DNA of 44,272 nucleotides from Conexibacter sp. GTDB lineage: Bacteria > Actinomycetota > Thermoleophilia > Solirubrobacterales > Solirubrobacteraceae. The stretch covers positions 1 through 44,272 of the forward strand of contig JAOPZA010000105.1 of assembly GCA_025964325.1 (NCBI GenBank). The letters run 5' to 3'. The position numbers and the translations under genes are program-made. This document shows positions 1 to 44,272 of the stretch, piece after piece. Numbering within the stretch: the stretch's first letter is position 1; each line of letters starts with the position of its first letter. The notes below the pieces were generated by a model. That model did not search any database. It had not been told where the DNA came from and saw only the letters and a program-made list of their open reading frames with translations.

Positions 1-59
1 TCAGCCGCGCGCTTGCGGGCGTGCCGGAGATCACCCTGGAGGCGTCGTTGGCGAGGTGA
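1..59 (+). CDS. C-terminal end of a gene entering from the left
   Basis: Reading frame 3 stays open from the window edge to a TGA at 57-59. Its codons almost all end in G or C, as in the real genes of this window. The visible tail reads SRALAGVPEITLEASLAR. Too little is present to name a family, and the other frames cannot be excluded. Confidence 0.35.
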   Translation, partial: SRALAGVPEITLEASLAR

Positions 60-98
60 GGTGACGGAGCGGGTGGGCCGCGGCGGTTCGGATGCGCC

Positions 99-422
99 TC
101 AACGCTGCTGCGAGATCCACCTCAGGATCGCCTTCGAGTGGGCGATGACCGTGCCGTCGGCGAGCACGAGCGTCGGGAGCTTCACGTCTCCGGTCGCCTC
201 CCGCAGCGCCTCCCGCGAGCCTCTGCGCAGGAACGGGATCGGGTGGCCGTGGCCGGCGAGGACTCTCGCGTACTCGATCCCCGCCTCGTGCAGCGCCTCC
301 TGCGCGCGGCGACAGGGATGAACCCGCGGTCCGCCTTCGTCGCCGTGACAGACGTACAGCGTCGGAAGCCCGTCGGCCGCTCTCGCCCCGCCCTGCATCT
401 CCTCGTCGGCATGGCTGCTCAT
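99..422 (-). CDS. glutathione S-transferase N-terminal / glutaredoxin-like thioredoxin-fold protein
   Basis: A small cytosolic protein of 107 residues. After a short polar leader comes a beta strand (LPTLYVCHG), a CRRAQEAL segment where a redox CxxC would sit (only the first Cys is kept), and a KLPTLVLADGTVIAHSKAI segment carrying the cis-Pro and the Ser-containing loop typical of GST N-terminal domains. No GST C-terminal helical domain follows, so this is a stand-alone thioredoxin fold of unknown substrate. I prefer the ATG at 422 because GGGAGGA lies six bases upstream; a GTG at 452 would add ten residues without such a site. The product may bind a thiol cofactor, but this is inference from the fold. 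Confidence 0.7.
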   Translation of the reverse strand: MSSHADEEMQGGARAADGLPTLYVCHGDEGGPRVHPCRRAQEALHEAGIEYARVLAGHGHPIPFLRRGSREALREATGDVKLPTLVLADGTVIAHSKAILRWISQQR

Positions 423-542
423 CGCGTCCTCCCAGTCGTCGGCGTCTTCCACATGAGACCGGCGTGATGCCGCGAACTCATCGGGCCGGTCGCGATCCGA
501 CTCGACGAGCGCCTGTGACCGACCGCGCCCCGGGGGGATCGG

Positions 543-968
543 TCAGAGGCGCTGCTCCGTCGCGGTGTCGGCGTCGCCGCCGAAGTACCGGTCCAGGATC
601 TCTTGGAACAGCGGCTGTTCGGGTGCGGCGCGGGCGAACAGCGTCATCGAGGAGCGCAGCTTCGTCGCGTCGGTCTCGCCGAGGATCTCGCCGGCGGTGT
701 GCCCCGAGCTGCGAGCGAGCGCACGTGCGGACTCGAGCAGGCGGGGGCCGAGCACGGGGTGGTCGAGATAGGCCTTCGCCTCGGCGAGTGAGGAGATCGC
801 ATAGGTCTTCGCCATCGGGCTGTGCCCGAGGCCGGCGATCTGGGGGAAGACGAACCACATCCAGTGGCTCCTCTTGCGGGCGGCCCGCAACTCGCACAGC
901 GCACGCTCGTAGGCATGCGCCTGGTCCTGGGCGTCGACGAACCGGTGGAGGCGGTAGGGGTCGCTCAT
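543..968 (-). CDS. DUF1810 family protein
   Basis: A 141-residue soluble protein that I recognise as DUF1810 (YbiA-neighbour type). Diagnostic blocks are RFVDAQD near the N terminus, the RKRSHWMWFVFPQ block, GLGHSPMAKTYAI, and a C-terminal LFARAAPEQPLFQEILDRYF. It spans the full family length. The biochemical activity of DUF1810 is not firmly known to me, so no reaction is assigned. The start at 968 is chosen because the family begins with a short MSDPYRLHRF-type leader; the frame remains open further upstream to 1025 but that extension has no family character. It is transcribed divergently from the hypothetical gene at 1077. Confidence 0.85.
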   Translation of the reverse strand: MSDPYRLHRFVDAQDQAHAYERALCELRAARKRSHWMWFVFPQIAGLGHSPMAKTYAISSLAEAKAYLDHPVLGPRLLESARALARSSGHTAGEILGETDATKLRSSMTLFARAAPEQPLFQEILDRYFGGDADTATEQRL

Positions 969-1064
969 GAACGTGTCAGTCGGCGTACGGCGTGGCGATC
1001 CGCGGAACGCGACGCCGGCGCACATTCAACCACCCGACCTCCGGCGCGGGCACGGCCAGCCGGA

Positions 1065-1070
1065 TAGAGT
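1065..1070 (+). promoter_or_regulatory. leaderless -10 box TAGAGT
   Basis: TAGAGT ends exactly six bases before the ATG at 1077, so a transcript starting at the normal distance would begin at the A of the start codon. There is no Shine-Dalgarno. This supports the ATG at 1077 over the GTG at 1074. Confidence 0.55.
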
Positions 1071-1076
1071 CGCGTG

Positions 1077-1529
1077 ATGCCGACCGACTACGACGAACAC
1101 CTCGCCGCGGTGCTCGACGAGCCCGCCGAGGCGGCGCAGGTCATCTTCCCGCGTCATGCTGGAAGCACGTTCTGGGGGCTGCGGCGCCTCTTGCGCCGGG
1201 GCAGCCTCGAGCGGAGGTTCCGGACGTCGAACCTCCTCACCGTCACGGCGGGTCGCGTGCTGATCTTCCCGCAGCACCTCGCGCGCGGCACGGGCCTGAC
1301 GCTCGAGCCCGCGATCCTCGACTGGGCGCGCGCGGACGTGCAGGCCTCGGGCGACCGGCGCTGTCACACGTTCACGGGCGACTCCGACACGATGGAAGGG
1401 CAGGGCGCGGACTACGTCCTGGTGAACCTGCAACGCGCCGCCGAGACCGTGCAGTTCGAGGTCCAGCGCAAGGGCCACCAGAAGATCATCCGCGCGCTCG
1501 GGGTGAAGCTCACCGGCACGTGGGGCTGA
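1077..1529 (+). CDS. conserved-looking hypothetical protein, 150 residues
   Basis: I do not recognise the family. The protein is soluble, with no signal or membrane segment. It has a mixed pattern with an N-terminal acidic helix (residues 1-20), a basic stretch RRLLRRGSLERRFR, a beta-rich middle (NLLTVTAGRVLIF) and a C-terminal KGHQKIIRALGVKLTGTW. The beta-rich core loosely recalls bacterial PH-like folds, but I cannot show homology. Codon use is strongly G/C-ending, so it is very likely real. The start is set by the leaderless -10 box. It faces the tetR gene, with a long inverted repeat between the two stops. Confidence 0.65.
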   Translation: MPTDYDEHLAAVLDEPAEAAQVIFPRHAGSTFWGLRRLLRRGSLERRFRTSNLLTVTAGRVLIFPQHLARGTGLTLEPAILDWARADVQASGDRRCHTFTGDSDTMEGQGADYVLVNLQRAAETVQFEVQRKGHQKIIRALGVKLTGTWG

Positions 1530-1577
1530 CGGGCAGGAGCGCCCGGACCCGACGTCCGCCGCCGCGTCGCCGACGCC

Positions 1578-1746
1578 CTCGTGTCCCGATTCCGAAGTTC
1601 GGTGACGGTTTCCGGGCGCCCGCATGCAGCTGGCGCCCGCCGACGGCCGGCCGAGTACGTCGAGTACGAGGCAGGCCGCCGGCGAACGCCAGCCAACACC
1701 CGTGCATCCCGCACACTGCGCCCGAACCTACGAATCGGGACACGAG
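1578..1746. repeat. long imperfect inverted repeat (MITE-like or bidirectional terminator)
   Basis: The two ends are perfect 15-bp inverted copies of CTCGTGTCCCGATTC (1578-1592 and 1732-1746). Inside, further stretches pair imperfectly: TTCGG near 1598 with its partner near 1722, and a 23-nt arm beginning CTGGCGCCCGCC with a partner differing at about four positions. The apex near 1660-1680 has GTAC repeats. The element sits between two convergent genes. The right arm encodes the last residues (SCPDS) and the TAG of the tetR gene. I saw no convincing target-site duplication at the edges. Confidence 0.7.
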
Positions 1747-2378
1747 CGCTGCGCCGCGTCCGCGCTCTCGCGGTCCGGGGCGAGCGGCGCGAGCAGCTCC
1801 CAGGCCCGCGCGAACGACGCCGGGTCCCAGCGGACGCCCGAGACGAGCGCCTGCCGGCGTGCGGTACGCATCGTGCCGGCGATCGCGCCGGCAAGCAGCG
1901 CGGCGTCGCGTTGCGCCTGCTCGCCGCCGCCGGCACGCTCGGCGAGGAAGTCGGCGATCGCCCGTTCCATCTCGCGGCCGAGCTCGTCGAGACGGGCGAG
2001 CAGCACCGGCTCGCGGCGCAGCAGTCTCATCGTCTCGCGCACGAACGGCGCGAACGCGACGCCGGCCGCGTCGTCGATCGCCTGGAAGGCCGGCACCTCG
2101 GGCGGCGTCGCTGCGAGCGCGGCGCGCATCGCCTCGACCGCCTTGCGGTGGCGGTGGAAGACGACGTCCTCCTTCGAGGGGAAGTGGCGGAACAGCGTCC
2201 GCGGGCTGACGCCGGCCTCCTGCGCGATCCGCTCGACCGAGGTCGCGGCGAAGCCGTCTTTGAGGAAGAGCCGTTGGGCGGCGGCCGAGATCTCCTCCAG
2301 CACGCGCTCGCGGTTGCGCTCCCGCAGCGAGAGCGGCGCGGGCGCTGGATCCGCTGGGGCAGGCACGGCCGATGACAT
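1728..2378 (-). CDS. TetR family transcriptional regulator
   Basis: A 216-residue repressor. The N-terminal helix-turn-helix is textbook TetR: RVLEEISAAAQRLFLKDGF, then SVERIAQEAGVSPRTLFRHF and PSKEDVVF (about residues 20-70). The ligand-binding C-terminal domain is alpha-helical and variable; the substrate cannot be predicted. It is divergent from the MMPL exporter, and a palindromic operator overlaps both promoters, so the simplest reading is a local repressor controlling itself and the exporter. The ATG at 2378 gives the normal family length; the frame remains open upstream to 2450 but would run through the operator. Its C terminus is encoded by a repeat arm. Confidence 0.92.
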   Translation of the reverse strand: MSSAVPAPADPAPAPLSLRERNRERVLEEISAAAQRLFLKDGFAATSVERIAQEAGVSPRTLFRHFPSKEDVVFHRHRKAVEAMRAALAATPPEVPAFQAIDDAAGVAFAPFVRETMRLLRREPVLLARLDELGREMERAIADFLAERAGGGEQAQRDAALLAGAIAGTMRTARRQALVSGVRWDPASFARAWELLAPLAPDRESADAAQRSCPDS

Positions 2379-2387
2379 CGCCCTTCG

Positions 2388-2416
2388 ATTATGCCACGCA
2401 CCGCAGGAAATATTGA
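2388..2416 (-). promoter_or_regulatory. tetR promoter
   Basis: On the minus strand a TCAATA -35 (2416-2411) is separated by 17 bp from a CATAAT -10 (2393-2388), ten bases before the ATG at 2378. The -35 overlaps the palindromic operator. Confidence 0.5.
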
Positions 2417-2429
2417 CACTCAGTGCCAT
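2413..2429. promoter_or_regulatory. TetR-type palindromic operator
   Basis: TTGACACT-C-AGTGCCAT is an inverted repeat around a single central base, with six of eight positions symmetric (core TGACACT/AGTGCCA, six of seven). It is the kind of 17-bp site used by TetR regulators. It lies in the 71-bp gap between tetR and the exporter gene and overlaps the -35 elements of both, which would allow simultaneous repression. Binding is inferred, not shown. Confidence 0.6.
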
Positions 2430-2442
2430 CTCGTCATAGAGT
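2413..2442 (+). promoter_or_regulatory. MMPL exporter promoter
   Basis: A perfect TTGACA -35 (2413-2418), an 18-bp spacer and TAGAGT as -10 (2437-2442). The ATG at 2450 follows seven bases later, so the transcript should be leaderless or nearly so. Confidence 0.6.
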
Positions 2443-2449
2443 GCCGGCA

Positions 2450-4669
2450 ATGTCGACGAGCGCCGCGCCGCCCGAGCCTCCGCCTTCCCCGCCGAGCGGT
2501 CGCCTCGCCCGCGCGCTGATGGTCACCTCCGGGCGCCGCGCCAAGTGGGTCGTCCTCGTCGTGATGCTCGTGATCGCGGGCGGCCTCGCCTCGCAGGCCG
2601 GCAAGTTCGACAGAGCGCAGAAGAACGAGACGACCTCGTTCCTCCCCGGCGGCGCCGAGTCGGTCAAGGTCTTCGAGCTGAACAAGCGCTTCGACCACGG
2701 CGACGTCGCCGCCGCAGTGATCGTCTTCGCGCGTCAGGACGGGCGCTTGACGGCCGCCGACCGCGCCGTGATCGCCCGTGATCGCGCCGCGCTCTCGCGT
2801 GACCGGTCCAACGGCGTCGGACTGCCGTCGCCACCGACGATCTCGCCCGACGGCCAGGCCGCGCTGATGGTCGTCGACATCACCGTGAGAGCGAGCGACT
2901 CGGATCGCTTCAGAAAGGCGGTCGAGGAGGTCCGCAACCGCGCCAGCGGCACCGTCGACGGACTGCAGGTGAAGGTCACGGGCCCGGCCGGCTACTCGCT
3001 CGACGCGATCAAGGTCTTCGGCAACATCAACGGGCAGCTGCTGCTGGTCGCAGGCGGGTTGGTGCTGCTGCTGCTGATCATCATCTACCGCTCGCCGATC
3101 TTCTGGATCATCCCGTTCTTCACGGTCCTGATGGCGGAGGGGACCTCGCGCGGGATCGGCTACCTGCTGGCCCAGGCGGGCGTCACGATCAACGGGCAGT
3201 CGGGCGGGATCCTGCCGGTGCTCGTCTTCGGCGCCGGCACCGACTACGCGCTCCTGCTGGTCTCCCGCTACCGCGAGGAGCTGCGGCACGCGGAGGACAA
3301 GCACGTGGCGCTGCGGCGCGCGCTCGGCACCGCCGGCCCGGCGATCTTCGCCTCCGCGCTGACGGTCGTGCTGGCGCTCCTGACGCTCCTGCTGGCGCAG
3401 GTCAACGGCACCTCAGGGCTCGGTCCGATCGGTGCGATGGGCGTCGCGATCGCCGCCGTCTTCATGCTCACGCTGCTGCCGGCGCTGCTCGGCGTCTTCG
3501 GCCGCCGCGCCTTCTGGCCGCTGATCCCGCACGTCGGCGACAGCGGCACCGACGTGACGCACGGTCCCTGGCGGCGGATCGGCGAGCGGATCCGCGTCCA
3601 TCCGCGGCGCGTCTGGGTCACGGGCGCCGTCGTGCTGCTGATCATGGCGGCCGGCATCCTCGACGTGAACACGGGCCTCACGAGCGCCAACGGCTTCCGC
3701 GGCAAGGTCGAGGCGGTGCAGGGCCAGGCGCTGCTCTCGCAGCACTTCCCCGCCGGCTCCTCCGCCCCCGTCGACGTGATCGTGCCCGACCGCGCGAAGG
3801 TCCCGGCCGTGCGCGCGGCGCTGGCCGCGCACCCGGAGCTGGTCGCGCGGGTCGCCGGCGCGCAGGTCGGGCCGCCCGGCGTGCGGATCGAGGCGGTGCT
3901 GCGCAGAGACCCCTACGGCAAGGCCGCGCAGGAGGACATCCCGCGGCTGCGCACGATCCTCAAGGCGGCGGCCGGGCCGCAGGTGCTGGTCGGCGGCCAG
4001 ACCGCCGCGGAGTACGACCTGCGCACGTCCGCGACGCGCGACAACCTCGTCATCATCCCGGTCGCGCTCGTCGTCGTCTTCCTCGTCCTGGCGCTGCTGC
4101 TGCGGGCGCTGCTGGCGCCGCTGCTGCTCGTGCTCAGCACGATCGTCTCCTTCGCGGCCGCGCTCGGGTTCGGGATCGTGGTCTTCAACCACGTGTTCAA
4201 CTACCCGGGCGAGGATCCGTCGCTGCCGCTGCTGTGCTTCGTCTTCCTCGTCGCGCTGGGGATCGACTACAACATCTTCCTGATGGCGCGAGTGCGGGAG
4301 GAGACGCACCGCTTCGGCACACGCGAGGGGATGTTGCGCGGCCTCGCCGTCACCGGCACGGTGATCACGTCCGCCGGGATCGTGCTCGCCGGCACGTTCG
4401 GCGCGCTCGCGGTGCTGCCGCTCGTCTCGCTGACGGAGGTCGGCGTCGTGATCGCATTCGGCGTGCTGCTCGACACCTTCGTCGTGCGCTCGATCCTCGT
4501 GCCCGCGCTCGTCTTCGACGTCGGCGCGCGGGTCTGGTGGCCGTCGCGGCTGGCTCGGGAGCGGCGCGGCGACGACGACGGCGACGACGGTCCGGCTCGC
4601 GACCGCCGGTCACGCGACGACGAGGCGTCGCGGGACCGGGACATCGCGATCGAGGCGCCGCCTGGATGA
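2450..4669 (+). CDS. MMPL/RND family membrane transporter
   Basis: A 739-residue inner-membrane exporter of the MmpL/RND type. It has the duplicated layout of the family: one N-terminal transmembrane helix (about 34-50), a soluble domain (55-190), five helices (about 195-380), a central helix near 395, a second soluble domain (to about 520), and five more helices. The proton-relay motifs are present twice: GTDYALLLVSRYREE near residue 263 and GIDYNIFLMARVREE near 603. The C terminus is a highly charged Asp/Arg tail. Such proteins export lipids, pigments or drugs by proton antiport; the substrate is not visible here. It is controlled most likely by the divergent TetR gene. Confidence 0.93.
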   Translation: MSTSAAPPEPPPSPPSGRLARALMVTSGRRAKWVVLVVMLVIAGGLASQAGKFDRAQKNETTSFLPGGAESVKVFELNKRFDHGDVAAAVIVFARQDGRLTAADRAVIARDRAALSRDRSNGVGLPSPPTISPDGQAALMVVDITVRASDSDRFRKAVEEVRNRASGTVDGLQVKVTGPAGYSLDAIKVFGNINGQLLLVAGGLVLLLLIIIYRSPIFWIIPFFTVLMAEGTSRGIGYLLAQAGVTINGQSGGILPVLVFGAGTDYALLLVSRYREELRHAEDKHVALRRALGTAGPAIFASALTVVLALLTLLLAQVNGTSGLGPIGAMGVAIAAVFMLTLLPALLGVFGRRAFWPLIPHVGDSGTDVTHGPWRRIGERIRVHPRRVWVTGAVVLLIMAAGILDVNTGLTSANGFRGKVEAVQGQALLSQHFPAGSSAPVDVIVPDRAKVPAVRAALAAHPELVARVAGAQVGPPGVRIEAVLRRDPYGKAAQEDIPRLRTILKAAAGPQVLVGGQTAAEYDLRTSATRDNLVIIPVALVVVFLVLALLLRALLAPLLLVLSTIVSFAAALGFGIVVFNHVFNYPGEDPSLPLLCFVFLVALGIDYNIFLMARVREETHRFGTREGMLRGLAVTGTVITSAGIVLAGTFGALAVLPLVSLTEVGVVIAFGVLLDTFVVRSILVPALVFDVGARVWWPSRLARERRGDDDGDDGPARDRRSRDDEASRDRDIAIEAPPG

Positions 4670-4875
4670 TTGATTCCACGATCTCGGGCTGGCTTCGCCG
4701 TGGTCGCCGGCGTACGTCACCGTGAACGTGAACGTCTCGTAGCGCCGATGTGAAACCGTCACCGTGACGCGGGCGACGCTCGAGGCGCGACGGTGGCGTT
4801 CGAACGCGGACTGCCGGGAACCGGCATGCGGCAGGCGGCCGGCGCAGGCTTGCGGCGTGGCGGATACTCGGGCGG

Positions 4876-6465
4876 ATGCAGGAAGCCGAGCTGACGGTCT
4901 GGGGCATCCTCGTGGCGGTTGCCATGCTGCTGGTGGTGGCGTACCGCTCGCGGCTGCCGTACCCGATCCTGCTCGTGCTCGGCGGGCTCGCGCTCGGCTT
5001 CGTCCCCGGCGTGCCGGTGGTGCGGCTCGACCCCGACATCGTCCTACTCGTGCTGCTGCCGCCGCTGCTCTACGCGGCCGCCTTCTTCTCCTCCCTGCGC
5101 GACCTGCGCGAGAGCGTGAAGCCGATCTCGGCGCTCGCCGTCGGCCTCGTGCTGGTGACGACGCTCGCCGTCGGCGTGGTCGCCCACCTCGTGATCGGCG
5201 ACCTCTCGTGGGCGGCGGCGTTCGTGCTCGGCGCCGTCGTCTCGCCGACCGACCCGGTCGCGGCGACCTCGATCCTCAACCGCCTCCACGTCCCACGCCG
5301 CGTCGTGACGATCGTCGAGGGCGAGAGCCTCGTCAACGACGCGCTCGCGCTCGTCCTCTACAAGGTCGCGGTGATCGCGGTCACGAGCGGCAGCTTCTCG
5401 CTGCTCGACGCGGGCGGCCGCTTCCTCCTGAACGCGGCCGGTGGGATCGCGATCGGCCTCGTCGTCGGCTTCGTCGTCGCGGAGGTGCGCCGTCGCATCG
5501 ACGATCCGCCGACCGAGATCACGATCTCGATCGTGACCGCCTACCTCGCCTACCTGCCGGCCGCGAAGCTCGGCGTCTCGGCCGTGCTGGCGGCCGTGAC
5601 GGCCGGCATCTGGCTCGGGTGGAACGCGCCGTGGCTGGCCTCGCCGAGCACGCGGCTGCAGACCTTCCCGGTCTGGCAGATCCTCGTGTTCGTCGTCAAC
5701 GCGACGCTGTTCATGCTGCTCGGACTGCAGCTCCATCGGATCCTCGACGACCTCTCGGGCTTCTCGGCCTCGACGCTGCTCGGCTACGGCGCGCTCGTCA
5801 GCGTGGTCGTGATCGCGACGCGGATCGTGTGGGTCTTCGCGCTCTCCTATGCCGCGCCGGTCGCCGTGCGGCTGCTACCGGGACACGAGCCCGGCTCGCG
5901 ACCGAACTGGAGATCGCTCGTGCTGATCTCGTGGACGGGGATGCGTGGCGCGGTCTCGCTCGCGGCCGCGCTCGCGATCCCGTTCACGCTCGACAGCGGC
6001 GCCGCCTTCCCCGGGCGTGAGCTGATCGTCTTCCTGACCCTCTGCGTGATCCTCGTGACGCTGCTGGTGCAGGGCCTGACGCTGCCGCTGCTGATCCCGC
6101 TGCTCGCAATCGAGGAGGACGGCACGAGCGAGCGCGAGGAGGCGAGGGCGCGGATGCTCGCCGCGCAGGCCGCGATCGAGCGGATCGACGAGCTGCAGAC
6201 GGAGGACTGGGTCCGCGACGAGACGGCCGATCGCGCGCGGCAGCTGATGGACTACCGCTCCCGCCGCTTCCAGTCGCGCTACAGAGACGGCCCCGATGGC
6301 GCCTTCGAGGAGCGCTCGATCGGCTACCAGAGACTGCAGCGCGAGATCCTCGAGGCGCAACGCCGGGCGGTGATCGAGCTGCGCAGCGAGGGCCGCATCA
6401 ACGACGACGTGATGCACCGGATCGAGCGCGACCTCGACCTCGAGGACTCGCGACTGGAGATTTAG
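4876..6465 (+). CDS. CPA1 family Na+/H+ antiporter
   Basis: A 529-residue cation/proton antiporter of the NhaP/NHE type. About twelve hydrophobic segments fill residues 8-405. The ion-binding signatures are SPTDPVAATS (from residue 123) and GESLVNDALALVLY (from about 150), which contain the acidic residues used for exchange. SWTGMRGAVSLAAAL near residue 353 is the late conserved arginine/glycine helix. A soluble, charged C-terminal tail of about 120 residues is probably regulatory. It exchanges cytoplasmic Na+ (or K+) for protons in pH and salt homeostasis. No clear Shine-Dalgarno is seen. The preceding 206 bp hold no gene, only short GTCACCGTGAC-type palindromes. Confidence 0.92.
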   Translation: MQEAELTVWGILVAVAMLLVVAYRSRLPYPILLVLGGLALGFVPGVPVVRLDPDIVLLVLLPPLLYAAAFFSSLRDLRESVKPISALAVGLVLVTTLAVGVVAHLVIGDLSWAAAFVLGAVVSPTDPVAATSILNRLHVPRRVVTIVEGESLVNDALALVLYKVAVIAVTSGSFSLLDAGGRFLLNAAGGIAIGLVVGFVVAEVRRRIDDPPTEITISIVTAYLAYLPAAKLGVSAVLAAVTAGIWLGWNAPWLASPSTRLQTFPVWQILVFVVNATLFMLLGLQLHRILDDLSGFSASTLLGYGALVSVVVIATRIVWVFALSYAAPVAVRLLPGHEPGSRPNWRSLVLISWTGMRGAVSLAAALAIPFTLDSGAAFPGRELIVFLTLCVILVTLLVQGLTLPLLIPLLAIEEDGTSEREEARARMLAAQAAIERIDELQTEDWVRDETADRARQLMDYRSRRFQSRYRDGPDGAFEERSIGYQRLQREILEAQRRAVIELRSEGRINDDVMHRIERDLDLEDSRLEI

Positions 6466-6466
6466 C

Positions 6467-6555
6467 GGGAGTTGGCCGCCAGGCCAACTCCCAATGGATC
6501 GGCCGCAGGCCGATCCACGCCAACTCCCAATGGATCGGCCGCAGGCCGATCCACG
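6467..6555. repeat. palindromic repeat cluster downstream of the antiporter gene
   Basis: One base after the antiporter stop comes a perfect hairpin: an 11-bp stem GGGAGTTGGCC closing on GCCA (6467-6492). It is followed by two copies of a second hairpin, stem TGGATCGGCC around GCA (6495-6517 and 6531-6553). The second hairpin with its CCAACTCCC leader forms a 36-bp tandem direct repeat (6484-6519 and 6520-6555). It lies between convergent genes, so it may terminate transcription from both sides, though no T-run follows. Confidence 0.8.
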
Positions 6556-6578
6556 CGGACCTCGGCGCAGTGGCGGGG

Positions 6579-6953
6579 TCAGGCCGACGCCGCGGCGCCA
6601 CTCGTGAGGTGGTCGAGCACCTCCTTGAACTGGTGCGTCGGCGAGAAGTCGACGTACTCGCAGTCGTCGAGCGCCGCGGGCGCGTGGCCGGGGCCCCAGT
6701 AGAAGGCGTCGCCCGCCTCATAGACCTTGTCGCCGTCCTCGGTGCGCATCTTGAGCCGCCCGCTGAGCATGTATCCCCAATGCGGGCATGGGCACAAGTC
6801 GTTGGGCATTCCCTTGAGGCCAGGCCCGAGATCCGCTCCCGCCGGCAGACGCACGAACGCGACGCTCAGCTCGCCGCCGATCGGAGTCGTGCGCAGCTCG
6901 ACGCCGTCGCCTTCGACGACCACCGGCGTGTCCTCACGTCGGATGGATCGCAT
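6579..6953 (-). CDS. cupin domain protein
   Basis: A 124-residue single-domain cupin. The beta-barrel signature is visible in CPHWGYMLSGRLKMR (residues near 56-70; the His and a later acidic residue would bind metal) and GDAFYWGPGHAP (cupin motif 2). A CPCPHW stretch with two cysteines precedes the barrel His. The start at 6953 has an excellent Shine-Dalgarno (GAGGAGGA). The frame remains open upstream to 7046 without any cupin content. The cargo or substrate is unknown. The gene sits alone between two palindromic repeat clusters. Confidence 0.85.
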   Translation of the reverse strand: MRSIRREDTPVVVEGDGVELRTTPIGGELSVAFVRLPAGADLGPGLKGMPNDLCPCPHWGYMLSGRLKMRTEDGDKVYEAGDAFYWGPGHAPAALDDCEYVDFSPTHQFKEVLDHLTSGAAASA

Positions 6954-7090
6954 TCGATCCTCCTCCTCGCGTTTGCGCGGCCGGAGTTCTCCGGCCACTC
7001 TTGGACCGACCCTACGCGACGCCGGCAGCAGCAGCAAGCGGCACACCGGACATCAGTGGATCGACTGGCGGCCCGATCCACTCGATTTCC

Positions 7091-7214
7091 GGGAGTCGGC
7101 CGCCAGGCCAACTTCGAATGGATCGGCCGCGGGCCGATCCACGCCAATCGACCGGATTCACCGGGAGTTGGCCGCCAGGCCAACTCCCGATGGCTCGGCC
7201 GCCAGGCCGATTCA
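7091..7214. repeat. second palindromic repeat cluster
   Basis: Four hairpins of the same two types as at 6467-6555: a diverged GGGAGTcGGCC unit (7091-7115), a TGGATCGGCC unit (7119-7141), a perfect GGGAGTTGGCC unit (7163-7188) and a diverged TGGCTCGGCC unit (7191-7214). The stop codon of the secreted repeat protein (7212-7214) lies inside the last arm. Remaining sequence between 6954 and 7090 shows no gene. Confidence 0.8.
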
Positions 7215-9689
7215 CCGGACCTTGAACGCGATCGTCTTCGTCGCGCCGACGTTGCCGGCCGCGTCCCGCGGCGTCAGCCGTGCGCGGTAGCTGCCCTTCT
7301 TCAGCGTCTTGCGGTCGAGCTTGTGGCCGATCACGATCGTCGTCGCGCCGGCGCGCAGGCCGCGCCGCGACAGGCTTCCGACCGTGCTCCAGCGCGTGCA
7401 CGCCTTCGCGCGGCGCTTGTGGCCGGCGACACAGCGGCGCCCGCTCAGGTGCCCGGCCCCCGCGCGCTGCACGACGACGGCCAGCGAGCCGCCCTCCGAG
7501 AGGCGAACGCTCAATGCCGTCCCCTTGCCCGTCGTCTTCGCCGTGACGCGCCCGAGCTTCGGCTTCGTCGTGTCGGGCGCCGGCCTCGGCGCCGGCGCCG
7601 GCGCCGGCGGAGGCGGAGCGGGGCTCGGGGGCGGACCGGGAGCCGGTCCCGGCGCGGGTCCGGGAGCGGCGCCCGGCGGGGGCGTCACGACCGCGCTGAG
7701 CGGCGTGTAGGCCTCGACCGCGAGCGGCAGTCTGAAGGAGGCGTTGACGTCGGCGATCACCCGCACGCGCAGCCGCCGGCCGAGATCCTGAGGGCGCACG
7801 ACGTAGCCCGGGCTCGTCTGGTCGAGGATCGCTCCGCAGTCGCTCCCGTCGGCATCGCACGACTGCCATTGCCGCTCGTACGTCGTCTTCTCGCTCTTCC
7901 AGGTCCCGACCCCGCCGATCAGCGAGGAGCCGACGACGGCCTGACCGACGAGCGTCGGCGGCGCCAGGGCGGCCGCCGGGTCGGGGAGGATCGTGTTCGT
8001 CGCCCCGCTGTCGGGCAGGGCCGTCGTCCCGCTCGCGTTCGATCCGCTCACGCGCACGCGCAGGCGGATCTCGGCGTCGGCGGTCGTGAGTCTGTAGTCC
8101 TGGTTGATCGCGCCGGAGATCGGGACGCAGCTGCTGCCGTTCTCGTCGCAGCGCAGCCACTCGAAGTACGTGGCCACGTCGGCCGCGGGGTTGAACAACC
8201 CTCTGGACGAGTGGAGCGTGTCGCCGACCGCCGGCAGCGACGGGTCGCCGGGCGCGGTCACGCTGATCGACGGCGCGCTCAGCTGGTTGGCGCCCGGCAG
8301 CGTGCCGGGGTTCGCCGTGATCGGCCCCGAGACCGCGCTGTAGGCGGTCGGCGCGATCGGGCCCGGCGTCGGGAAGTCGTTGTGCGCCGTGATCTTCAGC
8401 CGCAGGTACTTGCCCTGCGCGGTCGCCGGCAACGTGAAGCCGAGCTGCGTCTCGCCGGCGACGTCGGCGCAGCTTCCGGCCGAGCTCGTGGCGCACATCT
8501 GCCACTGACGGTCGTAGTCGATCGTCGGCGTCCCCGACCAGGTCCCGACGTTCAAGCCGAGCGGCGTCTGGCCGACCTGCAGCGTGCCGAGGACGCTCGG
8601 CGGCGCGGTGTTGACGGGCGGCTGGAACGTGAGCGCGAAGCCGCCATCCCCCTGGGTGCCGGCGAGCAGCGTCCCCGGCGTCGTCGTGAAGCTCGTGATC
8701 GCCCACATGATCGTGTGACCGCCGAGGCCGCTCTCGGTCACGTGGCGCCAGCTGACGGGGCCGGGCAGCGGGCCGTTGCCGGTGCTGCCGGTCCAGAGCC
8801 CGTCGCCGGTCGCGGCGTAGAGGCGCGTGACGGTCGCGCCGGAGTACTGCTGGATCCCGCGCACGGTCGAGTTCCCGAGGCCGGCGTTGATCGGCGCCCA
8901 CGTGATGCCGAGGTTGAGCGAGCGGTAGAGGCCGTCGCTCGCCGTCCCGGCGTAGACGATGTTCGGGTTCGTGCCGTCGGCGATCACGCGCAGGACGGTC
9001 GCGCTGCCCGGGATGCCGTCGCTCGCGAGCGACCAGGTCGAGCCGAAGTCGAAGGAGCGGTACACGCCCTCGGTCGTCGCGGCGAAGACGATCGGCCCGA
9101 CCGACGTCAGGCTCCAGACGGTCTCCCCCGCGGCCATGCCGTTGCCGGGCGGCGCGGGCGTCCACGTGCCGCCGCCGTCGCTGCTCTTCGCGACGCCGTG
9201 GAAGGCGGTGCCGGCAAGCAGCCCGCCGCCGGTCACGCTCAGCACCGCCTGCACCGAGGCGTTGAGCTTCGTCGGATGCGCAGGATCGTCCTCCGGCCCC
9301 TGCGCGACCGGCTGCCACGGCCCCCCGCCGGTCGAGGCGAAGAGGCCGGCTTCCGTGCCGGCGTAGACCTTGCCGCCGCTCGTGAAGATCACGCGCACGC
9401 TCTTCGCGCCGGGGGCGTCGAGCCCCGCGTCGAAGGGGAACCACGTGAGGCCGTCCGTGACGGTCTTGTAGATCCCGTCGCCCTCGGTGCCGGCGTAGAT
9501 CGTCGTCGGCGGCGTGTCGGTCGCGTAGGTGCGCACCCAGTTGGCGCCGTTGGCGGCGCCCAGGCCGGGGAGGCCCGTCCAGCTGCTGAGCGCGGCCTGG
9601 GCGGGGATCGCGGCGAGCGCGAGCATGCTGGCGGCGGCGGCCGCGATGGCCGCGGCGGCGCGCGTGAGGCTTCCGGTCGTCTTCGGCAT
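7212..9689 (-). CDS. large secreted BNR-propeller / Ig-like repeat protein
   Basis: An 825-residue exported protein. A signal peptide with an Ala-rich core ends at a PAQA-A site near residue 33. Residues about 35-360 contain repeated YAGT...GLYRS...G.TW units, the BNR/VPS10 type of beta propeller. Three Ig-like domains follow (about 363-640), each with a W-x(n)-C...C pattern such as RQWQMC and RQWQSC. A low-complexity Pro/Ala/Gly linker (APGPAPGPAPG) leads to a C-terminal beta domain containing KGSYRARLTPRDAAGN. I infer an extracellular or wall-associated binding protein; no catalytic residues can be named. The architecture is typical of secreted proteins in Thermoleophilia as I know them. 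Confidence 0.8.
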   Translation of the reverse strand: MPKTTGSLTRAAAAIAAAAASMLALAAIPAQAALSSWTGLPGLGAANGANWVRTYATDTPPTTIYAGTEGDGIYKTVTDGLTWFPFDAGLDAPGAKSVRVIFTSGGKVYAGTEAGLFASTGGGPWQPVAQGPEDDPAHPTKLNASVQAVLSVTGGGLLAGTAFHGVAKSSDGGGTWTPAPPGNGMAAGETVWSLTSVGPIVFAATTEGVYRSFDFGSTWSLASDGIPGSATVLRVIADGTNPNIVYAGTASDGLYRSLNLGITWAPINAGLGNSTVRGIQQYSGATVTRLYAATGDGLWTGSTGNGPLPGPVSWRHVTESGLGGHTIMWAITSFTTTPGTLLAGTQGDGGFALTFQPPVNTAPPSVLGTLQVGQTPLGLNVGTWSGTPTIDYDRQWQMCATSSAGSCADVAGETQLGFTLPATAQGKYLRLKITAHNDFPTPGPIAPTAYSAVSGPITANPGTLPGANQLSAPSISVTAPGDPSLPAVGDTLHSSRGLFNPAADVATYFEWLRCDENGSSCVPISGAINQDYRLTTADAEIRLRVRVSGSNASGTTALPDSGATNTILPDPAAALAPPTLVGQAVVGSSLIGGVGTWKSEKTTYERQWQSCDADGSDCGAILDQTSPGYVVRPQDLGRRLRVRVIADVNASFRLPLAVEAYTPLSAVVTPPPGAAPGPAPGPAPGPPPSPAPPPPAPAPAPRPAPDTTKPKLGRVTAKTTGKGTALSVRLSEGGSLAVVVQRAGAGHLSGRRCVAGHKRRAKACTRWSTVGSLSRRGLRAGATTIVIGHKLDRKTLKKGSYRARLTPRDAAGNVGATKTIAFKVR

Positions 9690-9792
9690 CGGCCCACCGT
9701 CCCAGGCGGATCGAGGCGCGTCAGTGCCGCTCAGGTCTCGTTCCGGTCTCGAATCGCGATCGGCCGAGTCGGCCCCCGGGCGATTCAGCCCG

Positions 9793-9798
9793 TAGGGT
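9793..9798 (+). promoter_or_regulatory. -10 box TAGGGT of the kup gene
   Basis: TAGGGT ends ten bases before the ATG at 9809 and no Shine-Dalgarno is present, so the leader should be only a few bases long. Confidence 0.4.
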
Positions 9799-9808
9799 TC
9801 GCGGCCGG

Positions 9809-11785
9809 ATGTCCGACATCGAACCCAGCGGCATGCCGCCCGCGCCGCCGCCGCCCGCGGCCGAGCAGACGGCGGCCGCGCGCAGACGCTCTCGCAGGCG
9901 CACGACGGCGATGGCCGCCCTCACGCTCGGAGCGCTCGGCATCGTCTTCGGCGACATCGGCACGAGCCCGCTCTACGCGCTGCAGACGGTCTTCACCGCC
10001 GACCACCACGCGATCAAGCCGACGGAGGGTGACGTCTTCGGCGTCATCTCGCTCGTCTTCTGGTCGATCACCGTGATCGTCTCGATCAAGTTCGTCACCT
10101 TCATCATGAAGGCGGACAACGACGGCGAGGGCGGGATCATGGCGCTGATCGCACTCGTCCAGACAGCGTCGTTGAGGAGCCGGCGAGCGAAGCTCGTCCT
10201 GATCGCCGCCGGCCTCTTCGGCGTCTCGCTGTTCTACGGCGACGGCATGATCACGCCGGCGATCTCGGTCCTCTCGGCGGTCGAGGGCCTCAAGGTCGCG
10301 GCGCCCAGCCTCGAGCACCTGGTGCTGCCGATCACGATCGCGGTGCTGACGCTGCTGTTCGCGATCCAGCATTTCGGGACGCACACGATCGGCCGGCTGT
10401 TCGGTCCCGTGATGGCCGTCTGGTTCGCGGTGCTGGCGATCGCCGGCCTCGGGCGGATCGTCGGGCACCCGTCGATCATCCAGGCGCTCTCACCCCACCA
10501 CGGCGTCGCGTTCTTCGTCGACCACCCGGGCGTCGCGTTCATCTCGCTCGGCTCGATCGTCCTCACCGTGACCGGCGCGGAGGCGCTCTACGCCGACATG
10601 GGGCACTTCGGGCGCGAGCCGATCCGCCGCGCCTGGTTCTTCTTCGTCTTCCCGGCGCTGACGCTCAACTACATGGGTCAGGGATCGCTGATCCTCGACA
10701 CGCCGAGCGCGATCGACAACCCCTTCTTCCTGCTGATCCCGCACTGGGGCCGGATCCCGATGGTGCTGCTGGCGACGCTCGCGACCGTGATCGCCTCCCA
10801 GGCCGTCATCTCGGGCGCCTTCTCGGTCACGCAGCAGGCGATCCAGCTCGGCTTCCTGCCGCGGCTGACGATCCGCCACACCTCCGAGGAGGAGGTCGGG
10901 CAGGTCTACGCGCCGGGCGTCAACTGGGGGCTGTACGTCGCGATCGTGCTGCTGGTGATCGGCTTCGGCTCCTCCGCCGCGCTCGCCTCCGCCTACGGGA
11001 TCGCGGTGACCGGAACGCTCGCGATCGACACGCTGCTGTTCCTCGTCGTCGCGCGCGTGCTCTGGAAGAGACCGTTGTGGCTGGTGCTGGCGGGCGCCGT
11101 CTTCTTCCTCACGGTCGACTTCGCCTTCCTCGGCGCGAACCTGACGAAGGTGCTGCACGGCGGCTGGTTCCCGCTCGGGATCGGGTTGCTCGTCTTCGTC
11201 GCGTTGACGACGTGGAACCGCGGCCGCGAGATCGTGACGCGGAACCGCATCGCGCAGGAGGGGCCGCTGCGCGAGTTCGTCGAGCATGTGCGCGCGAAGG
11301 ACCCGCCGCTCGTGCGGGTCCCGGGAACGGCCGTCTACCTCAACGCGACGCGCGACACGACGCCGCTGGCGCTGCGCGGAAGCCTCGACCACTTCCGCGC
11401 GGTCCACCACGCGGTCGTGATCATCTCGATGGAGACGACGAAGGTGCCGCACGTGCCCGAGCAGGAGCGGCTCGTGCTCGACCCGCTCGGCTACGAGGAC
11501 GACGGCATCAGCCACCTGACGGCGCGCTTCGGCTTCCAGGACTCGCCCGACGTCCCCCGCACGCTGATGCTCGCGCGCGAGCTGGGGATGGAGCGCGACA
11601 TCGACGTCGAGGGCGCCTCCTACTTCCTCTCGCAGATCGCGATCGTGGCGACCTCGGCGCCCGGCATGGCGCGCTGGCGCAAGCGCCTCTTCGTGACGAT
11701 GTCGCGCAACGCCGCCAACCCCGTCGAGTACTTCGGCCTGCCGCGCGAGCGGACGGTCAGCATGGGGTCGCAGATCGAGCTGTAG
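9809..11785 (+). CDS. kup: Kup-type potassium transporter
   Basis: A 658-residue K+/H+ symporter of the KUP/HAK/KT family, the normal length. After a Pro/Ala and Arg-rich cytosolic leader of about 35 residues, the first helix carries GDIGTSPLYAL (from residue 48), the family signature. Other hallmarks are KADNDGEGGIMAL, LFYGDGMITPAISVLSAVEG and TGAEALYADMGHFG. Twelve hydrophobic segments reach to about residue 460, followed by the soluble C-terminal domain with VPGTAVYL and RYGFQD-like (here ARFGFQDSPDVP) blocks. It imports potassium, mainly at low external concentration. It is monocistronic or transcribed with the SDR gene 54 bp downstream. Confidence 0.95.
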   Translation: MSDIEPSGMPPAPPPPAAEQTAAARRRSRRRTTAMAALTLGALGIVFGDIGTSPLYALQTVFTADHHAIKPTEGDVFGVISLVFWSITVIVSIKFVTFIMKADNDGEGGIMALIALVQTASLRSRRAKLVLIAAGLFGVSLFYGDGMITPAISVLSAVEGLKVAAPSLEHLVLPITIAVLTLLFAIQHFGTHTIGRLFGPVMAVWFAVLAIAGLGRIVGHPSIIQALSPHHGVAFFVDHPGVAFISLGSIVLTVTGAEALYADMGHFGREPIRRAWFFFVFPALTLNYMGQGSLILDTPSAIDNPFFLLIPHWGRIPMVLLATLATVIASQAVISGAFSVTQQAIQLGFLPRLTIRHTSEEEVGQVYAPGVNWGLYVAIVLLVIGFGSSAALASAYGIAVTGTLAIDTLLFLVVARVLWKRPLWLVLAGAVFFLTVDFAFLGANLTKVLHGGWFPLGIGLLVFVALTTWNRGREIVTRNRIAQEGPLREFVEHVRAKDPPLVRVPGTAVYLNATRDTTPLALRGSLDHFRAVHHAVVIISMETTKVPHVPEQERLVLDPLGYEDDGISHLTARFGFQDSPDVPRTLMLARELGMERDIDVEGASYFLSQIAIVATSAPGMARWRKRLFVTMSRNAANPVEYFGLPRERTVSMGSQIEL

Positions 11786-11823
11786 GGGCGGGGGCCGGCG
11801 ATCGAAGACGCACGGCGCTTGCG

Positions 11824-11829
11824 TAGAGT
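11824..11829 (+). promoter_or_regulatory. -10 box TAGAGT of the SDR gene
   Basis: TAGAGT ends ten bases before the ATG at 11840. No Shine-Dalgarno is seen, consistent with a very short leader. Confidence 0.4.
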
Positions 11830-11839
11830 CTTACGCCGC

Positions 11840-13294
11840 ATGGGACTGACCGACGAGACGCAAGCGAGCATCGATCCGGAGCAGCTCGAGCTCTGCCTGC
11901 GCGTGCTGGCCGAGGCCGAGCGACTGCCGAGCGGGCATCGCGACGCGATCGCGATCCAGCGCGCGACCGCGAGCCTCTACAAGCGCATCAAGAAGCAGCG
12001 GCGGGTCGACAGACGCCAGTCGATCCTCGCCCACGACGACGCCGTCACGGCGGCGACGGCGACCGGGGCGCCGGGCCGGATCGACGACGAGACCCAGGGC
12101 CTGCCGCTGAGCTCGAACGCGAGCGGCGCGCTCGCCGGCGTCCGGATCGAGTCGATCGCGTGCTACGTCTGCAAGACGCACTACCACGACGTCGACGCCT
12201 TCTACCACCAGCTCTGCCCGACCTGCGCGGCGAAGCACCACGCGCGGCGCGACCAGCGCACCGACCTGACCGGCCGCCGCGCGCTCCTCACCGGCGGTCG
12301 CGCGAAGATCGGCATGTACATCGCCCTGCGGCTGCTGCGCGACGGCGCCCACACGACGATCACGACGCGCTTCCCGCACGACGCCGTGCGGCGCTTCACG
12401 GCGATGCCGGACAGCGGCGAGTGGCTGCACCGCCTGCGCATCGTGGGGATCGACCTGCGCGATCCCGCGCAGGTCGTCGCGCTCGCCGACTCGGTCGCCG
12501 CGCAGGGCCCGCTCGACATCCTGATCAACAACGCGGCGCAGACGGTGCGCCGCTCGCCCGAGGCGTACGCGCCGCTGGTCGAGGCGGAGACGGCGGCGCT
12601 GCCCGAGGCGTGGACCGCGTCGGGCGGCGAGCTGCGCACCTTCCGCTCCGGCGCCACCCACCCCGCCGTCCTGACCGAGTCGACGGGCGACCACTGGACG
12701 CCGACGCCGAGCGCGCTCTCGGCGCTCGCGCTGACGGCCGGCTCCGCCTCGCTCGAGCGCATCGCCGCCGGCAGCGCGATCGACGCGGGCGGCCTCGTGC
12801 CCGACCTGCACCCGGTCAACAGCTGGATCCAGCTGGTGGACGAGGTCGACCCGATGGAGCTGCTCGAGGTCCAGCTCTGCAACATGACCGCGCCGTTCAT
12901 CCTCGTCAGCCGGCTGCGCGCGGCGCTCGCCGCCTCGAGCGCGCGCCGCACGTACATCGTCAACGTCTCGGCGATGGAGGGTCAGTTCAGCCGCGGCTAC
13001 AAGGGCCCGGGCCATCCGCACACGAACATGGCGAAGGCGGCGCTCAACATGCTGACCCGCACGAGCGCCGGCGAGCTGCTGGACGACGGGATCCTGATGA
13101 CCGCCGTCGACACCGGCTGGATCACCGACGAACGGCCGCACCCGACGAAGATGCGGCTCGCGGGCGAGGGCTTCCACGCTCCGCTCGACCTCGTCGACGG
13201 CGCCGCCCGCGTCTACGACCCGATCGTTCGCGGCGAGGCCGGCGAGGACCTCTGGGGCTGCTTCCTGAAGGACTACGAGACGTCGCCCTGGTAG
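11840..13294 (+). CDS. SDR family oxidoreductase with N-terminal four-cysteine module
   Basis: A 484-residue NAD(P)-dependent short-chain dehydrogenase. The Rossmann motif TGGRAKIG begins at residue 151, followed by NNAAQT and a late YKGPGHPHTNMAKAAL that supplies the Tyr and Lys of the active site (Y-x(n)-K with longer than usual spacing) and a preceding Ser in NVSAMEG. About 90 extra residues inside the core and 150 before it make it nearly twice the size of a classical SDR. The extra N-terminal part contains C108-x2-C111 and C126-x2-C129, a probable zinc ribbon. Substrate unknown. The start at 11840 fits the -10 box. Confidence 0.85.
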   Translation: MGLTDETQASIDPEQLELCLRVLAEAERLPSGHRDAIAIQRATASLYKRIKKQRRVDRRQSILAHDDAVTAATATGAPGRIDDETQGLPLSSNASGALAGVRIESIACYVCKTHYHDVDAFYHQLCPTCAAKHHARRDQRTDLTGRRALLTGGRAKIGMYIALRLLRDGAHTTITTRFPHDAVRRFTAMPDSGEWLHRLRIVGIDLRDPAQVVALADSVAAQGPLDILINNAAQTVRRSPEAYAPLVEAETAALPEAWTASGGELRTFRSGATHPAVLTESTGDHWTPTPSALSALALTAGSASLERIAAGSAIDAGGLVPDLHPVNSWIQLVDEVDPMELLEVQLCNMTAPFILVSRLRAALAASSARRTYIVNVSAMEGQFSRGYKGPGHPHTNMAKAALNMLTRTSAGELLDDGILMTAVDTGWITDERPHPTKMRLAGEGFHAPLDLVDGAARVYDPIVRGEAGEDLWGCFLKDYETSPW

Positions 13295-13336
13295 GCGGCC
13301 CGCGCGTCGCCGAGCAGTCGGCGGGTGCGACCGCGG

Positions 13337-13600
13337 TCAGCCGCCGCTGATCGCGGCGACGACGTCGACGCGCGAGCTCGCGTCGAGCGGGGTCTCGAGC
13401 GCGGCGCGCTCGCGGTCGACGTAGACGTTGATGTGCGGGCGCAGCACCGGACCGGGCTCGCACAGCCGGTCGCGGAGCCCCGGCCAGCGCTCGTCGAGCC
13501 GCTCGATCGCCTCCGCGACGCTCGCGGCATCGAGCTCGAGCCGCCGCGGCAGGCCGGCGAACAGCGGCGGCAGCGTGACGGGCAGGTGGACGTCGGCCAT
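13337..13600 (-). CDS. MoaD/ThiS-like ubiquitin-fold protein ending in Gly-Gly
   Basis: An 87-residue beta-grasp protein. It has the pattern of MoaD/ThiS: an opening strand pair (VHLPVTLPPLF), a helix (SVAEAIERLDERWPGL), HINVYVDRE and a C-terminal end DVVAAISGG. A C-terminal diglycine is where such proteins are adenylated and thiocarboxylated as sulfur carriers or conjugated. It starts six bases after the stop of the BNR-repeat gene, so both are on one transcript. No molybdopterin or thiamin gene is near, so it is unlikely to be simply MoaD or ThiS. I infer a dedicated sulfur carrier or modifier working with its neighbour. Confidence 0.85.
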   Translation of the reverse strand: MADVHLPVTLPPLFAGLPRRLELDAASVAEAIERLDERWPGLRDRLCEPGPVLRPHINVYVDRERAALETPLDASSRVDVVAAISGG

Positions 13601-13606
13601 GAGCGG

Positions 13607-14683
13607 CTACCCGATGACCGCGACCTCGACGGACGAGATCCCCGGCAGGTAGCTGGCGATCTCGTTCCAGTGCTCGCCCTCGTCGACGGAGGTGAAGACC
13701 TGCCCGGTGCTCGTGCCGACGTAGAGGCCGGGCACGTCGAGCGCGTCGACCGCCATCCCCTCGCGCAGCACGCCGAGGCGGGCGTCGCGCTGCGGCAGCC
13801 CGCGGTCGAGCCGCTGCCAGCTCTCGCCCGCGTCGCGCGTGCGCCAGACGGCGGCGCGGCCCTCCGGCATGCAGCGGTCGTGGGCGCCGTCGAGCGGGAT
13901 CACGTAGAAGCCGTCGCGGTCGTGCGGGTGCGCGACGGCGGCGAAGCCGAAGTCGGTCGGCAGGCCCTCCGTGATCTCGACCCAGGAGCGTCCGGCGTCG
14001 TCACTGCGATGCGTGCCGCAGTGGTTCTGCTGGTAGAGGCGGTCGTGGTCGGCGGGCGACATCACGAGCTTGTGCACGCAGTAGCCGATCTCGGGGTCCT
14101 CGAGCGGCCAGTCGGCGCGCAGCCCGCGGTTGCGCGGCGTCCAGCTGACGCCCCCGTCGGTCGTCTCGAAGATGCCGTAGCCCTGCACCACGATCCAGAA
14201 GCGGTCCGGATCCTCCGGATGCGCGAGCAGTCCGGCGAGGCCGAGATGGCCCGGCGGCTGCTTGGCGGGATCGTTCCAGTCGCCGCGACCCGGCTGGCCG
14301 TCGAGCGTGCTGAGCAGCGACCAGGTCGCGCCGCCGTCGCGGCTCTCGAACACGCCGGCCGCCTCGGCGCCGGCGAGCACGCGCCCGTGCGCGGGCGCGA
14401 GGCCCGAGACCTTCGACAGTCTCAGGTCGCCGTCGTCGTAGGCGAGGCCCGCGCTCGACAGCTCCCAGCTCTCGCCGAGGTCGTCGCTGCGCCAGATGCC
14501 GGCGCCGTGCCACTCGCTCGCGGCGGCCGCGTAGATCGTGCCGGCGCCCGGGTCGCGCACGACGTGGTAGATCGGCCAGCTCTCGCAGAACGGGCCGCGG
14601 ACGCTCCAGTCGCGACGATCGCCGTCGCTCTCGAGCAGGAAGCAGCCCTTGCGGGTCCCGACCATCAGCACGATCTGCGGCAT
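13607..14683 (-). CDS. cytosolic BNR/WD40-like repeat protein (sialidase-fold)
   Basis: A 358-residue beta-propeller protein without signal peptide. It opens with MVGTRKGCFLLES and contains several Asp-box-type repeats: SDDLGESWELS, SRDGGATWSLL, TTDGGVSWTPR, SDDAGRSWVEI, TRDAGESWQRL and SVDEGEHWNEI. These are the S-x-D-x-G-x-T-W type loops of sialidase-like propellers. Catalytic arginines of true sialidases are not evident, so an enzymatic call would be unsafe. A strong GGAGGT Shine-Dalgarno precedes the ATG at 14683; the frame upstream is open to 14887 but overlaps the preceding gene. It is coupled to the MoaD-like gene, an arrangement I recall from other actinomycetes. Confidence 0.85.
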   Translation of the reverse strand: MPQIVLMVGTRKGCFLLESDGDRRDWSVRGPFCESWPIYHVVRDPGAGTIYAAAASEWHGAGIWRSDDLGESWELSSAGLAYDDGDLRLSKVSGLAPAHGRVLAGAEAAGVFESRDGGATWSLLSTLDGQPGRGDWNDPAKQPPGHLGLAGLLAHPEDPDRFWIVVQGYGIFETTDGGVSWTPRNRGLRADWPLEDPEIGYCVHKLVMSPADHDRLYQQNHCGTHRSDDAGRSWVEITEGLPTDFGFAAVAHPHDRDGFYVIPLDGAHDRCMPEGRAAVWRTRDAGESWQRLDRGLPQRDARLGVLREGMAVDALDVPGLYVGTSTGQVFTSVDEGEHWNEIASYLPGISSVEVAVIG

Positions 14684-14769
14684 TCGTTGCACCTCCGACG
14701 ACGACGTGGGAATTCGACTCTCCCCCTGAGACTGCGCCCGGCGCGAAAAGTCATCGCTGCGCTCCGCGT

Positions 14770-15330
14770 CTAGGACGGGCGCCCGGCGGGCCGCACCTTC
14801 GACCATTCGGCCTTGTGCACCTGCTTGGCCGCCTGGTAGCCGGCGAGCGCCTCGGCCGAGTCGACGTCTCCGAGCGTCGGATGCCACGGGATCAGGTCGG
14901 CGGCCGCGGCGACGTCGAAGCGCTTGGCGAGGACGGCGCCGAGCGCCTTGACCTTCATCTCGCCGAACCCGGGGAGCGCGGTCAGGTTGGCGCGCAGCGC
15001 GTCCGCGTCCGCCGCGTCGGTCCAGACGCGCGCGGCATCGCCGTCGTAGGTGTCGCGCACGTGCACCGCGAGGTCGTGCACGCGCTGCGCCATCGAGCCG
15101 GGGAAGCGGTGGATCGCGGGTCTGGCGCGGAAGACCGGCTCGAGCTCGGCCGACGCCAGCGTCGCGGCGTCGATCGCGCCGAGCCGCTCGCGCAGCGCCA
15201 GCGGTCCGCTGAACGCCTTCTGCACCGTCACCTGCTGGTCGAGCGCGAAGCCGACCAGCAGCGCCATCGGATCGGCGGCGATCAGCGCATTGGCCTCGTC
15301 GGAGTCCGTGAAGTGCAGGCGATCGGGCAC
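14770..15330 (-). CDS. HhH-GPD family base-excision DNA repair protein
   Basis: A 186-residue helical protein related to the HhH-GPD glycosylases (EndoIII/AlkA superfamily). The helix-hairpin-helix is LTALPGFGEMKVKALGAVLAK-like (residues about 120-140), the sequence-independent DNA grip. The N terminus (VGFALDQQVTVQKAF) matches the LLDQQ.....A block of these small glycosylase-like proteins. No EndoIII [4Fe-4S] cysteine cluster is present. The GTG at 15330 follows a GGGCGAGG stretch. Activity on a particular damaged base cannot be inferred. It lies upstream of the BNR and MoaD-like genes with an 86-bp gap, perhaps one transcript. Confidence 0.85.
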   Translation of the reverse strand: MPDRLHFTDSDEANALIAADPMALLVGFALDQQVTVQKAFSGPLALRERLGAIDAATLASAELEPVFRARPAIHRFPGSMAQRVHDLAVHVRDTYDGDAARVWTDAADADALRANLTALPGFGEMKVKALGAVLAKRFDVAAAADLIPWHPTLGDVDSAEALAGYQAAKQVHKAEWSKVRPAGRPS

Positions 15331-15343
15331 CGTGACCTCGCCC

Positions 15344-15454
15344 TTACGGGCTCGTGCGGAGCCGTGCCGCGGACTCCTCGCAGCCGCGCGCCAGCTCGAA
15401 GAACGTCGAGCAGTCGGGCACGAAGAACTCGGCGCGCGGGGAGATCGTCTGCAT
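15344..15454 (-). CDS. small ORF, 36 residues
   Basis: An ATG-initiated frame of 36 codons (starting MQTISPRAEFF) ends 13 bases before the GTG of the HhH-GPD gene. Of its 35 codons after the ATG, all but one end in G or C, as in true genes here, although high background GC makes this weaker than it sounds. It has two cysteines and two FF pairs. The Shine-Dalgarno is poor. It resembles no family that I know. It could be a small regulatory or partner protein. Confidence 0.4.
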   Translation of the reverse strand: MQTISPRAEFFVPDCSTFFELARGCEESAARLRTSP

Positions 15455-15574
15455 GCACGCACTCTAGATCGTGGCCATTCCCCGTGCCACCCCTCGATTG
15501 CGGGGCCGCGCGGGCGGCACGAGCGATCCCTCGAGCGCGAGCACGATCGACTGGACGATCCGTGACCCGGCCGC

Positions 15575-17902
15575 TCAGTCGCCGCCCAGCGCCGCCGCAA
15601 CCGCGACCTGGCCGAACGCGATGCCGCCGTCGTTCGGCGGCAGCAGCGCGGGCACGAGCACGCGCAGGCCGGCGCGATCGAGCGCGGCCGCGGTCGCCTC
15701 GAGCAGCAGCCGGTTCTGGAAGACGCCGCCCGACAGCACGACGGTGTCGAGCCCCTCGCGGCCGGCGAGCGTGCCGCACGCGGCGGCGGTGCCGGCCGCG
15801 ACGCCGGCGTGGAAGCGCGCGGCGACCACGGCGGCGGGCGTTCCGCGCGCGAGGTCGGCGACGACGGCGCGCACCGTCTCGGCCGCGTCGAGCACGCCGT
15901 CGGCGCGCAGCGGCAGCGGGTAGCCGGCGCTCGCTCGCCCAGCCGCGGCGGGCGATCCGCCGGCGGCCCGCGTCGCGAGCGCCTCCAGCTCGATCGCGGC
16001 CTGTCCCTCGTAGCTCACCTCCGCACGCAGGCCGCAGAGCACGGCGACCGCGTCGAACAGCCGCCCCATGCTCGTGGTCGGCGGCGAGCAGAAGCCGGAG
16101 CGCGCGAGGCCGGCGATCGTCGCCCAGCGCGCCGGATCCACCCGCCCGGCGAGCGCGGGCGGCACGCCCGGATCGTCGCCGAGCGCCTCGAGCAGCCACG
16201 CGCACGCCATCCGCCACGGCTGGCGGACGGCCTGCTCGCCGCCCGGGAGGCGGACGCTGCGGAGGTGCCCGCCGCGCGTGAACGACGCGAGACCGCCGAC
16301 CAGCAGCTCGCCGCCCCACACCGCGCCGTCGAGCCCGTAGCCGGTCCCGTCGAAGATCGCGCCGACGGCGGGGCCCTGCTCGCCGTGCTCCGCCAGGCAC
16401 GCCGCGAGGTGCGCGTGGTGGTGCTGCACGCCGACCAGTCGCACGCCCGCGCGCTCCGCCGCGTAGGCGGTCGAGAGGTAGTCGGGATGGAGGTCGTGCG
16501 CGACCAGCTTTGGCGTGACCGCGAACAGGCGCTCGAAGTGCCCGATCCCGGCGTGGAAGGAGCACAGCGTCTCGTAGTTCTCGAGGTCGCCGACGTGGTG
16601 GCTGACCCATGCACTCGCGCCCTTCGCGAGGCAGAACGTGCTCTTCAGCTCCGCGCCGCAGCCGAGCAGCGGCTGCGCGGCGGCGAGCGGCAGGTCGATC
16701 GCCGCCGGCACCTGCCCGCGCGAGCGGCGCAACGCCAGCGGGCGCCTGCGCCCGGCGAGCTCGACGGTGCGCACGACCGAGTCGTCGGTCCGCGTCTCGA
16801 TCGGGCGGTCGTGGACGAGGAAGCGGTCGGCGATCGCGGCGAGGCGGCTCAGCGCGTCGTCGTCGTCGAAGGCGATCGGCTCGTCCGAGACGTTCCCGCT
16901 CGTCATCACGAGCGGCACGCCGGCGTCCCGCAGCAGCAGGTGGTGCAGCGGCGCGTAGGGCAGCATCAGCCCCAGCTCAGCGACCCCCGGCGCGACCGCG
17001 TCCGCGACATGCGCGTCGTCGCGTCGCCGCACCAGGACGATCGGCCGCGCCGGCGCGCACAGCAGCGCCTCGTCCGCCAGCGCCAGCGCGACGAGCGACC
17101 GCGCGGCCGCGACGTCCTCGACCATCAGGGCGAAGGGGCGGTCCTCGCGGCGCTTGCGCGCGCGCAGCGCGCCGACGGCCTCCTCGTCGTCGGCGCGGCA
17201 GGCGAGGTGGTAGCCGCCGATCCCCTTGACGGCGACGATCCGCCCGGCGAGCAGCGCCCGTGCCGCCGCCGCGACGGCGTCGAGGCCCGCGTGCGCGATC
17301 GGCGTGCCCTCCGCGTCGAGCAGGCGCGCCCGCGGCCCGCAGTCCGGGCAGGCGTTCGGCTGGGCGTGGAAGCGGCGGTCGAGCGGATCGTCGTACTCGG
17401 CCTGGCAGCGCGCGCACATCGCGAACGACGCCATCGTCGTGAACGGGCGGTCGTAGGGGATGTCCCGCACGATCGTGAAGCGCGGGCCGCAGTTCGTGCA
17501 GTTGACGAACGGATAGCGGTGACGCCGATCGGTCGGGTCGAGCAGCTCCGCGAGGCAGTCCGCGCACGTCGCCGTGTCGGGCGCGACGGGCGCCTGCGGC
17601 GGACCGCCGCGCGCGCTGGCGGCGATCGCGAAGCCGCGCTCGCCAGTCGGCGCCAGCTCCTCGCGCAGGATCCGCCGCACGCGCGCGAGCGGCGGCGCGT
17701 CGGCGTCCAGGCGCACGAGGCAGGCCTCGACCGCCGCCGCCGGCCCCTCGACCTCCAGCAGGACTCCGCGCTCGTCGTTGAGGACGTGTCCGGCCAGCCC
17801 CAGCTCGCGCGCGAGGCGATAGGCGAACGGACGGAAGCCGACGCCCTGAACCGTCCCCTCGACGCGGGCGCGCACGCGGCGGGATGAGCGAGTCGCCGTC
17901 AT
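15575..17902 (-). CDS. hypF: carbamoyltransferase HypF
   Basis: HypF (775 residues, normal length) makes the cyanide ligands of the [NiFe] centre from carbamoyl phosphate, loading thiocarboxamide onto HypE. Domains in order: acylphosphatase (VEGTVQGVGFRPFAYRLA, residues 14-31); two C4 zinc fingers (C113/C116 with C135/C138, and C163/C166 with C185/C188); a YrdC-like domain (VKGIGGYHLACRA through LMLPYAPLHHLLL, MTSGNVSDEP); and a Kae1/TobZ-like carbamoyltransferase with VQHHHAHLAACLAEH, FDGTGYG and LSGGVFQN. It is the last gene of the operon: its ATG overlaps the SIS gene stop (ATGA). The frame stays open far upstream of 17902, but family alignment sets this start. No evident terminator follows. 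Confidence 0.97.
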   Translation of the reverse strand: MTATRSSRRVRARVEGTVQGVGFRPFAYRLARELGLAGHVLNDERGVLLEVEGPAAAVEACLVRLDADAPPLARVRRILREELAPTGERGFAIAASARGGPPQAPVAPDTATCADCLAELLDPTDRRHRYPFVNCTNCGPRFTIVRDIPYDRPFTTMASFAMCARCQAEYDDPLDRRFHAQPNACPDCGPRARLLDAEGTPIAHAGLDAVAAAARALLAGRIVAVKGIGGYHLACRADDEEAVGALRARKRREDRPFALMVEDVAAARSLVALALADEALLCAPARPIVLVRRRDDAHVADAVAPGVAELGLMLPYAPLHHLLLRDAGVPLVMTSGNVSDEPIAFDDDDALSRLAAIADRFLVHDRPIETRTDDSVVRTVELAGRRRPLALRRSRGQVPAAIDLPLAAAQPLLGCGAELKSTFCLAKGASAWVSHHVGDLENYETLCSFHAGIGHFERLFAVTPKLVAHDLHPDYLSTAYAAERAGVRLVGVQHHHAHLAACLAEHGEQGPAVGAIFDGTGYGLDGAVWGGELLVGGLASFTRGGHLRSVRLPGGEQAVRQPWRMACAWLLEALGDDPGVPPALAGRVDPARWATIAGLARSGFCSPPTTSMGRLFDAVAVLCGLRAEVSYEGQAAIELEALATRAAGGSPAAAGRASAGYPLPLRADGVLDAAETVRAVVADLARGTPAAVVAARFHAGVAAGTAAACGTLAGREGLDTVVLSGGVFQNRLLLEATAAALDRAGLRVLVPALLPPNDGGIAFGQVAVAAALGGD

Positions 17903-19146
17903 GGGGAATCCCGCGCGCCGGAAGAACGAGGCCTCTGGCCGAGCGATTCCACGAGCGCGCGCAGCGCGTGGTACGCCGTCGCCTGCGCCTCCTGGATGCG
18001 CGGGATGTGCTCCGAGCGGCTGACGACGACGTGGTCGGCGAGCGCCTCCGCGGCGACGCGGCCGCCGTCGTAGCCGACGAGCGCGATCGTCGCGACATCG
18101 CGACGTCGCGCCTCGCGCAGCGCCTCCAGCACGCTCAGCGAATTGCCGCTCGTCGAGAGCGCGATCAACGCGTCGCCGGGCCGCGCGTGCGCGATCACCT
18201 GCCGCAGGAAGATCGCGTCGGTGCCGATGTCGTTCGCGATCGCGGTCAGGATCGCCGCGTCCTCGGTCAGGTCGAGCGCCCGCCGCGGCGGACCGCCGCC
18301 GAACGGCGCGTGGAAGTCGGCGACGACGTCCATCGCGTCGGTCGCCGAGCCGCCGTTTCCGAGCGCGAGCAGTCGCCCGCCCGCATCGAGCCGCGTGCGC
18401 AGCATCGCGGCGGCGGCGAGCAGCTCGTCGTGGTGCTCGGTCAGCGTCTGGACGCGCAGCGCCGACACCTCCTCGGCCTTCATCAGGACCGAGGCGCGCA
18501 CGTCGGCGACGACCGCCTCGAGGTCGTCCTCGCGCTCGTCGAGGAACGGGTAGAGGAAGCTCGACGCGCCGCTGTCGTGGTGGGAGCGCGTGGCGCGGCC
18601 GGCGAGCAGCCCCCGGTGGTCGAAGAAGACGTGCACGAGCTCCCACAGCACGTGGTAGGCCGTCTCGACCAGCTCCTGGCGGGCGAACGCGTCGCTGGCC
18701 TCGACGGGGACGAGCTCCCATTCGGCGCCGGACCCGTGCACGAACGCGAGCGTCAGGCTGCCGCGCTCGCGCGCCGCCGCCAGCGCCGCGAGCGTGTCGG
18801 ACTCGGCGCCGAATGCGATCGCGATGTCGCCGGCCTCGACCTCGAGCGCGACCTGCGCCGCCAGCGGACCGCCCTCACCCGCGAGCCCGAGGGCGGGCAG
18901 CGCCCGCTTGCCGACGATCACCGGATGGACGAACTCGACGGCGACGTGGCGCACGTCGGAGCGCGCGGCCGGCGTGGAGCCGAAGGCGACGAGCCGGCCG
19001 CCGCCCGCGAAGCGCTCGGCCATCCGGTGGCACAGCCGCGCGATCGACTCGGCCTCGCGCGAGAAGAAGGCGGCGTTCGCGTCCGTGCGCTGCGCCAGCA
19101 GGGCCGCGATCTGCGCAGCCGCCGCCGGCGTCTGAAGCCGCTCCAT
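17899..19146 (-). CDS. double SIS-domain protein of the hydrogenase operon
   Basis: A 415-residue soluble protein made of two SIS (sugar isomerase) domains. The N-terminal half (about 1-195) has the fold pattern (GRLVAFGSTPAARSD, GDIAIAFGAESDT) but lacks the Ser/Thr-rich phosphosugar loop. The C-terminal half (about 210-400) is GmhA/DiaA-like with GNGGSATDAMDVVADF and ALSTSGNSLSVLEAL, the intact phosphosugar-binding loops, and an E-x2-H-like helix at the end. SIS genes recur in actinobacterial hydrogenase loci, but I know of no assigned role. It starts by TGATG overlap with hypB and ends by ATGA overlap with hypF, so it is translated with the maturation genes. Confidence 0.88.
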   Translation of the reverse strand: MERLQTPAAAAQIAALLAQRTDANAAFFSREAESIARLCHRMAERFAGGGRLVAFGSTPAARSDVRHVAVEFVHPVIVGKRALPALGLAGEGGPLAAQVALEVEAGDIAIAFGAESDTLAALAAARERGSLTLAFVHGSGAEWELVPVEASDAFARQELVETAYHVLWELVHVFFDHRGLLAGRATRSHHDSGASSFLYPFLDEREDDLEAVVADVRASVLMKAEEVSALRVQTLTEHHDELLAAAAMLRTRLDAGGRLLALGNGGSATDAMDVVADFHAPFGGGPPRRALDLTEDAAILTAIANDIGTDAIFLRQVIAHARPGDALIALSTSGNSLSVLEALREARRRDVATIALVGYDGGRVAAEALADHVVVSRSEHIPRIQEAQATAYHALRALVESLGQRPRSSGARDSP

Positions 19147-19832
19147 CACGCGGCGACCGTCGCCCGCCCCGGCAGCGCGGCGAGCCACGCGCGGAAGGCC
19201 CCGACGCTCTCGCCGGTGCGCGCGCTCACGAGCATCCGATCGACGCCGGGGTTGACCTGGTCGAGGTTCGCCTGCAGCCGCTCGACGTCGAAGTCGAGAT
19301 GCGGGAGCAGGTCGACCTTGTTGATGATCACGAGCTCGCAGGCGCGGAACATGAGTGGGTACTTGAGCGGCTTGTCCTCGCCCTCGGTGACGGAGCAGAC
19401 CATGATCCGCGCGTCCTCCCCGACGCGGAACTCGGCCGGGCAGACGAGGTTGCCTACGTTCTCGATCACGAGCAGGTCGAGCTCCGCGAGCGGCAGCGAC
19501 GGCAACGCCGAGCGCACCATGTTGGCGTCGAGGTGGCACTCTCCGCCGAAGCCCGCACCGGTGTTGAGCTGCGTGACGGGGACGTGCAGCAGCGAGAGCC
19601 GGTCGGCGTCGAAGCTGCCCTGCACGTCGCCTTCGAGCACGCCCGCGCGGACGCCCGCGTCCGCGAGCCCGTCGAGCGCCCGCTCGAGCAGCATCGTCTT
19701 GCCGGCGCCCGGCGCGCTCATCAGGTTGACGACCGTCACGCCGGCGCGCGCGAAGTCCTCGCGGTTGGCGCGCGCGATCGTGTCGTTGGCGTCGAGGACG
19801 TCCTCGACGACCCGGACCTTCGTGCGATGCAT
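19146..19832 (-). CDS. hypB: hydrogenase nickel incorporation GTPase HypB
   Basis: HypB (228 residues) is the GTPase that, with HypA, inserts nickel into the large subunit. The P-loop is SAPGAGKT (39-46); the GEC-H nickel/zinc site is C99-H100 in GAGFGGECHLD; ENVGNLVCP and NKVDLLP (G4) are present. There is no N-terminal histidine-rich nickel store, so the cell relies on imported nickel, fitting the NiCoT gene at the operon head. It begins nine bases after the stop of the 36-residue gene (19842) and overlaps the SIS gene by one base. Confidence 0.97.
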   Translation of the reverse strand: MHRTKVRVVEDVLDANDTIARANREDFARAGVTVVNLMSAPGAGKTMLLERALDGLADAGVRAGVLEGDVQGSFDADRLSLLHVPVTQLNTGAGFGGECHLDANMVRSALPSLPLAELDLLVIENVGNLVCPAEFRVGEDARIMVCSVTEGEDKPLKYPLMFRACELVIINKVDLLPHLDFDVERLQANLDQVNPGVDRMLVSARTGESVGAFRAWLAALPGRATVAA

Positions 19833-19841
19833 CGTGCCTCC

Positions 19842-19952
19842 CTACATCTGGCGGACTCTGAGATAGCGCTGGACCTCGGGCATCTGACTCTTCGCCATCA
19901 GGCCGATGCCGGCCAGCAGCACGAGCGTCGTCAACGGCGCGGACTTCTTCAT
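19842..19952 (-). CDS. small single-helix membrane protein, DUF6893-like, 36 residues
   Basis: A 36-residue protein beginning MKKSAPLTTLVLLAGIGLMA: a short basic start, one hydrophobic helix, then a polar basic tail (PEVQRYLRVRQM). The Shine-Dalgarno GAGGAGG is excellent and the ATG overlaps the stop of the protease gene (ATGA), so it is translated. From memory it matches the actinobacterial small-protein family DUF6893 found in hydrogenase loci. It might anchor the otherwise soluble enzyme to the membrane, which is inference. Confidence 0.72.
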   Translation of the reverse strand: MKKSAPLTTLVLLAGIGLMAKSQMPEVQRYLRVRQM

Positions 19953-20806
19953 GACCCGTCCTCCTCTCGTTGCTCGTCGTTCCCGGACGACTCCGCCGAC
20001 AGCTCGGTCATCAGCTCGCCGATCAGCGACTCGACCAGCTCGACCGCCGCGCTGGCCGCCGCGCGCGCGGTCGGGCTCAGCTCCATCACGATCCGCTCGT
20101 CGTCGGGCGCGAGGATCACGTCCGGCTCGCAGCCGACGACGAGCACGCGCGCCGGCAGCGTTCCGAGCACGCGCGCGAGCGCGAGCACGCGAACGGGATC
20201 CATCCCGTGCGCGTCCGGCACCGCCTGCGGCCCCTCCTCGGCGTCGAGCTGCGGCTCGATCACGTAGAGCGTGCCGGGCGCCTTGCCGCGCGGCACCGCG
20301 TCGACGAGCAAGGCCGCGTCCCAGTCGTCCTGCAGCTCGTAGGCGAGGTCCATCCCGCGGATGCCGAAGTCCTCGACCTTGACGCCGGCGGGCAGCTCGC
20401 GCTGCGCCAGCAGCCGCGCGACCTCGACGCCGAAGCCGTCGTCGGCCAGCAGCACGTTGCCGATGCCGGCGACGAGCACCTGCGGCGCGCCCGGCGCGAG
20501 GCCGGCGCCGAGCGGCTCGACCTCGTCGGCGGCGAAGAAGAAGCGATGGCCGGGCTGGCGCGCGATGCCGAGGTCGCGGCCGGGGTCGTCCTCGAGCACG
20601 ACGGCGAGCTGAACGCTGCCGTCGAGCTCCTCGTGGAGCGACTCGACGACCGCCGTGCGGCCGTCCAGCGCGAGGTCGAAGACGTCGCCGCGGCGCCGGC
20701 CGCGCGGATGCAGGTGGACGAGGCTGCCGCGGCCGACGAGGATCCCGCCGATCGCCACCGCGCGGGGGGCGCGGCCCTCGAGGGCATCCCATCCGGGCGT
20801 GCTCAC
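19949..20806 (-). CDS. hydrogenase maturation protease with extra N-terminal domain
   Basis: A 285-residue fusion. Residues about 105-260 are the HyaD/HybD/HycI-type endopeptidase that trims the large-subunit C terminus after nickel insertion. GIGNVLLADDGFG (114-126) with D123, D169 in LLVDAVP and H200 in DAHGMDP match the three nickel-sensing ligands (usually Glu, Asp, His). The first 100 residues form an extra beta-rich domain with HLHPRGRRRGDVFDLAL and RTAVVESLHEELDG, absent from the short family members. The start is the GTG at 20806, overlapping the upstream stop (GTGA). Its target should be the large subunit at 24247-26040. Confidence 0.9.
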   Translation of the reverse strand: MSTPGWDALEGRAPRAVAIGGILVGRGSLVHLHPRGRRRGDVFDLALDGRTAVVESLHEELDGSVQLAVVLEDDPGRDLGIARQPGHRFFFAADEVEPLGAGLAPGAPQVLVAGIGNVLLADDGFGVEVARLLAQRELPAGVKVEDFGIRGMDLAYELQDDWDAALLVDAVPRGKAPGTLYVIEPQLDAEEGPQAVPDAHGMDPVRVLALARVLGTLPARVLVVGCEPDVILAPDDERIVMELSPTARAAASAAVELVESLIGELMTELSAESSGNDEQREEDGS

Positions 20807-21819
20807 GGCCGCCGCACCTGCAGCTCGCGGATCGTCCCGTGGAGGCGCATCAGCTGCTCGGGCGAGAGCGCCTCGGTGCGTTCGAGCACCTCGCGCGCAC
20901 GCGGATCGGAGGCCCGCATCTCGGCCTTCTCCTCGTCGGTCAGGCTGAGGATGTTGAGGATCAGCAGCTGGTCGATCTCGCCGCCGTCGAACAGGTCGCC
21001 GGGGCTCTCCGGCGCGATCCGCGGATGGTCCTCGAGGATGATCGGAGAGGACAGCAGCGTCGTCCGGTCGCCCTCCTCGCCGACGAGGACCGGCCACGTC
21101 CCACGGCTCTCGCACGCCGCCGCGGCGTCGCGCAGCGCCGCCGGCGGATCGGTCGGCGACGGGAAGGCGCCGCCCGAGACGCGCAGGACGGTGTGCGTCG
21201 AGCAGAACGTGCGTCGCAGCGCGGCAGCGCGCTCGTCGCCGTCCCACGGGGTCGTGTTCTCGATCCGCGCGGTGAGGCGGTGCAGCGCGGGCCCCAGCCG
21301 CTCGGCGCGCACCGCGAGCGTTCCCACGAGCCCCTCCCAGCTGCGCACGAGCCCGCCCGCGGGCCGCCCGTCGGCCTCGTGCAGCGGCTCCTCGCTGTGA
21401 CCGGCCGCGACCGCGATCGGGACCTCGAGGCCGCCGGTGAGCTGCGCGGGCGTGAGCGGCGCGGTCGCGACCTCGCGCTCGACCGCCTCCTCCCACGTCA
21501 GGTGACGCTCGCCGCCGACCGCCAGCTCGTCCACCGGCCGGCCGCGCGCGTCGAGCGCCTGACGCCAGACGACGTGGAGGAAGCGCACGGCGACGGCGAC
21601 CGCGAGCTCGGCCGCGTCGCCCTCGACGAGGCACTGCGTCTGCATCGTCCACGGGTCGTCGCCGGCCGCCCGCGCCTCGCTGTGCGCGCGCGGGTAGACG
21701 CCGCCGAACGTCCAGCGCTGCTGGTTCTTCAGGGCCGAGCGGCGGTAGGGCCACAACACGTAGCCCTCGTAGAGGACCGCGTCGGCGATCGCGCGGATCG
21801 GGTCGGCGCCGGCGGTCAC
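20803..21819 (-). CDS. uncharacterised hydrogenase-operon protein, 338 residues
   Basis: I do not recognise a named domain. The protein is soluble, with no signal or membrane segment and few cysteines. It begins near LYEGYVLWPYRRSALKNQQR, has a central VRFLHVVWRQ and IENTTPWDG, and ends in an acidic/helical part (LLILNILSLTDEEKAEM, LSPEQLMRLHGTIREL). The GTG start overlaps the previous stop (GTGA) and its own stop overlaps the protease start, so it is an integral member of the operon. I recall similar unnamed proteins beside group 1h hydrogenases in other actinomycetes. A scaffold or assembly role is a guess. Confidence 0.75.
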   Translation of the reverse strand: MTAGADPIRAIADAVLYEGYVLWPYRRSALKNQQRWTFGGVYPRAHSEARAAGDDPWTMQTQCLVEGDAAELAVAVAVRFLHVVWRQALDARGRPVDELAVGGERHLTWEEAVEREVATAPLTPAQLTGGLEVPIAVAAGHSEEPLHEADGRPAGGLVRSWEGLVGTLAVRAERLGPALHRLTARIENTTPWDGDERAAALRRTFCSTHTVLRVSGGAFPSPTDPPAALRDAAAACESRGTWPVLVGEEGDRTTLLSSPIILEDHPRIAPESPGDLFDGGEIDQLLILNILSLTDEEKAEMRASDPRAREVLERTEALSPEQLMRLHGTIRELQVRRP

Positions 21820-22523
21820 GCGCGCCCCTCGGCGCCGTCGATCAACGCGTCCATCGTCGCCTCCCAGCTCGTCAGCGCGCGCCGCGCGCGGAAGGCCGCA
21901 AGCCGGTCGAAGGCGGTGCGGTCGAGCCGGACCCACGCGCTGCCGGGGAAGCGCGTGTCGATCGCGGCGCGCCAGACGGCCACGGGCAGCGAGCACGCCG
22001 CCTCGCGCTCCCACGAGATCCGGCTCGCGCGCAGACGCCCGTCGGAGCTCAGGTCGAAGACCGTCCCGCTGAAGAGCAGCTCGAGCGGGACGGTGCCGTC
22101 CCGCAGCGCCGCCAGGTACTGCGCCGCGCCGACCTCGAAGTCGTACGTGCACGGCACGTCGAGCTGCGCGACCGTCGTGCCGTCGAAGGGCGGCACGACG
22201 AGCGTCGCCTGCAGCCACGGCAGGCTGCGGAGCGTCTCGCCCCAGCGCGACGGCGCGCCGAACAGCCCCGCCAGCGCCTCCTGCTCCTCCGTCGCGTAGG
22301 CCCGCTGGGTCGCGGAGATGCGGATCTGCACGTCGAGCACGACGGAGCGGATCGGAGCACCGCCCGCGTCGATCGCGAGCGCGAAGCGCAGCGTCGGGGC
22401 GGCGGCCGGGCGCAGCGCCTCGACCCCCGCGACGGCGAACGCCAGCTCCGGCGCAGCCCCGAGGGCGGCCAAGCCGGGCGCTGCGCCGACCGGTCCCGCG
22501 GCTCCCATCGCGCCGCTGCTCAC
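21816..22523 (-). CDS. DUF6084-like hydrogenase-operon protein
   Basis: A 235-residue soluble beta-rich protein. Landmarks are RSVVLDVQIRISATQRAY, ALAGLFG, a WLQATLVVPPFDG block, PCTYDFEV and LLFSGTVF. From memory this is the DUF6084 family that accompanies DUF5947 in actinobacterial hydrogenase loci; function is not known. The GTG at 22523 is preferred because it overlaps the stop of the 67-residue gene (GTGA); an ATG at 22508 would shorten it by five residues. It also overlaps the next gene by four bases. Confidence 0.75.
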   Translation of the reverse strand: MSSGAMGAAGPVGAAPGLAALGAAPELAFAVAGVEALRPAAAPTLRFALAIDAGGAPIRSVVLDVQIRISATQRAYATEEQEALAGLFGAPSRWGETLRSLPWLQATLVVPPFDGTTVAQLDVPCTYDFEVGAAQYLAALRDGTVPLELLFSGTVFDLSSDGRLRASRISWEREAACSLPVAVWRAAIDTRFPGSAWVRLDRTAFDRLAAFRARRALTSWEATMDALIDGAEGRA

Positions 22524-22723
22524 GGCGGCGAGAGGTTCGGCATGCTGGGATCGATCGGATCGCGCGCCCGCGCGTTGATCCCGGTGGAGCGCGCCGCGGT
22601 CGAGCGGCCATCGGGCAGGTGACCGGGCATGCGCTCGTAGGCGCCGGGCTCGTGGCCGGTTCTGATGCCGGGCACGTGCGACGGCGCGTCCGGCGCGACG
22701 TCGGGCTTGCCGGTCTTCACCAT
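22520..22723 (-). CDS. small conserved hydrogenase-operon protein, 67 residues
   Basis: A 67-residue polar protein rich in Pro, Gly, Asp and Arg, probably flexible. Segments DAPSHVPGIRTGHEPG, MPGHLPDGRSTAARSTGIN and DPIDPSMPNLSPP look like linear binding motifs. The start has GGAGGAGA upstream. It overlaps the DUF5947-like gene by seven bases and its TGA overlaps the GTG of the DUF6084-like gene, so reading is almost certain. I recall near-identical small proteins in other actinobacterial group 1h loci, without a name. It may act as a linker or chaperone. Confidence 0.72.
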   Translation of the reverse strand: MVKTGKPDVAPDAPSHVPGIRTGHEPGAYERMPGHLPDGRSTAARSTGINARARDPIDPSMPNLSPP

Positions 22724-23367
22724 CGTGTCTCCTCCCGTCTGGGCAGGTCATCGAAGAAAAGCGCGATCGCGCGCCATACGTCCTCGCCGCCGCTGAACCC
22801 GCGCCAGCGACTGCGGATGATTCCCACCAGCTCGTAGCAGTCGTCGATCGGCACGCGCCAGTGCTCGTGCATCCCGCGGGCGTGGCTGACGAGCAGCGCC
22901 TCGACGTCGGGCTCGAGCTCGTGGAGCACCGGGTTCGCGGCCGCCAGCTCCTCCCACGCCTCCAGCGCCAGCAGCGACTCGGTCGCGCCCATCGGGCTCG
23001 GGTACAGCGCGACGATGCGACCGGCCGGGCTGCTGTCGAAGAAGAACGCCATCTCGACCGGGATCCGCAACCGCTCCCAGGTGGCGTCGTCGAACGCGAA
23101 GCCCTCGAGCCGCCGGCGCCCCAGCGGCACGAGCCGCAGGTGGCCGCCGCCGGCGGCGGGGCGGTCGAACAGCAGCGTGCAGGCGCGGCACGCGCACAGC
23201 AGGCGGCGGCGCTCGACGTCGACGAGGTGGCGATGCTCGGGCGGGACCGCCTCGCCGCAGAGGTCGCAGCGCTCCCCCAGCGCCGCGGCCGACTCCGCCG
23301 CCTCCTGGGAAGGCGACGCGGCCGGAGCCGGTGCGCCGCGCGCGAGCTGAGCGAGGCGCGAGGGCAC
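22717..23367 (-). CDS. DUF5947-like protein with cysteine-rich N terminus
   Basis: A 216-residue soluble protein. After an Ala/Pro leader, C34-x2-C37 and a C58-x-C60-x2-C63 group form a likely zinc- or iron-binding knuckle (GERCDLCG and LLCACRACTLLF). The rest contains FAFDDATWERLRIPVEMAFF, YPSPMGATESLL and WRVPIDDCYELVG. It matches my memory of DUF5947, a family restricted to hydrogenase operons of this kind. Start is the GTG at 23367, three bases after the NifU/Rieske gene stop. If it binds iron, it could serve electron transfer between the hydrogenase and the quinone pool, which is inference. Confidence 0.78.
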   Translation of the reverse strand: MPSRLAQLARGAPAPAASPSQEAAESAAALGERCDLCGEAVPPEHRHLVDVERRRLLCACRACTLLFDRPAAGGGHLRLVPLGRRRLEGFAFDDATWERLRIPVEMAFFFDSSPAGRIVALYPSPMGATESLLALEAWEELAAANPVLHELEPDVEALLVSHARGMHEHWRVPIDDCYELVGIIRSRWRGFSGGEDVWRAIALFFDDLPRREETRW

Positions 23368-23370
23368 GGC

Positions 23371-24237
23371 TCAGCCGACCCCCACCCCGGCGGCGACCTT
23401 CACGAGCCCGGCGTCGTCGACGAGCAGCGGGACCGGGTCGAGCTGCAGCTGCGGCGCGTCGAGGCAGCGCCCGGCGCGACGCGCGTCGTAGTGGTTGCCG
23501 CAGGTCGGGCAGCTCAGCTCGGCGCCCTCGAGCGCCGCGTCCTCGAGCGATCCCTCGCAGCCGGGGCAGCGCGCCCGGTACGCGTAGGAGGTGCCGTCGA
23601 GCTGCAGGAACAGCAGCGCCTCGCCCGCCACCTCCTTCAGCAGCGTGCCGCCCTGCCGCAGCTGCGGCAGGGCGCCGACGCTCGCCCACGCGACGGCGGG
23701 CGGGCGCGTCGCCGGCGCACCCGCGCTCGTCGGGATCGCCTCGATCTGCAGCAGCCCGGCCGCCGGCGTTCCGCCGCCGTCCGCCTCGACGCGGTCGACG
23801 TCGGGCGCGGCGTCGAGGATCGCCTTCTCGATCGCCAGCTTCAGCGTCATCGCGGAGGCCGGGCAGCCCTCGCAGCTGCCCTGCATCCGCAGGCGCACGA
23901 CGCCCTCCTGCACGGCGACCAGCTCGACGTCGCCGCCGTGCGACTCGAGGTACGGGCGGACGCCGACGAGCGCATCGCGCACGCGCTCCTCGACGGTCAC
24001 CGGGTGCAGGCCGTGCAGCAGCAGCAGGTGGGCGACCAGCTCGTCGCCGGCGACCGCCCGCGCGACCGGCTCGCCGGCGCCCGCGAGCAGCCGCCGCAGC
24101 CCCTCGCCGTAGAGCTCGACGACCGCCTGCACCGCCGCCGTCGCGAGCGCCTGCGCCGCCGGATCGGCCAGCGCGTCGAGCTGCGCCAGCGCGAGCTCGA
24201 CCTCCGCGACCTGCTCGCCTGCTTCGCGCTCCTCCAT
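23371..24237 (-). CDS. NifU-domain / Rieske-like iron-sulfur protein of the hydrogenase
   Basis: A 288-residue protein with two cluster-binding parts. Residues about 80-155 are a NifU C-terminal domain with the C122-x2-C125 pair in MQGSCEGCPASAM, normally holding a bridging [4Fe-4S]. Residues about 195-265 follow the Rieske fold (LDGTSYAYRARCPGC, SCPTCGNHYDAR) but the two histidine ligands are replaced by cysteine: C224-x2-C227 and C243-x2-C246. In group 1h and related hydrogenases such a protein is thought to carry electrons from the small subunit. It follows the large-subunit gene by nine bases. Confidence 0.88.
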   Translation of the reverse strand: MEEREAGEQVAEVELALAQLDALADPAAQALATAAVQAVVELYGEGLRRLLAGAGEPVARAVAGDELVAHLLLLHGLHPVTVEERVRDALVGVRPYLESHGGDVELVAVQEGVVRLRMQGSCEGCPASAMTLKLAIEKAILDAAPDVDRVEADGGGTPAAGLLQIEAIPTSAGAPATRPPAVAWASVGALPQLRQGGTLLKEVAGEALLFLQLDGTSYAYRARCPGCEGSLEDAALEGAELSCPTCGNHYDARRAGRCLDAPQLQLDPVPLLVDDAGLVKVAAGVGVG

Positions 24238-24246
24238 GGTCGCCCC

Positions 24247-26040
24247 TCAGCCGCCGCTGTGCGCGCCGAGCATCGGCGAGTGCAGCTGCTTCAGCGTCTT
24301 GCCGCCGCCGAGGTACATGTGCACGCCGCACGGCAGGCAGGGGTCGAAGCTGCGGACCGCCCGCATGATGTCGATCCCGCGGAAGTCGTCGGGCCCGTTC
24401 TCCTCGAAGATCGGCTGGCCGGCGACCGCGTCCTCGTACGGCCCTGGCGTGCCGAACGAGTCGGTCGGGCTGCCGTTCCACGGCGTCGGCGGGTACGGGT
24501 GGTAGTTCGCGATCTTCTTGTCGCGGATCACGAGGTGGTGCGAGAGCACGCCGCGGACGGCCTCGTGGAAGCCGCAGCCGATCGCCTCGTCGGGGACCTC
24601 GAAGTCCTCGAACACCTTCGTGACGCCCGAGCGCACCTCTTCGAGCCCCTTCTCGACGAAGTGCAGCGCCATCGCCGCCGAGTAGGCGATGAAGTACACG
24701 CGCGCGCGGTCGCGCTCGATCGCGTTGGACCACTGCGGGATTCTCCACTCGAGCTCCGTCGCGGCCGAGTTCGGCGTCGCGGGCAGCGAGATCCGGACGC
24801 TCGAGCCGGTCGCGTTGACGTACGGCGTGTGGACCTTGTCGGCGAGCGCCGTCGCCCACAGGCGCGCGAGCGCGCCGCCGCCGGTGTCGAGCGCCAGGTG
24901 GTCGCCGGTGCGTCTGTCGTACCAGCGCGGGCTCATCACCCACGAGTAGTTGCCGCCCTCGAGGTCGCGTCTCTGCGGTCTCGGCAGCGTCGTCTGGTTC
25001 CACGGATGGCGGCGGTCGACGGGGTTCCCGAGCGGGTCTCTCTCGACGAACATCTCCTCGTTCGTCCAGTCGTCGTAGTAGGAGCTGCCGAGCAGGATTC
25101 GGATGCCGAGGTTGATCTCGACGAGGTTGGTCGTGATCAGCTCGCCGTCGACGATGATGCCGGGGGTGACGAACATCTCGTCGCCCCATTGCTGCATGTG
25201 GCGGTAGTCGTAGTCGACGTAGTCGGGGTTGTTCCACGCTCCCCAGCAGCCGAGCAGGATCCGACGCCGGCCGACCTCCTCGTAACCGGGCAGCGCCTCG
25301 TAGAAGAAGTCGAACACGTCCTCGTTCATCGCGACGGCCTTCTTGATGAAGTCGAGGCAGCGCAGCAGCCGCATCAGGTAGTCGGTGAACAGCTGCGGCG
25401 TCGCGACCGTGCCGACCCCACCCGGATAGATCGTCGAGGGATGGACGTGGCGTCCCTCCATCAGGCAGATCATCTCGCGGGAGATGCGGCTGATGACCAG
25501 CGCCTCGCGGTAGGTCTCGCCGGTGAACGGGTTGTACGAGCGCATGATGTCCGCGATCGTCCGGTACCCGTGCGTCGCGGCGCCCGGCGCCTCGGCTCTC
25601 TCCGCCTTCTCCATCACGCTCGGGTTCGTCGACTGCACCATCTGCTCGCAGAAGTCGACGAAGACGAGGTTGTCCTGGAAGATCGTGTGGTCGAAGATGT
25701 ACTCCGCCGCCTCGCCGAGGTTCACGATCCACTCGCCGAGCGGCGGCGTCTTGACGCCGTACGCCATGTTCTGCGCATACATCGAGCAGACGGCGTGGTT
25801 GTCGCCGCAGATCCCGCAGATGCGGCTCGTGATGAAGTGGGAGTCGCGCGGGTCCTTGCCCTTCATGAAGACGCTGTAGCCGCGGAACAGCGACGACGTG
25901 CTCTTGCAGGTGGCGACCTGTCTCTGTCTGAAGTCGATCTTGGTGTAGATGCCGAGGTTGCCGACGATCCGGGTGATCGGATCCCACGACATGTCGACGA
26001 GTCTGCCTGCTTCAGGTTCGATGCGCTCGCGCGTGGCCAT
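24247..26040 (-). CDS. hhyL: [NiFe]-hydrogenase large subunit, group 1h
   Basis: The catalytic subunit (597 residues) holding the Ni-Fe(CN)2CO centre. The L1 motif is RICGICGDNHAVCS with C75 and C78; the L2 motif is FDPCLPCGVHMYLG with C568 and C571. L2 has CGVH rather than the CTVH of group 2a, and L1 has GDNHA, both marking group 1h (former group 5), the actinobacterial high-affinity type. A 23-residue tail follows H574 and would be removed by the operon's protease. No Tat or Sec signal exists, so the enzyme is cytoplasmic-side. A strong GGAGAGGACGGAGA region precedes the start. It oxidises H2, probably at atmospheric level. Confidence 0.96.
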   Translation of the reverse strand: MATRERIEPEAGRLVDMSWDPITRIVGNLGIYTKIDFRQRQVATCKSTSSLFRGYSVFMKGKDPRDSHFITSRICGICGDNHAVCSMYAQNMAYGVKTPPLGEWIVNLGEAAEYIFDHTIFQDNLVFVDFCEQMVQSTNPSVMEKAERAEAPGAATHGYRTIADIMRSYNPFTGETYREALVISRISREMICLMEGRHVHPSTIYPGGVGTVATPQLFTDYLMRLLRCLDFIKKAVAMNEDVFDFFYEALPGYEEVGRRRILLGCWGAWNNPDYVDYDYRHMQQWGDEMFVTPGIIVDGELITTNLVEINLGIRILLGSSYYDDWTNEEMFVERDPLGNPVDRRHPWNQTTLPRPQRRDLEGGNYSWVMSPRWYDRRTGDHLALDTGGGALARLWATALADKVHTPYVNATGSSVRISLPATPNSAATELEWRIPQWSNAIERDRARVYFIAYSAAMALHFVEKGLEEVRSGVTKVFEDFEVPDEAIGCGFHEAVRGVLSHHLVIRDKKIANYHPYPPTPWNGSPTDSFGTPGPYEDAVAGQPIFEENGPDDFRGIDIMRAVRSFDPCLPCGVHMYLGGGKTLKQLHSPMLGAHSGG

Positions 26041-26067
26041 GTGATTCTCCGTCCTCTCCGACCGGGT

Positions 26068-27117
26068 TCAGTTGGGCCACCGCGGCTGGTAGCCGGTGGT
26101 GAGCTCGTCCTTGTTGTGGCGCCACTTGGGCTCTTTGTTGACCGTCTTGTTCGTGATGCTGCGGAGTCTCCGGATCACGGGGCCGTAGAGGCCGGTGATC
26201 GCGGACGAGACGCCGCCGCCCGGAGGCGCGTCCATGAACGGCATGAACTTGTCGGGGAAGCCGGGCATCGTGCAGCCGATGCAGATGCCGCCGACGTTCG
26301 GGCAGCCGCCGACCCCGTCCATCCAGCCGCGCTTGGGGACGTTGCAGTTGACGACCGGCCCCCAGCAGCCCGCCTTGACGAGGCATCTGGGCGAGTTGTA
26401 ATCGAGCGCGAAGTCGCCCTGCTCGTAGTAGCCGGCGCGGTCGCAGCCCTCGTGGACGGTCTTGCCGAACAGCCACTGCGGCCGCAGCGCGTCGTCGAGC
26501 GGGATCATCGGCGCGAGCCCCGCCGCCTGGTAGAGCAGCCAGGTGAGCGTCTCCATGAAGTTGTCGGGCTGGACCGGGCAGCCGGGCACGTTGACGATCG
26601 GGATGCCGGCGCCGGAGCGGAAGTCCCAGCCGAGGTAGTCGGCGAGGCCCATCGCGCCGGTCGGGTTGCCGGCCATCGCGTGGATGCCGCCGTACGCCGC
26701 GCAGGTGCCGATCGCGACGACCGCCCACGCTCCCGGCGCGAGCTGGTCGATCCACTCGTTGACGGTGATCGGCTCACCGGTCGCGGGGTCGTTGCCCATC
26801 GAGGTCCAGTAGCCGTCGCCGTTGATCTTCTCGTTCGGGATCGAGCCCTCGACGACGAGCACGTACGGCGCGTCGAGCTGGCCGGCGGCGGCGGCGCGGA
26901 ACGGCGCCATGAACTCCTCGCCGCCGAGCGTCGGCGACAGCACCTTGTTGTGCAGGTGCACTCTCGGGAGCCCCGGCACGGCGCCCAGCAGCACGTCCTC
27001 GATCGCGGGCAGCGAGGCCGCGGTGATCGAGACCGAGTCCCCGTCGCAGCTCAACCCCTCCGACGTCCACAGGATGTGGACCTCGGAGACGCCCGCCGCT
27101 CTTGCTTCAGCGCTCAT
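26068..27117 (-). CDS. hhyS: [NiFe]-hydrogenase small subunit, group 1h
   Basis: The electron-transfer subunit (349 residues) with three iron-sulfur sites. Proximal: C24 with D27 (GLSCDGDSV), C139 (GTCAAYGG) and C180 (VPGCPVQPDN); the usual second Cys is Asp, as in the actinobacterial hydrogenase of Ralstonia eutropha. Distal: H222, C225, C245, C251. Medial: C258, C272/C279, C282 region. No twin-arginine leader and no C-terminal membrane anchor, unlike group 1a-1d enzymes. It begins three bases after the hypA stop and lies 27 bp before the large-subunit gene. It passes electrons from the active site towards the Rieske-like partner. Confidence 0.96.
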   Translation of the reverse strand: MSAEARAAGVSEVHILWTSEGLSCDGDSVSITAASLPAIEDVLLGAVPGLPRVHLHNKVLSPTLGGEEFMAPFRAAAAGQLDAPYVLVVEGSIPNEKINGDGYWTSMGNDPATGEPITVNEWIDQLAPGAWAVVAIGTCAAYGGIHAMAGNPTGAMGLADYLGWDFRSGAGIPIVNVPGCPVQPDNFMETLTWLLYQAAGLAPMIPLDDALRPQWLFGKTVHEGCDRAGYYEQGDFALDYNSPRCLVKAGCWGPVVNCNVPKRGWMDGVGGCPNVGGICIGCTMPGFPDKFMPFMDAPPGGGVSSAITGLYGPVIRRLRSITNKTVNKEPKWRHNKDELTTGYQPRWPN

Positions 27118-27120
27118 CGC

Positions 27121-27477
27121 TCATCCGCTCCTCGTCAGCTCGTGCTCCAGTTCGAGCGAGTCCACCTGCAGCTCCTCGCCACTCACGACGGTCACGTCGA
27201 AGCCCCCGCACGCCGGACAGGCGAGCGGGAAGCCGTCCAGCCCGTGCTCGGCCCCGCCGCACGCGCGGCAGGCGATCACGATCGGGACCTCCTCGAGCTC
27301 CAGGCGCGCGTCCGCGACCGGCGTGCCCTCCGCCACCAGCGCGAACGCGAACGTGAGCGCGTCCGGCACGACCTGCCGCAGGTGCCCGACGCGGACGTAC
27401 ACGGCGGTCACGCGCCCGCCCTGCGCATGGGCGCTCGCGACCCGCACGACCGATTCCGCGATCGCGAGCTCGTGCAT
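27121..27477 (-). CDS. hypA: hydrogenase nickel metallochaperone HypA
   Basis: HypA (118 residues) delivers nickel with HypB. The essential N terminus MHE (His2 nickel ligand) is intact, followed by LAIAESVVR. The zinc site has two CxxC pairs, IACRACGG and LACPACGG. VYVRVGHLRQVVPDAL is the conserved beta strand and helix. It lies five bases after hypE and three before the small-subunit gene, an unusual place since hypA is often with hypB, here far downstream. Confidence 0.95.
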   Translation of the reverse strand: MHELAIAESVVRVASAHAQGGRVTAVYVRVGHLRQVVPDALTFAFALVAEGTPVADARLELEEVPIVIACRACGGAEHGLDGFPLACPACGGFDVTVVSGEELQVDSLELEHELTRSG

Positions 27478-27482
27478 CGCGC

Positions 27483-28577
27483 TCAGCAGATCCTCGGCAG
27501 CGGGTCGCCCACCAGCATGTCCATCACGCGCTTGCCGCCGAACGCCGTCTCGAGCAGGACCATGCCGCCCGGCGCGCCGTGGCAGGTGCCGATCTCGGCC
27601 GCCTGCGCGAAGTCGCCGCGCCCGCCGGCCGCGCGCAAGGCGGCGAGCGCGGCGTCGGCCGCCTCCGGCGCGACGACGGCGACGAGCGTGCCCTCGTTCG
27701 CGATGTGCAGGGGGTCGATCCCGAGGATCTCGGCGGCGCCCGCGACCGCCGGGTCGACGGGGACGTCGGCCTCGCGCACGAGCATCGCGACGTCGGCCGC
27801 ACGCGCCAGCTCGTTCAGGACCGAGGCGACCCCGCCGCGCGTCGCGTCGCGCAGGCAGCGCAGCGACGGCCCGGCGGCGTCGAGCAGCGCGTCGACCGCG
27901 GGCCACAGCGAACGCGTGTCGGAGGCGACCTCGGCGTCGAGCTCGAACTCGCCGCGCGCGAGCATGATCGCGGTGCCGTGGTCGCCGACGCGGCCCGAGA
28001 GCAGGATCCGGTCGCCGGGGCGGGGCGCCGCGGGCGAGAGGCTCGCGCGCTCGTCGAGCACGCCGATCCCGGTCGTGCAGATGTACAGCTCGTCGGCGTG
28101 GCCGCGCTCGACGACCTTCGTGTCGCCCGTGATCACCTCGACGCCGGCGGCGCGCGCGGCGGCGGCGATCGCCGCGACCTCGGCCCGCAGGGTCTCCGCG
28201 GGCAGTCCCTCCTCGAGGATCAGCGAGAGGCTCAGCACGAGCGGCCGGGCGCCCGCGACCGAGAGGTCGTTGACGGTCCCGTTGACGGCGAGGTCGCCGA
28301 TCGACCCGCCGGGAAAGCGCAGCGGCCGCACGACGAAGCTGTCGGTCGTGAGCGCGAGGCCGAGCTCCCCGACGCGCACGATGCCGGCGTCCGCGAGCCC
28401 GTCGAGCGCGGGCGACGCGAAGGCGGGCACGAGCAGTCCCTCGATCAGCGCCTGCGTCGCCTTGCCGCCCGCGCCGTGCGCCATCGTGATCCGCTCGTCG
28501 CGGAACTTCGCGCGCTTCGAGCGCGCGGTCTCGATGATGTCGAGGACGCGCTGCTCGCGATCGGAGACGGCATCCAT
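27483..28577 (-). CDS. hypE: hydrogenase maturation protein HypE
   Basis: HypE (364 residues) receives the carbamoyl group from HypF on its C-terminal cysteine and dehydrates it with ATP to thiocyanate, the CN donor. The C terminus is PRIC, exactly as required. An AIRS/PurM-type ATP domain is shown by MAHGAGGKATQALIEG, LALTTDSFVV, GDLAVNGTVNDLSVAGA and ITGDTKVVERG. RDATRGGVASVLNE is the substrate loop. It overlaps hypD by TGATG and is five bases from hypA. Confidence 0.97.
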   Translation of the reverse strand: MDAVSDREQRVLDIIETARSKRAKFRDERITMAHGAGGKATQALIEGLLVPAFASPALDGLADAGIVRVGELGLALTTDSFVVRPLRFPGGSIGDLAVNGTVNDLSVAGARPLVLSLSLILEEGLPAETLRAEVAAIAAAARAAGVEVITGDTKVVERGHADELYICTTGIGVLDERASLSPAAPRPGDRILLSGRVGDHGTAIMLARGEFELDAEVASDTRSLWPAVDALLDAAGPSLRCLRDATRGGVASVLNELARAADVAMLVREADVPVDPAVAGAAEILGIDPLHIANEGTLVAVVAPEAADAALAALRAAGGRGDFAQAAEIGTCHGAPGGMVLLETAFGGKRVMDMLVGDPLPRIC

Positions 28578-29692
28578 CAGACCAGCTCCCGCTCGCGCGC
28601 GAAGCGCCCGTAGTTGTAGTACGCCGCGCACGCCCCCTCGCTGGAGACCATGCACGTGCCGATCGGGCGCTCGGGCCGGCAGGCGGTGCCGAAGACCTTG
28701 CACTCCCACGGCTTGATGACGCCCTTGAGGACCTCGCCGCACTGGCACGCCTTCGGATCGGCGACGCGCACGCCCGGGACGCCGTAGCGCAGCTCGGCGT
28801 CGAAGTCGGCATAGGCGTCGGACAGCCGCAGCCCGCTCTGCGAGATGAAGCCCAGCCCGCGCCACTCGAAGTGCGGGCGCAGCGCGAAGACCTCCGCCAT
28901 CACCTCCAGCGCGCGCAGGTTGCCCTCGTAGGGGACGACCCGGCTGTACTGGTTCTCGACCTCGCAGCGCCCCTCGCTCAACTGCCGCAGCAGCATGTGC
29001 ACGGCCTGCAGCACGTCGAGCGGCTCGAACCCGGCGACGACGATCGGCTTGCCGTACTCGGCCGGGATGAACTCGAACGGGCGCGCACCGACCACGGTCG
29101 AGACGTGGCCCGGTCCGACGAAGCCGTCGAGCCGCAGGTCGGGCGAGTCGAGCAGTGCGCGCAGCGGCGGGACGATCGTCACGTGGTTGCACATGCAGGA
29201 GAAGTTGGTGACGCCCTCGGCCTTCGCCCGCTTGAGCGTCAAGGCCGTCGACGGCGCCGTCGTCTCGAAGCCGATCGCGAAGAAGACGACCTGCCGCCCG
29301 GGGTTCGCCTTCGCGATCCGCAGCGCGTCGAGCGGCGAGTAGACCATCCGCACGTCGGCGCCGGCGGCCTTCGCGTCGAGCAGCGTGCCCGCGGAGCCCG
29401 GCACCCGCAGCATGTCGCCGAAGCAGGTGAAGATCACGCCCGGCTCGTGCGCGAGCGCGATGCCGTCATCGACGCGGCCCATCGGGATCACGCAGACGGG
29501 GCAGCCGGGCCCGTGGACCAGCTCGACGTTGGCCGGCAGCAGGTCGTCGATCCCGTATTTGTAGATCGAGTGGGTGTGCCCGCCGCAGACCTCCATCAGC
29601 TTGTAGTGGCGGCCCGGCTCGACGGCCGCCAGGATCTCGGCGGCGACCGCGCGGCCGAGCTCGGCGTCGCGGAACTCGTCGACGAACTTCAT
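28577..29692 (-). CDS. hypD: hydrogenase maturation protein HypD
   Basis: HypD (371 residues) carries a [4Fe-4S] cluster and, with HypC, assembles the Fe(CN)2CO unit. Conserved motifs: MEVCGGHTHSIYKYG (catalytic Cys), HGPGCPVCVIP, FFAIGFETTAPSTAL, GPGHVSTVVG, and the C-terminal cluster cysteines in DPKACQCGEVLKG and KPWECKVFGTACRPE/GTCMVSSEGACAAY. Full family length. The ATG at 29692 overlaps the stop of the preceding hypC-like gene (ATGA). Confidence 0.97.
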   Translation of the reverse strand: MKFVDEFRDAELGRAVAAEILAAVEPGRHYKLMEVCGGHTHSIYKYGIDDLLPANVELVHGPGCPVCVIPMGRVDDGIALAHEPGVIFTCFGDMLRVPGSAGTLLDAKAAGADVRMVYSPLDALRIAKANPGRQVVFFAIGFETTAPSTALTLKRAKAEGVTNFSCMCNHVTIVPPLRALLDSPDLRLDGFVGPGHVSTVVGARPFEFIPAEYGKPIVVAGFEPLDVLQAVHMLLRQLSEGRCEVENQYSRVVPYEGNLRALEVMAEVFALRPHFEWRGLGFISQSGLRLSDAYADFDAELRYGVPGVRVADPKACQCGEVLKGVIKPWECKVFGTACRPERPIGTCMVSSEGACAAYYNYGRFARERELV

Positions 29693-29961
29693 GCGCGCGC
29701 TCCCGACTGCGCGGCGTGGGCGATCGCGGTGCCGGCATGGACGAGCAGCACGTCGCCGACCGCGACCGGCTCGACGAGCGCGATCTCGACGCTCGCGCGC
29801 GTGCCGTCGGCGTGCTCGCACAGCGCCAGGCCGCGCTCCGCGTCGACTACCGCCACCCGCAACGGAAGCGCCTCGTCGCTGCACGTGATGCAGCCGGCGT
29901 GCGCGGTTTGCCAGGAGCGTCCGTGGTGCTCGCCCGGCACGGGCTGGTCGCAGGCGCTCAT
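29689..29961 (-). CDS. second HypC/HupF-family protein with non-canonical N terminus
   Basis: A 90-residue HypC-type beta-barrel protein. The body (ALPLRVAVVDAERGLALCEH...VEIALVEPVAVGDVLLVHAGTAIAH) is clearly the HypC fold. The N terminus is not the usual MC-[LI]-[AG]: instead about 23 residues precede a GCITCSDEALPL block, so the catalytic Cys would be internal (C24 or C27), and a further Cys is at position 4. Such CITCSDEA forms occur in actinobacterial and cyanobacterial loci as a second chaperone. It overlaps hypC and hypD by ATGA on both sides. Confidence 0.85.
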   Translation of the reverse strand: MSACDQPVPGEHHGRSWQTAHAGCITCSDEALPLRVAVVDAERGLALCEHADGTRASVEIALVEPVAVGDVLLVHAGTAIAHAAQSGARA

Positions 29962-30236
29962 TCGATCGCGCTCGCCTTCAGCTCGGCGAGCTCCTGCTCG
30001 TACTCGACGCCCATCTGCTCGAGCAGGCGCCGCGTCGCGATCGCCTCCTCCTCGTCGACCTGCGAGATCGCGAAGCCGACGTGGATCAGCACCCAGTCGC
30101 CGGCCGCGACCCCGCCGTCCTCGCCGTCGAGCAGCCCGATGTTGACGGTCCGTCGCACGCCCGCGACGTCGACCTTCGCAAGGCGATTGGCCTCGTCGAT
30201 GACCTCGACGATGCGTCCGGGAATGGCAAGGCACAT
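29958..30236 (-). CDS. hypC: hydrogenase assembly chaperone HypC
   Basis: HypC (92 residues) binds HypD and delivers the iron unit to the large subunit. It starts with the canonical MCLAIPGRIVEV, whose Cys2 is essential, and continues KVDVAGVRRTVNIGLL and GDWVLIHVGFAISQVDE. A C-terminal helix EEAIATRRLLEQMGVEYEQEL completes it. It is the first gene of the long operon; a GAGG about ten bases upstream of the ATG is a modest ribosome site. Confidence 0.96.
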   Translation of the reverse strand: MCLAIPGRIVEVIDEANRLAKVDVAGVRRTVNIGLLDGEDGGVAAGDWVLIHVGFAISQVDEEEAIATRRLLEQMGVEYEQELAELKASAIE

Positions 30237-30294
30237 CAGCTCGAACCTCGACTCCGTGTCGGGTGGCTGCGCGCGGCTGGCAGCGAACGGACCA

Positions 30295-30323
30295 CTCCTA
30301 CCACTCGTCCACGGCCGGTGCAA
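30295..30323 (-). promoter_or_regulatory. candidate promoter of the hydrogenase operon
   Basis: On the minus strand TTGCAC (30323-30318), a 17-bp spacer and TAGGAG (30300-30295) form a moderate housekeeping-type promoter. It would start transcription near 30288, about 50 bases before hypC. Confidence 0.35.
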
Positions 30324-30341
30324 TTCAACGTGTCCACCGTC

Positions 30342-30358
30342 CGACCATGTTCTGGTCG
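30342..30358. promoter_or_regulatory. palindrome between hypC and the nickel transporter gene
   Basis: CGACCA-TGTTC-TGGTCG is a perfect 6-bp inverted repeat with five-base centre, located between the two divergent promoters. It is placed well for an operator acting on both sides, for example a nickel- or hydrogen-responsive regulator. It has no T-run and so is not a typical terminator. Confidence 0.4.
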
Positions 30359-30395
30359 TCTCTATCCGACTTCTGGCGCATCGATGTCCGGGCCA

Positions 30396-30423
30396 TTGCG
30401 TTTTGGGCTCGGCGCCGTTAGCG
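30396..30423 (+). promoter_or_regulatory. candidate promoter of the nickel transporter gene
   Basis: TTGCGT (30396-30401), 16-bp spacer and TTAGCG (30418-30423). The match is weak. The gene has its own Shine-Dalgarno (GAGGAG at 30465-30470). Confidence 0.3.
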
Positions 30424-30476
30424 TCGCGCGCGGGCACCGGCCCGTCCGGCGCCGGAGCGCAACCGAGGAGCATCCG

Positions 30477-31625
30477 ATGGCGGCTGACATCCCGGGTCCC
30501 GCGCGCGTGCCGCGGCGGGACCGGCTGCGGGCCGCGCTGACGCCGGCCGAATGGCGCCGCGCCGCCGCCCTCGCCGCCGCGGTGCTCGGCCTCCACGTCG
30601 TCGGGTTCGTGACGCTGCTCGCGTTCGTCGCGCCGCGCCACTTCAGCCTCGGAGCGCAGGGCGTCTTCGGCCTCGGCCTCGGCGTGACGGCCTACACGCT
30701 CGGGCTGCGCCACGCCTTCGACGCCGACCACATCGCAGCGATCGACAACACGACGCGCAAGCTGATGGCCGATGGCCAGCGCCCGCTCAGCGTCGGCTTC
30801 TTCTTCTCGCTCGGCCACTCGACGATCGTCTTCCTGCTCGCGTTCCTGTTCTCTCTCGGCGTGCGCGGGGTGAGCGGCGCGGTCGAGCACGACGGCTCCG
30901 CGCTGCATCAGGCGACCGGCGTGATCGGGCCGCTCGTCTCCGGCTCGTTCCTGTTCCTGATCGGGCTGCTGAACCTCGTGCTCCTGGTCTCGATCGCGCG
31001 CGTCTTCCGGCGCATGCGCGGGGGCGGCCAGGACGAGGCCGAGCTCGAGCGCCAGCTCGACGCGCGCGGGTTCATGAACCGCTTCTACGGGCGCTTCACG
31101 AAGGCGGTGCGGCGCCCGTGGCAGATGTACCCGCTCGGCGTGCTGTTCGGCCTCGGCTTCGACACCGCGACCGAGGTCGCGCTGCTGTTCATCGCCGCCG
31201 GCGCGGCCGCCGGCGGCCTGCCCTTCTACGCGATCCTCTGCCTGCCGATCCTGTTCGCCGCCGGCATGTCGCTGCTCGACACGATCGACGGCGCGTTCAT
31301 GAACTTCGCCTACGGCTGGGCGTTCTCGAAGCCGGTGCGGAAGATCTACTTCAACCTCACGATCACGGCGCTGTCGGTCGCCGTCGCGCTGCTCGTCGGG
31401 ACCGTCGAGCTGCTGTCGGTGCTGGCCGATCGGCTGAGCCTCAGCGGCGGCCTCTGGAGCCTCGTCTCAGGGCTCGACCTCAACCTCGTCGGCTACCTCG
31501 TCGTCGCGCTGTTCGTGCTGACGTGGGCGCTCGCCCTCGCCGTCTGGCGCTTCGGCCACATCGAGGAGAAGTGGTCCTCGAACGCGCCGCGGCGCGCCCG
31601 TCGGGCGGGCGGCGCGTCGACGTAG
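30477..31625 (+). CDS. nickel/cobalt permease, NiCoT (HoxN/NixA) family
   Basis: A 382-residue inner-membrane secondary transporter that imports Ni2+ (or Co2+). The signature helix LRHAFDADHIAAIDNTTRK is complete; the second LGHSTIVFLLAF and third GFDTATEVALL motifs are present, as is LFAAGMSLLDTIDGAFM. About eight hydrophobic helices. A GAGGAG Shine-Dalgarno precedes the ATG. It is divergent from the hydrogenase operon, so nickel supply for HypA/HypB is its likely purpose. An upstream extension of the frame (to 30081) is only read-through over the intergenic region. Confidence 0.94.
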   Translation: MAADIPGPARVPRRDRLRAALTPAEWRRAAALAAAVLGLHVVGFVTLLAFVAPRHFSLGAQGVFGLGLGVTAYTLGLRHAFDADHIAAIDNTTRKLMADGQRPLSVGFFFSLGHSTIVFLLAFLFSLGVRGVSGAVEHDGSALHQATGVIGPLVSGSFLFLIGLLNLVLLVSIARVFRRMRGGGQDEAELERQLDARGFMNRFYGRFTKAVRRPWQMYPLGVLFGLGFDTATEVALLFIAAGAAAGGLPFYAILCLPILFAAGMSLLDTIDGAFMNFAYGWAFSKPVRKIYFNLTITALSVAVALLVGTVELLSVLADRLSLSGGLWSLVSGLDLNLVGYLVVALFVLTWALALAVWRFGHIEEKWSSNAPRRARRAGGAST

Positions 31626-31698
31626 GCGAGGCAGTCGGCAATGCGCTGCCGGCGGCGATCGCGAGACCGCCGCCCTTCACCTCCGGGCGGGGAACACC

Positions 31699-31704
31699 TA
31701 GGAT
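31699..31704 (+). promoter_or_regulatory. leaderless -10 box TAGGAT of the sigma factor gene
   Basis: TAGGAT ends seven bases before a GTG at 31712. An ATG at 31703 lies within this box, so the GTG is the better start if the box is used. Confidence 0.45.
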
Positions 31705-31711
31705 GCCCGAC

Positions 31712-32695
31712 GTGGAAGCGTCACCGCTCACGACCACGTCCGGGTTCGGCGAGCTGGAGCAGCATCGCCGCGAGCTGACCGCGCACTGCTATCGGATGCT
31801 CGGCTCGCCGTTCGAAGCCGAGGACGCCGTGCAGGACACGCTGCTGCGCGCCTGGCGGAGCCTCGACCGCTTCGAGGGCCGCGCGGCGCTGCGCTCGTGG
31901 CTCTACCGGATCGCGACGAACGTCTGCCTCGACATGCTGAAGGGACGGGAGCATCGCGCGCTGCCGATGGACCTCGGGGGCGCCTGGTCGCCCGACGGCC
32001 CGATCGGCGACCAGCTGCCAGAGGTCACGTGGATCGAGCCGGTCCCGGACGGCCTCGTCGTCGCGGACGGCGATCCTGCGGCCGTCGCCGAGTCGCGCGA
32101 GACGATTCGCCTCGCGTTCGTGGCGGCGCTGCAGCGGCTGCCGCCGCGCCAGCGCGCGGTCCTGATCCTGTGCGAGGTGCTGCGCTGGAAGGCGACCGAG
32201 GTCGCCGAGCTGCTCGAGACGAGCGTCGCCTCGGTCAACAGCGCGCTGCAGCGTGCGCGGGCGACCCTCGACGCGAGCGACATCAGACCCTCGGATCCCG
32301 CGCCGTCGCTCGAAGGCTCCGACCGCGAGCTCCTCGCCCGCTACCTGGAGGCATTCGAGCGCTACGACATGGACGCGCTCACGTCGCTGATCCACGAGGA
32401 CGCGACGCAGTCGATGCCGCCGTACGAGCTGTGGCTGAGCGGTCGCGACGACATCCTGAGCTGGTGGGTCGGACAGGGCGCCGGCTGCCGTGGCTCGCGC
32501 GTGATCCCGGCGATCGCGGCGAACGGCTCGCCCGCGTTCGGGCAGTACAAGCCGAGCGAGACGGGCAAGGGCTACGACCCGTGGGCGCTCCAGGTGCTCG
32601 AGATCTCGAACGGGCGGATCGGCGAGTTCACGTTCTTCCTCGACACCAACGCGGTCTTCCCGCTCTTCGGGCTGCCCCTGCACCTCGACGCGTAG
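31712..32695 (+). CDS. ECF sigma factor with C-terminal SnoaL-like domain
   Basis: A 327-residue sigma-70 family protein. Region 2 is seen in HCYRMLGSPFEAEDAVQDTL and RFEGRAALRSWLYRIATNVC; region 4 in LQRLPPRQRAVLIL and ATEVAELLETSVASVNSALQ. The last 110 residues (LLARYLEAFERYDMDALTSLIHED onward) form a SnoaL/NTF2-like domain, as in the SigG/SigJ/TIGR02960 group. Such sigma factors lack a classical anti-sigma partner; the C-terminal domain is thought to control activity. Start: GTG at 31712 by the -10 box, or ATG at 31703 adding three residues. The target regulon is unknown. Confidence 0.9.
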   Translation: MEASPLTTTSGFGELEQHRRELTAHCYRMLGSPFEAEDAVQDTLLRAWRSLDRFEGRAALRSWLYRIATNVCLDMLKGREHRALPMDLGGAWSPDGPIGDQLPEVTWIEPVPDGLVVADGDPAAVAESRETIRLAFVAALQRLPPRQRAVLILCEVLRWKATEVAELLETSVASVNSALQRARATLDASDIRPSDPAPSLEGSDRELLARYLEAFERYDMDALTSLIHEDATQSMPPYELWLSGRDDILSWWVGQGAGCRGSRVIPAIAANGSPAFGQYKPSETGKGYDPWALQVLEISNGRIGEFTFFLDTNAVFPLFGLPLHLDA

Positions 32696-32712
32696 CGCGC
32701 GGCTCGCCCGGG

Positions 32713-33003
32713 TCACCCGGGCACGACGTCGCGCAACCCCATGAAGACGAGCAGCTCGCGCAGCTCGTTCGACGCATGGCGCAGCCGCACCTGACAGCCG
32801 CGTCGCCGAGCGGCGAGCTGGAACCGCATCAGGGCATCGGCCGTGACCGCGTCCGGATCGACGCCGCGGACGTCGCAGAACGCGATCGTCGCGTCGCTTC
32901 TCGTCAGCAACGCGCAGACCCGATCGCAGAGCCCCGGCAGGTCGGCGCGCTCGATCGGGCCGCGGATTGCGAAGTCGATCGTCCGTGGCGCGGAGGCGGT
33001 CAT
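32713..33003 (-). CDS. STAS-domain protein (anti-sigma antagonist-like)
   Basis: A 96-residue single STAS domain. The pattern IDFAIRGPIERADLPGL, a strand TIAFCDVRGVDPDAVTADALMRFQLAARRRG and a final RHASNELRELLVFMGL fit SpoIIAA-like proteins. The usual phosphorylatable Ser/Thr of the DxSG loop is replaced (VDPDAVTADAL), leaving Thr as candidate. It faces the sigma factor gene tail to tail with only 17 bases between stops; convergent, so not an operon. Its partner kinase is not in the window. Confidence 0.8.
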   Translation of the reverse strand: MTASAPRTIDFAIRGPIERADLPGLCDRVCALLTRSDATIAFCDVRGVDPDAVTADALMRFQLAARRRGCQVRLRHASNELRELLVFMGLRDVVPG

Positions 33004-33094
33004 CACGACAAGGACCGTTCGGCGGGGCGGAACTCATCGGTGCGGCGCGACGATGCTTCACCCGTCGTTCGCGCCCGTCCGGCGCGTCGGGCGG

Positions 33095-33496
33095 CTAGCG
33101 AGGGGCCTCGGCGAGGACGACGAGGTAGCCGTCGAGATCATGGAGCCAGATCTCCCGGTGGCCGGCGTTCGGGTTCAGGTGGACGTCGGTCACGATCTCG
33201 ACCTCCGCTGCGCGGATGCGGGCGACGGCGGCATCGAACCGATCGGCTTCGAACCAGAGCGCGACCCCGTTCCCGAGCGGCTGCCCGGCGTCCCCGATGG
33301 CGCCGTGGTGGTGCTCGGTGCCGAGGTGATGCAGCTGCAGCACCAGGCTCCCGTCGACGAGCAGCTGCTCGTACTCGGCGCCGCCGTGACCGCTGACGGC
33401 CCCGAGGACCCGCTGGTACCAGAGGCTGGCCCGCTCGACGTCGGCCACGGCGATCAGCGGCTGCGGCCGAACCGACGGAGCGGGATGCCGGGACAT
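33095..33496 (-). CDS. VOC family (glyoxalase/bleomycin resistance) protein
   Basis: A 133-residue protein with the paired beta-alpha-beta-beta-beta modules of the VOC superfamily: PLIAVADVERASLWYQRVLG, LVLQLHHLG, GNGVALWFEADRFDAAVARI and a final REIWLHDLDGYLVVLAE, in which the Glu and His-type metal sites occur. Single-domain members act as dimers. The substrate is unknown. A TAGCGT box lies ten bases upstream of the ATG, so a very short leader is likely. Confidence 0.87.
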   Translation of the reverse strand: MSRHPAPSVRPQPLIAVADVERASLWYQRVLGAVSGHGGAEYEQLLVDGSLVLQLHHLGTEHHHGAIGDAGQPLGNGVALWFEADRFDAAVARIRAAEVEIVTDVHLNPNAGHREIWLHDLDGYLVVLAEAPR

Positions 33497-33506
33497 GACC
33501 CGGGGG

Positions 33507-33512
33507 ACGCTA
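33507..33512 (-). promoter_or_regulatory. -10 box TAGCGT of the VOC gene
   Basis: On the minus strand TAGCGT ends ten bases before the ATG at 33496, without a Shine-Dalgarno. Confidence 0.35.
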
Positions 33513-33554
33513 CCGCGCCGGCCGGCGCCCGCCCCGCGAAGCGCAGGACGGCTC

Positions 33555-33560
33555 TAAGCT
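33555..33560 (+). promoter_or_regulatory. leaderless -10 box TAAGCT of the osmC-type gene
   Basis: TAAGCT ends exactly six bases before the ATG at 33567, the ideal position for a transcript that starts at the start codon. Confidence 0.5.
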
Positions 33561-33566
33561 GGGCCG

Positions 33567-34073
33567 ATGGAGCGAGACGACCTGCGCGCCGTGCAGGCGC
33601 CGCTGAAGGAGCGCTATCGCGCCGAGCCGGAGGCGGCCAGAGTCACGCTGTCGGCGACCGGCATCCTCGGCGACGGCGTGTCGTGCTCGGTGCAGACGGG
33701 CCATGCGCTCGCGCAGGCCGGCCTGCATCCCGCCTCCGGCGGCGACGCCGCGCTGCTGTGCTCGGGCGACATGCTGCTCGAGGCGCTCGTCGCGTGCGCG
33801 GGAGTGACGCTGCGCGCGGTCGCGACGTCGCTCGGCATCGACGTGACCGCCGGAAGCGTGCGCGCCGAGGGCGATCTCGACTTCCGAGGGACGCTCGGCG
33901 TCGACCGGGAGGCGCCGGTCGGCTTCTCCGCGATCCGGCTCGCCTTCGAGCTCGAGACGGACGTCGACGAGGAGCAGCTCGCGACGCTCCAGCGGCTGAC
34001 GGAGCGCTACTGCGTCGTCTACCAGACGCTCGCGACGGCGCCCGCACTCACGACGGTCGTCGTGAGGGAGTAG
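33567..34073 (+). CDS. OsmC family protein
   Basis: A 168-residue OsmC/Ohr-type protein. The two redox cysteines are in place: one in LLEALVACAGVTLRAV and one in TERYCVVYQTL. The rest shows the long central helix and beta sheets (SVRAEGDLDFRGTLGV). Members reduce organic hydroperoxides or act as unspecified thiol peroxidases; this one is closer to the generic OsmC branch than Ohr. It is an isolated gene with a leaderless promoter. Confidence 0.9.
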   Translation: MERDDLRAVQAPLKERYRAEPEAARVTLSATGILGDGVSCSVQTGHALAQAGLHPASGGDAALLCSGDMLLEALVACAGVTLRAVATSLGIDVTAGSVRAEGDLDFRGTLGVDREAPVGFSAIRLAFELETDVDEEQLATLQRLTERYCVVYQTLATAPALTTVVVRE

Positions 34074-34091
34074 GCGGCGCCGGGCGAGCCG

Positions 34092-34409
34092 TCAGGTACG
34101 GACGAGCTCCAGGCCCTCCCGCAACGCGCGCTCGACCATCGTTCCCTTCACCGCACCTCGTCGACGGGCGAGGTCGTCGTCGACCACGATCACGTCGATC
34201 GGCACGCGCACGCCGCGGAGCTCCTGCCGCAGCCGCGCGACCTCGGCCAACGAGTCCGCGACCTCCGGCTCGATCACGAGGACGTCGAAGCCCGAACCCT
34301 CGTCCGCGTCACCCCGCGCATGCGAGCCGAACAGCACGACGCGCGAGTTGGCCGGCGCGGCACGCGAGAGGCACCTCCGGATCTCCTCGATCACCTCGGT
34401 CGTGGTCAC
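34092..34409 (-). CDS. nucleotidyltransferase-fold protein with altered active site (MNT-like)
   Basis: A 105-residue minimal nucleotidyltransferase. VVLFGSHARGDADEG matches the GSxxRGxx motif, and IDVIVVDDDL gives the later acidic strand. The DxD metal motif is damaged: where SDxDLLV is expected the sequence reads SGFDVLVI, so the first Asp is missing. MNT proteins usually pair with HEPN toxins; none is adjacent. The GTG at 34409 fits a TACCGT box. It may be a decaying antitoxin-like gene. Confidence 0.75.
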   Translation of the reverse strand: MTTTEVIEEIRRCLSRAAPANSRVVLFGSHARGDADEGSGFDVLVIEPEVADSLAEVARLRQELRGVRVPIDVIVVDDDLARRRGAVKGTMVERALREGLELVRT

Positions 34410-34416
34410 GCGTCCG

Positions 34417-34422
34417 ACGGTA
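34417..34422 (-). promoter_or_regulatory. leaderless -10 box TACCGT of the nucleotidyltransferase gene
   Basis: On the minus strand TACCGT ends seven bases before the GTG at 34409. Confidence 0.45.
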
Positions 34423-34428
34423 GCGAAA

Positions 34429-34638
34429 GTGGGAGGCCTGGAACGCGAGGACTACTCCACCATCGTCGACCTCGACGAACGGTACGCCGACCTTCGCGTC
34501 GGCCTCGCCGACTGTGCCCTCGTCGTGCTCGCTCAGCGCTGTCGCACGACGCGCATACTCAGCTTCGACGAGCGGCGCTTCCGTGCTGTCGTGCCGCTGG
34601 ACGGCGACGCGTTCACGATCGTGCCTTTCGACGGCTGA
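34429..34638 (+). pseudogene. C-terminal remnant of a PIN-domain (VapC-type) toxin
   Basis: The 69-codon frame reads as the second half of a PIN ribonuclease: RYADLRVGLADCALVVLAQR with the third acidic residue, then RILSFDERRFRAVVPLDG and a final FTIVPFDG. The N-terminal half, with the first catalytic Asp (usually in a D-[TS]-S motif), is missing; the sequence upstream belongs to the divergent nucleotidyltransferase region. No antitoxin precedes it. I judge it a fragment that cannot be catalytically complete. Confidence 0.65.
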
Positions 34639-34650
34639 GGCAGACCGCGC

Positions 34651-34680
34651 AAAAAGGCACCCCGTGAAAAGAGGTGCCAA
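34651..34680 (-). terminator. rho-independent terminator of tRNA-Asp
   Basis: Downstream of the tRNA on the minus strand: stem GGCACC (34678-34673), an 11-nt loop, GGTGCC (34661-34656) and a run of five T. This is the clearest intrinsic terminator in the window. Confidence 0.8.
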
Positions 34681-34683
34681 AGG

Positions 34684-34757
<74 letters not shown>

Positions 34758-34871
34758 CAGGGGGATCGAAAGTATGTCACGGGTCCGACGTGGGCGCGTT
34801 TGCGGCGGGCGACGGCCGTGGCGCCGGCATCCGTGTGCCATCAAGCGGTGGCATCCTGGCTGCGCAGCCAG

Positions 34872-34877
34872 TACGCT
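34872..34877 (+). promoter_or_regulatory. leaderless -10 box TACGCT of the P450 gene
   Basis: TACGCT ends seven bases before the ATG at 34885; no Shine-Dalgarno is seen. Confidence 0.45.
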
Positions 34878-34884
34878 CCGCGGC

Positions 34885-36328
34885 ATGCCCGTCATCGCGC
34901 CAGAACCGGCGCAGAGCAACCCGGTCCGGCGCATCGCCGCCGACCTGCGCGACGAGCGGCGCTCACCGGTCGCCTACCCACCGGGCGCGCACGACTTCAA
35001 CCTGCGACGCACGTTCCGCTTCGTCCGCGACCCGCTCCCGATCCTGCTCGCCGGCTACCAGCGCTACGGCCCGATCTTCAGCATGCGCGTCTTCCACGGG
35101 CGCGTCGTCTTCATGCTCGGCCCGGAGGCCAACCACTACGTCACCGTCTCCCACGCCGACAACTTCGCGTGGCGCGGCGGCAGCTTCGGCGACCTGATCC
35201 CGCTGCTCGGGGACGGGCTGCTGACGATCGACGGCGAGTATCATCGCCGCGCCCGGCAGATCATGCTGCCGGCCTTCCACCGCGAGCGGATCGCTGCGGC
35301 CACCGAGACGATCGTGCAGGAGACGCTGCGCGCGCTCGCCGGGTGGCAGCCCGGCCAGGTCGTCGACCTCTACCACTGGGTGCGCGAGCTCGCGCTGCGC
35401 GTCGCGATGCGCGCCCCTCTTCGGCCTCGACCCCGACGAGGAGGACAGCGGTCGCCGCGCCACCGTCGACTTCGAGCTCGCCCTAGGCTTCTACGGCACC
35501 GACTTCGCCCTCCGCGTCCTGCGCGGCCCCGGCACGCCCTGGAAGCGCATGCAGACCGCGCGCGTCACGCTCGACACGATCGTCTACGCCGAGATCGCCC
35601 GCCGCCGCGCCGACCCGGACCCCGCGCGGCAGGACGTGCTCAGCATGCTGCTCGAGGCCCGCGACGCGGACGGCGGCGACGCGCCCCTGTCCGACCGCGA
35701 GGTCCGCGACCAGGTGATGACGCTCCTCTTCGCCGGTCACGACACGACCACCTCGACCGTCAGCTTCCTGCTCTACGAGCTGGCCCGCCACCCTCGCGAG
35801 CTGTCGAAGCTGCTGGACGAGCAGGACCGCGTGCTCGCCGGCCGCACACCCACGGCGGCCGAGCTGACGACCGCGCTGCCGCAGCTGGAGATGGTGCTCG
35901 ACGAGACGCTGCGTCTCTATCCCGCCGCCTGGATCGGTCCCCGCAAGTGCATCGACGAGTTCGAGTTCGGCGGTCATCGCGTCCCGGCCGGCGCCTACGT
36001 CAACTACTGCTCCTGGGCCAGCCATCGGCTGCCCGACGTCTTCCCCGAGCCGGAGGCGTTCGTGCCCGAGCGCTTCGCCCCGGCGGCGAAGGCACAGCTG
36101 CCGAAGGGCGCCTACGTGCCGTTCGGCGGCGGCTCGCGCACCTGCCTCGGCATGCGCTTCGGCCAGCTCGAGATCAAGACGATCGTCACGCTGCTGCTGC
36201 AGCGCTACCGGCTCGAGCTCTTCCCCGGCCAGACCATCACCGTCCGCCAGATGCCGACCCTCTCGCCGCGCGAGCCGATCGAGATGATCGTCCGCGAGCG
36301 CGGCGTGCCCGCCGGCCTCGCCGGCTGA
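34885..36328 (+). pseudogene. cytochrome P450, interrupted by a one-base frameshift
   Basis: Together the two frames encode a full-length bacterial P450 (about 480 residues). Frame one (34885 to about 35413) covers the N terminus and B/C helix (DNFAWRGGSFGDLIPLLGDG, YHRRARQIMLPAFHRERI). Frame two resumes as LFGLDPDEE and continues to 36328, with the I-helix AGHDTTTS, the K-helix DETLRLYP (ExxR) and the haem loop FGGGSRTCLGMRF (Cys codon 36143-36145). A run of four C at 35414-35417 is the break: removing one C restores MRALFGLDPDEE. It may be a true inactivation or a sequencing error in a homopolymer. It resembles the CYP110/CYP102-like, membrane-free class of monooxygenases. Confidence 0.88.
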
Positions 36329-36443
36329 CCGGCTGACCTCCGCTGCGGCTGAGACCGATCTGAGACCCGCGCGGCACTGACCTCTGCGCGACCCGGGCAT
36401 ACCGTCGTCCCCAACCGGGAAACGTGGTGAAGGGATCGAAGCA

Positions 36444-36719
36444 ATGGGCTCCAACCGGCAGCAGCAAGACGTGCAGCGGCTGATGGCGACCGGCATCCTC
36501 GGCCAGGCGACGGTCCAGTCACTGCGCGACACCGGCCTGACGATCGACGAGAACCCGCAGGTCGAGTTCGACCTGCTCGTCAGCGTCGACGGCTGGGAGC
36601 CCTACGTCGTCTCGCACCGCCAGGCGATCTCGCGGATCGTGCTGGCGAACTTCCAGACCGGCTCGCAGGTGCCCGTGCGCGTCGACCCCTCCGACGCGCA
36701 GCGAGTCCTGATCGGCTGA
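36444..36719 (+). CDS. hypothetical protein, 91 residues
   Basis: A small soluble protein with a beta-rich middle: MATGILGQATVQSLRDTG, an ENPQVEFDLLVSVDGWEPY strand pair and VPVRVDPSDAQRVLIG. The pattern DTGxxxxxNPxVxxxLxV...VDPxDxxxVxL is common as a small domain in actinobacterial proteins, sometimes attached to membrane proteins, but has no function I can name. An AAGGGA ribosome site lies about ten bases upstream. A TACCGT element about 40 bases upstream could be its promoter. Confidence 0.75.
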   Translation: MGSNRQQQDVQRLMATGILGQATVQSLRDTGLTIDENPQVEFDLLVSVDGWEPYVVSHRQAISRIVLANFQTGSQVPVRVDPSDAQRVLIG

Positions 36720-36778
36720 CGCGGCTGCACGCGGTCCGTGCACGTCGCACCCGCACGGAGCGGCGGCGCGGGAGACGA

Positions 36779-36851
36779 TGGGCAGTGCCGGGCTCGAACC
36801 GGCGACCTCTCGCTTGTAAGGCGAGCGCTCTACCAGCTGAGCTAACCGCCC
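36779..36851 (-). tRNA. tRNA-Val (anticodon TAC)
   Basis: The 73-nt minus-strand gene folds as a cloverleaf: acceptor GGGCGGT with ACTGCCC, D arm TAGCTCAGCTGG, anticodon stem CTCGC/GCGAG around CTTACAA (anticodon TAC), T arm GGTTCGAGCCC, discriminator A. CCA is not encoded. A TACCAT box lies 12 bases upstream. No intrinsic terminator with a T-run follows. Confidence 0.95.
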
Positions 36852-37012
36852 GCGTCGAAAGAGATGGTAACCGCGGGGATGGTCCGCAGTCCGACACTCG
36901 GCATCTGCAAAGCTGCCGCGCTGGTCGCCAGAGCTCGTGCAGTTTCTCCCTCGTCGCTCCCCGACGGGCACGAGGAGGCGCGGGCCAACCATCCTCCGAG
37001 GAGGGACACCCG

Positions 37013-38089
37013 ATGACTTCATCACCTCGCATTCGACCCTTTGCGCTGCGCGCGATCCTCGCGCTAGCCGCCGTCGCCGCGCTGCTGATCGCGCTCGTCG
37101 CCCTCGCGTCCGGCGCACCCGCCGCGCACGCGGCGGCCGGCCCGAATCCGCTCGCGACGAGCCCCGCCCCGCCGGCAGTCAACCCGCTCGTCGGCGCACG
37201 CTGGTTCGTCGACGAGCACTGGGGCCTCGCCAATCGCCAGGCGCGCGCCTGGCGGAGCTCGCACCCCTCGTGGGCGAAGCTGATGCGCAAGATCGCCGAT
37301 CAGCCCGAGGCGCGGCGCGTCGGCGGCTTCACGCCGAACATCGAGCGCACGATCCACGACTATGTCGCCCGCGCCGGAGCGGAGAGCCCCGGCTCGGTCC
37401 CGATCATCGTGATCTACCGCCTCAAGCACGTCTCCTGCGGCGGCTACGGCGACTCGCCCGGCGAGGCCGCCAGCTACAAGCAGTGGATCGACGCCTTCGC
37501 GCAGGGCGTCGGCAGCCACCGCGCGCTGATCTTCCTCGAGCCGGACGGGATCATGACCTCTCCGTGCCTCAGCCGCCATGGCCTTGCGACGCGCATCGCC
37601 GAGCTGAGCTACGCGACGAGCAGGCTGTCGGCGCTGCCGAACAGCCCCGTCTACGTCGACGCCGGCGCCGCCGACGCGCTCCCCTACCGCCGCACCGCCG
37701 ACCTGCTGAACCGCGTCGGCATCGCGCGCATCCAGGGCTTCTTCCTCAACTCGACGCACTTCGACTGGACCGGCAGCGAGATCGCCTTCGGCACCAAGAT
37801 CTCCCAGCTCGTCGGCGGCAAGCACTTCGTCGTCAGCACCGCCGCGAACGGCAAGGGGCCGCTGGTCCCGCACAGCCGCGTCAAGTACGGCAACGAGCTG
37901 CTCTGCAACCCGCCCGGCCGCGGCCTCGGGGTGCACCCGACGACGAGCACCGCCAGCCCGCTCGCCGACGCCTACCTGTGGATCGGCAACCCGGGCCGCT
38001 CCGCCGGCCCGTGCCACCCGGGCGATCCCTCGAACGGGACGTGGTGGCCGCAGTACGCGCTCGGGCTCGCGCAGCGCGCCGCCTTCTGA
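37013..38089 (+). CDS. secreted glycoside hydrolase family 6-like protein
   Basis: A 358-residue exported protein with a signal peptide (hydrophobic core [16 protein letters not shown], cleavage after AAHA near residue 43). The body is GH6 (endoglucanase/cellobiohydrolase) fold: [22 protein letters not shown] with the catalytic-acid Asp, [11 protein letters not shown], and [13 protein letters not shown]. Two canonical catalytic positions differ: the Asp before the first Cys (RDC) is Ser in VSC, and the base in GESDG is Ala in GRSAG. The same variant occurs, as I recall, in an actinobacterial GH6 subgroup. Cellulase activity should therefore not be assumed. GGAGGG precedes the ATG. Confidence 0.82.
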
Positions 38090-38119
38090 CCCCGACCTGC
38101 ACCTCGCGCCGCCGGTCCG

Positions 38120-38125
38120 TAGGAT
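38120..38125 (+). promoter_or_regulatory. leaderless -10 box TAGGAT of the HAD gene
   Basis: TAGGAT ends seven bases before a GTG at 38133. The alternative ATG at 38124 overlaps the box. Confidence 0.45.
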
Positions 38126-38132
38126 GCGGGTC

Positions 38133-38945
38133 GTGCGGCGCGAGATCCGTTCCTGGCTGATGGACATGGATGGCGTGCTCGTGCACGAGGAGAGTGCGGT
38201 GCCCGGCGCCGAGCAGTTCCTCGACACGCTGCGCGAGCACGAGATCCCGTTCCTCGTGCTGACGAACAACTCGATCTACACGCGCCGCGACCTCTCCGCG
38301 CGGCTCAAGTCCAGCGGCCTCGACGTCCCGGAGGAGTCGATCTGGACCTCGGCCAACGCGACCGCGCGCTTCCTCGAGGATCAGCGCCCCGGCGGCTCGG
38401 CCTTCGTGATCGGCGAGGCCGGCCTGACGACCGCGCTGCACCAGAACGGCTACACGCTGACCGACCGCGATCCCGACTACGTGATCCTCGGCGAGACCCG
38501 CACCTACAGCTTCGAGCGGATCACGCAGGCGATCCGCCTGATCGTCAACGGCGCCCGCTTCATCGCGACCAATCCCGACCCGACCGGCCCGTCGCTGCAG
38601 GGCCCGCTGCCCGCGACCGGCTCGGTCGCCGCGCTGATCAGCAGAGCGACGGGCGTCGAGCCGTACTTCGTCGGCAAGCCGAACCCGCTGATGATGCGCT
38701 CCGCGCTCAACGCGATCGACGCCCACTCCGAGACGACGGCGATGATCGGCGACCGGATGGACACCGACGTCGTCTCCGGCCTCGAGGCCGGGCTCGAGAC
38801 GATCCTCGTCCTGACGGGCGTCGCGACGCGCGAGGCGGCGGAGCGCTTCCCCTTCCGCCCGTCGCGGATCATCGACTCGGTCGCGAGTCTGATCGACGAG
38901 CTGCAACCGGCGCCCGCACCGGCGGACGCCGCCGCCTCCGAGTAA
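38133..38945 (+). CDS. HAD-IIA (NagD-type) phosphatase
   Basis: A 270-residue haloacid-dehalogenase phosphatase with the class IIA cap. Motif I DMDGVL supplies D11 and D13, motif II TNNS, the lysine in GKPNPLMM, and motif [22 protein letters not shown]. The fold and length fit NagD/AraL/PGP-like enzymes that hydrolyse small phosphates (p-nitrophenyl phosphate, nucleotides or phosphoglycolate). The start is taken as GTG 38133 because of the -10 box; ATG 38124 would add three residues. The gene is monocistronic and starts 43 bp after the GH6-like gene stop. Confidence 0.9.
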
Positions 38946-38977
38946 CACGGCCGCCGGTCGACGGCTCGCGGTTCGCT

Positions 38978-39610
38978 TCAGTCGAGCTGCGCCTGCTGCG
39001 TCGCGATGAACTCCCGCAGCGCGCGCTTGCCGCCGCCGACGATCGGTGCGCCGTGGGCCAGCAGCAGCACGTCGAAGTCGACATCGTCGACCAACCGCTG
39101 GAAGGCGGCGAGCAGCCCGCGCCGCACCGCCACCGGATCGCTGCCCAGCAGCCCGTCGGGGAAGAACGCCAGCGACCCCGCGCCGCCGTGGTCGCGGATC
39201 AGGCTGTCGGCGAACGCAAGCGCGCCGGGCCCGAGCGCGATGTGCAGCGCCGTCTCCTCCTGCGTCAGCGTGCCCACCTTCTCCGCGACGATGCCCGGCG
39301 CGACCTCGTCGCCGAACTCGAAGCCCCCCACCCGGACCGGCGCGTCGGCGAGATCCCAGAGGCCGGCGGCGTTGCACGCGACGGTGCACCTGAACCGTTC
39401 GACGAACGGGGCGCTGTGGCGGACGTGGTGGCGATTCGTGAGCACGATCCGCTCGGGCCGCGGGAGCCCGTCGAAGGCGGCGAGGCCCTCGGTCGGCACC
39501 ATCGGGTCGATCAGCGTGCGCGCCTCGACCACGTAGGCCGAGTGGACCGGCTGGTGGATCGTCTCGCGCATGGCCGTCCACTCGTACAGGCCCGGAAGGA
39601 TCTCCTGCAT
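38978..39610 (-). CDS. metallo-beta-lactamase-fold protein with degenerate metal site
   Basis: A 210-residue protein of the MBL fold. N-terminal strands (LPGLYEWTAM), IVLTNRHHVRHSAPF at the position of the HxHxDH motif, and VLLLAHGAPIVGGG at the place of the late His. The usual HxHxDH reads NRHHVRH, so the first metal ligands are not canonical; a single metal could still be held. The function is unclear, maybe a lyase or hydrolase of thioester. The gene is alone on the minus strand. Confidence 0.75.
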   Translation of the reverse strand: MQEILPGLYEWTAMRETIHQPVHSAYVVEARTLIDPMVPTEGLAAFDGLPRPERIVLTNRHHVRHSAPFVERFRCTVACNAAGLWDLADAPVRVGGFEFGDEVAPGIVAEKVGTLTQEETALHIALGPGALAFADSLIRDHGGAGSLAFFPDGLLGSDPVAVRRGLLAAFQRLVDDVDFDVLLLAHGAPIVGGGKRALREFIATQQAQLD

Positions 39611-39703
39611 GGCGCTTGGGATGCGCGTCGGCGGCCGATCTCAAACCCGCGCGTCCTCGTCAGGCCGGTTCGCCGTGGGACGCGCGGGGTAGCGGTCGCG
39701 TCA

Positions 39704-40171
39704 ATGAGAGCACGGCAGACGACACCGCTCGGCGCGGTCGCGAAGGGCCTGATCGCGGGCGCCGCCGGGACCGCGGCGATGACCGCCGCGCAGACCGCCG
39801 TGATGAAGGCACGCGGTCAGGAGGGCTCGACGTTGCCGGCCGAGATCGGCAAGCGGATCATCCGCGGCGTCTTCCAGCGCGACGTGCCGGAGGACAAGAC
39901 CGCCCTGCTGAACAACGCCATGCACTGGGCCTACGGCACGAGCTGGGGCGCGGTCTACGGGATCGTCGAGAGCAGCGTGCACGCGCCACCGCTGAAGAGC
40001 GGGCTCGCCCTCGGCGCCGCCGTGTGGGCCGAGAGCCTCGTCGCGCTGCCGGCGACGAAGCTGGCTCCTCCGGTCTGGCAGTACCCACCGCTCGAGCTCG
40101 CGCTCGACGCCGGCTACCACCTGGTCTACGGCGTCGCGGCGGCGCTGGCGTTCGCAGCGCTGCGCGGCTGA
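39704..40171 (+). CDS. small membrane protein, 155 residues
   Basis: The protein has a basic start (MRARQTTPLG) and three to four hydrophobic segments: AVAKGLIAGAAGTAAMTAAQ, GTSWGAVYGIVES, GLALGAAVWAESLVALPA, and YHLVYGVAAALAFAALR. The layout resembles DUF1440-like actinobacterial membrane proteins, but the family assignment is uncertain. No ribosome site is obvious. Its stop is one base from the stop of the convergent galactokinase gene. Confidence 0.65.
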   Translation: MRARQTTPLGAVAKGLIAGAAGTAAMTAAQTAVMKARGQEGSTLPAEIGKRIIRGVFQRDVPEDKTALLNNAMHWAYGTSWGAVYGIVESSVHAPPLKSGLALGAAVWAESLVALPATKLAPPVWQYPPLELALDAGYHLVYGVAAALAFAALRG

Positions 40172-40172
40172 T

Positions 40173-41234
40173 TCACGGCGCTGAGACGACCAGCCGCGCG
40201 CCCGCGTCGGGTCGCACGACGAGCCCGTCCTCGGGCACCGTCGCGCCCGGTGGCAGGAGGGCGAGCACGTGGCCGCCGAAGCCGCCGCCGACCATCCGGG
40301 CGCCCGCCGCCCCGGCCGCCTTCAGCCGCGCGACGGTCGCCTCGACCGCGTCGGTCGAGGCGGCGTAGTCGTCGCGCAGGCTCGCGTGCGAGGCGTCGAG
40401 CAGCCGGGCGACCGCCGCCAGGTCGTCGTCGTGCAACGCGCGCACGGTCGCCTCGACACGCGCGTTCTCGTCCTGCACGTGGCGCACGCGGCGCCCGAGC
40501 GGGTCGGGCAGTCGTCCGAAGGCGTCGGCGGGCGCGTCGCGCAGGGAGTCGATCCCGAGCAGGCGCGCCGCCTCCTCGGACTCCTCGCGCCGCGCGTTGT
40601 AGCCCGAGGCGGAGAGGTCGTGCGACTCGTGCGAGTCGACCGTCACGAGCTGCCAGTCGCCGAGCCGCAGCGGCGCCGGCTCGACCGCGAGCGAGCGGAA
40701 GTCGATCCGCAGCACCCGATCGCGTTCGCCGAAGAGCGACGCGAGCTGGTCGAGCAGGCCGGTCTGCGCGCCGACCCAGTCGTTCTCGACGCGCGAGCAG
40801 ATGCGCGCGAGCTGGCGGCGATCGGCGGCCTCCGCGCCCGAGAGCGCGAGCAGCCCGAGCGCGACGGCGACCGACAGCGCCGCCGACGAGGACAGCCCCG
40901 AGCCCTGCGGGACGGTGCCGTGGAGCTCGAGCCGCGCGGGGCGCACCGGCAGCCCGGCCACCTGCAGCTCGGCGGCGATGCCGCGCACGAAAGCGCGCCA
41001 ACCGCCGTCGCGCGGGCGCTCCGGCGCGGCCGCGTCGAAGCGGTCCTCCTCGCCGGCGCCGTCGTTGAGATCGCGTGCGAGCGCGACGATCTCGTCGCCC
41101 GCGATCGCCTCCGCCGTCACGGTCAGGCCGTCGGCGATCGCGAACGGCAGGCCGAGGCCGTCGTTGTAGTCGGTGTGCTCGCCGATCAGGTTGACGCGGC
41201 CCGGTGCGAACGCGACGGCGCGGTCGCGCATCAT
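40173..41234 (-). CDS. galK: galactokinase
   Basis: A 353-residue GHMP kinase that phosphorylates galactose at C1 with ATP. The galactokinase signature GRVNLIGEHTDYNDG is complete (12-26), the ATP loop is GTVPQGSGLSSSAALSVA, and the third motif is ARMVGGGFGGHVLAL. The catalytic Asp lies in TGLLDQLASLFGE. It is 13 bases downstream of the uridylyltransferase gene, forming a Leloir pair; GalT and GalE are not in the window. Two adjacent ATG codons (41234 and 41231) are possible starts. Confidence 0.95.
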   Translation of the reverse strand: MMRDRAVAFAPGRVNLIGEHTDYNDGLGLPFAIADGLTVTAEAIAGDEIVALARDLNDGAGEEDRFDAAAPERPRDGGWRAFVRGIAAELQVAGLPVRPARLELHGTVPQGSGLSSSAALSVAVALGLLALSGAEAADRRQLARICSRVENDWVGAQTGLLDQLASLFGERDRVLRIDFRSLAVEPAPLRLGDWQLVTVDSHESHDLSASGYNARREESEEAARLLGIDSLRDAPADAFGRLPDPLGRRVRHVQDENARVEATVRALHDDDLAAVARLLDASHASLRDDYAASTDAVEATVARLKAAGAAGARMVGGGFGGHVLALLPPGATVPEDGLVVRPDAGARLVVSAP

Positions 41235-41247
41235 CGGCGGGCGCGCG

Positions 41248-42633
41248 TCATCCGCGCAAGAGCTCGCCGTCGGCGATCTCGGCCGGCCCGTTCAGCTCGA
41301 CCTCGCCCTCGATCCTGACGCCGGCGCCGAACGTGACGTCGCCGTGCACGACGAGTCTCCGGGCGCGGGCGAGCGACGGCGGCCCGGCGGGGAAGTGCGT
41401 CTCGAACTGCGGGACGAGCTTGTACGCGTCGGGGTCGAGCGCGACGTACGGCGGCGGCCCGTCGCCGAATGCCGGGACCATCCGCCCGTCCTGCTCGAGC
41501 GTCCAGGCGTCGGAGCGCACGACGAGCAGGTCGTCGGTCGTCTTGACCGGCGCGAAGCGCGTGCGCGGCACCTCGACGACGCGCGCCCCCGGGATCGCGC
41601 CGAGCGCGGCGCCCATCGCCTGCTCGAGCTGCAGCACCTGCGGGCTGCTCTTGTCGGAGGGATCGACCGTCTTGCGGTTGACGATCAGCGGCAACGGCGG
41701 TCCGCCGTCCTGCTCCGCCAGCTGGCGCTCGAGCGCGCGCAGGTCGATCCAGAGGTTGTTGGTGTTGTAGTAGCGCCAGCGGTCGAGGTCGCCGAACGAG
41801 GGGTCGCCCTCGGGGACCTGTGCGCTCTCGCGCAGCACGAGGCGGTCGCCCCGCCGCGCGATGTGCCCGCCCTTGCGGTCGGCCGGGGTCCCGCGCACGA
41901 CCTCCATCGCGAACGGCACCTCCTCGGCGTCGAGCCAGGCCAGCACGCGCGGGTCGAGCACGGCGCCGAGGTTGTCGACGTTGGAGACGAACGCCCACTC
42001 GTAGCCGCGCTCGCGCAGCGTCTCCAGCATCCCGGACGCGGCGAGCGAGACGTAGATGTCGCCGTGGCCCGGCGGGCACCACTCGAGCGTCGGGTCCTGT
42101 GGCCAGTCGACCGGCTCGAGCGTGTCGGCCAGCAGCTTCGGCTCGCGTCCCTGCAGGAAGTCGGGCGGCACGTCGGCGGCGAGCTCGGGATGGCGCGCGA
42201 GCGCCTCGAGCGACGCCTCGCGCGTCGAGAACGAGTTCATCAGGACGAGCGGCAGCCGCACGCCGTGCCGCTCGCGCAGCGCCAGCACCTGCTGCGCGAC
42301 GATGTCGAGGAAGCTGCGGCCGGGCTTGACCTCGATCAGCGACTTGGGACCGCGCAGACCCATGCTGGTGCCGAGACCTCCGTTGAGCTTCAGCACGACC
42401 GCGCGGTCGAGCGCCGAGCGCGCGTCGTCGGAGATCGGTGGCAGCTCGTCGAGCTTCGGGAGCTCGCCGACCGGCTCGAGCTCGTCGCTCGGCAGCAGCC
42501 CGTCATCGCCGCCGACGAGCTGCTCGAAGCGGCGCCGGAAGGCGGCGATCGCGACGTCGGCCGCGCGGTCGGCGCGCATCCGCTCGACGGCATGCTCCAA
42601 CGCGGCGCGGGTGGAGGCGGTATCGGGGGTCAT
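41248..42633 (-). CDS. UTP-glucose-1-phosphate uridylyltransferase (UGP family)
   Basis: A 461-residue enzyme of the eukaryote-like UDPGP family, not the bacterial GalU type. The nucleotide loop is LNGGLGTSMG (83-92), with K97 in RGPKSLIEV. Further signatures are MNSFSTREASL, CPPGHGDIY, FVSNVDNLGA, and the C-terminal left-handed beta helix (VHGDVTFGAGVRIEGEVEL). It makes UDP-glucose from glucose-1-phosphate and UTP, supplying the Leloir pathway and wall sugars. A TGAGAAT element just upstream may be its -10. Confidence 0.93.
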   Translation of the reverse strand: MTPDTASTRAALEHAVERMRADRAADVAIAAFRRRFEQLVGGDDGLLPSDELEPVGELPKLDELPPISDDARSALDRAVVLKLNGGLGTSMGLRGPKSLIEVKPGRSFLDIVAQQVLALRERHGVRLPLVLMNSFSTREASLEALARHPELAADVPPDFLQGREPKLLADTLEPVDWPQDPTLEWCPPGHGDIYVSLAASGMLETLRERGYEWAFVSNVDNLGAVLDPRVLAWLDAEEVPFAMEVVRGTPADRKGGHIARRGDRLVLRESAQVPEGDPSFGDLDRWRYYNTNNLWIDLRALERQLAEQDGGPPLPLIVNRKTVDPSDKSSPQVLQLEQAMGAALGAIPGARVVEVPRTRFAPVKTTDDLLVVRSDAWTLEQDGRMVPAFGDGPPPYVALDPDAYKLVPQFETHFPAGPPSLARARRLVVHGDVTFGAGVRIEGEVELNGPAEIADGELLRG

Positions 42634-42689
42634 CGCTTCATTCTCACCTGTGGACGCCGCGGCGGGCGCGCCGGGGCCGCGTCCATTCC

Positions 42690-44099
42690 CTAGTGAGAGT
42701 GCCCGTGATGGGCCTCCGGTAGCGCCCCGGCGGGAGCGGGCGCAGCGATCAGCGCGACCAGCGCGGTCGTCAGTGGCACCGAGACGAGCAGCGCGATCGC
42801 GCCGACGAGCGTCGCGATCACGGGCTCCGCGAGATCCTGCATGTTGAGCGCGTCGGTGCCGCCGACGCCGCCGGCGTGCAGCACCAGCAGCAGCGGGAAG
42901 GTCGCGCCGACGTAGACGAGCACGAGCGTGTGGGTCGTCGCGACGAGGTGGTCACGCCCGACCTGGAGCGCGCCCTTGTAGACCCCGCGCACGTCGAGCT
43001 GCGGACTCGCGCGCCGCAGCGCCATCACGGCGGAGGCCTGCGTGACGGCCTGGTCGGCGAGCACGCCGAGCGCGCCGAAGACGAGGCCCGCGAGCACGAC
43101 GCCCTGCAGCGAGAGCGTGCCGTTGAGCTGCGTCAGCGCCTGCGAGAACTCGTTCGCGCGGCCGTCGAGTCGCGCGGCGTGCACGGCGATGCTGCCGAGC
43201 ACGCCGGCCAGCACGAGGCTGCCGGCGATCCCGAGGATCGCGGCAAGGCTGACCGCGCTCAGTCCGTACGTCAGCCCGACGGTCACGAACATGACGGCGA
43301 ACGCGCCGACCATCGCGACCGCGAAGGCCGGCCTGCCGGCCGAGACGGCCGGCACGACGAAGCTCGTGACGAGCCACAGGCTGACCGCGAAGCCGACGAG
43401 GGCGAGCAGGCCGCGCCAGCGCGCGAGCACGACGACGAGCACGGCGAAGACGATCGCCAACCACAGCATCGTGCCGCGCCGGTCGACGCTCGCGAAGGCG
43501 TAGCGCTCGCTGCTGGCGCTCGATCCGTCGGGCGTCCCGGCCGCGCGCTGCACCCGCACGTCGTCCCCCGTCTTGACGATCGGCGCGACGTTCGCGGGAC
43601 CGAGCGTGATCGTCTGGGGCGTCGCGCGATCGGCGCCGCCGGCGAGCTTCGCGACGATCTGGCTGCAACGCTGGTCGACGGGGCCGGGGCAGCGGACGAC
43701 GCGCGTGGCGGTCACGGTCGCCGCAAGCGTCGGGCCGCCCATGATCTCCGAGCGGCCGCCGTGGCCGGGGCCGTGCGGCCACAGCGCGACGAGCGCGATC
43801 GTCGTCGCGAGGGCGAGCACGGCGACCGCGCCGATCAGGCCGCGTCCCCAACGGCTCCCCCAGAGCCGCGCCGCGGGGGCCGTGTCGGCGCGCGCGGCGA
43901 GCAGCCGGCGCAGCCAGCCAGGCGTCCGCGCACCGGCGCGGCGCAGCGGCGCCGCCGTGCGGTCGCGCATCTGGCGCTGCCGCTGGCCGCGGCGCTCGCG
44001 GCGACGGGCGGCGCGGGCGCGTGCGGCTGCGTCCTGCTCGTCGGCCCACTCCTCGACGTACCCGAAGTCGTGCGGCAGGGGTCTGTCGCGGTCAGGCAT
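42690..44099 (-). CDS. YibE/F family membrane protein
   Basis: A 469-residue membrane protein. About 85 Arg-rich cytosolic residues precede the first helix (LIGAVAVLALATTIALVAL). A soluble part follows (VVRCPGPVDQRCSQIVAKL, DDVRVQRA), then about seven helices including TMLWLAIVFAVLVVVLA, AMVGAFAVMFVTVGLTYGLS and the conserved GLVFGALGVLADQAVTQASAV, typical of YibE/F. VGRDHLVATTHTLVLVYVGA is another family block. The C terminus is His-rich (HHGHSH), a possible metal contact. Function is unknown, with a transporter-like membrane role suspected. Confidence 0.88.
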   Translation of the reverse strand: MPDRDRPLPHDFGYVEEWADEQDAAARARAARRRERRGQRQRQMRDRTAAPLRRAGARTPGWLRRLLAARADTAPAARLWGSRWGRGLIGAVAVLALATTIALVALWPHGPGHGGRSEIMGGPTLAATVTATRVVRCPGPVDQRCSQIVAKLAGGADRATPQTITLGPANVAPIVKTGDDVRVQRAAGTPDGSSASSERYAFASVDRRGTMLWLAIVFAVLVVVLARWRGLLALVGFAVSLWLVTSFVVPAVSAGRPAFAVAMVGAFAVMFVTVGLTYGLSAVSLAAILGIAGSLVLAGVLGSIAVHAARLDGRANEFSQALTQLNGTLSLQGVVLAGLVFGALGVLADQAVTQASAVMALRRASPQLDVRGVYKGALQVGRDHLVATTHTLVLVYVGATFPLLLVLHAGGVGGTDALNMQDLAEPVIATLVGAIALLVSVPLTTALVALIAAPAPAGALPEAHHGHSH

Positions 44100-44238
44100 C
44101 GCAGAAGGAACTTCGCGGCCGCCCCCGCGACTCCTGCGGGGCGCTCAGCGTAGCGCTCGAGCCCGCCCGCCTGCGCGGCGTGGAGCTGCAACGCCGACCT
44201 CAACACGGGCCCAAGACGGGAACAGTTCTCATTCTCTG

Positions 44239-44244
44239 TAAGAT
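44239..44244 (+). promoter_or_regulatory. leaderless -10 box TAAGAT
   Basis: TAAGAT ends seven bases before the ATG at 44252, like the leaderless boxes elsewhere in the window. The AT-rich TTCTCATTCTCTG just before it is unusual for this sequence. Confidence 0.45.
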
Positions 44245-44251
44245 CCCGGGC

Positions 44252-44272
44252 ATGCCCCTGCGCTCCGACTCC
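44252..44272 (+). CDS. start of a gene cut by the window edge
   Basis: Seven codons (MPLRSDS) remain open to the edge of the window. The call rests mainly on the -10 box. The family cannot be named. Confidence 0.35.

Follow-up and report, generated by a model that had tools for sequence, protein, structure and literature searches.

A candidate maturation module in the group 1h [NiFe]-hydrogenase operon of Conexibacter

With modest confidence, we read the run of genes between the structural genes of a group 1h [NiFe]-hydrogenase and hypB in the soil bacterium Conexibacter sp. as a dedicated maturation/assembly module for this cytoplasmic, H2-scavenging enzyme, not as a stoichiometric complex or a set of extra subunits. 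Gene content, co-occurrence, domain mobility, the invariance or degeneracy of metal ligands, and operon partners, all observed here in a comparison that covered over a hundred relatives, suggest that the module proteins mostly help to build the hydrogenase rather than form part of it; every protein–protein contact and every biochemical step below is what we infer from these observations.

Layout of the operon

The window (the whole stretch of DNA analysed, 44,272 nucleotides) contains an operon of 16 genes in the order hypCDEA-hhySLE-[module]-hypB-SIS-hypF, in which a complete hyp operon encloses the module (Table 1). The large subunit, HhyL, falls by profile in the 1h clade, set apart from group 2a and others (23 full-length matches at 1157–1218 bits, next complete subunits at most 633). 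HhyE, which lies between HhyL and DUF5947 and was left unnamed in an earlier, sequence-only reading of this DNA, has a NifU domain with a CxxC and a C-terminal rubredoxin/Rieske-like region with two CxxC motifs. No cytochrome b gene is present in the operon. All genes that the earlier reading placed in 19842–23367 are there on the minus strand, and P67 and DUF6893 are not chance reading frames: P67 has a mean column identity of 60% (29 loci), and DUF6893 has a recurring RYL[KR] motif. A terminator-like site at 22775–22760 is within chance (1 found, 1.9 expected).

Table 1. Features of the hydrogenase operon in the window
Feature	Position	Strand	Basis or remark
hypC	29689-29961	-	Pfam
hypD	28577-29692	-	Pfam
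hypE	27483-28577	-	Pfam
hypA	27121-27477	-	Pfam
HhyS, small subunit	26068..27117	-	without twin-arginine leader
HhyL, group 1h large subunit	24247..26040	-	1h profile 1174 bits; nearest solved structure 5AA5 HofG
HhyE, 288 aa	23371..24237	-	Pfam NifU 82.4 bits (residues 86-151), Rieske 28.4 bits
DUF5947 (PF19372), 216 aa	22717..23367	-	Pfam 244.7 bits (gathering cut-off 25)
P67, 67 aa, no family	22520..22723	-	conservation across loci
DUF6084 (PF19562), ~235 aa from GTG at 22523	21816..22526 (stop-to-stop frame)	-	Pfam 263 bits (gathering cut-off 25)
P338, 338 aa, no family	20803..21819	-	present in 108/117 loci
CD, ~100-aa SH3-like barrel domain	20498..20791	-	residues 6-103 of protease gene product
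Protease with N-terminal CD, HycI/HyaD family, 285 aa	19949..20806	-	TIGR00072 120.9 bits (cut-off 47.45); PF01750 50.2 bits (cut-off 23); residues 111-261
DUF6893 (PF21833) peptide, 36 aa	19842..19952	-	Pfam 32.9 bits (gathering cut-off 24.6)
hypB	19146-19832	-
SIS-domain gene	17899-19146	-
hypF	15575-17902	-	hypB-SIS-hypF block 15575..19832

Neighbouring genes inside the run are joined by start-stop overlaps: GTGA at P67/DUF6084, DUF6084/P338, and P338/protease, ATGA at protease/36-aa gene, and, at DUF5947/P67, 7 bp with an ATG start or 4 bp with a GTG start. The coupling proposed earlier holds within the run but not at its edges, where a 3-nt gap separates DUF5947 from the preceding gene and the 36-aa gene stops 9 nt short of hypB. 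In a sample of the same genome's contigs, used as background, a start with a 4-bp overlap is possible for 40/115 (35%) close co-directional pairs elsewhere, as called by a rough gene caller; single overlaps are ordinary in this genome, and five in a row are above average. Tight coupling had been taken as a sign of stoichiometric assembly, which we do not uphold, since such overlaps are ordinary here and 5AA5 (a crystal of the actinobacterial hydrogenase, AH, and the only 1h-type PDB entry found, which we take to contain only HofK and HofG) was matched via its HofG chains alone.

It is distinctly improbable that the module encodes stoichiometric structural subunits or oligomerisation factors of native Hhy that are lost on purification. 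The HucM scaffold of Huc offers a precedent (PMC10017518), co-occurrence with 1h is strict, and adjacency and overlaps are conserved (for instance, HhyE and DUF5947 could overlap by 4 bp in 85/106 loci). However, whole clades lack DUF6084 and P67, the match to 5AA5 is confined to HofG, and Myxococcota carry the P338 and DUF5947 genes away from hhySL.

Distribution and published counterparts

In 296 genomes, the presence of DUF5947, DUF6084, and P338 follows that of group 1h large subunits almost without exception (Fisher p < 1e-29). The wider locus collection was gathered via the large subunit, because the DUF6084 profile is too variable for such a scan, and its best 80 loci are biased towards relatives of the window. 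The five proteins described in the sequence-only reading are not a fixed set, as DUF6084 and P67 are each absent from whole clades. The genes do lie between the structural genes and hypB in the window and close relatives, but order and content vary elsewhere. Likewise, the proposal that all five occur only with group 1h large subunits was checked and proved right in the tight co-occurrence, but DUF6084, P67, and DUF6893 are each absent from many loci, and DUF6893 also occurs in genomes without 1h.

P67 is a polar, conserved peptide ending RSTGI..PIDPSMPNLSP that occurs in 88/117 loci, with clear matches confined to genomes carrying the 1h module, and belongs to no Pfam or NCBIfam family; its strong conservation argues against the mere flexible linker once suggested. 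DUF6084 occurs in 72/117 loci and is absent genome-wide in two genomes (G134 and G177); weak remnants were sought in loci without DUF6084, and none were found. The DUF6893 peptide has one hydrophobic segment (SAPLTTLVLLAGIGLMA, Kyte-Doolittle mean 1.79 over 17 residues), as expected from its earlier description as a membrane anchor. It is, however, no dedicated anchor of the 1h enzyme, because in genomes without a 1h large subunit it also follows maturation genes, lying beside hypB/hypF (G156) or directly behind a HycI protease (G201). This company of hyp and HycI genes is one ground for the maturation reading.

In most lineages, the module genes adjoin structural rather than hyp genes, which counts against that reading. 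Minicystis rosea has hypB, HhyE, DUF5947, and P338 together in a single operon that follows a HypA-like reading frame and lies apart from hhySL, with start-stop overlaps at hypB-HhyE and DUF5947-P338, and a second myxobacterium has the same order. The myxobacterial coupling of HhyE-DUF5947-P338 to hypB, away from hhySL, is new here; together with the position of the window's module inside the hyp operon, it argues for a role in maturation.

The run had also been put forward as an undescribed system, yet the literature already lists its counterparts PHG066-069 and, probably, hhaABC as conserved proteins without a known role. Group 1h operons were known to contain the module genes as unnamed ORFs, PHG067-069 in Cupriavidus necator, in which PHG066-069 are described as four ORFs whose function is not known (PMC4377017). 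The AH cluster PHG064-PHG070 on pHG1 of C. necator H16 has the window's order (HhyS-HhyL-NifU-DUF5947-DUF6084-P338/CD-protease) and overlaps of the same kind, but CD is on P338 instead of the protease, no P67 was found, the NifU site of the HhyE homologue lacks cysteines altogether, and the downstream hyp order is hypF-C-SIS-D-E-A-B. The hhyLS operon of Thermomicrobium roseum includes the conserved hypotheticals hhaABC (trd_1876-1874), which are upregulated together with hhyLS (PMC6776052) and are probably DUF5947/DUF6084/P338. The hhy operon of Mycobacterium smegmatis, MSMEG_2722-2718, is followed by MSMEG_2717, a homologue of PHG067 (PMC6883350) and, through it, DUF5947.

P338, the mobile domain CD, and the protease

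P338 has no sequence match in Pfam, NCBIfam, or PDB, and PDB sequence searches with DUF5947, DUF6084, and P338 returned nothing meaningful. A homologue in which P338 is joined to CD gave an AF2 model with a pLDDT of 86. Two candidate identities were set aside: a weak PADLOC match to SAVED (E 0.0015) is absent in a P338 homologue and was treated as chance, and the top Foldseek match, DrmA (7s9v, E 1.2e-4, Z 8.1 over 168 residues, 4.5 A), is too weak for use.

CD is a mobile SH3-like domain, newly recognised here. It is joined to P338 in 56 loci, the usual state in lineages other than the window's, whereas 34 loci have it on the protease and 13 as a separate protein; the large-subunit tree shows at least nine changes between these states. 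The fused protease of the sequence-only reading is a real fusion of two domains, CD and HycI. The fusions are Rosetta-stone evidence for a predicted link between P338 and the maturation enzyme, and it is partly because of this link that we favour maturation, although fusion and adjacency are association, not mechanism. CD matches PetP (7r0w_V; Foldseek probability 1.00, TM 0.78 by target, 2.4 A) and 2n5u (Z 8.1 over 78 residues). PetP of cytochrome b6f and PsaE of photosystem I, both SH3-like barrel subunits, have a fold like that of CD, but CD has no Pfam sequence match and also resembles BAH, KOW, and nitrile hydratase beta, a common fold. Both solved-structure searches yielded only weak or single-domain matches, which counts against the maturation reading.

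The window's HhyL ends in DPCLPCGVH and a 23-residue tail, a substrate feature of HycI/HyaD endopeptidases; the matched HofG chain of 5AA5 ends at the His of DPCxxCxxH, and its tail has therefore been removed. Hyp proteins build the NiFe site. P338 would be a beta-rich scaffold that holds the immature large subunit, and CD, free or joined to P338 or the protease, would bring the endopeptidase to that subunit, where the tail would be cut after DPCxxCxxH. DUF6084 and P67 may be lineage-variable co-chaperones, and DUF6893, a small membrane peptide whose gene accompanies those of the protease and Hyp proteins, may keep the site of maturation close to the membrane.

Metal ligands of DUF5947 and HhyE

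The cysteine knuckle proposed for DUF5947 is borne out. Its metal-ligand set comprises C34, C37, H45, H47, C58, C60, and C63, and all seven are invariant in 110–111 of 111 loci, an invariance new here. In the AF2 model (pLDDT 90.4), residues 29-74 weakly resemble an L24e/NosL knuckle (Z 3–4); outside them, the structure search found no fold match, which is no proof of a new fold. DUF5947 may bind metal, with a part in Fe-S or metal handling or in quality control, and act together with HhyE. The Fe-S cysteines of HhyE, in turn, are degenerate in many lineages, also new here: the NifU-site CxxC is present in 35/109 loci, and fewer than two cysteines remain in 44/109, so HhyE cannot be a universal Fe-S relay. 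Its rubredoxin-like C-terminus is found in about a quarter of loci and absent in most.

These ligands bear on a fairly unlikely alternative, in which HhyE and DUF5947 would draw electrons from the small subunit and feed them into the respiratory chain, while P338, DUF6084, and P67 would form a scaffold and DUF6893 a membrane anchor. The seven invariant Cys/His, the lack of both a cytochrome b gene and a Tat leader, and the likeness of CD to PetP and PsaE, barrels of electron-transport complexes, fit electron transfer; moreover, an electron-acceptor role was proposed for PHG067, and HhyE and HhyLS co-localise on native gels in M. smegmatis (PMC6883350). The co-localisation is what one would expect of a subunit or electron carrier and counts against maturation. 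The degenerate HhyE cysteines, the CD-protease fusion, the hypB-coupled arrangement, and, weakly, the likeness of the DUF5947 knuckle to a small structural metal site tell against electron transfer. HhyE is essential for Hhy in M. smegmatis, where even dye-linked activity disappears on deletion of hhyE (PMC6883350); a maturation defect would have this effect, and the finding likewise tells against electron transfer. In Methylacidiphilum, 1h enzymes function without HhyE and without homologues of the hypotheticals regarded as electron carriers in Pyrinomonas (PMC7174314, PMC6688271); some 1h enzymes can thus dispense with parts of the module, a further point against the maturation reading.

By analogy with HoxO/HoxQ/HoxR/HoxT of the membrane-bound hydrogenase, raised in PMC6883350, the proteins might instead protect the enzyme, whether half-built or finished, against O2 as it matures aerobically. 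The organisms are aerobic, some HhyE proteins carry the rubredoxin-like part, and the module has no HupGHIJK-type family; most HhyE proteins lack that part, and we consider this role very unlikely. The HoxMLOQRTV/HupGHIJK set of group 1d, hydrogenase-specific factors beside protease and hyp genes, is the analogue we propose for the module, although P338, DUF5947, DUF6084, and P67 match no HupGHIJK/HoxOQRTV-type family in Pfam/NCBIfam searches. Tentatively, and at somewhat less than even confidence, P338 and the mobile CD could be a previously unrecognised type of maturation factor (endopeptidase adaptor, large-subunit chaperone, and a partner domain on chaperone or protease) that takes the place of the HupGHIJK-type set in group 1h; DUF5947 would then handle metal, and HhyE would be mainly an assembly protein rather than an electron carrier.

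Group 1h hydrogenases are a main sink of atmospheric H2. If these proteins serve in maturation, DUF5947 and P338/CD would have to be supplied along with the Hyp proteins to make active Hhy in a heterologous host, and the electron acceptor should be sought elsewhere than in HhyE and DUF5947; the fusion pattern of CD gives a concrete contact to probe.

Operon organization and junctions

The window's hydrogenase genes form a single polycistron in the order hypC, hypD, hypE, hypA, hhyS and hhyL (group 1h [NiFe]-hydrogenase small and large subunits), hhyE (a NifU-domain protein), DUF5947, P67 (67 aa), DUF6084, P338 (338 aa), maturation protease, DUF6893 (36 aa), hypB, a SIS-domain gene, and hypF. 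The sequence-only reading had placed the run from DUF5947 to DUF6893 correctly; P67 and P338 had no match in Pfam or NCBIfam. GTGA overlaps join P67/DUF6084, DUF6084/P338, and P338/protease, an ATGA overlap joins protease/DUF6893, and the DUF5947/P67 overlap is 7 bp if P67 starts at ATG and 4 bp if it starts at GTG; gaps are 3 nt (HhyE-DUF5947) and 9 nt (DUF6893-hypB). This coupling, previously read as a sign of stoichiometric assembly, is weak evidence for such a complex, because elsewhere in this genome 40 of 115 closely spaced co-directional pairs allow a 4-bp overlap start (rough gene caller), and within the operon itself hypC/hypD and SIS/hypF show one too.

A NicO-family nickel transporter gene is divergent from the operon. 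An ECF-type sigma factor (Sigma-70 regions 2 and 4, then a SnoaL-like domain) is encoded nearby. The SIS-domain (phosphosugar isomerase-like) protein has ~190 N-terminal residues without domain assignment; SIS genes also occur among the hyp genes of Cupriavidus necator and Methylocystis 1h clusters.

Coordinates of the features discussed (G, genome; C, contig; L, compared locus)
Feature	Position	Strand
Hydrogenase operon	window 29961 to 15575	minus
DUF5947 to DUF6893	window 19842-23367	minus
NicO transporter	window 30384-31625	plus
Sigma factor (inside ORF 30551-32695)	window 31757-32620	plus
SIS-domain gene	window 17899-19146	minus
Minicystis rosea hypB to P338	L098:1-2700	minus
HhyE-DUF6084 join	G048:C308:28800-30824 (L043:7376-8825)	
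Possible decayed 1h locus	G113:C7:219652-220008	
Possible decayed 1h locus	G233:C85:18580-18828	
Possible decayed 1h locus	G136:C20:41947-42159	
P338 core (residues 20-286)	L106:12808-14094	
C. necator HhyE (PHG066)	L066:7723-8301	
DUF6893 beside hypB and hypF	G156:C1:2948819-2948908	
DUF6893 behind HycI protease	G201:C1:2560779-2560853	

Association with group 1h hydrogenases

Across an even sampling of 296 genomes of the phylum, the 1h large-subunit profile gave 23 full-length matches (1157-1218 bits), all other complete subunits scoring at most 633 bits; three further genomes carry incomplete 1h subunits where contigs end. The 1h large subunit is shared by 25 of the 26 genomes with DUF5947 (Fisher p 5e-34), 24 of 27 with DUF6084, and 25 of 28 with P338. 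Three genomes (G195, G222, G296) have a module gene and no detected 1h subunit; in each, the module lies at a contig end or close to one. DUF6084 is found nowhere in two genomes (G134, G177) with DUF5947 and P338. Among 72,556 plasmid records, the same 12 contain both DUF5947 and P338, and ten of these also have DUF6084. Clear P67 matches are confined to genomes carrying the module. The expectation that all five proteins occur only with 1h large subunits fails for DUF6893, which also turns up in genomes lacking a detected 1h subunit; no other module protein was seen away from 1h genes in the genomes and plasmid records searched. Three genomes without the module contain short pieces near the 1h per-residue score, possibly decayed loci, and G270 (C11, C296, C340) apparently has two different 1h loci, one with and one without P67.

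Gene content was compared in 117 loci, which were picked by 1h relatedness and so form a biased sample. HhyE was found in 112 of them, HhyL in 111, DUF5947 in 111, P338 in 108, the ~100-aa domain CD in 103, the protease in 102, P67 in 88, DUF6084 in 72, and DUF6893 in 61, part of the absences being contig ends. DUF6084 and P67 each change only twice on the large-subunit tree, and entire clades therefore lack them; the five proteins are not the fixed set that had been proposed. A Streptomyces/Actinomadura clade has P338/CD upstream of hhyS, with P67 as the last of the downstream genes. In one locus (G048), HhyE runs in frame via an Arg-Asp repeat into DUF6084, and DUF5947 is missing; because the contig ends there, real fusion and assembly artefact are indistinguishable.

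In Minicystis rosea, a HypA-like reading frame ends ahead of consecutive hypB, HhyE, DUF5947, and P338 genes, of which hypB/HhyE and DUF5947/P338 overlap as ATGA; hhySL and P67 lie elsewhere. A Kofleriaceae locus (L131) has identical gene order. The module can thus be organized with nickel-insertion genes rather than structural genes.

Mobile parts and metal sites

CD is a separate module that makes up the N-terminal ~100 residues of the protease in the window, whereas in C. necator it is fused to P338 (PHG069). Among the 117 loci, it is C-terminal in the P338 reading frame in 56, N-terminal in the protease in 34, and a reading frame of its own in 13; a quick tree requires at least nine changes of state. 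Because it moves between them, CD would tie P338 and the maturation endopeptidase functionally. AlphaFold2 modeling of a P338-CD protein (L106, pLDDT 86) predicts CD as an SH3-like barrel similar to PetP, PsaE, BAH, and KOW barrels, a common fold that does not by itself point to a function. The P338 core has weak structural likeness to part of DrmA, a DISARM protein (Foldseek E 1.2e-4).

DUF6893 follows maturation genes, since its presence changes 16 times on the large-subunit tree and, in two genomes with no detected 1h large subunit, it lies beside hypB and hypF (G156) or directly behind HycI in a hyp cluster (G201).

The HhyE NifU site, compared in 109 loci, carries CxxC in 35, CxxxC in 22, and another cysteine pair in 8; 34 loci retain one cysteine and 10, C. 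necator among them, have none. Fewer than two are thus present in 44 loci, despite description as an iron-sulfur protein. Its rubredoxin-like region is present in 26. In DUF5947, C34, C37, H45, H47, C58, C60, and C63 are each conserved in 110-111 of the 111 loci, and residues 29-74 show weak similarity (Z 3-4) to the L24e-type knuckle and to NosL, a copper chaperone. If any protein of the set has a universal metal requirement, residue conservation suggests that it would be DUF5947, not HhyE.

Maturation or electron transfer

The C. necator large-subunit crystal chain (HofG, PDB 5AA5) ends at the processed site. The structure search matched the HofG chains of 5AA5, an entry not known to contain subunits other than HofK and HofG.

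The module genes are not new: they were previously recognized as conserved unknowns, as PHG066-069 (PMC4377017) and probably as hhaABC (PMC6776052). Literature searches by DUF names returned almost nothing, and among the papers found, drawn from a collection with few subscription journals, none mentioned CD shuffling or the DUF5947-HhyE ligand contrast, so any priority for these would be tentative. The module is typical of 1h enzymes, not universal, because Methylacidiphilum 1h enzymes reportedly function with neither HhyE nor homologues of certain hypothetical proteins from the operon (PMC7174314, PMC6688271).

In the published view, HhyE or the DUF5947 homologue PHG067 accepts hydrogenase electrons, although that study leaves room for an assembly role (PMC6883350). 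The present evidence leans toward a maturation role for the module, given the protease link, the hypB-coupled operon, the cysteine loss in HhyE, the loss of dye-linked activity on hhyE deletion (PMC6883350), and the processed crystal chain.
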